This document shows, piece after piece, positions 1 to 51,048 of a stretch of DNA of 51,048 nucleotides; position 1 is the first letter of the stretch, and each line of letters starts with the position of its first letter. The DNA lies in NCBI GenBank assembly GCA_025352665.1, contig JANXSM010000012.1:1-51048 (forward strand), in the 5' to 3' direction. The notes below the pieces were generated by a model that saw only the letters and a program-made list of their open reading frames with translations, searched no databases and was not told where the DNA came from. The DNA is from Rhodospirillales bacterium (GTDB lineage Bacteria; Pseudomonadota; Alphaproteobacteria; Acetobacterales; Acetobacteraceae). A program made the position numbers and the translations under genes.

Positions 1-164
1 GCGCCTTCGATGTCACGCTCGGCGGCCAGTCGGCGATCTGGCTCACCAGCACCGACGACAGCGCACATGGCGTGGTGCTGCTGGGCCTGGCCGCCGGCGT
101 GACCGGGGCGGATATGCTGGCCCACCACACCAATTTCGCCGGCCAGCAGGCGCTGATCGGGTAG
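1..164 (+). CDS. C-terminal fragment of an unrecognised protein
   Basis: The window opens inside this gene. Reading from base 3 gives 53 codons ending at TAG (162-164). The tail is rich in Gly, Ala and Thr, with a hydrophobic stretch (VVLLGLAAGVTG) and no charged C-terminus. That composition would suit a beta-rich repeat or secreted protein, but the fragment is too short to assign a family. The frame is supported only by its being open with a GC-rich third-position pattern. No function is proposed. Confidence 0.5.
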   Translation, partial: AFDVTLGGQSAIWLTSTDDSAHGVVLLGLAAGVTGADMLAHHTNFAGQQALIG

Positions 165-503
165 GCGATCTGCCCGCACTATTTCGCGCAGGCGGATTTC
201 TGTTGCGTCTGTGAAGCACGCGGGAACAGATCTGGAGGGGCGAAGAGCCATGCCGGTTTCGCACCCGTTTCGATCGCGAGGCTTCCGCATGCCAACTTTC
301 TGAAGCGGGGTTTCGGACGGGCGCCATCCCCCAAGCCAAGGATCAAGGACGGCATCGTCGGCGCGTTGGGGTGTTTCATACCAAGCCGCCGTTGATGCAT
401 ATCAAGGCTTCTAGCCGCGCAAGCTGCTAGGCAGCGGGCTCTACCAAGTGGGCCCACAGTCCCCCGCCGTGTTTGGGGCCCGAAAGAGAATGGAGCTCCC
501 GCA
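165..503. other. Intergenic stretch, no gene seen
   Basis: These 339 bases separate the truncated gene from the AI-2E family gene. I see no convincing reading frame on either strand; the long minus-strand open frame here runs on antisense to the next gene. There is a small hairpin-like GCTGC/GCAGC around 430-437, but no T-tract, clear promoter or RNA gene. Confidence 0.4.
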
Positions 504-1724
504 ATGGCAGTCAGCGCACCATACTCGGTGGCCGCAAGCGCGCGTCGAACTGAAGCGGCGGAACGCGCCGGCCATGACACAACAGAAATCCTGCTGTCCA
601 TGCCCTCCCCCGGTACGCCGCTCGGTCGCTTTACCGCGCGCCTGCTTGTCGTTCTGGTCGTAGCCGTGCTGGCAGCGGCGGTTTGGCAGCTGACAGACGT
701 CCTTTTGCTGCTGTTTGGCGCCATTCTACTGTCCATCGGACTCTGCGCCGCCGCGCGGCCGATTTCGAGCCACACCGGCCTCGGACGCGGCGTCGCCCTC
801 ACCGGTGTTTTCGTGATCGGCCTGGCGGTCTTCAGCGGCGCCCTCTGGGTGTTTGGCGCAACCGTCGCGGCCCAGGTGGACGATGTCGTGCAGGTGGTGC
901 CGGCCGGCTTCAGGCTGTTCATGGGCTGGATCACCGAATATCCCTATGGCCGGCAGTTGCTGGATCAGGTGCGCGGGCAGACCAGCGGCACAATGACCGG
1001 CGCCAACGTCCTCGGCGCGGCAGGATGGGCGACCTCAATGGTCACCAACGCGGTCGGGGTGGTCACGCGCGCAGTGGGCTACGCCGTCATTGCCTTGTTC
1101 GTTGCCATCTATCTGGCCGCGCAGCCGGACCGCTACCGTCGCCTCTGTCTGCGCCTGGTGCCGCCGGGGCACCGCGCTGTCGCCGAGCAACTGTTCGAGA
1201 TCAGCGGGCAGGTCCTGCAGCGCTGGCTGGTTGGACAGTTGGTTGTCATGCTGACAATCGGCATCCTCACCGGCCTCGGTCTTTGGGCGTTGGGCATCGA
1301 GGCCGCGGCGGCGCTCGGGCTGATGGGCGGGTTGCTGTGCTTCATCCCTTTCGTCGGTGCCATCCTCGCAGCGATCCCGGCGACCCTCGTCGCCTTGACC
1401 CAGGGGCCGGTCTACGCGGCCTCGGTCGTGCTGATGTATATCGGCGTGCATTTCGTCGAGGGCAATTTCGTAACGCCCATCGTGCAGGCGGAGGCAACCT
1501 CGTTTCCGCCGGTTCTGGCCATTCTGTCGACCGTCGCCTTCAGCCTGCTGCTTGGACCGGTCGGAGTTCTGCTCGCAGCACCGCTCACGCTGCTCCTGAT
1601 GGCAGCCGTCGAACTGCTCTACGTCCAGCAGGCTCTCGGTGAAGCCGCAATCGACGAAAATCTGCCTCTCCCGGGCACGAGTACTGTCTCCATGGACGAA
1701 CACCCCATGGAGGAAGCCCTATGA
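504..1724 (+). CDS. AI-2E family (UPF0118/PerM-type) transporter
   Basis: A 406-residue polytopic inner-membrane protein of the AI-2E transporter family, whose members are linked to export of autoinducer-2 or to cation/proton antiport. Hydrophobic segments fall near residues 45-62, 65-83, 97-120, 190-206, 238-260, 265-290 and 336-365. The family-typical C-terminal half is clear: a GLxxFIPFVGAILA-like block near 275-292 and FVEGNFVTPIVQ near 318-329. A second in-frame ATG at 600 (MPSPGTPLG) would give 374 residues, closer to usual family length; GGAG lies about 11 bases before the ATG at 504, so the start is not settled. The stop overlaps the next gene's start by four bases, so the two are probably co-translated. 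The substrate is unknown. Confidence 0.85.
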   Translation: MAVSAPYSVAASARRTEAAERAGHDTTEILLSMPSPGTPLGRFTARLLVVLVVAVLAAAVWQLTDVLLLLFGAILLSIGLCAAARPISSHTGLGRGVALTGVFVIGLAVFSGALWVFGATVAAQVDDVVQVVPAGFRLFMGWITEYPYGRQLLDQVRGQTSGTMTGANVLGAAGWATSMVTNAVGVVTRAVGYAVIALFVAIYLAAQPDRYRRLCLRLVPPGHRAVAEQLFEISGQVLQRWLVGQLVVMLTIGILTGLGLWALGIEAAAALGLMGGLLCFIPFVGAILAAIPATLVALTQGPVYAASVVLMYIGVHFVEGNFVTPIVQAEATSFPPVLAILSTVAFSLLLGPVGVLLAAPLTLLLMAAVELLYVQQALGEAAIDENLPLPGTSTVSMDEHPMEEAL

Positions 1725-4336
1725 GCCTGACGATCAATCGCACTCCGGCGGCTATACCCCTCGCCCAGGGCCTGACGTCGGCTGAGGCGGCGCAGAGGCT
1801 GCTGCGAGACGGGCGCAACGAGCTTCCGCAGGAGCGGAAGCGCGGCCCGCTCCGGATCGTCATCGATGCCCTGCGCGAGCCGATGCTCCAGTTGCTGCTC
1901 GCGGCGGGCTTCATCTACCTGTTTGTCGGCGACCTGGCCGAAGCGCTGATCCTGCTCGCCTTTGCAATCTTGAACGTGGCTCTTGTCGTCGTGCAGGAGA
2001 GCCGCACGGAACGTGCGCTCGCGGCCTTGAAAGACCTGACCAGCACGACCGCCTTCGTGGTCCGTGATGGCGCGCGGCTGCGCATTCCCGGCGCGGAAAT
2101 CGTTGCCGGGGACATCGTGATGCTGGTGGAAGGAGACCGCGTTCCCGCCGACGCCATAGTTCTGGAGGCGACGGATCTGGAGGCTGACGAATCGCTCCTG
2201 ACTGGCGAGTCGATTCCGGTTCGGAAAATCGCCGGTGGAGATGCTCCTGCGTCGACGCCGACCGAAATCAGGCCGGGTGGCGACGACAGCCCGCATGTCT
2301 GGTCCGGCAGTCTTGTGGTGCGCGGCACCGGCGTGGCCAGGGTAGTTGCCACGGGCGCCAGAAGCGAGATCGGCAGGATCGGCACGTTGCTCGACGCTGT
2401 CGAGAGTGCGCCGACTCCACTTCATATTCAGACGCGGCGGTTGGTCAAAATCTTTGCCATTCTGGGGATCGGCTCGTCCGTCATCCTTGCGGTGGGGTAT
2501 GGCTTGCTGAAGGGCGAATGGGTCCGCGGGATCCTTGCCGGCATTACCCTGGCCATGGCCACGCTGCCGGAGGAATTTCCGCTCGTTCTGACGGTATTCC
2601 TGGTACTCGGCGCTTGGCGCATGTCCCAGAGCAAGGTGCTCACACGGCGCTCGTCGGCGATCGAGGCGTTAGGCGCCGTGACCGTCCTGTGCACCGACAA
2701 GACCGGCACGCTGACCATCAACCGCATGACAGTCGCAGCCCTCGTCGCGCGCGATCAGGGCGCGACCGGCGAGCGGTGTTCGCTGCCGCCGGAAGGCGAC
2801 GCGGACCTGCCGGAACGCTTCCACCGGCTGGTGGAGTTCGCAATTCTCGCAAGCCGGCCAGACCCGTTCGATCCGATGGAGCGGGCCTTCTGCGATCTTG
2901 GAGACCGGTTCCTCGCGCAGACCGAGCACATTCATGCCGACTGGGTGCTGGCGCACGGGTATCCGCTGCAACCGAGCCTGCTGGCGATGTCGCAAATCTG
3001 GCAGCCCCCAAGTGGCAGCGGCACGGAGACGGAGTTTATCGTCGCCGCCAAGGGGGCACCCGAGACGGTGGCCGAACTCTGCCATCTGACACCGGAGGCG
3101 CTCCAGACCGTCAAGAAAGACGTGGCCGATCTGGCGCTTCAGGGCCTGCGCTTACTGGCTGTCGCGGAGGCGAAAAGCAGCGGACCGCCCTGGCCTGAAA
3201 CGCAGCATGACTTCGATTTCAGTTTCCTGGGTCTGGTCGGACTTGCGGACCCGTTGCGCCCGGAGGTTCCTGCAGCCGTCGCGGCCTGCACCGCAGGCGG
3301 CATTCGTGTCGTCATGATCACCGGCGACCATCCGGCGACCGCGCTGGCCATCGCCCGCCAGGCCGGCATCCCCGGAGACCGCGTCCTGTCCGGATCAGAG
3401 CTGGCCAGCATCGAGGAGGCTCAGCTCGCATCCCGCCTGATCGGCACCAACGTGTTCGCCCGCATCATGCCGGAACAGAAGCAGCGCCTGGTCCAGGCGT
3501 TCGCCGCTGCCGGCGAAGTGGTCGCGATGACCGGCGACGGGGTGAACGACGCGCCCTCGCTGAAGGCTGCGCATATCGGCGTCGCGATGGGCGGCCGCGG
3601 CACCGATGTCGCGCGGGAGGCCGCCTCGCTGGTGCTGCTGGACGACAATTTCGCCAGCCTGGTGACGGCGGTGCGGCTGGGCCGCCGCATCTACGACAAT
3701 CTGCGCAAGGCGATCGGCTACATTCTCGCGGTGCATGTGCCGATCGCCGGTATGTCGCTCCTGCCGGTACTGTTCGGCTGGCCGATGGTGCTGGGCCCGA
3801 TTCACGTCGTGTTTCTTGAACTCATCATCGACCCCGTCTCGTCGATCGTCTTCGAGGCCGAGCCCGAGGAAGACGGCATCATGGCCAGGCCCCCACGCAA
3901 GGCCGACGCGCCGCTGTTCGACACGGCACTCCTCCTGCACGGCCTCCTGCAAGGCGGTGTGGTGACGATCGCGGCCTTGGGCATCTTTCAGCTTGGCCTG
4001 CACGACGAGCACGGGGAACAGGTCGCGCGGGGTATGGCCTTCGTGACCCTGGTCATGGGCAACCTCGGGCTGGTGCTTACCAACCGGTCGGTGAAACACA
4101 GCGCCTTCCGTGTGCTGACCCGCTCCAATCCCGCGCTGGTTGTCGTCGTCATCACGACCATGTCGGCGCTCACACTGGCGGTCTCGGTGCCCTGGCTCAG
4201 GGAGCTTTTTGGCTTCGCTCCCCTCAGCTGGCCACGACTGGCCGAAGCCGCTGCTGCGGCCCTGGTCTGCATCGTGGTGAACGATGGGATCGGCATGATC
4301 TGGCGATGGATCGCGGCGCGCTCCCGAGCGCGATGA
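1721..4336 (+). CDS. P-type cation-transporting ATPase (P2-like, PEEFP motif)
   Basis: An 871-residue P-type ATPase that moves a cation across the inner membrane by ATP hydrolysis. The visible order is: N-terminal cation-ATPase domain (from about 15), M1-M2 (50-92), actuator domain with TGES (161-164), M3-M4 (245-300), phosphorylation site DKTGT with Asp326, nucleotide-binding domain, hinge TGDGVNDAP (about 603-611), and a C-terminal six-helix bundle including ELIIDP. M4 reads PEEFP (283-287) where Ca2+ pumps carry PEGLP, so the transported ion should not be assumed to be Ca2+. The start overlaps the upstream stop by four bases (ATGA), pairing it with the AI-2E family gene. Length and motifs are complete. 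Confidence 0.9.
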   Translation: MSLTINRTPAAIPLAQGLTSAEAAQRLLRDGRNELPQERKRGPLRIVIDALREPMLQLLLAAGFIYLFVGDLAEALILLAFAILNVALVVVQESRTERALAALKDLTSTTAFVVRDGARLRIPGAEIVAGDIVMLVEGDRVPADAIVLEATDLEADESLLTGESIPVRKIAGGDAPASTPTEIRPGGDDSPHVWSGSLVVRGTGVARVVATGARSEIGRIGTLLDAVESAPTPLHIQTRRLVKIFAILGIGSSVILAVGYGLLKGEWVRGILAGITLAMATLPEEFPLVLTVFLVLGAWRMSQSKVLTRRSSAIEALGAVTVLCTDKTGTLTINRMTVAALVARDQGATGERCSLPPEGDADLPERFHRLVEFAILASRPDPFDPMERAFCDLGDRFLAQTEHIHADWVLAHGYPLQPSLLAMSQIWQPPSGSGTETEFIVAAKGAPETVAELCHLTPEALQTVKKDVADLALQGLRLLAVAEAKSSGPPWPETQHDFDFSFLGLVGLADPLRPEVPAAVAACTAGGIRVVMITGDHPATALAIARQAGIPGDRVLSGSELASIEEAQLASRLIGTNVFARIMPEQKQRLVQAFAAAGEVVAMTGDGVNDAPSLKAAHIGVAMGGRGTDVAREAASLVLLDDNFASLVTAVRLGRRIYDNLRKAIGYILAVHVPIAGMSLLPVLFGWPMVLGPIHVVFLELIIDPVSSIVFEAEPEEDGIMARPPRKADAPLFDTALLLHGLLQGGVVTIAALGIFQLGLHDEHGEQVARGMAFVTLVMGNLGLVLTNRSVKHSAFRVLTRSNPALVVVVITTMSALTLAVSVPWLRELFGFAPLSWPRLAEAAAAALVCIVVNDGIGMIWRWIAARSRAR

Positions 4337-4392
4337 CCGAAGGTGGAATCACCAAAAGGTCTGAATCACGCGCTAAAACAAAGAGCTAGAGC
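4332..4392 (+). repeat. Dispersed 61-bp repeat, copy A
   Basis: This starts at the last codons of the ATPase gene and matches 33767-33827 in the same orientation over 61 bases, with three differences visible by eye (4355, 4373 and 4386). The core reads GACCGAAGGTGGAATCACC and continues into GTCTGAATCACGCG. Such elements occur in many copies between genes in some alphaproteobacteria; that this is one of them is inference. Copy A runs into a long hairpin that copy B lacks. Confidence 0.8.
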
Positions 4393-4444
4393 GGGATCGC
4401 TTCTGGCAGGCGAAGCGATCAGGCTCTAGCCTTCTGTTTTAGCG
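4371..4444 (+). repeat. Long imperfect hairpin at the end of the ATPase operon
   Basis: Three nested arm pairs fold this stretch. CGCTAAAACA (4371-4380) pairs with TGTTTTAGCG (4435-4444), GCTAGAGC (4385-4392) with GCTCTAGC (4423-4430), and GATCGCTTC (4395-4403) with GAAGCGATC (4412-4420). It lies between the ATPase and dnaQ genes, which converge here, and could end transcription from both sides. It could equally be part of the dispersed repeat element that overlaps its left arm. Confidence 0.7.
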
Positions 4445-4552
4445 AGCAATTTTATCGAACGGTTGGTTCAACCTCAGGCGATATCGCTCTAGCCTCCCAC
4501 ACCAGATCCGGTGTCGCCGCCCCCGAAACCTCGCGCATAGAGCGCGCCCGAC

Positions 4553-5281
4553 CTACAACGCCAGCCAGACAGGCTCCTTCAGCCGCGTCACAAACGCCGC
4601 ATGACGCTCCAGATCGGCCTCACTCGGCACGATGAGACGCGGCGTGCGCGGGCCGCTCGCCACATAAACCGCAACCGGATGAGCGGAGCCATCCTCGGCC
4701 GCCAGCTCCAAGCCCCGTTGGCGGCCGCCGGTGAGCTCTACATACACCTCGGCCAGCAGCTTGCAGTCCAGCAGCGCGTTGTGGGTGGTGCGCTGCGACA
4801 AGTCGATTTCGAAGCGCCGGCACAGTGCGTCCAGGCTGTTGGGCATGCCGGGAAAACGCGTCTTGGCCAACACCAACGTGTCGATCATCCGGGCGCGGTC
4901 AAGCTTTGGCCGACCGGTCCGTGCTAGCTCCGCATCCATGAAACCGAAATCGAACGGCGCGTTGTGGGCCACCAAAGGCGCGTCGTCGATGAACGCCAGC
5001 AGATCCTCTACCACCTCGGCAAACCGGGGCTTACCATCGAGTTCGGACAGAAGAATCCCGTGCACCCGGCTGGCTTCCGGCGGAATATCGCGCTCGGGGT
5101 GGATCAGGCAATGAAAATACCGCTCGGTCGGCAGATCGTTGATCAGTTCGATCGCGGCGAACTCGATTATGCGGTCGCCCAGCAAAGGGTCGAGGCCGGT
5201 GGTCTCTGTATCGAAGAGAACCGACCGTTGCCCTTTATAAGCGGAAACCGCCGAATGTCCATAGCCTTGATCCACGCGCAT
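4553..5281 (-). CDS. dnaQ: DNA polymerase III epsilon subunit (3'-5' proofreading exonuclease)
   Basis: A DEDDh-type exonuclease of 242 residues from the chosen start. It removes misincorporated bases in the replicative polymerase core. Exo I is FDTETTGL (Asp24, Glu26), Exo II is the HNAPFDFGFMD block, and Exo III is HNALLDCKLL with the catalytic His and Asp. The frame is open to 5368, but a start at 5281 (MRVDQGYG) gives the usual family length and leaves about 110 bases to the divergent exporter gene. The ribosome-binding site for this start is poor (AGGGGG almost touching the ATG). In many alphaproteobacteria dnaQ sits beside coaE; here a plus-strand exporter gene lies between them. Confidence 0.9.
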   Translation of the reverse strand: MRVDQGYGHSAVSAYKGQRSVLFDTETTGLDPLLGDRIIEFAAIELINDLPTERYFHCLIHPERDIPPEASRVHGILLSELDGKPRFAEVVEDLLAFIDDAPLVAHNAPFDFGFMDAELARTGRPKLDRARMIDTLVLAKTRFPGMPNSLDALCRRFEIDLSQRTTHNALLDCKLLAEVYVELTGGRQRGLELAAEDGSAHPVAVYVASGPRTPRLIVPSEADLERHAAFVTRLKEPVWLAL

Positions 5282-5395
5282 GCCCCCTGCCCACCCACAA
5301 ATGCACCGCGCCGCCACGCTGCGTCCAGTGCGCATCGCCATGTTCCAGTCTAAACCCTGCCACGACATCCGAATGACGACCGAGGAGTGCTAACC

Positions 5396-6940
5396 ATGCC
5401 CGCCACCGAACCGCCCGGCACCACCGCAAGGCCGGTTCGCCTGACCCTCGTGCTGACTGGTGCGCTGCTCGCGATGGTGCTGGCAGCGCTCGACCAGAAC
5501 ATCGTCAACACCGCCCTGCCCCGCATGGTCGGCGACCTCGGTGGCATGGCGCATATCTCCTGGGTGGTGACGGCGTTCATGCTCACCACCACCACCACCA
5601 CCCCACTATATGGCAAATTGTCAGACCTGTTCGGCCGCCGCAGCGTGTTCTTCGTAGCGATCATCGTGTTCCTCGCAGGCTCCCTGCTGTGCGGCGCGGC
5701 GCAGTCGATGGGCGAGCTGATCGCCTTCCGCGCGCTGCAGGGCCTCGGCGCCGGCGGCCTGCTGGTCCTCGCCCAGGCTTCGGTCGCCGACGTGGTCTCC
5801 CCGCGCGACCGTCCCCGCTACCAGGGCCTGTTCACTGGCACCTTCGCGCTCTCCAGCGTGGCAGGCCCGCTGCTGGGCGGCATCATCACCTCCCAACTCT
5901 CCTGGCGCTGGGTGTTCTACGTCAACCTGCCGGTCGGCCTGCTCGCCCTGGTCATCATCGCCATCGGCCTGCGTCGCCCGCCGCCGCGCGAACGCCCCTC
6001 GATCGACTACGCCGGGGCCGTGCTGCTCACCGGCGCCACCGCGGCCCTGCTGCTGCTGCTGTCCTGGGGCGGGCGCGAGTTTGCCTGGCTGTCCCTCGCA
6101 AGCTTCGCCCTCGCGGCATTGACCCTGGTGCTCGGCGCCGCCCTGGTGCGCTGCGAGCTGGTGGCGAAGGAGCCCCTCATCCGCCTCACCCTGTTCCGCA
6201 ACACCGTGTTCGCCCGCGGCGTAGCCGTCGGCGGCATGATGACCTTCGCCATGCTGGGATCCACCGTGTTCCTGCCGCTGTATTTCCAACTCGTGCTCGG
6301 CATGGACCCAGCCGTCGCCGGCGCCATGGTGCTGCCCCAGGTGGCGGGCATGCTGCTCACCTCCATCGTCGGCGGCCGCATCGTGGCGCGCCTGGGCAAG
6401 AACCGCCCCTTCCTGCTCGCCGGCATCGGCCTCGAAGCCATCGCCCTCGCAGTCCTCGCGATCCTCGCCTATGTCGCAGCTCCGCCCGCGCCGTTCCTAT
6501 TCGCGATGGGCATTCTCGGGCTCGGCATGGGCATGGGCATGCCCAACCTCACCACCGCCGTACAAAACGCGGTGGCACACAGCGAAGTGGGGGCTGCCAC
6601 CGGTGCCATGGCCTTCATCCGCTCGCTCGGCGGCGCCCTCGGCGTCGCCCTGTCCGGCACGATCATGACCTCGCGCCTCGCCGTGGCCTTGGCCACCAGC
6701 GGCGGCACCATCGACCTCAGCGCCCTCTCCGAGCACGGCATCACCGCCATGACCCAGCTCTCCCCCACCCAACAGGCCGCGGTGGGCGACGCCTACCGAA
6801 CCGCCCTGGTCGGCTGCTTCACCCTCAGCGGCCTGGTGATGATCGCAGCCTTCATTCTGGTGGTCGGCCTGCCGGAAATCATGCTGCGCGCCAAAATCGA
6901 AAGCACCCCAGCCGCCGAAGCCGCCGGACATTCCGCCTAG
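5396..6940 (+). CDS. MFS drug exporter, DHA2 (EmrB/QacA-like, 14-helix) type
   Basis: A 514-residue inner-membrane, probably proton-driven exporter. TM1 carries LDQNIVNTALP, the DHA2 form of the family's first-helix motif, followed by motif A (GKLSDLFGRR) between TM2 and TM3 and a motif-C-like GPLLGGIIT. Some 14 hydrophobic segments fill the rest. The ATG at 5396 is chosen over an in-frame GTG at 5387 because GAGGAG (5382-5387) lies eight bases upstream. It is on the opposite strand to its neighbours dnaQ and coaE, so it is probably a later insertion. The substrate cannot be read from the sequence. Confidence 0.9.
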   Translation: MPATEPPGTTARPVRLTLVLTGALLAMVLAALDQNIVNTALPRMVGDLGGMAHISWVVTAFMLTTTTTTPLYGKLSDLFGRRSVFFVAIIVFLAGSLLCGAAQSMGELIAFRALQGLGAGGLLVLAQASVADVVSPRDRPRYQGLFTGTFALSSVAGPLLGGIITSQLSWRWVFYVNLPVGLLALVIIAIGLRRPPPRERPSIDYAGAVLLTGATAALLLLLSWGGREFAWLSLASFALAALTLVLGAALVRCELVAKEPLIRLTLFRNTVFARGVAVGGMMTFAMLGSTVFLPLYFQLVLGMDPAVAGAMVLPQVAGMLLTSIVGGRIVARLGKNRPFLLAGIGLEAIALAVLAILAYVAAPPAPFLFAMGILGLGMGMGMPNLTTAVQNAVAHSEVGAATGAMAFIRSLGGALGVALSGTIMTSRLAVALATSGGTIDLSALSEHGITAMTQLSPTQQAAVGDAYRTALVGCFTLSGLVMIAAFILVVGLPEIMLRAKIESTPAAEAAGHSA

Positions 6941-6994
6941 ATTACAAGGACCGGCCAGCGCGAGCTCACGGCGGCGATCAGACCCGATCTCGCG

Positions 6995-7579
6995 CTAAAG
7001 CATGCCCAACACAATCCGCCGCAGGCTCCTCCAGGCATGATGTCGCGACAGGCCGGTGCGCACCACATGATCGGCATGGCGCCGCTTCTCCCGATCCGGC
7101 ATCTGCCGCGCGATCACCGCCTCGATCTGTTGCAAACTCATCTTCCCCCGCGACCGCACCCGCTGGATCTGGACGGCACGCGGCGCCGAGACCACCACCA
7201 CCCGATCCACCCGCTTCTGCCCGCCGGTCTCCAGCAGCAGCGGCACATCCAGCACCGCGGCCCGGCGCCCGCTTCGCCGCGCCTGTGCCAGAAACCGACG
7301 TTCCTCCGCCCGCACCAGCGGGTGCAAAATCCGCTCCAACCGTAGCAAAGCGTCCGAGTCCTTCAGCACGATGCCTCGCAGCGCCGCCCGGTCGAGCACG
7401 CCATCCACCACCGTGCCCGCGAACGCCGCCCCGATCGCCGCCAACGCCCGCCCGCCCGGCCCCTGCAGTCGGTGCACCGCCGCATCCGCATCGAACACCG
7501 GAAACCCCGCCCGGCGAAACGCCGCCGCCGCGGTCGATTTGCCCATGCCGATCCCGCCGGTCAAACCGATGATCACCAC
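6995..7579 (-). CDS. coaE: Dephospho-CoA kinase
   Basis: Catalyses the last step of coenzyme A synthesis, ATP-dependent phosphorylation of the 3'-hydroxyl of dephospho-CoA. The P-loop GLTGGIGMGKS stands at the N-terminus, followed by FDADAAVH, LHPLV and LDVPLLLETG, all family blocks; the C-terminal RTGLSRHHA segment is common in alphaproteobacterial CoaE. The start is a GTG at 7579 (or the adjacent GTG at 7576), with GGGGA about nine bases upstream. An ATG further up would add a long unrelated extension antisense to the next gene. Length is about 194 residues, normal for the family. It converges with the exporter gene, 54 bases apart. Confidence 0.92.
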   Translation of the reverse strand: MVIIGLTGGIGMGKSTAAAAFRRAGFPVFDADAAVHRLQGPGGRALAAIGAAFAGTVVDGVLDRAALRGIVLKDSDALLRLERILHPLVRAEERRFLAQARRSGRRAAVLDVPLLLETGGQKRVDRVVVVSAPRAVQIQRVRSRGKMSLQQIEAVIARQMPDREKRRHADHVVRTGLSRHHAWRSLRRIVLGML

Positions 7580-7649
7580 GCCGATAATTCCCCGATCATC
7601 GAACTGACACTTGCGCCCGCGCCGCGCAACGCTAGACGGAGAGGCACAG

Positions 7650-8651
7650 ATGTCAAACCCGCCACAAACTTCCGGCGCCGCCGTGCGCCTCATCGACATA
7701 ACCCGCAGCTGGGGCACCACCACAGCGCTCGACGGCGTGTCCATCGATGTCGCCCCAGGCAGCTTCTGCGTGCTACTCGGACCCTCCGGCTGTGGCAAAA
7801 CCACCTGCCTGCGCATCGTCGCCGGCCTCGAACAGGCCACCGGCGGCCGCATCGAAATCGGCGGCCGAGACGTAACCAGCCTCCCCCCCGCCGAACGCGG
7901 CGTGGCCATGGTCTTCCAATCCTACGCCCTCTTCCCCCACCTGACCGTCGCCGAGAACATCGTCTTCGGCCTCAAAGCCCGCTCGGTCGCCCCCCCCGAA
8001 CGCAAGCGACGGCTCGACCGCGCCGTCGAAATTCTGGGCATCGCAGCCCTCCTGGCCCGCCGCCCCGGCCAGCTCTCCGGCGGCCAGCAGCAACGCGTCG
8101 CCCTCGGCCGCGCCATCGTCGCCGAAGCCCCCGTGTGCCTCATGGACGAACCCCTCTCCAATCTCGACGCCCAGCTCCGCGCCGAAATGCGCCGCGAAAT
8201 CCTCGCCCTCCAGCGCCGCCTCGGCATCACCATGCTCTACGTCACCCACGACCAGACCGAAGCCATGGGCATGGCCGACCAGGTCGTACTCCTCAACCAA
8301 GGCCGCGTGGAACAGGACGCCCCGCCCGACGTGATGTACGCAACCCCCGCCACCCGCTTCGCCGCAGCCTTCATCGGAACACCCCCCATGAACCTGCTGC
8401 AGCTCGACAACACCCTCGTCGGCATCCGCCCGGAAGACCTGCGCCTCGCGGAAACCGGCCTCGCCGCAACCGTCATCTCAGCCGAATATCTCGGCGCCGA
8501 CACGGTCGTCTCCTGCGACATCCAAGGCCAGACCGCCCTCGCCCGCCTCCCCGGCCGCGTCCGCCTCGCACCCGGCACGAAAATCCATCTCGACCACAAC
8601 CCCGGCGCCCGGCATCGTTTCGATGCCACCACCGGCCTGCGCCATCACTGA
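7650..8651 (+). CDS. ABC transporter ATP-binding protein, UgpC/MalK family
   Basis: A 333-residue ATPase that powers a carbohydrate-type (CUT1) importer at the inner face of the membrane. It has Walker A GPSGCGKT, Q-loop FQSYALFPH, signature LSGGQQQRVALGRA, Walker B VCLMDEPLSNLD and the switch His in THDQTEAM, then a C-terminal regulatory/OB region with the GIRPEDLRL motif of this family. The ATG at 7650 is preferred over an upstream in-frame codon at 7611 because GGAGAGG (7638-7644) precedes it. A binding-protein gene follows 18 bases later. The permeases are 3.9 kb downstream, beyond a divergent gene. Confidence 0.92.
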   Translation: MSNPPQTSGAAVRLIDITRSWGTTTALDGVSIDVAPGSFCVLLGPSGCGKTTCLRIVAGLEQATGGRIEIGGRDVTSLPPAERGVAMVFQSYALFPHLTVAENIVFGLKARSVAPPERKRRLDRAVEILGIAALLARRPGQLSGGQQQRVALGRAIVAEAPVCLMDEPLSNLDAQLRAEMRREILALQRRLGITMLYVTHDQTEAMGMADQVVLLNQGRVEQDAPPDVMYATPATRFAAAFIGTPPMNLLQLDNTLVGIRPEDLRLAETGLAATVISAEYLGADTVVSCDIQGQTALARLPGRVRLAPGTKIHLDHNPGARHRFDATTGLRHH

Positions 8652-8669
8652 TCCAGCAACAGGGGACGT

Positions 8670-9959
8670 ATGATGTCTTTCACCCGCCGCAACCTGCTCG
8701 CCACCGCCTCCCTCGCCCTGCCGGCGTTGGCCGCCCCCGGTATCGCCCGCGCCGATTCAACCACGGTGGAATTCTACTTCCCCGTCGCCGTCGGCGGCCC
8801 CATCACCAAAATCGTCGACGACCTCGCCGCAGGCTTCATGAAGGAAAACCCCGACATCGCCCTCAAGCCGGTCTACGCCGGCAACTATACGGACACGCTG
8901 ACCAAGGCCGTCACCGCCACCAAGGCAGGCGCCGGCCCGCAGCTCGCAGTCCTCCTCTCCACCGACGCCTACTCCCTCATCGACGACGAACTGATCGTCC
9001 CCTTCGACAACACCGCCGACGACAAAATGTGGCTCCAAGGCTTCTACCCCGCCTTCATGAAGAACGGCCTCATCAACGGCCGCACCTGGGGCGTGCCGTT
9101 CCAACGCTCCACCATCGTCATGTATTACAACAAGGCCGCCTTCGCCGAAGCGGGCCTCGACCCCGAAGCCCCGCCCGCCACCTGGACCGAACACGCCGAA
9201 TACGCCGTCAAACTTACCAAGCGTGACGGCGACCGCGTCACCCGCTGGGGCATCGAAATCCCCGGCACCGGCTTCACCTACTGGCTGCTCCAAGCCATGG
9301 TCGCCGAAGCCGGTGGCGAAATGGGCTCGACCGACGGCACCAAGGTCAGCTTCAACAGCCCAGCCGTAAACGACGCCCTGCAATACTGGGTCGACCTGTC
9401 CACCAAGGAAAAAGCCCACCCCCCTGGCATCGTCGACTGGGGCACCGCCCCGCGAGACTTCCTGGAAGGCAAGGCCGGCATGATCTGGCACACCACCGGA
9501 AACCTCACCAACATAAAGGCCAACGCCAAGTTTCCCTTCGGCGTCGCCATGCTCCCTGCCAAAATGCGCCGCGGCAGCCCCACCGGCGGCGGCAACTTCT
9601 ACATGTTCAAATCCGCCACCGCCGCCCAACAGGCCGCCAGCGTCAAATTCCTGAAATGGGTCACCTCCCCCGAACGCGCCGCCGCCTGGGGCATCGCCAC
9701 CGGATACGTCGCAACCCGGCCAGACGCCTGGACCACCCAGGCCATGAAAGACTACCTCCAAAGCTTCCCGGCCGCCGCCGTGGCACGCGACCAGCTCGAA
9801 TTTGCCGTCCCCGAGTTTTCGACCCACGACAACCAGAAAATCGTCACCATCATCGACGACCAACTCCAGGCCGCCCTCCTCGGCAGCAAAACACCCAAAG
9901 CCGCCCTCGATGACGCGCAAATCGCCGCCACGCGCGTTTTGAAGCCCTACGTCCGGTAG
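8670..9959 (+). CDS. ABC transporter substrate-binding protein, UgpB-like (paralog 1)
   Basis: A 429-residue extracellular solute-binding protein (family 1). A Tat-like signal (TRRNLLATASLALPALA, residues 5-21) ends at an ARA cleavage site near residue 28. The mature part opens with VEFYFPVAVGGPITK and shares many blocks with the second binding protein at 11205 (VPVYAGNY-like, VPFQRST, YYNKA, DFLEG, TTGNLTN, ATRPDAW). AGGGGA directly precedes the ATG. It belongs to the importer encoded around it. By family, UgpB proteins bind glycerol-3-phosphate or glycerophosphodiesters, but the ligand here is not proven. Confidence 0.88.
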   Translation: MMSFTRRNLLATASLALPALAAPGIARADSTTVEFYFPVAVGGPITKIVDDLAAGFMKENPDIALKPVYAGNYTDTLTKAVTATKAGAGPQLAVLLSTDAYSLIDDELIVPFDNTADDKMWLQGFYPAFMKNGLINGRTWGVPFQRSTIVMYYNKAAFAEAGLDPEAPPATWTEHAEYAVKLTKRDGDRVTRWGIEIPGTGFTYWLLQAMVAEAGGEMGSTDGTKVSFNSPAVNDALQYWVDLSTKEKAHPPGIVDWGTAPRDFLEGKAGMIWHTTGNLTNIKANAKFPFGVAMLPAKMRRGSPTGGGNFYMFKSATAAQQAASVKFLKWVTSPERAAAWGIATGYVATRPDAWTTQAMKDYLQSFPAAAVARDQLEFAVPEFSTHDNQKIVTIIDDQLQAALLGSKTPKAALDDAQIAATRVLKPYVR

Positions 9960-9977
9960 TTATCGCAGGAAGCAAGG

Positions 9978-10021
9978 CGAGGGCTCCGCCCCTCGACCCC
10001 GCCAGAGGCGGTGGCCTCTGG
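9978..10021 (+). terminator. Tandem small hairpins after the first binding-protein gene
   Basis: Two GC-rich hairpins follow the stop codon at 9957-9959: CGAGGG/CCCTCG (9978-9983 with 9990-9995), then CCAGAGGC/GCCTCTGG (10002-10009 with 10014-10021, four-base loop). No U-tract follows, so strong intrinsic termination is uncertain. A similar cluster with GGGCTCTGCCC follows the methyltransferase gene near 18621, suggesting a recurrent gene-end element. Confidence 0.5.
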
Positions 10022-10036
10022 ACACCATTCGTTGAA

Positions 10037-10107
10037 GCGCCACACAGAAAGGGGTCATACCCGCGGGTCTTTTCGACCCACGGGTATGACCCCTTTCTGT
10101 GTGGTGC
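10037..10107 (+). repeat. 33-bp-stem inverted repeat (likely bidirectional terminator or mini-element)
   Basis: The left arm 10037-10069 and right arm 10075-10107 are complementary over 33 bases with two mismatched pairs (10039/10105 and 10064/10080), separated by a TTTTC loop. The arms contain AGAAAGGGGTCATACCCG. It lies between the binding-protein gene and the converging hypothetical gene. The near-perfect symmetry makes it a plausible two-way terminator, and it is long enough to be a non-autonomous mobile remnant. It encodes no convincing protein. Confidence 0.75.
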
Positions 10108-10204
10108 TTAAAGAAAATCGAGGCCCGGAGGCCCCGGTCCCTGACGCGGCCCAGAAACCAGGGCGCCTCGTCCCTGCCTTCCAACAACAACCCCTCGAAA
10201 ATGG

Positions 10205-10232
10205 CATATTGTTATGATATCGTAACGAAATG
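10205..10232. promoter_or_regulatory. 28-bp imperfect palindrome, possible regulator site
   Basis: CATATTGTTATGATATCGTAACGAAATG is symmetric about its GATATC centre: GTTA/TAAC arms plus outer CAT/ATG. It is AT-rich inside a GC-rich region, as operator sites often are. GTTAT-type arms recall Zur-like boxes, but the half-site spacing is larger than usual. No gene starts next to it, so its role is unknown. Confidence 0.3.
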
Positions 10233-10252
10233 AAAGTGCGAATAGCGCGCGT

Positions 10253-10969
10253 TTAAGCCCCGTCAAAAGCAAAACCGCCCGGCAACACCCCCGAAGCGCT
10301 CTCACCCTCGGTCCCAGCCGAACCAAACTCGACCACCCGAAAGCCCGCGCCAACAGGCTGAACCGAGGAACCCTCGGCCGCAACTTCGGCCACATCGTCG
10401 GTAAATTCGCAGGCCACCTCGTCAGCCAACCCGTCGCCCACCAGCGGAACTTCCGACGCGGAGGACGGTGCGGAAATCGACGCGGAGCTCAACGGAGCAA
10501 TAGACGTAACCACCGGCGACAACACGCTCGCATCAATCGCCAGCATACGACAAACCGGCCGCAACAACTTCACCAACCGCGGCGAAGCCAACAACAGCGC
10601 CACCATCTCGGGATCACCAAGCAGAAACTGCAACTGGCTGCCAAACCCCGCCGCCTTATACGGCGCCAACACACACAGCCAACCAAACCCATTCGGCAAC
10701 CGAGCCGCAGGCACCGGCAACCCCTCCGCCCGCACCACCCGAGCCCGGCCCAGGCAAGACCATCCCCCCCGAACCCGACCCTCCCGGATCGCCGTAATCA
10801 GAGCCAGAACCTCCCGCTCAAACCGCCGCACCCGACGACATACCAACAGGATCAACAGCCCCGGCACCGCATTCCTGAAACTCCGCGCGGCCACCGATTG
10901 ATACAGCCCCTCGATAATCATCGAGAGCCGGTCGGTGAGGGAAAGCAGGGCGAATTGCGTCATGGACAT
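10253..10969 (-). CDS. Hypothetical protein, likely Acetobacteraceae-type family
   Basis: A 238-residue protein with no known domain that I recognise. The N-terminus (MSMTQFALLSLTDRL) leads into a probable amphipathic or membrane helix (NAVPGLLILLVCRRVRRF, about 34-51). The middle holds a block of the form GSQLQFLLGDPEMVALL followed by LVKLLRPVCRML, and the last 70 residues are low-complexity Ser/Ala/Val-rich. I recall similar proteins as hypotheticals in this bacterial family; this is memory, not a search. The start at 10969 is chosen because upstream residues look non-coding; an ATG at 10963 is also possible and no good ribosome-binding site is visible. It lies opposite to and between the two halves of the ABC importer cluster. 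Confidence 0.65.
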   Translation of the reverse strand: MSMTQFALLSLTDRLSMIIEGLYQSVAARSFRNAVPGLLILLVCRRVRRFEREVLALITAIREGRVRGGWSCLGRARVVRAEGLPVPAARLPNGFGWLCVLAPYKAAGFGSQLQFLLGDPEMVALLLASPRLVKLLRPVCRMLAIDASVLSPVVTSIAPLSSASISAPSSASEVPLVGDGLADEVACEFTDDVAEVAAEGSSVQPVGAGFRVVEFGSAGTEGESASGVLPGGFAFDGA

Positions 10970-11204
10970 AATGAAATCACGCCCGCCCCCCGTCGCACAA
11001 TTCCGCAAGACTACGTAGCCTGCCGGTCCCAGTCGAACCGGACAGGCGAGCGCTGGAACAGAACCGACGCGACGTCTGTGGCAGGCCAGATGCGCGCGGC
11101 GCTTTCTTGCGAGAGAGCAACAAAGACACGCCAATGTCACCAGAACGTCTCACACAGCAACATGGCTCGTCGCGATATTGCCGATCCTTTCGGGAGTCAT
11201 GTCG

Positions 11205-12518
11205 ATGTTGCACCGTCGTAGTCTGCTCACCACCGCAGCCGTTGGCGTGGCAACGCTTGCGGCCCCCGCCATTCTCCGCGCCCAGACCGTCAAGACGCTG
11301 AGCTTCTATTACCCGATCGCTGTCGGCGGCCCGATCGCCGCCATTATCGATGGCTATTGCCGCGCGTTCGCAGCCGAAAGCGGCATCACCGTCATTCCCG
11401 TCTACGCTGGCAACTACGTTGAGACCGCCACCAAAGCTGTCACGGCCATCAAAGCCGGCGCCGGTCTTGGCGGCGGCGGCCCGCACATGGCCGTCTTGGG
11501 CTCCACCGAAATCCACGCCTTGCACGACATGGACATCTTGGTCGCCCCCGAGGAAATCGGCCTTGATGCCGAGGGCAAAACTTGGCTCGAAACCTTCTAC
11601 CCGGCCTTCCTCGCCAATGCGCGTGAGGCCGGCAAAATCTGGTCCGTTCCCTTCCAGCGCTCCACCGCGGTCGACTATTACAACAAGGCCCAGTTCGCCG
11701 CAGCCGGCCTCGACCCCGACCATTTCCCCACCACCTGGGACGGTCTGGTCAACGCTGCCACCAAGCTCACCAACCGCAACGCCAACGCCACCAGCCGCTG
11801 GGGTTTCAAACTCGCGTCCGATGTCGGCAACGCGCAATGGACCTTCGGAGCCCTCGCCTGGCAGAACGACCACCGGCTGATGAACGAAGCCGGCACCGAG
11901 GTTTATTTCAACGCCCCCGCCGCCATCCAGGCTCTCGAGTTCTGGCGCAGCCTGGCGTTCGACCATAAGGTGACCCCGCAGGGCATCACCACCTGGGGCA
12001 CACTGCCGTCCGATTTCCTTGAGGGAAACACCTCGATCATCCAGAGCACCACAGGCAATCTGACCAACCTGCGCGACAAGGCCGGCTTTGCCTTCGGTGT
12101 CGGCGGTCTGCCCGGCCGTGACGGCGTGCGTACCGTGGTCGGCGGCGGCAATCTGTATTTCTTCAAGAACGCCAACGACGCCGAACGCCAGGCCTCGCTG
12201 AAATTTGCGCGCTTCCTGTCCACCCCCGAACGCGCGGCTGACTGGTGCATGCGCACGGGCTACATCGCCACGCGCCCGGACGCCTGGGAAACTCCGGCGC
12301 TTGCGGAATACGTGGCCAAGTTCCCCGCCGCCAACGTCGCTCGCTCCTATTTGCCGCAGGCCACCGGCGAGATCTCCACCTTCGAGAACCAGCGCGTTCA
12401 GGCCACCCTCACCGCCGAAATCCAGGCCTGCCTGTCCGGCAGCAAAACCGCGGCACAGGCGATGGCCGACGCGCAAACAGCCTCTGACAAAATCCTCAAA
12501 GGCTTCCGGCGCGGGTGA
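11205..12518 (+). CDS. ABC transporter substrate-binding protein, UgpB-like (paralog 2)
   Basis: A 437-residue extracellular binding protein, paralogous to the one at 8670, with the same sequence of blocks (FYYPIAVGGPIAA, VPFQRST, YYNKA, TWGTLPSDFLEG, TTGNLTN, ATRPDAW). A Tat-type signal with RRSLLTTAA ends near residue 26 (ILRAQ). The ATG at 11205 is chosen because GGGAG (11192-11196) sits eight bases upstream; the ATG at 11199 would leave only two. The stop overlaps the GTG start of the first permease, so this is the binding protein directly tied to the permeases. The 235 bases upstream must carry the promoter, but I cannot pick out its boxes with confidence. Confidence 0.9.
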   Translation: MLHRRSLLTTAAVGVATLAAPAILRAQTVKTLSFYYPIAVGGPIAAIIDGYCRAFAAESGITVIPVYAGNYVETATKAVTAIKAGAGLGGGGPHMAVLGSTEIHALHDMDILVAPEEIGLDAEGKTWLETFYPAFLANAREAGKIWSVPFQRSTAVDYYNKAQFAAAGLDPDHFPTTWDGLVNAATKLTNRNANATSRWGFKLASDVGNAQWTFGALAWQNDHRLMNEAGTEVYFNAPAAIQALEFWRSLAFDHKVTPQGITTWGTLPSDFLEGNTSIIQSTTGNLTNLRDKAGFAFGVGGLPGRDGVRTVVGGGNLYFFKNANDAERQASLKFARFLSTPERAADWCMRTGYIATRPDAWETPALAEYVAKFPAANVARSYLPQATGEISTFENQRVQATLTAEIQACLSGSKTAAQAMADAQTASDKILKGFRRG

Positions 12519-13384
12519 AGCGACAGACCTTCCATGCCTGGCTGATGATCGCGCCCTCTCTGGTTCTTCTGGTGGCGTTCACCCATTGGCCAGCCATCGT
12601 CACCATGATCGACAGTCTCTACGCAACACCGCGCGGGTCTCGCCCGCCGGTGTTCGTGGGGCTGGAGAACTTTCAGGACATCTTCGCCGACCCCGTGTTC
12701 ATCAAGGCGCTCGTCAACAACGCCTGGTACGCAGGGGTCACCATCCCCGCCTCCATCGTGATCGCGCTGCTGATGGCGCTGGCCGTCAACACCGCCATCC
12801 CCGGACGTGCCCTGGTGCGCATGGCCTATTTCACCCCCACCATGTTGCCCATGATCGCGGTGGCCAACATCTGGCTGTTCTTTTTCACGCCCGACTACGG
12901 CCTGTTCGACCAGATCGCCGGCATCTTCGGATTCGGCCGCCACAACTGGCTTGGCGAAACTGCCACCGCCTTGCCAGCCATGATGATCGTCGCCGTCTGG
13001 AAGGAAGCCGGCTTCTTCATGATCTTCTATCTCGCCGCCTTGCAGTCCATGCCGCCCGATCTTGCTGAAGCTGGCCAGCTCGAAGGTGCTTCTCGCCTGT
13101 TGTATTTCCGCAAGGTCACCTGGCCGCTGCTGATGCCAACCACGCTGTTCGTCGGCGTCAACGCCGTCATCAACGCCTTCCGCCTGGTCGACCACGTGGT
13201 GGTGATGACGCGCGGCGGCCCCAACAACGCCACCAACTTGCTGCTCTACCACATCTACGAGGTCGGTTTTCGGTACTGGGACACGTCCCAGGCCGCCGCC
13301 CTCACCATGGTGCTGCTCGCCATTCTCGGCGGGTTCGCAGCGCTGCAGTTCGGCATTCTCGGCCGCCGGACGCATTACCGATGA
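12515..13384 (+). CDS. ABC sugar/glycerophosphate-type permease, UgpA/MalF family
   Basis: A 289-residue inner-membrane permease with about six hydrophobic segments. The cytoplasmic coupling motif EAGQLEGASRLLYFRKVTWP (the EAA loop) contacts the ATPase. The GTG start at 12515 overlaps the TGA of the binding-protein gene (GTGA), and the stop overlaps the next permease's ATG. It forms the channel with the permease at 13381. No ATPase gene lies downstream; the one at 7650 is the obvious partner. Confidence 0.92.
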   Translation: MKRQTFHAWLMIAPSLVLLVAFTHWPAIVTMIDSLYATPRGSRPPVFVGLENFQDIFADPVFIKALVNNAWYAGVTIPASIVIALLMALAVNTAIPGRALVRMAYFTPTMLPMIAVANIWLFFFTPDYGLFDQIAGIFGFGRHNWLGETATALPAMMIVAVWKEAGFFMIFYLAALQSMPPDLAEAGQLEGASRLLYFRKVTWPLLMPTTLFVGVNAVINAFRLVDHVVVMTRGGPNNATNLLLYHIYEVGFRYWDTSQAAALTMVLLAILGGFAALQFGILGRRTHYR

Positions 13385-14184
13385 GCACGCGCGGCTTGGA
13401 GATCCTGGGCGCCTGGATGCTCGGCCTGCTATGGGTGCTGCCGCTGATCTACGCTGTGTGGACTGCCTTCCACCCGTCCGCCTACGCCACCCACTTCGAC
13501 CTCACGGCGCCGCTGACGCTGGATAATTTCGCCCGCGCCTGGGAAGCAGCCCCGTTCCCACGGTTTCTGGTGAACACGGTCATGCTGGTGACACTCATCT
13601 TGGTGGCCCAGCTCGTGCTGTGCACCCCCGCCGCCTATGCCTTCGCCCGCATGGAATTCCCCGGCCGCGATATTATTTTCGCCGTTCTTCTGCTCCAGCT
13701 GATGGTGGCACCCGACGTGTTGCTGGTCGCCAACTACCGCAGCATGGCCCAGCTCGGCGTGGTCGACAGCATCCTCGGCATCGCCCTGCCCTATCTTGGC
13801 TCGGCCTTCGGCATTTTTCTGCTGCGCCAGACCTTCCGCCAGGTGCCGCAGGAACTGGACGACGCCGCGCGCCTTGAAGGCAGCTCGCTGCTTGGCCGCC
13901 TGTGGCGTGTCTATGTGCCGCTCGCCAAACCCACCTATCTCGCCTACGGGCTGGTGTCGGTCAGCTTCCACTGGAACAACTTCCTCTGGCCGTTGGTCAT
14001 CACCAACTCAGTGAGCACGCGGCCACTCACCGTTGGCCTGTCGGTGTTCGCCTCCACCGAGCAAGGCATCGACTGGTCGATCGTCACCGCGGCGACCTTG
14101 ATGACCTCTGCCCCGCTGCTGGTGGCATTCTTGCTGTTCCAGCGACAATTCGTCGCTTCCTTCATGCGCGCAGGCATCAAATGA
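13381..14184 (+). CDS. ABC sugar/glycerophosphate-type permease, UgpE/MalG family
   Basis: A 267-residue inner-membrane permease. It shows MalG-type landmarks: AYAFARMEFPGRD before the third helix, the EAA-type loop DDAARLEGSSLLGRLWRVYVP, and FHWNNFLWPLVI. It starts with an ATGA overlap on the upstream permease and ends with an ATGA overlap on the phosphatase gene, so binding protein, both permeases and phosphatase are translated as a coupled set. Confidence 0.92.
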   Translation: MSTRGLEILGAWMLGLLWVLPLIYAVWTAFHPSAYATHFDLTAPLTLDNFARAWEAAPFPRFLVNTVMLVTLILVAQLVLCTPAAYAFARMEFPGRDIIFAVLLLQLMVAPDVLLVANYRSMAQLGVVDSILGIALPYLGSAFGIFLLRQTFRQVPQELDDAARLEGSSLLGRLWRVYVPLAKPTYLAYGLVSVSFHWNNFLWPLVITNSVSTRPLTVGLSVFASTEQGIDWSIVTAATLMTSAPLLVAFLLFQRQFVASFMRAGIK

Positions 14185-14954
14185 CCGATCTCGCTCCCCG
14201 TTTCGCAGCCGCAGTCCGCCTCACCACGGAGGCTGCGGCCCTCGCCCTCCGCCTATGGCCTCGGCCGGGTGCGGCCAGCGCCACGCTGAAAGGCACCCAG
14301 GACTGGCTGACCGAGGCCGACGGCGCGGTCGAAGCCTTTTTGTCGGAGGCACTCGCCCGCGAATTTCCCCAAGACGGCTTCCAAGGCGAGGAAACCGGGA
14401 AGGGCCGCCGTGGCGCGCTGCGCTGGGTGGTGGACCCGATCGACGGCACGTCCAACTACGCCCGCGGCGCCAGTCGCTGGTGCGTGTCGGTCGGCCTGAT
14501 CGCAGACCGGACCCCGGTCATCGGCGTTCTCGTGGCACCTGCTTTGGGCGAAACCTATGCCGCCTGCCAGGGCCGCGGCGCCACGCTCAACGGCGTCGCC
14601 ATCCACGCCGCTGCCACCACCGACCCACAACGCGCCATGATCGAGGTCGGCTGGTCGCCGCGCCGCCCCAACGCCGAGTATCAGGCCATTGCCGCTCGCG
14701 TCATGGCGCAGGGCGCCATGCTCCGCGCCGGCGGCTCCGGTGCGATGGGCCTGGCCGATGTCGCCTCCGGCCGGCTCGACGGCTATATCGAAAGCCACAT
14801 CAATCTGTGGGACGTGGCAGCCGCCCTCGCCATTCTCGCCGAATCAGGTGCCACGGTATCGGGTTTCATGGATGGCCCTGGCCCCGAAACCGGCGATGCC
14901 ATCATGGCCGCAGCCCCCGGCCTGGCAGCCGCGATCCGCATTGCGGCCGGCTGA
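14181..14954 (+). CDS. Inositol-monophosphatase family sugar/polyol phosphatase
   Basis: A 257-residue Mg2+-dependent phosphomonoesterase. Metal-binding motifs are intact: GEETG (Glu70, Glu71), DPIDGTSNY (Asp85, Asp88, Thr90) and the C-terminal WDVAAAL. The family hydrolyses inositol-1-phosphate, fructose-1,6-bisphosphate, histidinol phosphate or similar; no motif here decides among them. Its start overlaps the permease stop (ATGA). This suggests the importer brings in a phosphorylated polyol, or a glycerophospho-polyol processed to one, that this enzyme dephosphorylates. That link is inference from gene order. Confidence 0.88.
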   Translation: MTDLAPRFAAAVRLTTEAAALALRLWPRPGAASATLKGTQDWLTEADGAVEAFLSEALAREFPQDGFQGEETGKGRRGALRWVVDPIDGTSNYARGASRWCVSVGLIADRTPVIGVLVAPALGETYAACQGRGATLNGVAIHAAATTDPQRAMIEVGWSPRRPNAEYQAIAARVMAQGAMLRAGGSGAMGLADVASGRLDGYIESHINLWDVAAALAILAESGATVSGFMDGPGPETGDAIMAAAPGLAAAIRIAAG

Positions 14955-14970
14955 GCCCGGAACAAAGCGG

Positions 14971-16128
14971 CTACTTGCGCACACCCTCGGTGCGCAACTG
15001 CCCGCAGGCGGCCAGAATGTCGCGTCCGCGCGGCGTTCGCACCGGGCTGCTGAAACCCGCGTCCATCACAATTTTGGCGAAGCGGTCGATCTTTTGCCCC
15101 GTGCTGGTTTCATACGGGCTGCCCGGCCACGGATTGAACGGAATAAGGTTCACCTTGGCCGGAATACCCGCAATCAGCCTGATCAACTCATGTGCGTCGG
15201 CCTCGCTGTCGTTGAGGTCCTTCAGCATGACGTATTCGAACGTGATCCGCCGCGCATTGCTCGCGGCCGGGTAGCGCTTGCAGGCGGCGATCAATTCGCG
15301 GAGCGGATATTTCCGGTTCAGCGGCACGATTTCGTCGCGCAGATCGTCGCGGACCGCATGCAGCGACACCGCCAGGTTCACGCCCAGCTCCTCGCCGGCC
15401 CGATCCATCATCGGCACCACGCCCGAGGTGGACAGCGTGATCCGTCGGCGCGACAGCGCGATGCCTTCGCCGTCCATGACGATCTTCATCGCCTTCGCCA
15501 CATTCTCGTAGTTGTACAGCGGCTCGCCCATGCCCATCAGCACGATGGTGGACAGCAGCCGTGGCGTCTCGCCACGCGGGCTCGGCCACTCGCCGTAGCT
15601 GTCGCGCGCCGCCATGAACTGGCCGACGATTTCGGCAGCCCCCAGGTTGCGCACCAGCGTCTGGGTGCCGGTATGGCAGAACCGACACGACAACGTGCAC
15701 CCGACCTGGCTCGAAATACACACGGCACCGCGTTCTTGCACGGGGTCAGGGATATACACCGTCTCCGCTTCTTGCCCGTCGCGAAACCGGAACAGGAATT
15801 TGCGCGTGGCATCGGTGCTGGTCTGCACGATGGCGGCCTCGGGCCGGCCGATCACGAAACGTTCGGCCAGCTTCTCCTGCAACGGCCGCGCGATCGACGA
15901 CATGGTCGAGAAATCGGTGGTGCCTTGGTGATAGATCCAGTGCCACAGCTGCTTGGCGCGAAACGCCGGCTCTCCGATGGCGGCAAGCTCGGCGATCAGC
16001 TCCGCCCGATCGAGCCCGACAAGATCTCGCCGCCCGTCCGCCAACGCCGCCGTCGGCGGGTTGAACCGCGCGGTCTTGGCCAGAATGCGAACGCGTTCCG
16101 CTTCCGTCAGGTCGAGTGCTGCACTCAT
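14971..16128 (-). CDS. rlmN: Dual-specificity 23S rRNA A2503 / tRNA A37 C2-methyltransferase
   Basis: A radical-SAM enzyme of 385 residues that places a methyl group on C2 of adenine 2503 in 23S rRNA and adenine 37 in some tRNAs. The [4Fe-4S] motif is Cys144-x3-Cys148-x2-Cys151 ([12 protein letters not shown]). [12 protein letters not shown] and the [15 protein letters not shown] block are RlmN-specific, and the C-terminal [10 protein letters not shown] carries the cysteine that forms the covalent RNA intermediate. The ATG at 16128 overlaps the upstream TGA by four bases. It converges with the phosphatase gene across only 16 bases. Confidence 0.96.
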
Positions 16129-16736
16129 TTGGCGGGGCAGGCCTTGGTGGCGGCGGCATAGGCCGCGGTGAAGCCATTGAGGCTGAACTGATCGGTGACG
16201 GTGCCACCCTTGGGGTTCGGCGATTTCGCCAGAACCTGTCGCGCCTTCTGGAACGCCGACACCGCCAGCTTGCCGTCCCGGGCAAAGGCGGAACGTTGGG
16301 CCGTGTAGAAATCGAGCGAGGTCGTCTCCGCCTGAACCGTCACCGCAGCACCGGTGGCATAGGTGAACCCGGCGCTGATCGAAACCGCATCTCGCCCGCT
16401 CGGCGGCCGTTGGGTCACCGTCAGGATCACGTCGGTCCGTCCGGTGGCCGCGGGCACCGAGGATTTCGCACGCGTGAACGCGTAACAAACCGATTGCCCG
16501 CCCGCGAGATAGGTCGCCGCCTGCCAGTCATCGAACTTGCCGATCGATTTCGGCGCGTTGGCGGCAGGTGCCGCGGCCGGTTTGGCCGCAGCCGGTTTGG
16601 CCTTCTCGGCGGCGAACGACACGCCCGGAGCCACAGGCGTTGCGATCAGGACGGCCAGGGAAAAAAGGACAGGGAATGCGCGCATAAATCCACTGATACG
16701 GGTGCGAACGCCGGGCCACAAGCGCGGCGTGCTCAT
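16125..16736 (-). CDS. Invasion-associated locus B (IalB) family secreted protein
   Basis: A 203-residue exported protein of the IalB family, common in alphaproteobacteria; apart from host-invasion phenotypes in Bartonella its role is unknown. A hydrophobic signal segment (residues 19-43, ending SFAA) precedes an Ala/Pro/Lys-rich linker and the conserved domain ([27 protein letters not shown]). The ATG at 16736 overlaps the upstream stop (ATGA) and has GGAG close by; an ATG at 16685 ([10 protein letters not shown]) would give a more typical short signal peptide. It sits in a coupled set with rlmN and the SpoU gene. Confidence 0.8.
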
Positions 16737-17311
16737 GTCTCCGTCTCGTCAGCTTGCATCCATGTCGGCAGGTTGCGGCGAAACACCGGATTGCCATGCC
16801 CCGGTGGTGGCGCCGCCTGCGCCGCCCCCCCCGATTTCACCGGCCGCTCGGCAAAGCGGCCATGCTGCAGCAGCCGATCATACAACACCAGCGCCCCGGC
16901 CACCGACAGGTTCAGTGCGAAACGAGTGGGAATCCGCACCACATGCCGGCACTGCGCCAGCAACGCCGGCGACAGCCCAGAGCGTTCCGGCCCCAGCACA
17001 TACGCGGCATTCAGCGGATGACGGAACGACGGCAGCTCCGTCGCGTCCTCCAGCAGCTCAATCCCCACCAGGGCGCAGCCTTGCGGCAGCTGCATCCCCT
17101 CCAGATCCGGAAACCGCCACAGCGGCACATGGCTCGCGGTGTCGGAGGTATCGGCGCTGCGGGCCGCCCGCGCATCGAACCCGGCGCCGAGCGTGAAACA
17201 GAAGCTCGCCCCGAACGCATGCGCCGTGCGCAGCAAGGCGCCGACATTGGCGGATTTGGAAACGCCCTCGACACCAATTCCAAAATAGCCGCGGGTTCTG
17301 GCAACACTCAT
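16733..17311 (-). CDS. SpoU/TrmH-family RNA 2'-O-methyltransferase
   Basis: A 192-residue SPOUT-fold enzyme that methylates ribose 2'-OH on tRNA or rRNA using SAM. Motif 1 is NVGALLRTAHAFGA, motif 2 is YVLGPERSGLS, and motif 3 is IPTRFALNLSVAGALVLYD, which forms the trefoil knot. The target nucleotide cannot be inferred. The start at 17311 is only 22 bases from the start chosen for the divergent methyltransferase gene, so the two promoters must lie inside or across the opposing genes. The stop overlaps the IalB-type gene. Confidence 0.88.
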   Translation of the reverse strand: MSVARTRGYFGIGVEGVSKSANVGALLRTAHAFGASFCFTLGAGFDARAARSADTSDTASHVPLWRFPDLEGMQLPQGCALVGIELLEDATELPSFRHPLNAAYVLGPERSGLSPALLAQCRHVVRIPTRFALNLSVAGALVLYDRLLQHGRFAERPVKSGGAAQAAPPPGHGNPVFRRNLPTWMQADETET

Positions 17312-17333
17312 GGGGATGCTCTATGCCGCGACC

Positions 17334-18578
17334 ATGACCGACGCAACCGATGCGCAGCTCTCGGCGCAGTACGAAGCCTACCCCTATCCGGAACGCGACC
17401 CGAAGGACGAGCGCAAGCGCCTCATCATCGGCTCGCCCAGCCACCTGCGCGAGGTCGATTTCTGGGTGTTCGGCAGCACCCGCCCCACCAGCACGCCACT
17501 CCGCTGCCTGGTCGCCGGCGGCGGCACCGGCGACGGCACGATCATGCTGGCCACCCATCTGCAACGCGCCGGCCGGCCCGGCCACGTCACCTACCTCGAC
17601 CGCTCGGCCGCAGCACTTGCCATCGCCCAGGCCCGCGCCGCAGCGCGCGGCCTCACCAATTTGGAATTCCGCCAAGGCTCTCTGCTCGACCTGCCAGCGA
17701 TGGGCCTCGGCCCCTTCGACTACATCGACTGCTGCGGCGTAATCCACCACCTCCCAGACCCCGCCGAAGGCCTCGCCGCCCTGAAATCCGTGCTCGCCCC
17801 CAATGGCGGCATGGGCCTCATGGTCTACGCGCCGCACGGCCGCACCGGCGTCTACATGCTGCAGGACGCCCTCCGCCTGCTCGCACCCCCAGACCAGCCC
17901 CCCGCAGCCCGGCTCGACATCGCGCGCCGCGTCATGCGCACACTGCCCGACAGCGCCTGGCTCCGCTTCAACCGCAACTTCGCCGACCACATCACCGGCG
18001 GCGACGCCGGGCTCTACGACCTGCTGCTCAACCCGCGCGACCGCGCCTACGACATCCCAGCCCTGGCAGCACTCCTGGAATCCGAAGGCCTCGCCATCAC
18101 CGCGCTGATGGAACCCACCCGCTACGACCCCGCCAGCTACACCACCGACCCCAGGCTGCGCGCCCGCGCCGAAGCCCTCGACCCGATCGCCCGCGCTGGC
18201 CTGGCCGAAGCCCTGTGCGGCAATATCAGCACGCACGTCGTTTATTGCCGAAGAACCGCCGAACCCATCTCCCCACCCGACGCGATGGCCGCCAACGCAA
18301 TCCCCATCGTCCGCGAAATGCCCGGCCCCGAAATGGCCGCGGCCCTGCTGCCGGATGGCACGCTCCCCTTCCTGTTCGACGGCCTGCGCGTGCCGATCCC
18401 CATGCCCAAACTGGCCGCGGCTATCCTTCGCCTGATCGACGGCCAGCGCAGCGTGGCGGACATTGAGCGGGAAATCTGCGGCCGCGGAGTCGATCAGGCC
18501 AGTTTCCGCAGAGCCTGGCGGGAAGTGTTCGACAAAATGTCGTCCATCAACCGCGTCGTGCTCGCGCCACAAAGCTAG
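17334..18578 (+). CDS. Class I SAM-dependent methyltransferase with C-terminal winged-helix-like domain
   Basis: About 414 residues. The N-terminal half is a Rossmann methyltransferase: motif I LVAGGGTGDGTI, acidic loop YLDRSAA, then FDYIDCCGVIHHLPDP. The last 75 residues (PIPMPKLAAAILRLIDGQRSVADIERE…) resemble a PqqD/winged-helix module. The substrate is unknown. The ATG at 17334 (MTDATDAQLSAQYEAYPYPERDP) matches how this kind of protein usually begins; in-frame starts at 17310 or 17316 would overlap the divergent SpoU gene. No strong ribosome-binding site is visible. Confidence 0.78.
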   Translation: MTDATDAQLSAQYEAYPYPERDPKDERKRLIIGSPSHLREVDFWVFGSTRPTSTPLRCLVAGGGTGDGTIMLATHLQRAGRPGHVTYLDRSAAALAIAQARAAARGLTNLEFRQGSLLDLPAMGLGPFDYIDCCGVIHHLPDPAEGLAALKSVLAPNGGMGLMVYAPHGRTGVYMLQDALRLLAPPDQPPAARLDIARRVMRTLPDSAWLRFNRNFADHITGGDAGLYDLLLNPRDRAYDIPALAALLESEGLAITALMEPTRYDPASYTTDPRLRARAEALDPIARAGLAEALCGNISTHVVYCRRTAEPISPPDAMAANAIPIVREMPGPEMAAALLPDGTLPFLFDGLRVPIPMPKLAAAILRLIDGQRSVADIEREICGRGVDQASFRRAWREVFDKMSSINRVVLAPQS

Positions 18579-18620
18579 ATCGAGAGACGATGGTCCGGCT
18601 GCGCCGGATGCGCTCCGCGC

Positions 18621-18712
18621 GGGCAGGGCTCTGCCCTTCACCCATCAGGGGCTAGCCCCTGCACCCCGTGGGGCTGAGGCACCGACGCCGGGGTTGCCCC
18701 GGCGTCGGTGCC
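18621..18712 (+). terminator. Cluster of GC-rich hairpins between convergent genes
   Basis: Three hairpins follow in a row: GGGCAG/CTGCCC (18621-18636), the perfect palindrome CAGGGGCTAGCCCCTG (18646-18661), and a 16-bp perfect stem with a three-base loop (18678-18693 with 18697-18712). The last ends eight bases before the TIGR02300 gene's stop. They probably end transcription from both sides, although no T-tract is present. Confidence 0.7.
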
Positions 18713-18720
18713 CCGACCGA

Positions 18721-19062
18721 TCAACGCTCCTCGTCGCCCGCCTCGGGCTCGACTTCGACGATCGTTTCGGCGTCCTCGAGGTCGGAGGTGTCTTCGAGCA
18801 CGTCCTCCTCGACCTCCTCGGCCTCCTCGGCATCGGAGTCAGCCTCGACCTCGACATCAGCGTCCTCGACGCCGGGAACCGGCAGGACCTTGGCGCGACG
18901 TTTCTCTTCCATCACGTTGCCGCCGCCGCGGCGGGTGCGCGGCTGCTCGGGGGGTTGCTCGGTGCTGCACTTCGGGCAGACCGCGGGGGTTTTCTGCAAA
19001 TCGTAGAAACGCGCGCCGCAGGAGACGCAGACGCGTTTGGTGCCAAGTTCGGGCTTCGCCAT
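18721..19062 (-). CDS. TIGR02300 (FYDLN acid-tail) family protein
   Basis: A 113-residue protein. The N-terminus has a probable zinc ribbon, CVSCGARFYDLQKTPAVCPKC, containing the FYDLN-type motif, followed by a long Asp/Glu-rich tail. Proteins of this family are nearly confined to alphaproteobacteria and have no established function. The ATG at 19062 (MAKPELGTKR) has GAGGCG upstream; an ATG at 19104 would add an unrelated leader. On the minus strand a TTGACA lies at 19118-19123, but I see no good -10 box at the right distance. Confidence 0.85.
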   Translation of the reverse strand: MAKPELGTKRVCVSCGARFYDLQKTPAVCPKCSTEQPPEQPRTRRGGGNVMEEKRRAKVLPVPGVEDADVEVEADSDAEEAEEVEEDVLEDTSDLEDAETIVEVEPEAGDEER

Positions 19063-19155
19063 CGATCGCCTCGCGTGGGGTGTGAAGGGCGGGGGCCATG
19101 CCATCCTTGGGGCTCGCTGTCAAACCGGAACTCTGCATGCTAGGCAGACCGCGTC

Positions 19156-20508
19156 ATGAAAATCATCCCTGTACGGCCGCTTTCGGCCTCCCGCCCGACC
19201 GCTCCGCTGACCGGCACGATCCGGGTTCCCGGCGATAAATCGATCAGCCACCGCGCCCTCATGTTCGGCGCACTCGCCGTCGGCCAGACCCGTATCACTG
19301 GCTTGCTGGAGGGCGAGGACGTGCTGCGCACCGCCGCCGCCATGCGGGCGCTGGGGGCTGAGGTCGAACGCCACGACGATGTCTGGCTGGTCTCTGGCCG
19401 CGGCATCGGCGGCCTGGTCGAGCCCGCCGACGTGCTCGACATGGGCAACTCCGGCACCGCCGCCCGGCTGCTCTCGGGCATTCTGGCGAGCCACCCGTTC
19501 TTTTCGGTGATGACCGGCGATGCCAGCCTGCGCCGGCGGCCGATGCGTCGGGTCACCGACCCGCTGACCGCCTGCGGGGCGAGGTTCTCAGGCCGCGAAG
19601 GCGGCCGGCTGCCGCTCGCGATCGAAGGCGCGCGCGATGCCATGCCCTTGGAATACGACGTGCCCGTGCCCTCGGCGCAGGTGAAGTCCGCCGTCCTGCT
19701 GTGCGGCCTCAACGCGCCCGGCATCACCGTCGTGACCGAGCGGGAGGCCACGCGCGATCACAGCGAAAACATGCTGCGCCATTTCGGCGCCGAGGTCAGC
19801 GTCGAGATCCAGGGCACTGGCCGGATCATCAGCCTGCGCGGCCAGCCGCATCTGCGCGCGGCCAATGTGGTGGTCCCCGGCGACCCGTCCTCCGCGGCCT
19901 TCCCGATCGCCGCCGCCCTCATGGTCCCCGGCAGCCGCATCGTCATCCCAGGCGTCGGCCTCAACCTGCTGCGCACCGGCCTGTTCACCACGCTGCGGGA
20001 AATGGGCGCGGAACTGCGCGTCGAGAACCAACGCATGGAGGGCGGCGAGCCAGTCGGCGATATCGTGGCCGTCTATACCGAGCTGCGCGGGATCGACGTG
20101 CCACCGGAGCGCGCGCCCAGCATGATCGACGAATACCCCGTGCTCGCCGTGCTCGCCGCCCGCGCCAACGGCACCACGCGCATGCGCGGGCTGAAGGAGC
20201 TGCGGGTGAAGGAAAGCGACCGCCTGTCCGCCACCGCCGCGATGCTCGCCGCCAACCACGTGCGCGTCGAGGTGGACGGCGACGACCTCATCGTCCACGG
20301 CACCGGCGGCACGCCCATGGGCGGCGGTATGGTCGAGACGCATATGGACCACCGCCTGGCCATGAGCGCCCTGGTGCTGGGCCTGGGCACCGAGCTCGCC
20401 GTCGCCGTCGACGACGCAAGTTTCATCGACACCAGCTTCCCGGGCTTCGTCGAACTAATCAACACCAGCATCGGCAACAGCGGCGGCGACGCGCTGCGCG
20501 CCGCATGA
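19156..20508 (+). CDS. aroA: 3-phosphoshikimate 1-carboxyvinyltransferase (EPSP synthase)
   Basis: Joins shikimate-3-phosphate and phosphoenolpyruvate in the sixth step of the shikimate pathway. It has 450 residues with the catalytic GDKSISHR block (Lys28, Ser29, Arg33), GNSGTAAR (97-104), RRPMRRV (128-133) and [10 protein letters not shown] / LRVKESDR in the second domain. It looks like the class II form common in alphaproteobacteria. At residue 100, where the glyphosate-tolerant CP4 enzyme has Ala, this one has Gly, so intrinsic tolerance of that kind is not indicated. The stop overlaps the cmk ATG. Confidence 0.95.
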
Positions 20509-21128
20509 ACCGCATTATCGCAATCGACGGCCCCGCGGCCGCGGGCAAGGGCACGCTCGCCCGGCGGCTCGCGGCACATTTCGCCCTGCCGTACCTCGAC
20601 ACCGGCCTACTCTACCGCGCGGTCGGCCGTCGCGTGCTCGATGCCGGCCACAATCCGTCCGACCCCGTGGCAGCCGAAGCCGCGGCCCGGGCGATAACAC
20701 CAGACGACACCCAGCGATCCGACCTGCGCGGCCCCGTCGCCGACGAAGCCGCCAGCGCAGTCGCAGCCGTGCCCGGCGTTCGCGCAGCTCTGCTGGACTT
20801 CCAGCGCCGGTTCGGCGGCGCCAACGGCGCCGTGCTCGATGGCCGCGACATCGGCACCGTTGTGTTCCCCGATGCGGCGGCCAAGCTGTTCGTCACCGCA
20901 AGCCCCGAAGCCCGCGGCCTGCGCCGCTACCGCGAGCTGCTGGGCCGAAATACCGCCGCCGATCTCGCCACGGTGACAGCCGAAATCCGCGCCCGCGACG
21001 CCATCGACGCATCGCGCGCCGCAGCCCCTCTGAAATCGGCCGAGGACGCCATCCTGCTCGACACCACCGAGCTCGACGCCGATCAGGTGTTCGCCCGGGC
21101 ACTGGCTCTGTTGCCCGGTTTTGCTTGA
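20505..21128 (+). CDS. cmk: Cytidylate kinase
   Basis: A 207-residue enzyme that phosphorylates CMP and dCMP with ATP. The P-loop is [13 protein letters not shown] (residues 8-20), followed by [23 protein letters not shown] and RYRELL, all CMP-kinase blocks. The ATG at 20505 overlaps the aroA stop. The aroA–cmk–rpsA order is widely conserved and supports the assignment. Confidence 0.95.
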
Positions 21129-21152
21129 CTCTGGATGCGCGCGTCGTATGTG
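21125..21152 (+). promoter_or_regulatory. Candidate sigma-70-type promoter for rpsA
   Basis: TTGACT (21125-21130) and TATGTG (21147-21152) are separated by 16 bases, close to the housekeeping consensus, and overlap the cmk stop codon. The predicted transcript would have a leader of about 110 bases before rpsA at 21270. That is long enough for the autoregulation known for S1, though no specific structure was identified. Confidence 0.5.
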
Positions 21153-21269
21153 TGCGCCATCGATTCACCCGGCCTGCGCGCTTGCGCGGGTTAGTCGTGC
21201 CAAAAAAGCGCGCAAAATCTGCGGCTCACCGGAACAACGCCGGCGCCGTTCAAGGACGAACCACTCCTC

Positions 21270-22985
21270 ATGGCATCCACTGCCCTCGCAAACGACCACA
21301 TGGGCGGCGAAGATTTCGCCTCCTTGCTCGACGAGACCCTCGGCCGCGACACTGGCTTTGATGGATCCGTCGTCACCGGCCGGGTGATCCGGCTCACTGA
21401 AGAATTCGCCATCGTCGATGTCGGCCTGAAGTCCGAAGGCCGCGTCGCCCTCAAGGAATTCGGCCCCCCGGGTGCTCCCACCGAGGTGAAGCCCGGCGAC
21501 CACATCGAGCTGTATGTCGAGCGCTACGAGGACCGTGACGGTTCCATCGTTCTGTCGCGCGAAAAGGCCCGCCGCGAGGAGGCCTGGACCAATCTGGAAA
21601 AGGCGTTCGAAGCGCAGCTTCGCGTCAACGGCACCATCTATGGTCGCGTCAAGGGCGGCTTCACCGTCGATCTCGGCGGCGCCGTGGCCTTCTTGCCCGG
21701 TTCGCAAGTCGACATTCGCCCCGTCCGCGACGTTGGCCCGTTGATGGGCACGCCGCAGCCCTTCCAGATCCTCAAGATGGACCGTGCCCGCGGCAACATC
21801 GTCGTGTCGCGTCGCGCCGTGTTGGAAGAAACCCGTGCGGAACAGCGCAGCGAGCTGATCCAGGGCCTCAAGGAAGGCATGATCCTCGACGGCGTGGTCA
21901 AGAACATCACCGACTACGGTGCGTTCGTCGATCTCGGTGGCGTCGATGGCTTGCTGCACGTGACCGACATCGCCTGGCGCCGCATCAACCATCCGTCCGA
22001 GGCGTTGCAGATCGGCCAGCCCGTCAAGGTGCAGGTGATCCGCTTCAACTCCGAAACCCAGCGCATCTCGCTCGGCATGAAGCAGCTGGAAGCCGATCCT
22101 TGGGAAGGTGTTGCTGCGAAATATCCGCCCGGTGCGAAATATTCCGGCCGCGTCACCAACATCACTGACTACGGCGCCTTCGTGGAGCTGGAGCCAGGGG
22201 TCGAGGGTCTCGTTCACGTGTCCGAGATGTCTTGGACCAAAAAGAACGTCCACCCCGGCAAGATCGTCGCCACTTCGCAGGAAGTCGAAGTGCTGGTGCT
22301 CGACGTCGACAGCTCCAAGCGTCGGATTTCGCTCGGCCTCAAGCAAGTGCAGCGCAACCCGTGGGAAGAGTTCGCCGACCTGCATCCGGTTGGTTCGGAA
22401 GTCGAAGGCGAAATCCGCAACATAACCGAGTTCGGTCTGTTCGTGGGTATCGGCCCGGACATCGACGGCATGGTCCACATGTCCGACCTGTCGTGGGACG
22501 AGCCGGGCGAATTGGCGATGGCCAAGTTCGACAAGGGCAACGTGGTCAAGGCCAAAGTGCTCGACGTCGATGTGGAGAAGGAGCGCATCTCGCTCGGCAT
22601 CAAGCAGCTGCATGATGACCCGGCGGCGGGCGTGATGGATCGCGTGCACAAGGGCGACATCGTCACCTGCGTGGTCACTGCGGTGCAGTCCAACGGCATC
22701 GAAGTCAAAGTGGACGACGTGCTCACCGGCTTCATCCGCCGTGCCGAACTGTCGCGCGACAAGACCGAACAGCGTCCGGACCGTTTCTCGGTCGGCGAAA
22801 AGGTCGATGCGCGCATCGTCGCCGTGGACCGTGCGTCCCGGAAGCTTTCCTTGACCATCAAGGGCAAGGAAATCGAAGAGGACAAGGCCGCGATCGCCGA
22901 GTTCGGCACGTCCGACAGCGGCGCCTCGCTGGGCGACATCCTGGGAGCTGCGATCCGTCGCCGCAACCAAGTCACGCCCGAGTAA
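21270..22985 (+). CDS. rpsA: 30S ribosomal protein S1
   Basis: A 571-residue protein built of six S1 (OB-fold) domains. Domains 3-6 are easily seen from repeats such as NITDYGAFVDLGG-VDGLLHVTD, NITDYGAFVELEPG-VEGLVHVSEMSW and NITEFGLFVGIGPDIDGMVHMSDLSW. S1 binds mRNA leaders and brings them to the 30S subunit. An AGGA lies 13 bases before the ATG, a longer spacing than usual. The gene uses more T-ending codons than its neighbours, as expected for highly expressed genes. Confidence 0.97.
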   Translation: MASTALANDHMGGEDFASLLDETLGRDTGFDGSVVTGRVIRLTEEFAIVDVGLKSEGRVALKEFGPPGAPTEVKPGDHIELYVERYEDRDGSIVLSREKARREEAWTNLEKAFEAQLRVNGTIYGRVKGGFTVDLGGAVAFLPGSQVDIRPVRDVGPLMGTPQPFQILKMDRARGNIVVSRRAVLEETRAEQRSELIQGLKEGMILDGVVKNITDYGAFVDLGGVDGLLHVTDIAWRRINHPSEALQIGQPVKVQVIRFNSETQRISLGMKQLEADPWEGVAAKYPPGAKYSGRVTNITDYGAFVELEPGVEGLVHVSEMSWTKKNVHPGKIVATSQEVEVLVLDVDSSKRRISLGLKQVQRNPWEEFADLHPVGSEVEGEIRNITEFGLFVGIGPDIDGMVHMSDLSWDEPGELAMAKFDKGNVVKAKVLDVDVEKERISLGIKQLHDDPAAGVMDRVHKGDIVTCVVTAVQSNGIEVKVDDVLTGFIRRAELSRDKTEQRPDRFSVGEKVDARIVAVDRASRKLSLTIKGKEIEEDKAAIAEFGTSDSGASLGDILGAAIRRRNQVTPE

Positions 22986-22991
22986 CATCGC

Positions 22992-23909
22992 GTGTCTCTC
23001 GAAACCGATCTGCTGATCGACAGGCGGCGCCTCAAGCGCCGCCTGTTCTTTTGGCGGATGGCCTCGGTGGTGGCGGTCGTGGCTGCGATCGGCATCGCCG
23101 TGGGTCCGCGCTCGCTGCCCCATAACCACGTGACGCGGCTTTTCGTCACCGGTGAAATCTCCAACACCACCCGCGAGGTTCAGGCGCTCGACACCATGGC
23201 GAATGACGACCGCGCGACCGCGCTGATCGTCGAGATCGACAGTCCCGGCGGCGGCGTCTATGCGGCCGCGGCCCTGCACGATGCGATCGCCCGCGTCGCC
23301 GCCCGCAAACCGGTGGTGTCTGTCATGGCCGGCATAGCAGCTTCCGGCGGCTTCATGGTGGCCATGCCCGCACGGCGTATCTTCGCCGGCGCCAGCACGC
23401 TCACCGGCTCGATCGGCGTCATTCTGCAAACACCCGAGTTCTCCGGCCTGATGAGCAAGCTCGGCATCACCACCGATATCATCGCCTCCGGTCCGCTGAA
23501 GGACCAGCCGAACCCAACCCATCCGCTGAGCGAAGCCGGCCGCACCGAGCTGCGCGGCGTGATGATGGATATCTACGAGCAGTTCGTCGACATCGTCGCC
23601 AAGGGCCGCCACATGGACCCCGCCAAGGTGCGGGCGCTCGCGGATGGTCGTGTCTTCACCGGCCGCCAGGCGCTCGATCTTGGACTGGTCGACGAACTCG
23701 GCGACGAAGCCGCGGCCCGCGCGTGGCTGGCCACCGAGGCCAAGATCCCCGCGTCCTGGCCGATCGAGGACCTGCGCACCCGCAGTCGCACTCAGTCGCT
23801 GCTGGCCGCTGGTTTCGCTCCGTTTGCGGACCTGCTGAAAAGCGTTCTGTATCAAGGGGTTGGGCTTGACGGTCCGAAAGCCCTCTGGCAGCCTTCGCTC
23901 CCGCAATAG
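22992..23909 (+). CDS. sppA: Signal peptide peptidase, S49 family
   Basis: A 305-residue membrane-anchored serine protease that degrades cleaved signal peptides. A single N-terminal membrane helix (about 20-38) is followed by the S49 domain. The catalytic Ser118 lies in GIAASGGFM and Lys170 in ASGPLKD. It starts with GTG six bases after the rpsA stop and is followed closely by ihfB, as in many alphaproteobacteria. Confidence 0.92.
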   Translation: MSLETDLLIDRRRLKRRLFFWRMASVVAVVAAIGIAVGPRSLPHNHVTRLFVTGEISNTTREVQALDTMANDDRATALIVEIDSPGGGVYAAAALHDAIARVAARKPVVSVMAGIAASGGFMVAMPARRIFAGASTLTGSIGVILQTPEFSGLMSKLGITTDIIASGPLKDQPNPTHPLSEAGRTELRGVMMDIYEQFVDIVAKGRHMDPAKVRALADGRVFTGRQALDLGLVDELGDEAAARAWLATEAKIPASWPIEDLRTRSRTQSLLAAGFAPFADLLKSVLYQGVGLDGPKALWQPSLPQ

Positions 23910-23921
23910 GGAGTGCCGGGC

Positions 23922-24209
23922 GTGACGAAATCGGAACTGATCGCCGAGCTCTCGGCCGCCAACCCGCATCTACTGGCGCGCGACGTCGAAACCATCGTGG
24001 GCACCGTCTTCAACGAGATCACCGCTGCACTTTCGCGCGGCGAACGCGTTGAACTGCGCGGCTTCGGCGCCTTCACCATCAAGAAGCGAGATGCCCGCAC
24101 CGGCCGCAATCCGCGTACCGGCGAGGCCGTGCCGGTTGACGAGAAGGTGGTGCCGTTCTTCAAAGCAGGCAAAGGACTCCGCGAGCGCGTGAACCGTGGG
24201 GGGAAGTAA
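23922..24209 (+). CDS. ihfB: Integration host factor beta subunit
   Basis: A 95-residue DNA-bending protein that pairs with IhfA and bends DNA in replication, recombination and sigma-54 promoter activation. It has the HU/IHF fold with the DNA-wrapping arm [14 protein letters not shown]. The GTG at 23922 (reading [10 protein letters not shown]) is the usual beginning; GGAG at 23910-23913 is eight bases upstream. An in-frame GTG at 23913 lies within that site and is unlikely. Confidence 0.93.
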
Positions 24210-24287
24210 CCGTCCCCCGGCCTGGCCTCCAGCCTCGCCCGGAAGTTCGCACCGGATCGCCTGGGCTTTCCCCAACGGAGCCGTGAC

Positions 24288-24596
24288 ATGTTTCGCGCAC
24301 TGATCTTCGCACCGCTGCTGTTCATCCTGGTACTGTTCGCGCTGTCCAATCCGCAGGTAGTGCATCTGGGGTTGTGGCCCACGGACGTGGTGGTGGACCT
24401 GCCGCTGTCGATCACCGTGCTGTTGGCGATGGCCGTCGCCTTCGTGCTGGGCGCCCTGCTGCTGTGGTTCTCGGTCATCGGCACACGGATGCGCGCGCGA
24501 CGCGCCGAGGCAAAGATACGCATGCTCGAGGCGCAGGTCTCGGAATTGAAAACGCGCCTCGGCAGCCCTGTCATGTCGCTGCCGCCGCCCGTATAA
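24288..24596 (+). CDS. lapA: LapA family (DUF1049) small membrane protein
   Basis: A 102-residue inner-membrane protein with two hydrophobic helices (about 4-22 and 40-64) and a C-terminal coiled-coil-like segment (AEAKIRMLEAQVSELKTRL). In E. coli LapA works with LapB in controlling lipopolysaccharide synthesis. Here it follows ihfB, the order common in proteobacteria, but no lapB follows. The symbol rests on family membership and position. Confidence 0.82.
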   Translation: MFRALIFAPLLFILVLFALSNPQVVHLGLWPTDVVVDLPLSITVLLAMAVAFVLGALLLWFSVIGTRMRARRAEAKIRMLEAQVSELKTRLGSPVMSLPPPV

Positions 24597-24626
24597 ACAG
24601 CGGCTCACCGGGATGACCCTGCAACC

Positions 24627-25313
24627 ATGACCGGCCTCATCGCAGCGCTCGACAGCGCCGATCCCCAAAAGGCGCTGGCTTGGGCGAACCAGCTTGCGCC
24701 GCATTGCGGCCTTCTTAAGCTCGGCCTGGAATTCTACCTCGCCAACGGCGCTGCAGGCGTCCGACTGATCGACCACCGGCCGATCTTCCTCGACCTCAAG
24801 CTGCACGACATCCCCAACACGGTCGCAGGCGCCGTGCGCGCCGTGCTGCCCCTGGCGCCCGCGATGCTCACGCTGCACGCCGCCGGTGGCGGCGCCATGA
24901 TATCAGCCGCCCGTGCCGCCGCCGACACCGCGGGCAGTGCAAGGCCGCTGCTGCTCGCGGTCACGGTGCTGACCAGCATGGACGCCGAAACCCTGCACGC
25001 CACGGGCATTGCCGGCGGCAGCCGCCAGCAGGTGTTGCGCCTCGCCCGTCTTGCCCTCGAAGCCGGCGCCGACGGCCTGGTCTGCAGCGCCCATGAAGTG
25101 GCCATGCTGCGCGCAGCCCTCGGCCCCGCGCCCGTGCTGGTGGTGCCCGGCATCCGCCCGGACGGCAGCGCCGCCGGCGACCAGTCCCGCGTCATGACCC
25201 CGCGTGAGGCAAGCCAGGCCGGCGCCGACTGGCTCGTGGTTGGCCGGCCCATCACCACGGCCGCCGACCCTGGCGCTGCGGCGGGGGCGATCGCGGCGGT
25301 TCTGGCGGCGTGA
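24627..25313 (+). CDS. pyrF: Orotidine 5'-phosphate decarboxylase
   Basis: A 228-residue TIM-barrel enzyme for the last step of UMP synthesis. The catalytic block DLKLHDIPNTV contains the Asp56-Lys58-Asp61 triad, and the phosphate-binding end is VVPGIRP … GADWLVVGRPIT. The TGA stop overlaps the trpF GTG start. Confidence 0.96.
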   Translation: MTGLIAALDSADPQKALAWANQLAPHCGLLKLGLEFYLANGAAGVRLIDHRPIFLDLKLHDIPNTVAGAVRAVLPLAPAMLTLHAAGGGAMISAARAAADTAGSARPLLLAVTVLTSMDAETLHATGIAGGSRQQVLRLARLALEAGADGLVCSAHEVAMLRAALGPAPVLVVPGIRPDGSAAGDQSRVMTPREASQAGADWLVVGRPITTAADPGAAAGAIAAVLAA

Positions 25314-25933
25314 CACGGGTCAAGATATGTGGCGTCACCAGCGAGGCCGGCTTCGACGCCACGGTCGAAGCCGGTGCCGACTGGCTCGGCTTCGTGTTCT
25401 TCGCCCGCTCACCTCGCGCCGTTTCCCCCGCCCGGGCGCAAGCTCTCTCCGCCCGTCAGATCGGCGGTCCGCTCCGGGTCGGGTTGTTCGTCGACCCCTC
25501 GGATGACGAGGTCGCCGCCACGCTCGACGCGGTTGCCCTCGACATCCTCCAGATCCACGCTCCCGCCCCGCGCGTGGCAGAACTCGGCGGCCGCTTCGAA
25601 ATCCCCGTCTGGCGCGCAATCGGCGTGTCCGAGCGCACCGACCTGCCACCCGCAGCCGAAGGTGCGGACGCATTGTTGATCGAGGCGAAACCACCGCAGG
25701 GCGCCACCCGCCCCGGCGGCAACGCGACCCGTTTCGACTGGCACCTGCTGCGCGGCTGGCAGCCCGGCTACGACTGGCTGCTCGCCGGCGGGCTCACCCC
25801 TGAAAACGTGCAACAGGCCATCCGCATCACCGGAGCCACCGCCGTCGATGTCTCCTCCGGCGTCGAGTCAGCCCCTGGTGTGAAAGACTCCGCCCGGATC
25901 GCCGCCTTCGTGATGCAAGCCAGGGCAGCGTGA
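25310..25933 (+). CDS. trpF: Phosphoribosylanthranilate isomerase
   Basis: A 207-residue TIM-barrel enzyme of tryptophan synthesis. VKICGVTS holds the catalytic Cys near residue 7. GFVFFARSPRAV, LQIHAP and the C-terminal AVDVSSGVESAPGVKD with its catalytic Asp are intact. The GTG start overlaps pyrF and the stop overlaps the GTG of the GNAT gene. trpB normally follows at once; here it is 2.65 kb away. Confidence 0.96.
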   Translation: MTRVKICGVTSEAGFDATVEAGADWLGFVFFARSPRAVSPARAQALSARQIGGPLRVGLFVDPSDDEVAATLDAVALDILQIHAPAPRVAELGGRFEIPVWRAIGVSERTDLPPAAEGADALLIEAKPPQGATRPGGNATRFDWHLLRGWQPGYDWLLAGGLTPENVQQAIRITGATAVDVSSGVESAPGVKDSARIAAFVMQARAA

Positions 25934-26451
25934 TCATTGAGCCGGCCACGGCCGCCGATGCCCGTGCCATCGGCATCGTCCACGTGCTCGCCTGGCACGA
26001 GACCTACCGCGGAATGATGCCCGACCAGGTGCTCGCCAGCCTCAACCCCAGCGAGCGCGAGACGATGTGGGCCAGCGTCATCGCAGGCTCTGGCGGCGTT
26101 TACGTGCTCCGCGATGGCACCCGCGTCACAGGCTTCGGCGCCGCCGGCCGCAACCGCGATGCAAGCCTGCCCCACGCCGGCATGATCAACACCATGTATC
26201 TGCTCGGCGAAGCGCAGCGCCGCGGCCACGGAAGGCAGATGATGGGTGTGCTCGCCCGCCATCTTCTCGCCACCGGCATGCCCGACGCTGCACTCTGGGT
26301 GGCAAACGACAACACCGGCGCCCGCCAATTCTACGAAAAGCTCGGCGGTGCCGTCGTTGGCCACGCAACCGAGTTGCATGAGGGATGGGACATGGCCTGC
26401 ACCGCCTATGGCTGGGACGATCTCACGGTGCTCACGCACAGCCTCACATGA
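25930..26451 (+). CDS. GNAT family N-acetyltransferase
   Basis: A 173-residue acetyl-CoA-dependent acetyltransferase of unknown substrate. The acetyl-CoA loop is EAQRRGHGRQMM (motif A), followed by ALWVANDNTGARQFYEKLG (motif B), a form common in RimI-like enzymes. It starts with GTG inside the trpF stop, so it is translated with trpF. Its own stop lies in the first ATGA of the tandem repeat ahead of the EamA gene. Nothing in it points to tryptophan metabolism. Confidence 0.85.
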   Translation: MIIEPATAADARAIGIVHVLAWHETYRGMMPDQVLASLNPSERETMWASVIAGSGGVYVLRDGTRVTGFGAAGRNRDASLPHAGMINTMYLLGEAQRRGHGRQMMGVLARHLLATGMPDAALWVANDNTGARQFYEKLGGAVVGHATELHEGWDMACTAYGWDDLTVLTHSLT

Positions 26452-26515
26452 CCGTCTGGCTCACATGACCATCTGGCCCCCATGACCGCCTGGCCCAAAT
26501 GATCGTCGGCTTCAG
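26448..26515 (+). repeat. Four-copy 17-bp tandem repeat forming ATGA-linked minicistrons
   Basis: ATG codons occur exactly 17 bases apart at 26448, 26465, 26482 and 26499. The first three units are close copies of ATGACCGTCTGGCTCAC; the fourth is degenerate and is the first possible start of the EamA gene. Each of the first three reads as six codons plus TGA (MTVWLT, MTIWPP, MTAWPK), and each TGA overlaps the next ATG. The GNAT stop overlaps the first ATG. The unbroken chain could pass reinitiating ribosomes from the GNAT gene to the EamA gene. Confidence 0.8.
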
Positions 26516-27404
26516 GCTTCAGGTGATGTTCGCCTATCTCTGCCTCGTGTGGGGATCGACCTGGATTGCCATGAAGATCGGCACCGCCCACCTGGCGCCC
26601 GCCCTGTTCGGCGGCACGCGGTGGACTGCGGCCGGCCTCATCATGCTGGCTTTTCTGCGCCTGCGCGGCCCGCTCCGCCTGCCCTGGCATCTCGCTGGCC
26701 GCATCGCTCTGGTGGGTCTCCTGCTCATCACCCTCAACCAGTATTTCATGCTCTACAGCCTGCGCGTCGTCGGCAGCGGTCTCGCCGCCGTCATCAACTG
26801 TGCCCTCACGCCGATCTCCCTGCTCGGGTTTTCCATAGCAACCCACCAGGAACGGCTGAGCCGGCGGGTCGTCGTCGCCATGGCGATCGGTCTGGCCGGC
26901 ATCCTGCTGCTGTTCGGCCCGGCCGCCATGGCCGGGCGGCTGGATGGCCTGGTACTGCTCGGCGCCTTCGGCGTGTTCCTCGGCACCATGACCTATTCCG
27001 CGGGCTCCGTGCTGGCGCGGCCGATGATGGGCAGCGTCTCGCCGCTGCTGCTCGCAGCCCTCATCAACACCGCAGGCGGCGGCATGCTGCTGCTCTCCTC
27101 GCTGCTGTTCGAACCCGGCGCCATCGCAGCCGCCGGTCTCGACTGGGGCCTGCAGGCCTGGGCCGCATGGCTGTTCCTGCTGCTTCCCGCGGCCTTGCTC
27201 GCCTCCACCATCTTCCTGGTGCTGGTGCGCGACTGGGGCGCCACCAAGGCCGGCAGTTATTCTTTCGTTTCCCCGATCATCGCCGTCCTGCTTGGCGTCT
27301 GGCTGTCCGGCGAGGTCCTGCACCCCATCGACACCATGGGCATGGCGCTGATGCTGGTGGGCGCCTGGGTCGCGCTGAAGCCAGGGGCTGAAAGAGCCCG
27401 ATGA
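26499..27404 (+). CDS. EamA/DMT family transporter
   Basis: A 301-residue inner-membrane protein with about ten helices in two EamA repeats (about 10-140 and 158-296). Members export metabolites or amino acids. LCLVWGSTWIAMKIG opens the first repeat, and YSFVSPIIAVLLGVWLSGEVL is the usual late-repeat signature. The ATG at 26499 is the last in the tandem repeat; an ATG at 26526 (MFAYLCLVWGSTW) with CAGG upstream is also likely and would be the commoner family start. It lies in the trp region, but tryptophan export is unproven. Confidence 0.87.
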   Translation: MIVGFRLQVMFAYLCLVWGSTWIAMKIGTAHLAPALFGGTRWTAAGLIMLAFLRLRGPLRLPWHLAGRIALVGLLLITLNQYFMLYSLRVVGSGLAAVINCALTPISLLGFSIATHQERLSRRVVVAMAIGLAGILLLFGPAAMAGRLDGLVLLGAFGVFLGTMTYSAGSVLARPMMGSVSPLLLAALINTAGGGMLLLSSLLFEPGAIAAAGLDWGLQAWAAWLFLLLPAALLASTIFLVLVRDWGATKAGSYSFVSPIIAVLLGVWLSGEVLHPIDTMGMALMLVGAWVALKPGAERAR

Positions 27405-27410
27405 TGCCTG

Positions 27411-27893
27411 TTACTGTTTCAAAAGCCGCGGATCGTACAGCCACTTCCGCAGCTTGACGGCGGAGATCGCCTGGCTGTCCGAATGCAGCGGATTGATCAG
27501 CACATTGTATTCGTCCGGCACGATCACCGACGGCACCCGCAGCAGCGCGCAAGCACCGGCGCGGATCCAGGCGGTGCCGAACTGAATGCTGGCCCGGCCC
27601 ACCGGATCGGCATCCCACCCGACCGGCAGGTTGGCCAGCGGTGCGGTCTGGGCCTGGCTCCAGACCTCGGCGGGGATGGTGAGCCGCACCAAATAGCGAT
27701 TGAGCGGCAGGCCGCCGGCATTCAAGTGCACTACCGTCTCCAGGCAGGCCAGTGACTGCGCCTCCGACGTATAGATCAGCGGGTCGCCCTGCGCATTCCA
27801 GCGGCCACCGGTGGCCCTGGCCCCAGCGCCGGAGAGGTCGTCAGCTTCATACGCCGTGGTGTCGGTGCCGATCCGCCAGACGGTGAAACTCAA
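27411..27893 (-). CDS. RES-domain toxin
   Basis: A 160-residue protein of the RES family, whose characterised members attack NAD+ by phosphorolysis or hydrolysis, or ADP-ribosylate a metabolic enzyme. Conserved residues are visible: GGRWN (Arg31), IYTSE (Tyr41), LETVVHL (Glu52) and a Ser in NPLHSDS near the C-terminus. The start is a TTG at 27893 overlapping the antitoxin's TGA (TTGA), giving normal family length; the frame is open further up but that part is antitoxin DNA read out of frame. Together with the next gene it forms a type II toxin-antitoxin pair. Confidence 0.85.
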   Translation of the reverse strand: MSFTVWRIGTDTTAYEADDLSGAGARATGGRWNAQGDPLIYTSEAQSLACLETVVHLNAGGLPLNRYLVRLTIPAEVWSQAQTAPLANLPVGWDADPVGRASIQFGTAWIRAGACALLRVPSVIVPDEYNVLINPLHSDSQAISAVKLRKWLYDPRLLKQ

Positions 27894-28438
27894 GCGTAGG
27901 CGCCGCTTTGGATTTGGGCGATGGCGACTGACACCAGGTTCTGACCTTCTAAGGTGTCGATCAGATCGAACGGGCAACGGCCACCGAACGCCGGCAGCGG
28001 CTCGGTCAGCCAGCGGGCCATCCATGCCTTGGTGTCAAACCCCGTCGGATCGCCCGACTCCTCGACCATCGCCTCCAGCTGGCCGACCAACCTGGCGAAC
28101 CCAAGAACGCGCTCGCTCTCATCTGGCGAGAGCATCTCGCCGTGCTTGGCCTTTTTGTTGACTGTGGCGACGGACAGATTCAGCGCCATGAGGCCCTTAC
28201 CCTTTCCAAGCGGCAGATCAACAAAGATGCGTTTCGCATCGGCCGCTGAAATCCCGTTCCGGATCAGCCGTATCCGCTCCAGCGGCGTGGCCCGATAGAC
28301 GGAGAGGTATGACGAAGGCATTTTTGGTCCAACAGGCGCTGCGTTGCCCGCAGCGCTGGCCGCTTTGACCAAATCCCGGGCCGCTTGCTTATCTGATGAG
28401 ATACCCCTGGCAAAACCCGATAATTTAGGATCGACCAT
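27890..28438 (-). CDS. Xre/MbcA/ParS family antitoxin (DUF2384)
   Basis: A 182-residue antitoxin. The N-terminal and middle part (about 50-100) is a helix-turn-helix-like region that should bind the operon's promoter. The C-terminal DUF2384 toxin-binding domain ends with FGGRCPFDLIDTLEGQNLVSVAIAQIQSGAYA-type sequence, in which GGRxPxDLxDT is the family hallmark. GGAG lies eight bases before the ATG. Antitoxin-first order with a four-base overlap is the rule for these pairs. Upstream, 28455-28475 is AT-rich and may hold the autoregulated promoter. Confidence 0.88.
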   Translation of the reverse strand: MVDPKLSGFARGISSDKQAARDLVKAASAAGNAAPVGPKMPSSYLSVYRATPLERIRLIRNGISAADAKRIFVDLPLGKGKGLMALNLSVATVNKKAKHGEMLSPDESERVLGFARLVGQLEAMVEESGDPTGFDTKAWMARWLTEPLPAFGGRCPFDLIDTLEGQNLVSVAIAQIQSGAYA

Positions 28439-28583
28439 ACAGATTGCTCCTTTGAGCTAGTAATATACGCTATTGAGCATTTGATCCAGCCGCATCTCCG
28501 CGGCAACGCTGGCGCCTCCATCCGGCAGGTGACCAGGCTCCCCCGTTGCGCTAAGACGGCAACCTGATTGGAGCAAGACGCCA

Positions 28584-29800
<1,217 letters not shown>

Positions 29801-29804
<4 letters not shown>

Positions 29805-30661
29805 CGGCAGGCACTGCTACCGCAAGGACTGGGAGCCGCATCGCCGCCCGCTTCGCCAAGCTGCGCGCCGAGGGCCGCGGCGCCCTGATCCCGTTTCTCG
29901 AGGCGTGGGACCCCGATAGCGCCACCTCCATGGAAATCCTGCGCGGCATGCCCGGCGCCGGCGCCGACCTGATCGAGATCGGCTGCCCGTTCACCGACCC
30001 GATGGCCGATGGCCCGACCATCCAGCTCGCCGCCCTGCGCGGGCTCAAGGCCGGTGCCACCATGGCTCGCACCCTCGCCATGGTGCGCGAGTTCCGCCGC
30101 GAGGACGACGACACACCCGTCATCCTCATGGGCTACCTCAACCCCATCCTCTCCTACGGCGTGCCCCGCTTCACCAGCGATGCCGCAGCCGCCGGCGTCG
30201 ACGGCCTGATCGTGGTCGACCTGCCGAGCGAGGAGGCCGGGCTGCTGCTGCCGGACGCCACCGCCCACGGGCTCGACGTCATCCGCCTGATCGCCCCCAC
30301 CACCGATCCGCAGCGCCTGCCGCTGGTGCTGAACGGCAGCTCCGGCTTCGTCTATTACGTGTCCATCGCCGGGATCACCGGCACGCGCACCGCCTCCGAG
30401 GAAGACCTCCGGGTGGCCATCCCACTGGTTCGCGCCGCCACCGACTTGCCGATCGCCATCGGCTTTGGCGTGCGCACTCCGGCCCAGGCGGCCGCTGCCG
30501 TGCGCGTGGCCGATGCCGCGGTGGTCGCTTCCGCCCTGATCGAAACCCTCGCCAACTCGCTCGACGACCAAGGCCGCGCCCGGCCGGACACCGTGCGCCT
30601 GGTGCTCGACCAGGTGCGCGACCTCGCCGAAGGCGTCCGCAACGCCCGCGTCACCGCATAG
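29801..30661 (+). CDS. trpA: Tryptophan synthase alpha subunit
   Basis: A 286-residue TIM-barrel enzyme that splits indole-3-glycerol phosphate. The catalytic residues are present: Glu59 in LIEIGCPF and Asp70 in MADGPTIQ, matching E. coli Glu49 and Asp60. The loop before them reads PFLEAWDPD where most homologs have F(V/I)TxGDP, so a Gly is replaced by Trp36. The GTG at 29801 overlaps the trpB stop (GTGA); the frame is open upstream to 29633 but that part lies inside trpB. Confidence 0.95.
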
Positions 30662-30735
30662 ATCTTATTTTCAGTGGCCTGCTCGCCCTCAAATACCAGC
30701 GTATTTCAGGGCCAGGACACAAGGGCACTCCACCC

Positions 30736-31596
30736 ATGAGCTGGCTTACCGAATACGTCCGCCCCCGCATCCGCACCTTGCTCGGCCGGCGAGACGTTCC
30801 GGAAAACCTCTGGACGCAGTGCCCCTCCTGCCAGGCGATGATCTTCCACACCGATCTGGAGAAGTCGCAGAAGGTCTGTTCCAGCTGCGGCCACCACATG
30901 CGCGCAACCGCCCCGGAGCGGCTGCGCTGGACGCTGGACGAAGGCTTCACGCGTATCGACTTGCCCAAGGTGCCGCTCGACCCGCTGAAGTTCCGCGACA
31001 CCCAGCGCTACGTCGAGAGGCTCAAGACGGCGCGCGAGACCACGCATCTGGACGATGCCTTACTGGTGGCACACGGCACGATCGCAGGCCACAAGGCGGT
31101 GGTCGCCGCCATGGCGTTCGAATTCATGGCAGGCTCCATGGGAGCGGCCGTCGGCGAAGGCCTGGTTGTGGCCGCCCGGCTGGCGGTGCTGCAAGATGCG
31201 CCGTTGGTGGTGTTCACCGCATCCGGTGGCGCGCGCATGCAAGAAGGTGCCGTCAGCCTGATGCAAATGCCACGCTCGATCATCGCGACACGCGCGGTGA
31301 AGGAGGCCGGTCTGCCGTTCATCGTGGTGCTGACCGACCCCACCACGGGCGGCGTCACCGCCAGCTTCACCATGCTGGGCGATATCCAGATCGCCGAGCC
31401 CGGCGCTCTCATCGGCTTCGCCGGTGCGCGCGTGATCGAGCAGACCGTGCGTGAAAAACTGCCGGAAGGCTTCCAGCGCGCCGAATATCTGCTCGACCAC
31501 GGCATTCTCGACATGGTCGTCAAACGCCACCGCATGGCCGAAACACTCGGCCGCGTCATCGGCTTGCTGCGCCACAAGGTGAAAGTAGCCGCGTGA
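30736..31596 (+). CDS. accD: Acetyl-CoA carboxylase carboxyltransferase beta subunit
   Basis: A 286-residue subunit that with AccA transfers the carboxyl group from biotin to acetyl-CoA, the first committed step of fatty-acid synthesis. An N-terminal zinc ribbon uses Cys29, Cys32, Cys48 and Cys51. The crotonase-like core includes TASGGARMQEG and TDPTTGGVTASF. The trpA–accD–folC order is widespread. Its stop overlaps the folC GTG. Confidence 0.97.
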   Translation: MSWLTEYVRPRIRTLLGRRDVPENLWTQCPSCQAMIFHTDLEKSQKVCSSCGHHMRATAPERLRWTLDEGFTRIDLPKVPLDPLKFRDTQRYVERLKTARETTHLDDALLVAHGTIAGHKAVVAAMAFEFMAGSMGAAVGEGLVVAARLAVLQDAPLVVFTASGGARMQEGAVSLMQMPRSIIATRAVKEAGLPFIVVLTDPTTGGVTASFTMLGDIQIAEPGALIGFAGARVIEQTVREKLPEGFQRAEYLLDHGILDMVVKRHRMAETLGRVIGLLRHKVKVAA

Positions 31597-32891
31597 GCGA
31601 CAACCCGCCGGCTGGGCGCCTGTCCGCCGTGGTGGAACGGCTGCACCGGCTGTACCCCCGCATGATCGACCTCTCGACCGAGCGGCTGATCCGCCTGCTG
31701 GGCCAGCTCGGCAACCCGCATCTGAAGCTGCCGCCGGTGATCCACGTGGCCGGCACCAACGGCAAGGGCAGCACCTGCGCCTTCCTGGCCGCCATCGGTG
31801 CCGCACAGGGATGGCGGGTGCATATGTTCACCTCGCCGCATCTGGTCCGCTTCAACGAACGCATCCGCCTCGCCGGCGTGGAGGTCGACGACGCCACGCT
31901 GGAAGCCGCGTTCGACGAGGTGGAGCGCATCAACGCTGGCCTGCCGATCACCGTGTTCGAAGTGCTGATGGCCGTCGCCTTCCTGCTGTTCGCCCGCGTG
32001 CCCGCCGACCTGTGCGTGCTCGAGGTCGGGCTCGGCGGCCGTTACGACGCCACCAACGTGGTGACGCACCCAGCCGCCTGCGCCATCGCCTCGATCTCGA
32101 TGGATCACTGCGAAATGCTCGGCGACACGCTGGAAAAGATCGCCGGCGAAAAGGCCGGCATCATGAAACCCGGCGTGACGGTGGCAACCGTCGGCCAGCC
32201 TCCCGGCGTGATGGCCGTGTTCCGCGCCAACGCGGAGGCCGTCGGCGCCCGCTTGCTGGCTCGCGGTGGCGGCTGGTCGATCACGCCCACAACGCTTGGC
32301 CTGCGCTATGTGGACGAGCACGGCGCCATCGAACTGCCGCACCCCTCCCTGCCCGGCCCCCATCAGGTCGAGAACGCGGGCCTCGCCATCGCCGTCATCC
32401 GCGCAGCCGAACTCGGCGTCACCGACGAGGCCATCGTCGAGGGCATCGCCACCGCCACCTGGCCCGCCCGCCTGCAACGCCTGCGCGGAAAGCTGGCGCA
32501 AGGCCTGCCCAAAGGCTGGGAACTCTGGGTCGATGGCGGCCACAACCCCGGCGGCGCCGCCGCCATGGCCGTACATTTCGACCATTGGTCAGACGCCCCC
32601 ATCCACCTCATCGTCGGCATGAAAAAGGCGAAGGACACCACCGAATCGCTGCGCCCGCTGCTGCCACTGGTCACCACGATCTGGGCGGTGTCCGAGCCCG
32701 GCCAACATCTGGCCCTGCCAGTGGCAGACATCATCGCAGCCTCCGGCGGCCGCGCCAGGCCAGGCCCCACCGTTGCCGAGGCGCTCGCCCAGCTGCCCCC
32801 TGCCTCACGCGCCCGGGTGCTGATCTGGGGCAGCCTGTATCTCGCCGGCGAGGTGTTGAAGGCAGACATGCTGAAGGAGGACGGCGCATGA
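31593..32891 (+). CDS. folC: Bifunctional folylpolyglutamate/dihydrofolate synthase
   Basis: A 432-residue Mur-ligase-type enzyme that adds glutamate to dihydropteroate and folates. The P-loop is GTNGKGST, then FTSPHLVRFNERI, LEVGLGGRYDATNV and DGGHNPGG, all characteristic. The GTG at 31593 overlaps accD and the TGA overlaps the ATG of the next GNAT gene. Confidence 0.95.
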   Translation: MSDNPPAGRLSAVVERLHRLYPRMIDLSTERLIRLLGQLGNPHLKLPPVIHVAGTNGKGSTCAFLAAIGAAQGWRVHMFTSPHLVRFNERIRLAGVEVDDATLEAAFDEVERINAGLPITVFEVLMAVAFLLFARVPADLCVLEVGLGGRYDATNVVTHPAACAIASISMDHCEMLGDTLEKIAGEKAGIMKPGVTVATVGQPPGVMAVFRANAEAVGARLLARGGGWSITPTTLGLRYVDEHGAIELPHPSLPGPHQVENAGLAIAVIRAAELGVTDEAIVEGIATATWPARLQRLRGKLAQGLPKGWELWVDGGHNPGGAAAMAVHFDHWSDAPIHLIVGMKKAKDTTESLRPLLPLVTTIWAVSEPGQHLALPVADIIAASGGRARPGPTVAEALAQLPPASRARVLIWGSLYLAGEVLKADMLKEDGA

Positions 32892-33328
32892 TCGAAATCA
32901 CGCAGCTGATGCCAGCCGATCGCGCCACATGGCAGGCGCTGTGGCACGACTACATGGTGTTCTACGACCGCGTCCTCGACCTCGCGCAATACGACCGCGC
33001 GTGGTCGGCGTTCATGGCCGACAGCCGCATGCACGCCCGCGGCGCCCGGATCGACGGCCGTCTCGTCGGCATCGTGCATTTCCTGGTGCACGCCAACACC
33101 TCCGCGGACGACGTGTGCTACCTGCAGGACCTGTTCACCGCAGCAGACGTCCGCGGCCAGGGCGTGGGCCGGGCGCTGATCGACGCGGTCACCAAGTTCG
33201 CCCGCGAACGGAGCTGCGCAAGGGTCTACTGGATGACGCAGGAGAGCAACGCACCGGCGCGCAGGCTCTACGATCAGGTCGCGGTGAACCGCGGCTTCAT
33301 AAGGTACGATATTCCGCTTTCGTCGTAG
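32888..33328 (+). CDS. GNAT family N-acetyltransferase
   Basis: A 146-residue acetyltransferase. The acetyl-CoA-binding motif is LFTAADVRGQGVGRALIDAV (near 80-99), followed by VYWMTQESNAPARRLYDQV. The substrate is unknown. The ATG at 32888 overlaps the folC stop, which makes it the last gene of the coupled accD–folC set. Confidence 0.88.
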   Translation: MIEITQLMPADRATWQALWHDYMVFYDRVLDLAQYDRAWSAFMADSRMHARGARIDGRLVGIVHFLVHANTSADDVCYLQDLFTAADVRGQGVGRALIDAVTKFARERSCARVYWMTQESNAPARRLYDQVAVNRGFIRYDIPLSS

Positions 33329-33384
33329 TTCGGCCGAACGCCTGGCGCGCCGGGCTGGCCGGCGGCGGCACGCAAAATATGACT

Positions 33385-33437
33385 CATGCCAAACCGCCGT
33401 TGACACGTCCTTCATGTGTCAACGGCGGTTTGGCATG
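33385..33437 (+). repeat. Perfect 22-bp inverted repeat
   Basis: CATGCCAAACCGCCGTTGAC starts the left arm (33385-33406); its exact complement occupies 33416-33437, with a nine-base loop GTCCTTCAT. It lies 56 bases after the GNAT stop and 81 bases before the DUF6489 gene. It may terminate the upstream operon; no U-tract follows. The perfect arms also fit a small mobile or regulatory element. Confidence 0.75.
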
Positions 33438-33518
33438 ACACCGTGCCGGAGCCCATGGGGCAGACGCCGCGGCAAACTCTGCTACGCTTATCCGAACGAG
33501 AGCGGGAGCACCGGCGCC

Positions 33519-33761
33519 ATGAAGATGACCATCGAAATCGACTGCACGGCGGAAGAGGCCCGCGCCTTCATGGGCCTGCCGGACGTGAAGCCGATGCAGG
33601 AGGCGGTGCTCGCCAAGATCGAGACACAGATGATGGGCGGGATCGACGCCGGTTCCCCCGACGCCTTGATGCGCACTTGGCTGGGTGCCCTGCCAACCGG
33701 TGCCGAGCAGATGCGCGAGGCCTTCATGGGACTGCTCAAAACTGGCTTCACCCAGCGTTAG
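33519..33761 (+). CDS. DUF6489 family small protein
   Basis: An 80-residue protein beginning MKMTIEIDCTAEEARAFMGLPDV, the recognisable start of this alphaproteobacterial family of unknown function, and ending in a helical segment (MREAFMGLLKTG). The ATG at 33519 is used, with GGAG (33504-33507) 11 bases upstream; an ATG at 33525 is the alternative. It is monocistronic as far as can be seen. The dispersed repeat begins six bases after its stop. Confidence 0.75.
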   Translation: MKMTIEIDCTAEEARAFMGLPDVKPMQEAVLAKIETQMMGGIDAGSPDALMRTWLGALPTGAEQMREAFMGLLKTGFTQR

Positions 33762-33766
33762 AGCGT

Positions 33767-33827
33767 GATGACCGAAGGTGGAATCACCGAAAGGTCTGAA
33801 TCACGCGATAAAACAAAGAGCTTGAGC
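33767..33827 (+). repeat. Dispersed 61-bp repeat, copy B
   Basis: Matches 4332-4392 in the same orientation with three differences visible by eye. It stands at the junction between the housekeeping block and the lower-GC sugar-acid island. The hairpin that extends copy A is not present here; after GCTTGAGC the sequence diverges. Confidence 0.8.
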
Positions 33828-33891
33828 AATATTGCGTCGCGCCGATGCCAAGCGGCAGGACCCGTAGAATGATGGCGGTGCGCACTCCACC

Positions 33892-35049
33892 TTATTCGAA
33901 GACGCCAAAGCCTCGGACGGCGTGCTTGCGGACGCTTTCGAGGTTCAACTCAACCCCGATGCCAGGCGCATTGGGCAAGGTAATGTGGCCGTCCTTGACG
34001 ATTGATTTCTCGCCTCCGGGCACATGGACATAACTGTCCCACACGTCACGCTCCTCAAGGGCGTGCCACTCAAGAACAAGAAAATTTGGCACGCTAGCGC
34101 AGACATGACACGTCGCCATTGTGCCAAGCGGCGTCGAAACGAGATGCGGCGCGAAAGGCAGATAATAGATCTCCGCGAGCTGAGCGATTTTCCGGCTCTC
34201 CGAAAGTCCCCCGCATTTTGGAACGTCCGGCATGACCACGTCGGCGCATTGCTGCTGCAGGAGTTCCCGGAAGCCCCACCGCAAATAGAGGTTCTCACCA
34301 ACGCAGATTGGCGTTTTGCTGCGCATGCGGATCTGCTTCAACGCTTCGACATTCTCCGCCGGAATGGGCTCTTCCAGCCAGAGTAGGTTGAAACGCTCCA
34401 TCTCGCCGGCAATACGGCAGGCGCTGGGTACATCGTACCGGGCGTGCAAGTCGATGCACAGGTCAACGTCTGGTCCGATCGCATCGCGAACCGCGGCCAC
34501 GCGCTCCACCATGGAACGCAGTTCCGCGCCGTTGATCGTGTGATTGACGGCATCGAACTTTGCCGGGTGCTTCAGATTGTCGATGTCGAATTTGAGGGCC
34601 GTGAAACCCTCCTCAACCATTCGCCTGGCCCTGGCCGCGCACCCATCGAGGGAACCAGAGGGATCGTCTCCGTCGCCGCAATCCGCGTAAAGGCGAATGC
34701 GGTCGCGGAACTTGCCGCCGAACATGCGAAAAAGCGGCTGGCCGGCAGCCTTCGCTGCGAGATCCCAAAGAGCCATCTCGATGCCACTCAAGGCAATCAG
34801 AAAGATTCCCGATTGAGCGCCGGAAAAGACGTGACCGCGCCGGATCTTTTCCCAGCAATATTCGACATTGCGGGGGTCTTCGCCGATCAATTCTGATTTC
34901 AGTTCGGAAATCAGGCCCACGATGGCAGCCGCTCCGGCGTCTGGGTTGGCCTCACCAAACCCGGAGATGCCAACATCCGTATCAATCCGAACAAGCGTCG
35001 CCTTGCCATGGTAGGCGACGACCGCGGTCTTGATGTCTACGATCTTCAT
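33892..35049 (-). CDS. Mandelate racemase/muconate lactonizing enzyme family protein (sugar-acid dehydratase-like), no. 1
   Basis: A 385-residue enolase-superfamily enzyme; members abstract a proton alpha to a carboxylate, mostly to dehydrate sugar acids. The metal ligands are Asp200 (CIDLHARYD), Glu226 (LWLEEPIP) and Glu252 (VGENLYLRWGF). His302 (APHLVSTPLG) and the LKFD segment at 152-155 supply likely acid/base residues, and Asp200-x-His202 resembles galactonate dehydratases. It is the last gene of the seven-gene minus-strand operon, 26 bases after the RraA-like gene. The exact substrate is not determined. Confidence 0.85.
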   Translation of the reverse strand: MKIVDIKTAVVAYHGKATLVRIDTDVGISGFGEANPDAGAAAIVGLISELKSELIGEDPRNVEYCWEKIRRGHVFSGAQSGIFLIALSGIEMALWDLAAKAAGQPLFRMFGGKFRDRIRLYADCGDGDDPSGSLDGCAARARRMVEEGFTALKFDIDNLKHPAKFDAVNHTINGAELRSMVERVAAVRDAIGPDVDLCIDLHARYDVPSACRIAGEMERFNLLWLEEPIPAENVEALKQIRMRSKTPICVGENLYLRWGFRELLQQQCADVVMPDVPKCGGLSESRKIAQLAEIYYLPFAPHLVSTPLGTMATCHVCASVPNFLVLEWHALEERDVWDSYVHVPGGEKSIVKDGHITLPNAPGIGVELNLESVRKHAVRGFGVFE

Positions 35050-35075
35050 GATTCTTCCCGTAGCACTTGCGTCGA

Positions 35076-35816
35076 TCAGGACTTCGGATTGGTTTTCCGC
35101 CAGGCTTCGTATTCATCGGTAGCATCTGGGTGCAAGGGATAATAACGCTGCAGTGACGCGCCCTCCAACAGCTTGATCCGTGAGTACACTTCCCATTCGT
35201 GATGCTTCTGGGCTTCGTCGATCACCGCCTGCGCCATGGCGACCGGAAGTACCACAACCCCGTCGTCGTCGGCCACGATGATGTCGCCGGGGATGACCGT
35301 AACGCCGCCGCACGCGATGGGAACATTGACGGCGTTCGGATAAATGCTGGTCTGTACGTGGTAGTTCGGCGTCCAGCCGCGCAGCCAGAGGGCGAGATCG
35401 AGTTGTTCGACATTCGGCCGGTCGCGCATGCACCCATCAATGATGATGCCAGCACCTCCCCTGCCTTTGAAATAGGTGGACATCATGTCGCCGAAGACGC
35501 CCGAGCTCATGTCCCCGCGCGCGTCCACGACGACGACGTCGCCTTCCTGGACGTGGTAGAGCACGTGCCGGTGCAATTGCGTCTCCGGATCGACATACTC
35601 GCCCTCGTTGAACAGGTCTGGTCGCTGCGGCATGAACTGCAGTGTCAAAGCGGGCCCGACGATCGATTTGCCACGGCTTTGCGCGAGTGGTCCGACCATG
35701 TGCGGGTTGCGAAATCCCATATGTCCAAGCGTGCCGGCGACGGTTGCGGCACCGATGTTCCTGAGCGCCTCTATCAGATGTTTCGACGGCCGCGTGATGT
35801 CTTGTGTGTGTATCAT
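35076..35816 (-). CDS. RraA-like / HMG-CHA aldolase family protein
   Basis: A 246-residue protein of the RraA-like fold. The active-site segment reads GDMMSTYFKGRGGAGIIIDGCMRD; the DGxxRD pattern is the metal/substrate motif of the class II 4-hydroxy-4-methyl-2-oxoglutarate / 4-carboxy-4-hydroxy-2-oxoadipate aldolases. Such enzymes split or decarboxylate 2-oxo acids. Between two sugar-acid dehydratase-like genes, it is the best candidate here for cleaving their 2-keto-deoxy products, which is inference. The ATG at 35816 has GAGG six bases upstream; the longer open frame is not used. It follows the second enolase-family gene by 22 bases. Confidence 0.82.
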   Translation of the reverse strand: MIHTQDITRPSKHLIEALRNIGAATVAGTLGHMGFRNPHMVGPLAQSRGKSIVGPALTLQFMPQRPDLFNEGEYVDPETQLHRHVLYHVQEGDVVVVDARGDMSSGVFGDMMSTYFKGRGGAGIIIDGCMRDRPNVEQLDLALWLRGWTPNYHVQTSIYPNAVNVPIACGGVTVIPGDIIVADDDGVVVLPVAMAQAVIDEAQKHHEWEVYSRIKLLEGASLQRYYPLHPDATDEYEAWRKTNPKS

Positions 35817-35838
35817 TGTGAACCTCGGCTGAAAGGCG

Positions 35839-37002
35839 TTACCAGTTTGTGACCGAACCGTCGCGACGGCGGAGGTGGGGCGCCTCCCAGAAGCGCAGGC
35901 TCTGCGCCTGCACGGCCGCTTCATTGACCTCGACGCCGAGCCCCGGCAGGTCTGTGACCGGGTAATCGGCACCGTCGAGCCGCGGCTGGACGGGGAAGAA
36001 TTCGGCACTGTCGAAACCGAGCTGATATTCGGGGTCCCGTGTTTCGAGCCATGCGAAGTTGGGGACGGCTGCCGCGAGATGCACAGTGGCCGCCGTGCAT
36101 ACCGGACCCAGCGGATTGTGCGGCATCAGATCGACATAGTGAGCTTCGGACCAGCCGGCGACCTTCATGGCCTCGGTGAGCCCGCCGACATTGCAGACGT
36201 CGAGCCGGTTGAACTGGTGGATGCCGCGCTCGATGTAGGGCAGGAATTGCCACTTGCTGGCGAACTCTTCACCGATCGCAAAAGGAATGTCCGTCATCGT
36301 GCGCAGTGATTCGTACGCTTCGGGTGTCTCGTCGCGGATCGGCTCTTCCAGGAAATCGAGCACGCCTCGACCGAGCTTTTGGCAGAAGCTCGCGGCTTCA
36401 GCCACCGACAGTCGATGATGGTAGTCGATGCCGAGGACCAACTCGTCGCCCAGCGCCTCACGTGCCCTGTTCAGCATTCTGGCCGATGCTCCGATCGACT
36501 CGCGTGGTTCGAAGACGTCCTTGCTGCTTTGGCCGGCTGGAAAGAAGCGGATCGCTTTCCACCCCTGTGCCGCCAGTTCGCGGGCGCGCTCGATCGCGGC
36601 ATCTCCCTCCGCCGCGTCCCCGGTGGACGCGAAGGTGGGAATGCGGTCGCGCTGCTTGCCGCCGAGCAACTCGTACACCGGCACCCCGAGCGCCTTGCCC
36701 TTGATGTCGTGCAGCGCAATGTCGATTGCGGAAATAGCTGCCTGCAGCACGCGTCCGCCCTCAAAGTATTGACTGCGATAGGTCTCCTGCCAGATCCGGC
36801 CGATCTGCATGGGGTCCTGGCCGATGAGGAACTCACGGAAATGCTTGACGGCGCCGGCCACCGCCTTCTCGCGGCCACTGAGGCCGCTTTCGCCCCAGCC
36901 GAAGATGCCCTGGTTGGTCTCGACCTTGACAAGCATCTGGTTCCGCCTGCCCACCCATACTGGATAGGGTATGATCGCGGTGATCTTGAACTTCACGGTC
37001 AT
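35839..37002 (-). CDS. Mandelate racemase/muconate lactonizing enzyme family protein (galactonate dehydratase-like), no. 2
   Basis: A 387-residue enolase-superfamily enzyme. The metal ligands are Asp193 (GIDYHHR), Glu219 (DFLEEPIRDETPE) and Glu245 (AIGEEFASKW). His195 and His295 (MPHNPLGPV) stand where D-galactonate dehydratase has its acid and base pair, and PHxPLGP is typical of that group. So dehydration of a galactonate-type acid to a 2-keto-3-deoxy acid is likely, but the stereochemistry is unproven. The start is 13 bases after the ABC ATPase stop. Confidence 0.87.
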   Translation of the reverse strand: MTVKFKITAIIPYPVWVGRRNQMLVKVETNQGIFGWGESGLSGREKAVAGAVKHFREFLIGQDPMQIGRIWQETYRSQYFEGGRVLQAAISAIDIALHDIKGKALGVPVYELLGGKQRDRIPTFASTGDAAEGDAAIERARELAAQGWKAIRFFPAGQSSKDVFEPRESIGASARMLNRAREALGDELVLGIDYHHRLSVAEAASFCQKLGRGVLDFLEEPIRDETPEAYESLRTMTDIPFAIGEEFASKWQFLPYIERGIHQFNRLDVCNVGGLTEAMKVAGWSEAHYVDLMPHNPLGPVCTAATVHLAAAVPNFAWLETRDPEYQLGFDSAEFFPVQPRLDGADYPVTDLPGLGVEVNEAAVQAQSLRFWEAPHLRRRDGSVTNW

Positions 37003-37015
37003 GGATCCTTTTGCG

Positions 37016-38113
37016 TCAGTCGGCCATCAGGGCTATCTCGGTTTCACCATCGAACAGGTGCAGACGCTCCTGGTCGAACTCGAGCCAGATGGGCTCGTCT
37101 GGTTGAACGACGACGTTGGGTGGCACGCTGATGTTGACTGTGGCCCCGGACAGCAACGCCTGCACGAAGGTCACGTCTCCGGTGGGTTCCACCGTATAGG
37201 CCTTTGCCGGGATGGCGTCGGGCATCGCGTTCCTGTGCAGCTTGATCGTGGAGTGGCGGGCCCCAAGCACGACCTTCTTGGTGGTCGAGTTTCGGACCTT
37301 CCGGGCGTTGAGTGGCGACAGCGCCATCGTCCAGCCCTCCGCGCCGGTCAACACGGCTCGGCCGTCGACCGTCCGCGCCTCAACCGGGATAAGGCTCATG
37401 GCCGGGCTGCCGATGAAGCTGGCGACGAACATATTGACGGGATGGGCGAAGACCTGGGCCGGCGAGTCATACTGTTGCAGAAAGCCGCCTTTCATCACGG
37501 CCATCCTGTCGGCCATGGTCACAGCTTCGAGCTGGTCGTGCGTCACGTAAATGATCGTGGCTTTGAGGTCTTGGTGAAAGCGCTTGATCTCGGAGCGCAT
37601 CTGCACCCGCAGTTTGGCGTCAAGGTTGGAGAGGGGCTCGTCCATCAGGAATACGGCAGGGTCCCGCACCAGCGCCCGGCCCAAGGCCACACGCTGTTGT
37701 TGTCCACCCGAGAGTTCGCGTGGCTTGCGCTCGAGCAAATGCGTCATGTCGAGCACACGCGCCGCGTCTTTGACCTTTCGATCGATCTCAGCGCGCGGAA
37801 GCTTACGCATCTGCAACGGGAACGCCAGATTCTTATAGACTGACTTCTGCGGATACAGCGCGTAATTCTGGAACACCATGGCAATGTCACGGTCCTTCGG
37901 GTCGACGTCATTGACCACACGGTCCCCGATCGCAATCTCGCCCGAAGTTATCGGAATCAATCCGGCAATCAAATTGAGCGTGGTCGTCTTACCGCAACCC
38001 GACGGGCCGACCAGTGCTACGAACTCACCGTCGCCGACCGTCAAAGTCACGTCGTTGACAGCCTTGAAGTTGCCATAGGTTTTGACGAGATCAGTAAGGA
38101 CCACATGGGCCAT
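37016..38113 (-). CDS. ABC transporter ATP-binding protein, UgpC/MalK family (island importer)
   Basis: A 365-residue ATPase of a carbohydrate importer. It has Walker A GPSGCGKTT, Q-loop FQNYALYPQ, signature LSGGQQQRVALGRA, Walker B VFLMDEPLSNLD, THDQLEAV, and a long C-terminal domain with a LGARHSTI-type block. It follows the MalG-type permease by 12 bases and shares its operon with three catabolic genes. It differs clearly from the ATPase at 7650, so the two importers are separate systems. Confidence 0.93.
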   Translation of the reverse strand: MAHVVLTDLVKTYGNFKAVNDVTLTVGDGEFVALVGPSGCGKTTTLNLIAGLIPITSGEIAIGDRVVNDVDPKDRDIAMVFQNYALYPQKSVYKNLAFPLQMRKLPRAEIDRKVKDAARVLDMTHLLERKPRELSGGQQQRVALGRALVRDPAVFLMDEPLSNLDAKLRVQMRSEIKRFHQDLKATIIYVTHDQLEAVTMADRMAVMKGGFLQQYDSPAQVFAHPVNMFVASFIGSPAMSLIPVEARTVDGRAVLTGAEGWTMALSPLNARKVRNSTTKKVVLGARHSTIKLHRNAMPDAIPAKAYTVEPTGDVTFVQALLSGATVNISVPPNVVVQPDEPIWLEFDQERLHLFDGETEIALMAD

Positions 38114-38125
38114 GAAACCTGCCTT

Positions 38126-39007
38126 CTAGTGTTTGACGGCGCCTTCGGTGAGCGCACGCACGAAATAGCGCTGGAGCAGAAGGAAGAGCACGACGACCGG
38201 CAGGCTCATCATGAAGCTCGCCGCCATGAGGCCGGGGAAGTCCGTCGTGTTCTCCGAAAAAAAACGTTGAATGCCGACTGGCAGCGTCAATTTGTCGTTC
38301 CTGTTAAGAAACGTATAGGCAAAGATATATTCATTCCAGGCGCCGATGAAGGAGTAGATTGCCGTTGCGATGATCCCCGGTGCCGACAGCGGCATCACGA
38401 TCAGCATGAACGCCTTGAACCGGGTGGCACCGTCGATGCGGGCCGCCTGCTCAAGCTGGTAGGGAATGTTGTCATAAAAACCCTTGAGCAGCCAAATCGC
38501 AAGCGGCAGGCCGAACGTCAAGTAGGTGAGGATCAGGGAGCCATGCGTGTTCACCAGGCCGAGCAGCCGCATCAGGATGAAAAGCGGCACAAGGAAGATG
38601 ACCGCCGGGAACATATTGCGCAACAGCACCGCGAAAAATAGGAAATTCCGCCCTGGAAATTCAAATCGTGAGAAAGCATAAGCAGCCGGCACTGCGACAA
38701 TGACCGCCAGGATCGTCGTCGCCGTGGAAACAAAAAGACTGTTCCAGAAGAACCGCAGGAAGTCCTGCCCCACGCTGTTGGTCGGGTCGAGCAGTCTCTG
38801 GTAGCTCGCAAGCGTTGGCTCGTTCGGCCACCATTGGGGCGGGAACTGCATGGCCGCGAAGCCAGACTTGATCGAGGTCAACAGCATCCAGATCATCGGT
38901 ACGGCGGTGTAAAGCAGCATCAGCACGAGGAAGATGCGCCCGACCCAACGCCAGACATCGAGCGGTTTGCCTTTACGAGGCGCCACTCTGTTGGTCATCG
39001 ACGTCAC
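38126..39007 (-). CDS. ABC sugar permease, MalG family (island importer)
   Basis: A 293-residue inner-membrane permease with six helices. AYAFSRFEFPGRNF, the EAA-type loop EQAARIDGATRFKAFMLIVMP, and AWNEYIFAYTFL are MalG-family landmarks. The ATG at 39007 overlaps the upstream permease stop (ATGA); an internal ATG at 38998 is possible. It pairs with the MalF-type permease at 39004. Confidence 0.92.
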   Translation of the reverse strand: MTSMTNRVAPRKGKPLDVWRWVGRIFLVLMLLYTAVPMIWMLLTSIKSGFAAMQFPPQWWPNEPTLASYQRLLDPTNSVGQDFLRFFWNSLFVSTATTILAVIVAVPAAYAFSRFEFPGRNFLFFAVLLRNMFPAVIFLVPLFILMRLLGLVNTHGSLILTYLTFGLPLAIWLLKGFYDNIPYQLEQAARIDGATRFKAFMLIVMPLSAPGIIATAIYSFIGAWNEYIFAYTFLNRNDKLTLPVGIQRFFSENTTDFPGLMAASFMMSLPVVVLFLLLQRYFVRALTEGAVKH

Positions 39008-39963
39008 GCGCCACGCTCCTTTCTATCGCCGCTACTGAGGGCGCGCACGTAAAAGTAGCCCAGCGACATCAGGATAAGGAACAACAGTACCGAATAGGCC
39101 GACGCTATGCCCCAGCGCTGGCGTCCGAAGGCGAGCTCATAGATATGCGTTATCCAAATATGGGATGCGTTTGATGGGCCGCCGCCGGTCATGATCCAAG
39201 GAATAATGAAAGAATTGAAGTTCGACACCGCGAGTAGCAGGATGGTCACGGTGGATACGCCCCGCAGATGGGGGAACGTAACGTGCCAGAAGCGCTGCCA
39301 CGCTGACGCGCCGTCGACTTTGGCGGCTCGGAGTAACTGCTCGGGCACAGTTTGCAGGCCCGCCATCAGCATGATCATGGCAAAAGGGAACTCGCGCCAC
39401 ACGTTGACGACGATCAGCGAGGGCAAAACAGTGCTGACACTGTCGATGAAGTTAGGCGGGTGAGCGGCAAGTCCAAGGCCCACCAGAACGGCGCCGATGA
39501 CGCCGAAATCCGAATGATAGATCCACTTCCAGATGTAGGACGCAGCAACGGCGCTCACGACCCAAGGGATAATGAGGATTGCGCGCATGACGCCGCGACC
39601 GGCGAAATCTCGGTGCAGGGCGAGTGCTGACCCCAGTCCCAGGGCGAAAGAGAACACCGTCGAGAAAAAGGTCCAAATCACTGTGTTCACGGTGACGCGC
39701 CAAACCACGTCACTGCCGAGGATCACCACATAGTTGTTTAACCCGACGAACACCTTGTCGCGCAGTTGGAGACCTGGCGGCGTATTGAAGAACGATAGAT
39801 CGACGGTATAGTAAATAGGATAGGCAATGACGACGAGCATCACCAGAATCGCAGGCAACACGTAAAGATAGTCGGCGCGACGGGTCCATGCCTGCTGGAG
39901 AATTCCCTCGCGTTTGGCTTTTTTTCGCAGACGCGCGTCGGCCAGGCCTGTCGCCGTGGTCAT
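39004..39963 (-). CDS. ABC sugar permease, MalF family (island importer)
   Basis: A 319-residue inner-membrane permease. A charged N-terminal tail leads to the first helix (YLYVLPAILVMLVVIAYPIYY, about 33-53), then four to five more helices and the EAA-type loop LLRAAKVDGASAWQRFWHVTFP. TGGGPSNAS near the end is a common CUT1 signature. It lies 69 bases after the binding-protein gene, across a GC-rich hairpin. Confidence 0.92.
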   Translation of the reverse strand: MTTATGLADARLRKKAKREGILQQAWTRRADYLYVLPAILVMLVVIAYPIYYTVDLSFFNTPPGLQLRDKVFVGLNNYVVILGSDVVWRVTVNTVIWTFFSTVFSFALGLGSALALHRDFAGRGVMRAILIIPWVVSAVAASYIWKWIYHSDFGVIGAVLVGLGLAAHPPNFIDSVSTVLPSLIVVNVWREFPFAMIMLMAGLQTVPEQLLRAAKVDGASAWQRFWHVTFPHLRGVSTVTILLLAVSNFNSFIIPWIMTGGGPSNASHIWITHIYELAFGRQRWGIASAYSVLLFLILMSLGYFYVRALSSGDRKERGA

Positions 39964-39992
39964 GGGAGCGCCCTTTTGATTGTAAGCAAACA

Positions 39993-40016
39993 GACCGGCG
40001 ACGATCGCCGCCGGTC
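39993..40016 (-). terminator. Intercistronic hairpin between binding protein and permeases
   Basis: GACCGGCG (39993-40000) pairs with CGCCGGTC (40009-40016) across an eight-base loop. The position after a binding-protein gene is the usual place for a stem that lets only part of the transcription continue, or that protects the upstream mRNA, so the binding protein is made in excess. No clear T-run follows on the minus strand. Confidence 0.45.
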
Positions 40017-40032
40017 GCCTTGGCAGGAGCGG

Positions 40033-41517
40033 CTAGAGACTGCCGCCGGTCATGATGCTTTTGACCTTCTTGGCCGCATCTTCGGCGGCCTGATTGACCG
40101 TCATTGTGCCCGTGAGGGCATTCTGAAGCATGTCGGGCACGACGATGTTCATGATCTCGGGCGTCTCCGGAATCGCCGGGAACGGCACGCCGTAAGGCAG
40201 CATCGACGTCGAGACGTCGAGAAACTTGGTGGTCTCCAGACGTTCCTTCATCCACTTGGTCTTGAAGCCATTCAGGTTGCCGGGGTTCGACCCGGCATAG
40301 GCCATCTTCAACGACCATTCTGGGCCTGTCCAGAAACAGATAAGCGCCTTGGCCGCCGCCTGGTCCACCTTGCCGCCGTCGACATACTCAGGCTTCAGGA
40401 TGTGAATGTTCGAGCCACCGAACACGACAGCGCGTTTGCCGTCCGGCCCGGTCGGGATGAGGCCGTAGCGCATGTTGTCGATGGCTGTTTGCGCCTTTAG
40501 CAGGTCGCTGCCGGTCGCCTTTTTCTTGAGGTCCTGCATAACGTCGTAGTCGGAGGGGTGCGAGATCATCATGCCGAGCTGGCCCGCCAGGAAAAGCGGC
40601 TGGTTGTCGGCTTGTTGATTGGTCAATGCCGAGACTGGCACCGACTTGTCACGCACATACATATCATACGACGCTTGCAAGGCCTGCTTGCTCGCGGCGC
40701 TGTTCAGTTCAATCTGTCCGTAGGTCGGGTGCTGCGTGGCTTCGTCAAACACGCCGCCGCCATAACCCCAGAGCTGAGGCAAGAAGCGGTAAGGCGTGTT
40801 GCCGGCATTCTTGCGGGCCACGAGACCGTAGCCTGAGATTCCGAGCTTATCGTGAATCTGCTTGGAATATTTGACGACATCATCCCAAGTCGCGGGCGCC
40901 TTTTCGGGATCGAGACCGGCCCGCTTGAACACGTCGGCGTTCCAGATGAACGCCATGGTCTCGTTGTTGGTGGGAATACCGTAGGTCTTGCTCTTCCACG
41001 TGTCCGACTTCATGGCGCCTGGCCAGAAGTCCTCGGTCGAGTAGCCGACGTCTTCAGGCTTCAATTCCTGAAGATACCCTTTGGAAGCAAATTCGACGCC
41101 TCCCAAGATTTGCAGCCGCACGACCATCGGCCCAGCGTTGCCAAGGAGCGCCGTGCGGAACTTGTCCAGAAGGTCATTATAGGTGAGCGCTTGTTCCTCG
41201 AGCTGAATATTCGGATAAGTCTTGCGGAAGGTCGCGAAAAAATCTTTGTAGTATTGACGCAGAAGGTCAGGGTCGCCCTCGAATACACCCTGATACCAGA
41301 ACGTCAGTCGCCCTTTATAGTCGAGCGGGGTGACCTTGGCGCAATCGGCAGCCGTGTCAAAATCCTTTGTTCCGGCAATGGAGCGCACATACTCCGACGA
41401 CCACTTGCTCACGTCGACCGGCGGCGCAGCGCGCGCCGAGACGGACATCAGGGATGCTATCAAAGCCGTGGAGACAGCGCCACGAAGGACAGTTCCAGCG
41501 AGTGGAATCCTTGTCAT
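40033..41517 (-). CDS. ABC transporter extracellular substrate-binding protein (island importer)
   Basis: A 494-residue secreted binding protein of family 1. A Sec-type signal peptide covers about residues 1-30 (AVSTALIASLMSVSARA). The mature part shows LTFWYQGVFEGDP, YGIPTNNETMAFIWNADVFKRAGLDPEKAPATWDD and IHILKPEYVDG, typical of sugar-binding members. GGAGG lies seven bases before the ATG. It is the first gene of the minus-strand operon and is unlike the two UgpB-type proteins at 8670 and 11205. The ligand is probably a sugar acid or oligosaccharide of one, judged by the operon. Confidence 0.9.
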   Translation of the reverse strand: MTRIPLAGTVLRGAVSTALIASLMSVSARAAPPVDVSKWSSEYVRSIAGTKDFDTAADCAKVTPLDYKGRLTFWYQGVFEGDPDLLRQYYKDFFATFRKTYPNIQLEEQALTYNDLLDKFRTALLGNAGPMVVRLQILGGVEFASKGYLQELKPEDVGYSTEDFWPGAMKSDTWKSKTYGIPTNNETMAFIWNADVFKRAGLDPEKAPATWDDVVKYSKQIHDKLGISGYGLVARKNAGNTPYRFLPQLWGYGGGVFDEATQHPTYGQIELNSAASKQALQASYDMYVRDKSVPVSALTNQQADNQPLFLAGQLGMMISHPSDYDVMQDLKKKATGSDLLKAQTAIDNMRYGLIPTGPDGKRAVVFGGSNIHILKPEYVDGGKVDQAAAKALICFWTGPEWSLKMAYAGSNPGNLNGFKTKWMKERLETTKFLDVSTSMLPYGVPFPAIPETPEIMNIVVPDMLQNALTGTMTVNQAAEDAAKKVKSIMTGGSL

Positions 41518-41663
41518 TAGGTATCCTCCAGGTTCTTCATGCCGCTCTGCGCCGAGGTGATCGATTCTTGCTCGTTCTACCGTAAAGCACGCGTTTTTCC
41601 GCGCTATCTATCCCCTTGATCGACTAGAACGTTTCCAGATTGCGGCTTGCCTGTCAATACGTC

Positions 41664-41688
41664 GGATCGTATAGAATTTGTAGAATCC
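41664..41688. promoter_or_regulatory. Candidate operator, imperfect palindrome
   Basis: A 25-base site with GGAT and ATCC at its ends and TA…TA steps inside; about two thirds of the positions are symmetric. Its place in the divergent control region and its AT-rich core fit a GntR-type operator, but no consensus is matched exactly. Confidence 0.3.
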
Positions 41689-41732
41689 GCAAACGAAATC
41701 GGATAAAACGCTATTGATCCAGGGAAATTGTC

Positions 41733-41981
41733 TTGGTCGAAATAAGCGATGTCGAAGCTCAAACCCCTGTGCCGGCTCAGCCCGTTGGGGCGTCCAGCGA
41801 GAGCACCTCACTTTATGAAATAATCAGCGAAGATATCGTCGGGGCACGGTTCGCCGCTGACGATGTGTTCGTCGTCACCGATCTCGCTCGGCGTCACGGC
41901 TCCTCATGCGCGCAACGCCGTTCGGGGCGGGTAGAACGACTATCCGGTCTCGAACATCGTGAACCTGACCATTTCAAGTAA
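41733..41981 (+). pseudogene. Probable truncated GntR-family regulator remnant
   Basis: An 82-codon open frame. Residues 27-57 (LYEIISEDIVGARFAADDVFVVTDLARRHGSS) follow the start of a GntR winged helix, where intact proteins read like LYxxIxEDIxxGxLxPGxxLxxxxLAxxxGxS and continue into PVREAL. Here the recognition helix and the whole effector domain are missing, and the tail turns into Arg-rich unrelated sequence before the stop 12 bases ahead of the next gene. It looks like the stump of the island's own regulator. A genuine small protein cannot be excluded. Confidence 0.45.
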
Positions 41982-41992
41982 AGGGAATTGAG

Positions 41993-43159
41993 ATGAAAAT
42001 TACGAGCGTACGGCCGTGGCTGATAAACTCCCAGGCTTCTTATTGGGGAGAGTTCCTGTTCGTCGAAGTCACGACCGATGAGGGGGTAAGTGGCTGGGGA
42101 GAGATCACCACCACCACAAGGCTCGCCAACCGCGCGCTCTGCACGATCCTGCGGCAGATCGGCGTCGCCGTGACGGGCGAGGATCCAGCGCGGATCGAGC
42201 ATCTCTGGCACAAGATTTTCCGCAGCTTCACCTATATGGGCAGCCGCGGCGCCGCCGTCGAATGCGTGAGTGCCATCGACATAGCCCTCTGGGACATCAG
42301 GGGCAAAGTCCTCGGCAAGCCGATTTACGAGTTGCTGGGTGGACCAGTACGCGATGAAATCGCGCTCTACACTCATCCCGACCAGAGAAAATTCACCAGC
42401 AAGGAGGCCGTGGTTCGCGAAATTCGAGACATCGTCGAGTCCGGACACACGGCGCTCAAGTTCGATCCTTTCCCCCACCAGGGCCGCAGCGTCGATGGAT
42501 CGTCCCGCGAACAGCGGGACGGCTACCTCGATGGCAGCATGACCCGCAAGGACGAGCGCGAAGCCGCCGAACTGACGGCTCTGATCCGCGAAACGGCGGG
42601 GCCTGATATAGAGATTCTCATTGATGCGCATGGTCGCTTCGACGTTCCCACCGCCATCCGCCTCTGCCGGAGCCTTGAGGAAGCCGGCCAGATCGACTGG
42701 TTCGAGGAGCCCTGTCCGCCCGAGAGCCTTAACGCGCTCAAGCAGGTGCGCGAGAAGGTGAGTGCCGCTATCGCGTGGGGCGAGCGCGGCCACACGAAGT
42801 GGGATTTCGTGCCCGTTCTCGAGAACAAGCTCGCTGACTACATCATGCCGGACGTCACCTGGACCGGCGGCATTACCGAACTGAAGAAGATTTCCGCCCT
42901 ATGCGAGGCCTACTACATCCCGGTTTCACCGCATGACGCCGCGGGACCCATCAACGTGGTTGCGGGAGCGCAGGTGATGATGACCGTACCTAACTTCTAC
43001 AAGCTCGAAACGTCGGAGTGGAACCTCAGTAAATACGATCACCTCATCGACACACCACTCGACAATTCGAACGGCAGCCTCAAGCTAACGACCAAGCCTG
43101 GTCTCGGCATCGAGTTGAACCGCGACTATCTGCAGGCTCATGAGATCATCTTGGATTAG
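41993..43159 (+). CDS. Mandelate racemase/muconate lactonizing enzyme family protein (sugar-acid dehydratase-like), no. 3
   Basis: A 388-residue enolase-superfamily enzyme. The metal ligands are Asp211 (LIDAHGRFD), Glu238 (DWFEEPCPPES) and Glu264 (WGERGHTKW). His213 and His314 (SPHDAAGPI) plus the LKFD segment at 155-158 are the likely catalytic groups, giving the DxH arrangement of galactonate-dehydratase-like enzymes. It opens the plus-strand operon. Eighty bases with a partly self-complementary AAAGAAG-rich stretch separate it from the next enolase-family gene. Confidence 0.86.
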   Translation: MKITSVRPWLINSQASYWGEFLFVEVTTDEGVSGWGEITTTTRLANRALCTILRQIGVAVTGEDPARIEHLWHKIFRSFTYMGSRGAAVECVSAIDIALWDIRGKVLGKPIYELLGGPVRDEIALYTHPDQRKFTSKEAVVREIRDIVESGHTALKFDPFPHQGRSVDGSSREQRDGYLDGSMTRKDEREAAELTALIRETAGPDIEILIDAHGRFDVPTAIRLCRSLEEAGQIDWFEEPCPPESLNALKQVREKVSAAIAWGERGHTKWDFVPVLENKLADYIMPDVTWTGGITELKKISALCEAYYIPVSPHDAAGPINVVAGAQVMMTVPNFYKLETSEWNLSKYDHLIDTPLDNSNGSLKLTTKPGLGIELNRDYLQAHEIILD

Positions 43160-43239
43160 GCAAAAAGAAGTTTTTTGCTTCTTCTGTTCACAAAAGAAGA
43201 ACTTCTTTCCCATATCGCCGAAATCAATAAGGATCATTC

Positions 43240-44601
43240 ATGCCGAATACGCGTGGGGCCGACGAAGCGCTCAATTGGGTGAACACGAACTCCAGGCCGT
43301 CCGAGCTTCGCATCACCGATATGCGGGTCGCCGAAATCACTGGCGCGCCGTTCACTTCAGTGCTGCTCAAGATCTACACCAACCAGGGCATCGTGGGACT
43401 TGGCGAGGTGCGCGACGGCGCCAGCGCCAGCTACGCGCTTATGCTCAAAAGCCGGCTGCTGGGTGAGAACCCTTGCGACATTGATCGCCTGTTTCGGCGG
43501 ATCAAGCAGTTCGGCGGGCACGGACGGCAAGGCGGCGGCGTTTCGGCCGTTGAAATCGCGTTGTGGGATCTCGCCGGCAAGGCCTATGGCGTCCCGATTT
43601 ACCAGATGCTCGGCGGCCGATTTCGCGACAAGGTGCGCATCTATTGCGACACCGATGCGACCGTGCCGAGCGGTACCGAGACCGGCAAGCGCCTTAAAGA
43701 GCGTATGGACCGCGGCTTCACGTTCCTCAAGATGGACCTGGGACTGATGCAGATCGCCGATGTCCCCGGTGCGGTCGTGGCCCCTGCCGGCGTCCTTGAA
43801 GCGTATCGCCATCACCCCGGCCGCGGCTCGGTCAAGACGATCGAGGAGCGGCGTGCCCGCAACGCGCTGTACGATTCGCACAACGTCGCCCACCCGTTCA
43901 CCGGCCTCAACTTTACCGACAAGGGCATCGACCTTCTTGAGCAATATATCTCCGAGGTTCGCGACGTCATCGGTATGGATATTCCGCTCGCCATAGACCA
44001 CGTCGGCCATGTCTCATTGCAGAATGGAATTCGCCTTGCTCGGCGGATTGAAAAATATGTGCCAGCCTGGCTCGAGGATGTCATCCCATGGCAGTACACC
44101 GAGCAGTACCGACAACTGCAGGACGCCACCACGGTGCCGATCTGCACTGGCGAGGACATTTACCTCAAGGAGGGCTTCGCGCCTCTGCTCAGGAGCGGCG
44201 GCCTCTCCGTTGTTCACCCAGATCTGCTCACCAGCGGGGGCATCCTCGAGACCAAGAAGATCGGCGACATGGCGCAGGACCACGGCGTGGCCATGGCCAT
44301 CCATATGGCCGAGAGCCCAATCGCGGCCATGGCAGCGGCACACGTGGCGGTCGCGACCGAAAACTTCATGGCGCTCGAATACCACTCTGCCGACGTCGCC
44401 TGGTGGGACGATATCGTCACCGGCCTTCCCAAGCCGCTTGTGAAGGACGGCTTCATCACTGTTTCGGACAAGCCGGGCCTGGGGATCGACGACGTCGTCG
44501 ACGAGGTGATTTCGCAGCATCTGCAGCCGGGTGTAACCGGCATCTGGCAGCCCACGCATCACTGGGACAACGATTATTCCTGGGATCGCACCTGGAGTTG
44601 A
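43240..44601 (+). CDS. Mandelate racemase/muconate lactonizing enzyme family protein, no. 4 (long form)
   Basis: A 453-residue enolase-superfamily enzyme, longer than its neighbours because of an N-terminal extension of about 25 residues and a Trp/His/Asp-rich C-terminal tail. The metal ligands are Asp253 (AIDHVGH), Glu279 (AWLEDVIPW) and Glu305 ([12 protein letters not shown]). His355 (AIHMAES) and the LKMD segment at 163-166 complete the site. The E-D pair after each ligand differs from the E-E/E-N pattern of genes 1-3, so it is probably a separate subgroup. AAGGA lies seven to eight bases before the ATG. Substrate unknown. Confidence 0.84.
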
Positions 44602-44618
44602 GGCGAGAAGGACCGAAC

Positions 44619-45818
44619 ATGAAAATCACCGACCTCCGCTGTGCCGTTATCGGCAAGCACCCCATCGTCCGCATCGTCACCGACGAGGGCCTCTATGGCC
44701 TGGGCGAAGTCGAGTTCACCAAATCCTACCTCAAGCCTTGGGTGCTGCATTTCCGCGAGGCACTGATTGGCGAAGATCCAACTGACGTCGAGCGGGTGAT
44801 GCTGAAGATCCGCCAACGCGGCTCGTTCAAGCCCTATGGCGCAGCCGTCAGTGCGATCGAGCATGCACTGTGGGACATTGCCGGCAAGGCCGCAGGCGTG
44901 CCGGTTTACAAACTGCTCGGCGGCAAGGTGCGCGACAAGGTGCGCGTCTATAACGGCTCGATCCGCCAGAAACGCACGGGCGATCGGCCGGAGGATTACG
45001 CTGCTGACGTCAAATGGATGAAGGAGCAACCGCAGAACTTCTTCATGGTTAAGCAAGGAATCTCGTTCCACTCCAATATGAAGGACAGCATAGAAGGCTT
45101 CCATTACGGCGTGACGCAAAAGAAGTCTGGCTATCACGGTGCCATGGATCAGGGTGTGATCAGCGAGCGCGGTTTCAACCACATGCTCGACTGCGTGATC
45201 GCGATGAAGGAAGTGCTGGGCGCCGACGTCAGCCTGGCGCTCGACTGCGGCCCGGGTTGGATGCTGCCCGATGCGATCAAGTTCGCGCGCGCGGTCGAGA
45301 AGTACAATTTGATGTGGCTTGAGGACATGCTGACCGGTGACTATGTTCCGTGGGTCAACCCGCAAGCCTATCGGGAGCTGACCATTTCCACCTCGACGCC
45401 AATCCATACCGGCGAGCAGATTTACCTGCGGCACAATTTCAAGGAGCTGATCGAGACACAGGCGGTGCGCGTCATCGGCCCCGATCCTGCCGATATTGGC
45501 GGAATGGCCGAGCTCAAATGGGTTGCAGAGCACGCCTATATGCACTCGATCCTGATGGCGCCGCACGGTACAGCGAACGGCCTTCTCGGCCTCGGCGCGC
45601 TGATCAACGTGTGCGCAACCTTGCCCGCCAATTACGTGGCTTTCGAATATCCTAGCGCCTCCGACCCATGGTGGAACGACATCGTCATCGGATTGCCGAA
45701 GCAAATTGTGAAGGATTCGATGATCGATGTTCTCGACGCCCCCGGGCTCGGCCTCGACATCGACGCCCAGGGCGCCAAAAAGTATCTGCTGGAAGAGGAC
45801 GCCGGATTCTTCGACTGA
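44619..45818 (+). CDS. Mandelate racemase/muconate lactonizing enzyme family protein, no. 5
   Basis: A 399-residue enolase-superfamily enzyme. The likely metal ligands are Asp209 (ALDCGPGW), Glu235 (MWLEDMLTGDYVPW) and Glu266 (HTGEQIYLRHNF), with His316 (APHGTANG) as a possible base. The stretch 140-175 (FFMVKQGISF…) is longer than in the others and lacks their LKxD form, so the chemistry may differ. AAGGA lies six bases upstream of the ATG at 44619, 17 bases after the previous stop. The next gene converges, 238 bases away. Confidence 0.84.
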   Translation: MKITDLRCAVIGKHPIVRIVTDEGLYGLGEVEFTKSYLKPWVLHFREALIGEDPTDVERVMLKIRQRGSFKPYGAAVSAIEHALWDIAGKAAGVPVYKLLGGKVRDKVRVYNGSIRQKRTGDRPEDYAADVKWMKEQPQNFFMVKQGISFHSNMKDSIEGFHYGVTQKKSGYHGAMDQGVISERGFNHMLDCVIAMKEVLGADVSLALDCGPGWMLPDAIKFARAVEKYNLMWLEDMLTGDYVPWVNPQAYRELTISTSTPIHTGEQIYLRHNFKELIETQAVRVIGPDPADIGGMAELKWVAEHAYMHSILMAPHGTANGLLGLGALINVCATLPANYVAFEYPSASDPWWNDIVIGLPKQIVKDSMIDVLDAPGLGLDIDAQGAKKYLLEEDAGFFD

Positions 45819-46056
45819 ATGGCAATACTCTATTGTAGTGCTGCGGTGATCACGTTATCCGGACTTTATCATTGCGGATTAGCGCTCGATTTCAGGCTGT
45901 GAATGAGCACCAGCAAGAGACCCCATCGGCGCCGAACTCTCGCACCGATTTGCAGTCATCAGCATTGGTGAGCGGCACGCGGGTCGTCTGGGTGGGCGTA
46001 GCGGATCGACCAAGTAGGTTGCATATTCTTTTGTCGACAGCGCCAACAACCCCGCT

Positions 46057-48003
46057 TCAAGTCAGCAGGCCGTATTGATCGATCCTACGATACATTGTAC
46101 TGCGTGAGACGCCGAGCGAACGGGCCGCTGCAGCAACATTGCCCTTATAACGGCCCATCGCCGCGATAACAGCAGCACGCTCGACGTCGGCCAGGCAGGT
46201 CGTCGGCGTGGATCCCGGCTGCAAGTCCACAGATAGCGCGCCAGAAACTGCGATCGCCTGGATCAAATGACCGGACGCCAGTTCGTCGAGCCGAACATCG
46301 GTCGTGTCAGACATCAACAGCAAACTTTCGACGACGTTGCGAAGTTCTCGGACATTTCCCGGCCAGTGATACGCCGACAAAAGCTGCATCGCATCAATGC
46401 CGAAATGTCGCATCGGCACGCTGTGGCGTTCGGCAAGCAACGCGTTGAAATGATCCACCAGCAGGCCCACGTCGCCAACTCGCTCGCGCAGTGGCGGCGG
46501 TCTGATGCACGTGACTCCGATGCGGTGATATAGATCGCGACGAAAGCGCCCGGCCGCGACCTCATCAAGGAGCTTCCGGTTGGTCATCGTCAGCAGCCGG
46601 ACATTCACGCGGCGGGGTTGGGTGTCACCCAAACGGGTAATTGCCCCCTCCTCCAACGCACGCAACAGATATGGCTGTAGATCGAGCGGAAGTTCGCCGA
46701 TTTCGTCAAGGCAGAGTGTTCCACCATTTGCCTGTTCAAAACGCCCCGGACGCCCTTCGTTGGCAGCGCCGGTGAACGCGCCACGGACATGACCGAACAA
46801 CTCGCTGGCGATCAAATCCCGTGCGACAGCGCCGCAATTGAAGACAACGAACGGCTTGCCCGGAATATCGCCGCCGTGGATAGCGCGGGCGAACAATTCC
46901 TTTCCAACGCCGGTCTCGCCTTCGATCAGCACCGGCACCTGCTTGCCCACAAGATGCAACGCCCGCAGTTTGACGTCTGCCAGACAGGCGCTGTTCCCCA
47001 CGATCAGATCAAAACCATCTGGCCGCGTCGGCACAGGTGGCGGCGATAACACCGACGATGCTGCGAAGGGGCGAGTAGGCACCACCAACACCGCGCCAAT
47101 TGCCCGGCCATCGATCATCACCGGGTTTAACCATTCGGCCCGAAGCCCTTCCGGCAGCCGCTCTGCCCAGTCGTGCACGGCGATGTCGGCGCCGAGGCCC
47201 TGGACCCGCTGGCCGAGCGCCACGAGACCGGGCACCCGCCCTGTGCGATGCACCAGGCGCCCGCTACGATCGATCGCGACCATTCCAGCCACGTCTTTTT
47301 CGCTGATGCGGGCGAGGCAGATTTCCAACAACTTCATCCGCTCCGCCGACGCCCGATCAGCCAGATGCATCTCGATCTGTCGCGCCGCCAGCACCGCCAA
47401 CGTGAGATTGCCACGCTGATACGTGGAAGGCGGGCCGGAGATATCGATGACGCCGAGCATTTCGCCGGTGCCCGGTTCGAACACCGGTGCGCCGGCGCAG
47501 GTCCAGGCCTTGATACCCTCGCAGAAATGCTCGGCAGCATGAACCTGGGCCGGCCGGCCGGTTGCAAGCGCGGTGCCGATGCCATTGGTGCCGACCACGT
47601 CCTCCCGCCAGTCACCACCCAATGTGAGGTGGATGCGTTGGCCCTGGTCCAGCGTGCGGCTGTCTCCGACAGCGTCGAGCACGATGCCATCGGGATTGGT
47701 CAGCAGCATGATGGTGCGTGAACCGCTGAAGGTTTCCGCCAACTCGGCAAAGACGCCGGCCGAAGCCTCCATCAGCTCGCTGCTGCGGTGGCGCAGTTGC
47801 ACCATCGCATCGCCCCGTGCTGCGATGGGGGCCGTGCGTCCGGTCGGGTTGACGCCCAGCACCTGGCTGCGCAACCACGACGCGACGACGAAGTTGCGGT
47901 CTGGTATTTTGGCGGTGGGGTCGCCGGTCAGAAAGCGCTCCCATGCCGCCATGGTATCGCTGACCTCGGTGGCCTCTCGCCCGCCGTTGAGCTTTCCGGT
48001 CAC
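46057..48003 (-). CDS. AcoR-type sigma-54-dependent transcriptional activator (PrmR-like by context)
   Basis: A 648-residue enhancer-binding protein that activates RNA polymerase holding sigma-54. Domains in order are a GAF sensor (about 80-215, with [16 protein letters not shown]), a PAS-like linker (about 225-310), AAA+ with Walker A GETGVGKE (362-369), the sigma-54 contact loop GAFTGA (408-413) and Walker B LCLDEIGE, and a Fis-type HTH at the end ([17 protein letters not shown]). The GTG start at 48003 overlaps the chaperonin TGA (GTGA), so it is the last gene of that operon. In Prm-type clusters such a regulator responds to alkane-derived alcohols; its effector here is inferred only. Confidence 0.9.
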
Positions 48004-49637
48004 GTCATTCCCATCAACTCCCCGCCGCCGCCCCTGGCGGGGCCTTGCGTCGGATCGTAGTTGTCCGGCCGCGCCGCGATCAGGGTCTGGGTGGTGAGGA
48101 TCAATCCTGCCACCGAGGCCGCGTTGCGCATCGCGGTGGCGCTGACCCTAACCGGGTCGATCACGCCGGCCGCCATGAGGTCGTGAAACTCATTGGTGCG
48201 GGCGTCAAAACCCACGCCACGCGGGGATTGTGCGACGCGTGCGACGATCGCCTTTTCGTCCAGGCCGCAGTTGCGTGCGATGCAGGTCAACGGATAGGAC
48301 AATGCACCTTGTAACAAGGCCGCGCCGTCTCGCTCACCGCCCGACAAACGGTCCAGCAACCCGGACAACTCTGGGGCAATTTGCAGCAAGGCCGTGCCGC
48401 CACCTGGAACGATGCCTTCCTCTATCGCGGCCCGCGTGGCGTTGATCGCGTCCTCGATCAATTGCACGCGGCGTTTTTGTTCCACCGGGGTGGCGCCACC
48501 GGCCAGGATGGTGGCCGTGCCGCCGGAGAGTTTGGCGAGGCGTTCCTGGAATTTGTCGCGCTCGATATTTTGGGGTGCTGCTTCGTATTGGCGCAACACC
48601 TGCTGGCGGCGTGCGGAGACTGTGGCGGGATCGCCGCCGCCTGCGCTGATGACCGTCCGGTTTGCCGAAATGCGCACCTGGCGCGCAGTGCCGAGATCGC
48701 GCAACTGCACATCCGCCACCACACCACCAAGATCGCGTGCAATGACCCGCCCGCCAGTGGCGATGGCGATATCTTCCAGCATGGCCTTGCGCCAATGGCC
48801 ATATTCGGGGGGATGGATTGCAGCGACCGGGGAAAGGCCTCGCTCGCGCCTGCCGAGCAACGCGACAACGCAGGCCGGTGCGACTTCTTCGGCCAGGATC
48901 AGCAAGGCCCGATCCGATCCTTCCAGCAATCTCTCGATTGCTTCGATGTCGGCCACACCGAGCAATTTGCAATCGGTCATCAAGATCAGCGGATCGTCCA
49001 GCACCACCAGCATCTTCTCGACGTCGGTGACCATGTGGTGAGAGAGGTAGCCGCGGTCGAAGGCCATGCCGTCGACCACCTCGAGCAATGTCTCCACGGT
49101 GCTGCCGAACTCGACATTGACGATGCCTTCGGCACCGACGCGGGCCAAAGCATCTGCAACCATGCGGCCGGTGAAACCGTCATTGGCGGCGATCACCGCC
49201 ACCGCGCGGGTTTCATCGGTGCCGCTCAATGGCCGTGCCACCCGCTTCAGGGCCAACACCGCCTCTTCAACGGCGAGTTCGAGGCCGTGGACCAGGTCCA
49301 CCGGATTGGAGCCGCGCTCCAGGTAGGCAAGGCCTTGCTGCACCAGCGCATCTGCCAGGACGGTCGCTGTGGTGGTGCCGTCTCCGGCAACCTCGTTGGT
49401 CTGTTTCGAGACTTCTCGCACGACCTGGGCACCCATGTTCTCGAACGGGCATTCCAGTTCGATTTCCTGGGCGATGCTGACGCCGTCACGTGAAATCAGT
49501 GGCGTGCCAATCGGCCGGTCGATGATGGCGTTCATGCCTTTTGGCCCCAGCGTGCCGCGCACGGCGCGTGCGAGCTTGGCAACGCCGCGCCCCAATGCAC
49601 GCCGTGCTTCGTCGTCATGCAGCATCATCTTGGCCAT
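48000..49637 (-). CDS. GroEL-like chaperonin paralog (MimG/PrmG-type by context)
   Basis: A 545-residue group I chaperonin, clearly divergent from housekeeping GroEL. The ATPase features are kept: LGPKG, SRDGVSIA (Asp51), GDGTTT (85-90) and the DAINATRAAIEEG block with the second catalytic Asp. The apical part reads PPEYGHWRKAM where GroEL has a PGFGDRRKAM-type block. The usual C-terminal Gly-Gly-Met repeat is replaced by [10 protein letters not shown]. No groES is next to it. The ATG at 49637 has GGAGGA about ten bases upstream and gives normal length; a start at 49688 would overlap the DUF59 gene. In Mim/Prm systems such a protein is needed to fold the monooxygenase hydroxylase. Confidence 0.9.
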   Translation of the reverse strand: MAKMMLHDDEARRALGRGVAKLARAVRGTLGPKGMNAIIDRPIGTPLISRDGVSIAQEIELECPFENMGAQVVREVSKQTNEVAGDGTTTATVLADALVQQGLAYLERGSNPVDLVHGLELAVEEAVLALKRVARPLSGTDETRAVAVIAANDGFTGRMVADALARVGAEGIVNVEFGSTVETLLEVVDGMAFDRGYLSHHMVTDVEKMLVVLDDPLILMTDCKLLGVADIEAIERLLEGSDRALLILAEEVAPACVVALLGRRERGLSPVAAIHPPEYGHWRKAMLEDIAIATGGRVIARDLGGVVADVQLRDLGTARQVRISANRTVISAGGGDPATVSARRQQVLRQYEAAPQNIERDKFQERLAKLSGGTATILAGGATPVEQKRRVQLIEDAINATRAAIEEGIVPGGGTALLQIAPELSGLLDRLSGGERDGAALLQGALSYPLTCIARNCGLDEKAIVARVAQSPRGVGFDARTNEFHDLMAAGVIDPVRVSATAMRNAASVAGLILTTQTLIAARPDNYDPTQGPARGGGGELMGMT

Positions 49638-49669
49638 TTCTGCGTATTCCTCCGCTCTTGTTGGCGAGT

Positions 49670-50476
49670 TCAGTGTTCCGGCAGACATAGTATTTCAGGC
49701 AGGCGCGCCAGCACCGGGCCACAGCCACGCACGAAGTCCAACAGACTTGGCTCTGCCGGCATTGGCGGAAGCTCCTCCCCAAACCGCGCCGCCAGCAACC
49801 CACGGCATAATGCGCCGTTGAACTCGACATTGACGGAAACGCGGCGCAGTACACGGCGATGTGCGAGATAGGTCTCGGGCGTGATGGCGGCCCCTGTGTC
49901 ATCCACAAAGGCTGGATCGTGATCTCTGGCTGGCCCTGGAATGCCGCGTCGCTCCAAATAGCGGGCTATCCGCTTCGCATTGTCGCGATCATTGGTCGTG
50001 GTTCTCAGCGTCGCGACATCGAGTGCCAGCAGGGCTTCGACCTCATGGCCAGATGCCAGCAACCCATCCAGCAGCGCCAACTGACGGCGCTGGAAAGCCT
50101 TCATGTCGAAAATTCTGCGGAGGGCATCGAGGTCGCCGTCAGCCTCCTCGGCGAAGGCCTCCTGAAAGCTGAGGCCGCCAGCCATGGCGCGGTTGATGGT
50201 CTCGGCATACATGTGCGCCCCGAGTTCAACCGACACACTGCGGACCCAGGAAATGTCGAGCACTTCCCGTCGCATATCGTCTGCCATGAGAAAGGCGAAG
50301 TTGGCGGCACACCAGTAGGTCGGCAGGCGAAAGCCTATGGTGACAAGGCCTGACTGGCTTACCTCAACGCCCGTGACAAAGCCGAGCTCTGTTACAGGTT
50401 CGTCGAGTTCCGGGTCGGTCACCCGTGCGAGACGGGCCAGCACCTCGCTGGCCCGCTCGCTTTGGCTGGCGCTCAC
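49670..50476 (-). CDS. DUF59/MIP18-family protein of monooxygenase clusters
   Basis: A 268-residue protein. The N-terminal 80 residues form a MIP18/DUF59 domain (VTDPELDEPVTELGFV, then LPTYWCAANF with Cys56), a family tied to iron-sulfur cluster assembly and metal-enzyme maturation. The remaining 190 residues, with helical and charged segments such as AKRIARYLERRG, match nothing I can name. The GTG start at 50476 overlaps the amidohydrolase stop. A protein of this kind recurs between the amidohydrolase and chaperonin genes of propane monooxygenase operons, where a role in di-iron centre assembly is plausible but unproven. Confidence 0.8.
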   Translation of the reverse strand: MSASQSERASEVLARLARVTDPELDEPVTELGFVTGVEVSQSGLVTIGFRLPTYWCAANFAFLMADDMRREVLDISWVRSVSVELGAHMYAETINRAMAGGLSFQEAFAEEADGDLDALRRIFDMKAFQRRQLALLDGLLASGHEVEALLALDVATLRTTTNDRDNAKRIARYLERRGIPGPARDHDPAFVDDTGAAITPETYLAHRRVLRRVSVNVEFNGALCRGLLAARFGEELPPMPAEPSLLDFVRGCGPVLARLPEILCLPEH

Positions 50477-51048
50477 TCTGCCGCCACATGCTCAGCGTGC
50501 GCGAGCTTGCGCTTCTGAGCCGCGATGTCGATGTCATAGATCCGCGCGGCATTGAGGCCGAGGATCTTTTTCTTGGCTTCCAGCGACAGTGAAACGCCGG
50601 TTTCCTTGGCAACCTCTTCTGGCAGCTCAAAGTCCATGAATGCGTTCACCAGCCACTTCGGCGTCCAGATGCCATAGTCACTGCCATAAAGAATTTTGTC
50701 CTCGCCGACCCAGAACAGCAGCTCCGAGATGATATGGGCAAAATAGCCTGGCCGGCTGTGAATGAACGGCAGTGCCACGGCCAGGCCCGCATAGACATTG
50801 GTCTCCTGGGTGGCGATCCAGCAGAAATCATCAAGCCGCGGCAGCCCGCAATGCTCGACGATGAAGTTCAGGCCCTGAAAACTCGTCGCCACGTCATCGA
50901 CGTCAGCCACGTCGAAGGCATCGCGGTTGAGCGGCAGGATAGTCGGCCCTTTATGGACATGAATATTCTTGATGCCGAGCTTTTGCGCCGCCTCAAGATA
51001 GACGTAACACTCCTTGTCGGAGAGCTTGTAACCCTTGCTGTCACCGCG
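50473..51048 (-). CDS. Amidohydrolase-2 family protein, 5' end outside the window
   Basis: The frame is open to the right edge, so the last 191 residues of a longer metal-dependent TIM-barrel hydrolase are seen. Motifs include NIHVHKGPTIRPLNRDAFD, FIVEHCGLPRLDDFCWIA, and LYGSDYGIWTPKW with the barrel's metal-binding Asp. The C-terminus has ILGLNAARIYDID, typical of the family. Close relatives are encoded directly downstream of the propane monooxygenase subunit genes in Prm/Mim clusters; the substrate is unknown. The stop overlaps the DUF59 GTG. An in-frame GTG at 50910 is internal, not the start. Confidence 0.87.
   Translation of the reverse strand, partial: RGDSKGYKLSDKECYVYLEAAQKLGIKNIHVHKGPTILPLNRDAFDVADVDDVATSFQGLNFIVEHCGLPRLDDFCWIATQETNVYAGLAVALPFIHSRPGYFAHIISELLFWVGEDKILYGSDYGIWTPKWLVNAFMDFELPEEVAKETGVSLSLEAKKKILGLNAARIYDIDIAAQKRKLAHAEHVAAE

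Follow-up and report, generated by a model that had tools for sequence, protein, structure and literature searches.

The window, a stretch of 51,048 nucleotides, spans contig C112 from end to end; the assembly has 177 contigs. Over positions 46057-51048 its minus strand carries, in this order, genes for an amidohydrolase whose start is missing, a DUF59 protein, a divergent GroEL and a sigma-54 activator.

50473..51048, minus strand: amidohydrolase, C-terminal half, 191 aa (PF04909, E 4.6e-30), open at the contig end
49670..50476, minus strand: DUF59/FeS_assembly_P protein, 268 aa (PF01883, 1.5e-10, residues 11-83)
48000..49688, minus strand: divergent GroEL-like protein, 562 aa (PF00118, 9e-69), candidate dedicated chaperonin (MimG/PrmG-like)
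46057..48003, minus strand: AcoR-like sigma-54 activator, 648 aa (GAF, Sigma54_activat and HTH_8)

Neighbouring reading frames overlap by 4, 19 and 4 nt when the longest starts are assumed. An earlier, sequence-only reading had described this order on one strand with overlapping or nearly overlapping ends, and both features are borne out by the four reading frames, their Pfam domains and the overlaps. The cut that it placed at the window edge is the end of contig C112.

The missing part of the operon was sought in the rest of the genome. Two matches to the diiron hydroxylase domain PF02332 are present at E<=0.001, both on contig C168, in genes on the strand that reads towards C168 base 1.

C168 bases 480-4775, minus strand: coupling protein, beta, reductase and alpha, identified by Pfam content (transcribed alpha first, from 4775 down to 480)
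C168 bases 2-514, minus strand: amidohydrolase, N-terminal half, 171 aa, complementing the C-terminal half in the window

Thus the predicted monooxygenase was found in the same genome, with all four components. Ahead of the amidohydrolase half, C168 encodes the diiron alpha subunit, reductase, beta subunit, coupling protein, an alcohol dehydrogenase, a CobW GTPase, a WD40 protein and, in divergent orientation, a sigma-54 activator. Against 12 contiguous homologues the two amidohydrolase halves align end to end with zero residues missing, and one arginine is encoded at both contig ends. No exact overlap of 6-200 nt was found between the ends of C168 and C112, and a 4-base overlap contains one base mismatch; the adjacency of the contigs therefore rests on homology, the complementary halves and the contiguity in relatives suggesting that the two adjoin. 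If the contigs abut, the diiron subunit genes lie at most 5 kb from the window edge, inside the roughly 6 kb within which the sequence-only reading had expected them. Almost certainly, the end of the window holds the downstream (3') half of a soluble diiron monooxygenase (SDIMO) operon of group 5, the Prm/Mim type, which a break in the assembly divided between C112 and C168. The operon itself is of an already known kind. Its transcription order would be [divergent sigma-54 activator] - zinc alcohol dehydrogenase (adh) - CobW GTPase - WD40 propeller - MimA-like alpha - reductase - beta - coupling protein - amidohydrolase - DUF59 protein - GroEL - sigma-54 activator.

The alpha subunit carries two E-x-x-H motifs and carboxylate ligands, as expected of the hydroxylase that was predicted. 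Its residues E108, E138, H141, E203, E237 and H240 align with the MmoX positions that we take to be iron ligands, and all six are retained. The order alpha, reductase, beta, coupling protein is that of group 5 operons. In a tree of 49 hand-picked alpha subunits, with long outgroup branches flagged by the tree software, the protein falls within a proteobacterial cluster that includes Methylocella (99/98); a 99/99 branch unites this cluster with two Rhodococcus plasmid alphas, to the exclusion of the Rhodococcus ruber YYL enzyme, presumably thm, and of the group 4/6 rows. The group 5 references in this tree were Methylocella tundrae and the two Rhodococcus plasmid copies, which were assigned to group 5 from their neighbours and gene order; the characterised TY-5, RHA1 and mc2155 proteins were left out. 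Identity is 62% to both Rhodococcus plasmid alphas (one from Rhodococcus sp. JS3073), against 34-39% for thm and group 4/6 and 27% for the Tom and T4MO-like proteins. The alpha subunit groups with SDIMO group 5. A link of the tail to some other diiron system, whether group 1/2 aromatic, group 4 alkene, group 6 propane or thm, is very improbable, and so is an orphan tail without a monooxygenase. A GroEL gene likewise follows the monooxygenase genes of M. dioxanotrophicus (L154), which we assume to be group 6, but there and at L157 the order is A-C-D-B instead of A-B-C-D. Other SDIMO groups are rejected by the tree and the identities, and an orphan tail by the PF02332 genes and the completing amidohydrolase half on C168, provided that the contigs are neighbours. 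The M. tundrae enzyme is assigned to group 5 in a passage of PMC7660913.

In related loci of at least 19 kb, GroEL shares the strand of the monooxygenase and lies downstream of it in 62/62, and the amidohydrolase and the DUF59 protein each follow it in 53/62; because of these counts the tail gene row lies far beyond chance. The full row of 13 query pieces was found in 3 of 80 related loci, in Lichenicoccus roseus (L030), a metagenome-assembled genome (L031) and Inquilinus limosus (L066), while plasmid p2 of Caballeronia zhejiangensis has the same row minus CobW and the divergent activator. In Rhodococcus sp. JS3073 the order is A-B-C-D, an ADH-like match (30%), amidohydrolase, DUF59, ADH and GroEL, the named genes being 37-65% identical. 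The M. tundrae plasmid locus (L148) has GroEL and a sigma-54 regulator, and no amidohydrolase or DUF59 match above 50 bits within 9 kb on each side. The sequence-only reading had attributed the full tail to Rhodococcus, Mycobacterium and Methylocella; judged by the M. tundrae locus, it is not general in Methylocella. In Gordonia, an amidohydrolase, an unknown protein, ADH and GroEL are described downstream of PrMO in part of PMC6849523. The prmABCD/mimABCD operons of Gordonia TY-5, Rhodococcus and Mycobacterium, with the chaperonin MimG, thus share with this one the alpha-reductase-beta-coupling order and a nearby amidohydrolase, DUF59-type protein, ADH and GroEL; here, in contrast, the ADH is upstream, CobW and WD40 stand ahead of alpha, and sigma-54 promoter motifs occur together with a pair of sigma-54 activators. 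The proteobacterial PrMO clusters (Methylocella, Bradyrhizobium, Azoarcus, Paraburkholderia/Caballeronia, Acidisoma, Lichenicoccus) share the alpha sub-cluster at 78-91% identity. Unlike this locus, those of Bradyrhizobium and Rhodopseudomonas are without CobW or WD40, and most other Acetobacteraceae loci retain WD40 without CobW. The operon is patchy within its genus, since alpha was absent at E<=1e-30 from all 7 other genomes. The operon extends this oxidation potential to the Acetobacteraceae; a search of open-licence PMC text for propane monooxygenase together with Acidisoma found no paper.

By analogy, the reductase would pass electrons from NAD(P)H to the diiron centre of alpha; alpha, beta and the coupling protein would hydroxylate a small molecule, turning acetone into acetol or propane into 2-propanol, and the alcohol dehydrogenase would take the resulting alcohol onward. 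Acetone/2-propanol is no less likely than propane as the substrate. Group 5 enzymes are reported to oxidize acetone and to convert phenol to hydroquinone (passages of PMC7176365 and PMC8394569), and strong induction in acetone- or 2-HIBA-grown cells is described for a mim cluster with amidohydrolase and GroEL (PMC7176365, in part). The proteobacterial group 5 cluster that contains this alpha is called 'not known for propane oxidation' in a passage of PMC7660913, and the first gene of the operon is an alcohol dehydrogenase. As the physiological substrate we therefore lean towards acetone/2-propanol, or a different ketone or phenol from plants or soil, over propane, although growth of M. silvestris at high propane needed prmA (same source, in part) and the Caballeronia copy lies near methylcitrate genes, a better fit to a source of propionyl-CoA. 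The search for acetone carboxylase gamma gave no match in the genome, and likewise none in the control; that for the isocitrate lyase family gave three partial matches.

The activator in the window has a GAF domain, an AAA+ domain with GAFTGA at residue 408 and a Fis-type HTH. This layout fits the AcoR type proposed earlier, but no NCBIfam equivalog cut-off was reached. One rpoN match (Sigma54_DBD) is present in the genome. For TGGCACN5TTGC, which we take to be the sigma-54 consensus, an exact site stands 86 nt upstream of the adh ATG and one with 1 mismatch 199 nt upstream of mimA. Sites with at most 1 mismatch precede mimA in 53/79 loci versus 44/1580 random windows. Before adh they occur in 47/58 loci versus 37/1160 random windows when the start is set at the MKAAV methionine, a choice made after the first result, and in 6/59 versus 34/1180 with the longest ORF start; in this genome the promoter lies inside the 29-aa longest-ORF extension. 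The promoters before adh and mimA would respond to one or both activators sensing the substrate, the presumed inducer.

The GroEL passes the NCBIfam subfamily model NF009487, and its 561.5 bits fall below the GroEL equivalog cut-off of 582.1, in agreement with the divergence noted earlier. It is 44% identical to the other GroEL of the genome, on contig C3, and a branch supported at 100/99 sets it apart together with 14 further operon GroELs of proteobacteria; in this unrooted tree with a single housekeeping row, two Rhodococcus operon GroELs fall with the housekeeping protein. The chaperonin would help alpha and beta to fold. For the mycobacterial system, a chaperonin is described as essential for heterologous expression (PMC6849523, in part).

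The operon CobW has CobW and CobW_C domains, a CxCC motif and a WD40 neighbour, and reached no NCBIfam CobW-type cut-off. It resembles the COG0523 subfamily 5 GTPase and WD40 pair, with the same two adjoining genes and a conserved CxCC, whose neighbourhood is tied to znuABC and Zur sites and to zinc limitation in passages of Haas et al. 2009 (PMC2770081). Unlike that pair, the operon copies stand beside a diiron monooxygenase and separate in trees from the housekeeping zinc-type pair of the genome (CobW 100/100; WD40 100/99, in a tree where L141 of genome G032 is labelled CobW+ though its operon has no CobW between adh and WD40). C130 is invariant in the operon CobW clade (16/16 versus 0/7 others). 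The pair accompanies the operon in 25 of the 80 loci, and in four of these (L090, L091, L092, L095) it lies near mimA with no adh match above 200 bits in the stretch examined.

Metal importers lie close by in 12/25 CobW+ loci versus 0/55 others, in a post hoc comparison of phylogenetically non-independent loci whose queries came from CobW+ loci, so that CobW- loci might carry importers of other types that escaped detection. All 12 importer-positive loci are betaproteobacterial; none was found beside the operon in this genome, nor in the Acetobacteraceae and Inquilinus CobW+ loci L030, L031 and L066.

The CobW-WD40 pair may be a metal-delivery module for the diiron enzyme. Alternatively, its function could lie with the zinc alcohol dehydrogenase or with zinc homeostasis at large, its place in the operon being incidental; we regard this as a real possibility, though on balance we doubt it. 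CobW directly follows adh here, without an adjoining importer, the housekeeping pair resembles the znuABC/Zur neighbourhood (PMC2770081, in part), and the importer of two Azoarcus loci comes closest to the binding proteins of zinc/manganese ABC systems, though it reaches no cut-off. A role in zinc supply is argued against by the four loci that keep the pair without an adh match, by the separate clade with its own C130, and by the Nramp of L090, which passes the MntH (manganese) and Nramp (manganese/iron) cut-offs. We tentatively propose, giving it slightly less than an even chance, that the pair arose from the housekeeping zinc-type pair, or is its sister, and turned into a dedicated metal-delivery machine of a Prm/Mim diiron monooxygenase. 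On this view it travelled with the operon through Acetobacteraceae, Inquilinus, Burkholderiales and Azoarcus, and importers (two Nramp kinds and one ABC system) joined it in several betaproteobacterial lineages. A soluble diiron monooxygenase would then have its own GTPase metallochaperone, of which we know no example. Neither propane monooxygenase with CobW, nor CobW, monooxygenase, WD40 and diiron together, were found in any paper in open-licence PMC text. If the pair loads iron, this would bear on metal acquisition by these diiron sites, and co-expression could yield more active enzyme.

A partnership of the WD40 and DUF59 proteins was also considered, by likeness to the cytosolic Fe-S targeting core CIAO1 (WD40)-CIAO2B (DUF59), as both genes occur in one operon. 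The C-terminal 150 aa or so of the DUF59 protein are helical, and the fold search gave no clear partner for them, and its AlphaFold model has a mean pLDDT of 87.0; a PHROGs scan was empty. The N-terminal part of the model resembles DUF59 proteins in the PDB (best E 1.0e-3, none <0.001) and CIAO2B (E 3e-3). This partnership is not preferred, because CIAO1 is not among the five PDB sequence matches of the operon WD40 (E<=1e-8) and a DUF59 match above 100 bits is missing in 6/42 WD40+ loci of at least 19 kb. At L034 and L038, the DUF59 gene lies directly before WD40.

The window is one complete contig (51048 bp) of a 5.27 Mb genome in 177 contigs. The sequence-only reading had placed four genes in a fixed order on one strand at its end, and all four ORFs were found in that order (46057-51048):

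minus strand: amidohydrolase, C-terminal part, 191 aa; start absent, runs off the contig end
minus strand: DUF59/FeS_assembly_P protein, 268 aa
minus strand: GroEL-like, 562 aa
minus strand: sigma-54 activator, 648 aa

Neighbouring ORFs overlap by 4, 19 and 4 nt, values that are approximate because the longest start codons were chosen. The amidohydrolase retains H-x-H and downstream His/Asp motifs, whose positions were located and whose significance we assume.

Monooxygenase genes had been predicted beside this tail. A PF02332 family search of the genome gave two matches, both on the minus strand of a second contig, C168, which also carries the N-terminal half of the amidohydrolase:

7438-8568, minus: alcohol dehydrogenase (ADH), likely ATG at 8481
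6455-7441, minus: CobW GTPase
5289-6458, minus: WD40 protein
3105-4775, minus: alpha subunit (mimA), 556 aa
1984-3024, minus: reductase
858-1940, minus: beta subunit
480-830, minus: MmoB-type coupling protein
running off base 2, minus: amidohydrolase, N-terminal 171 aa
8810-10684, divergent from the operon: second sigma-54 activator

The two amidohydrolase halves match 12 contiguous homologues with zero residues missing and one arginine present on both ends. No exact overlap of 6-200 nt was found between the contig ends, and a 4-base overlap read by eye contains a 1-base conflict; adjacency of the window end to C168 base 1 is therefore inferred, though strongly. GC content differs mildly between operon and flanks (62.4% against 64.4% for window 1-46000; 59.7% against 66.2% for C168 8810-20000).

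The alpha subunit aligned to the sMMO alpha (best E 1.1e-63), and its E108, E138-x-x-H141, E203 and E237-x-x-H240 stand at MmoX positions that we take to be the iron ligands. A tree was built from 49 hand-picked rows, and treekit flagged its long outgroup branches; in it, the alpha groups with Lichenicoccus roseus and a MAG (G024). The proteobacterial cluster containing it joins two Rhodococcus plasmid alphas (99/99), and R. ruber YYL, Nocardioides JS614, M. chubuense NBB4, M. dioxanotrophicus and Rhodococcus WAY2 fall outside. The prm/mim-type reading is supported overall; propane is part of the enzyme's name and only a possible substrate. According to a review (PMC7660913), the Methylocella PrmA cluster belongs to group 5 but stands apart from characterised propanotrophs, with the enzyme implicated in growth on 2-propanol and acetone. 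The enzyme group is already known, and its occurrence in this lineage is no great surprise. In the same tree, a locus titled Mycobacterium sp. KBS0706 has an alpha very close to the Inquilinus limosus one (100/99, short branches), and its title may carry the wrong genus.

An alpha match at E<=1e-30 was present in 12 of 195 relatives, own genome included. One of these (G160) has just 28% identity and falls with a T4MO-like row, so alphas of this kind occur in 11. None of the seven other genomes of the genus, three of them <90% complete, had a match at this threshold. One relative, G032, has an additional copy truncated by its contig edge.

In the wider genome collection at least 590 stretches, from 594 candidates listed, encode a relative; the best 80 loci (alpha 83-91% identical) were used, so the counts that follow describe near relatives only. 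In the 62 of these that reach 19 kb, with presence set by bit-score thresholds, reductase, beta, coupling protein and GroEL always follow alpha on its own strand, as do amidohydrolase and DUF59 in 53 loci each. ADH was detected in 57, CobW in 20 and a WD40 match in 42, the last including weak (~30% identity) opposite-strand matches in Mesorhizobium; in 27, WD40 precedes alpha by no more than 2.6 kb and shares its strand. Such a tail is present in Rhodococcus sp. JS3073, ordered A-B-C-D-(ADH-like, 30%)-amidohydrolase-DUF59-ADH-GroEL; the Methylocella tundrae plasmid locus, read for 9 kb to each side, gave no amidohydrolase or DUF59 match above 50 bits. The window GroEL shares 44% identity with the genome's copy on contig C3 and groups with 14 other proteobacterial operon GroELs (100/99). 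Because the tree is unrooted and two Rhodococcus operon GroELs fall with its single housekeeping row, it does not show that every MimG-type GroEL shares one ancestry.

CobW was present in 25 of the 80 loci, always with WD40. A WD40 relative (E<=1e-15) was found in 125/195 relatives. Eight such stretches were read, from own contig C118 and seven others; CobW at 50-54% adjoins WD40 on C118 and in six relatives, and the G032 stretch, picked for its high score, reads adh-WD40-mimA. A COG0523 subfamily 5 and WD40 neighbourhood is tied to zinc limitation by Haas et al. (PMC2770081); the pair on C118 and in relatives resembles it in its neighbourhood. Sixteen operon CobWs (this genome's plus those of 15 among the 25 loci) split from seven housekeeping CobWs (100/100), as do 33 operon WD40s from 11 housekeeping ones (100/99), although the drawn WD40 tree nests housekeeping rows among operon rows. 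The simplest reading of these sequences would be one recruitment of the pair into the operon, short of proof because both trees are unrooted and the loci hand-picked. All CobWs of both sets keep C70-x-C72-C73, whereas C130 occurs in 16/16 operon and 0/7 housekeeping copies. Operon-like CobW (71% or more) occurs in 3/195 relatives, all with alpha; the remaining matches at E<=1e-100 are 49-59%. With the CobW of Burkholderia sp. OK233 as query, own genome alone, out of 398 sampled across the phylum, gave a match at E<=1e-122, a strict threshold that own CobW only just passes.

Metal importers were found in 12/25 loci with CobW versus 0/55 without (11/20 versus 0/42 at >=19 kb). Ten loci have Nramp (L090 itself; five that share 66-76% identity with it and four that share 43-45%), placed between GroEL and activator in eight and elsewhere in L078 and L090; two Azoarcus loci have a ZnuA/ABC-3 set. 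The Nramp of L090 scores above the MntH cut-off; for the Azoarcus binding protein the highest-scoring models are AztC and MntC, with both cut-offs missed. By its matched family name Nramp transports Mn2+/Fe2+, a better fit to the iron enzyme than to a zinc dehydrogenase, and four of the 25 loci (L090, L091, L092, L095) have the pair with no ADH match >200 bits in the stretch covered. Against a proposed metal-delivery role of the pair, the 12 loci with an importer all come from betaproteobacteria and are mutually non-independent, the nearest CobW loci (L. roseus and a MAG) have no importer, and own operon has none in the stretches searched, although the genome has three Nramp genes at other sites. 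Neither CobW nor WD40 is seen in many operons (Bradyrhizobium; Acidisoma cellulosilyticum), so the enzyme class as a whole cannot depend on the pair, which may matter when metal is scarce. A partnership of WD40 with DUF59 is also possible. The DUF59 model (22-row alignment, mean pLDDT 87.0) matched, in its N-terminal part, DUF59 proteins (best E 1.0e-3) and CIAO2B complexed with the WD40 protein CIAO1 (E 3.0e-3), which suggests such pairing; loci lacking DUF59 speak against it, and CIAO1 was absent from the WD40's five PDB sequence matches at E<=1e-8. The operon itself is of a known kind. As far as our literature searches reach, the CobW-WD40 (plus importer) association is undescribed, and it offers a testable metallation hypothesis.

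Both activators contain GAFTGA, and a single rpoN match was found in the genome. The adh ATG is preceded, at 86 nt, by a perfect -24/-12 site, and mimA, at 199 nt, by a site with one mismatch. Within 350 bp upstream, sites with <=1 mismatch precede adh in 47/58 loci versus 37/1160 random windows (L075 skipped, loci without an adh match >60% identity left out) and mimA in 53/79 versus 44/1580 (one locus dropped because its upstream DNA was too short). Total sites with up to 2 mismatches in C168 1-20000 and window 40000-51048 were not clearly above chance, so it is position and conservation that carry the promoter argument. The mimA site at <=1 mismatch is absent from all 17 loci of Bradyrhizobium and Rhodopseudomonas; adh lies close before mimA there, and the adh site alone may be used.

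The preceding part of the window is probably an acid-sugar uptake and dehydration cluster (40033-45818), unrelated to the monooxygenase:

40033-41517, minus: divergent ORF, sugar-binding-protein-like by eye
41993-43159, plus: mandelate racemase/enolase-superfamily gene (Pfam)
43240-44601, plus: second such gene (Pfam)
ending at 45818, plus: third enolase-like frame

Several relatives' loci show further features. In Pandoraea terrae (L078, 1-10001) the operon is rearranged: CobW, WD40 and ADH are upstream of mimA but on the other strand, and a MetA-type outer-membrane gene and a GMC oxidoreductase gene are close by. A Phenol_MetA_deg (PF13557) type outer-membrane gene is close to the pair in L078, L090, L091 and L092, while L028, L078, L090-L093 and L095 have a GMC oxidoreductase gene close to mimA; uptake and alternative alcohol oxidation, mostly where the operon has no ADH, are possible roles. 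On Paracoccus aminophilus pAMI4, an annotated RNA polymerase sigma-54 factor gene lies beside the Mim-type operon, with an IS element between reductase and beta (coordinates 4828-6090 and 11928-12857). On Caballeronia zhejiangensis p2 (locus 1-5567), the operon is close to the methylcitrate-cycle genes prpB, prpC, acnD and prpR, which fits a C3 substrate.
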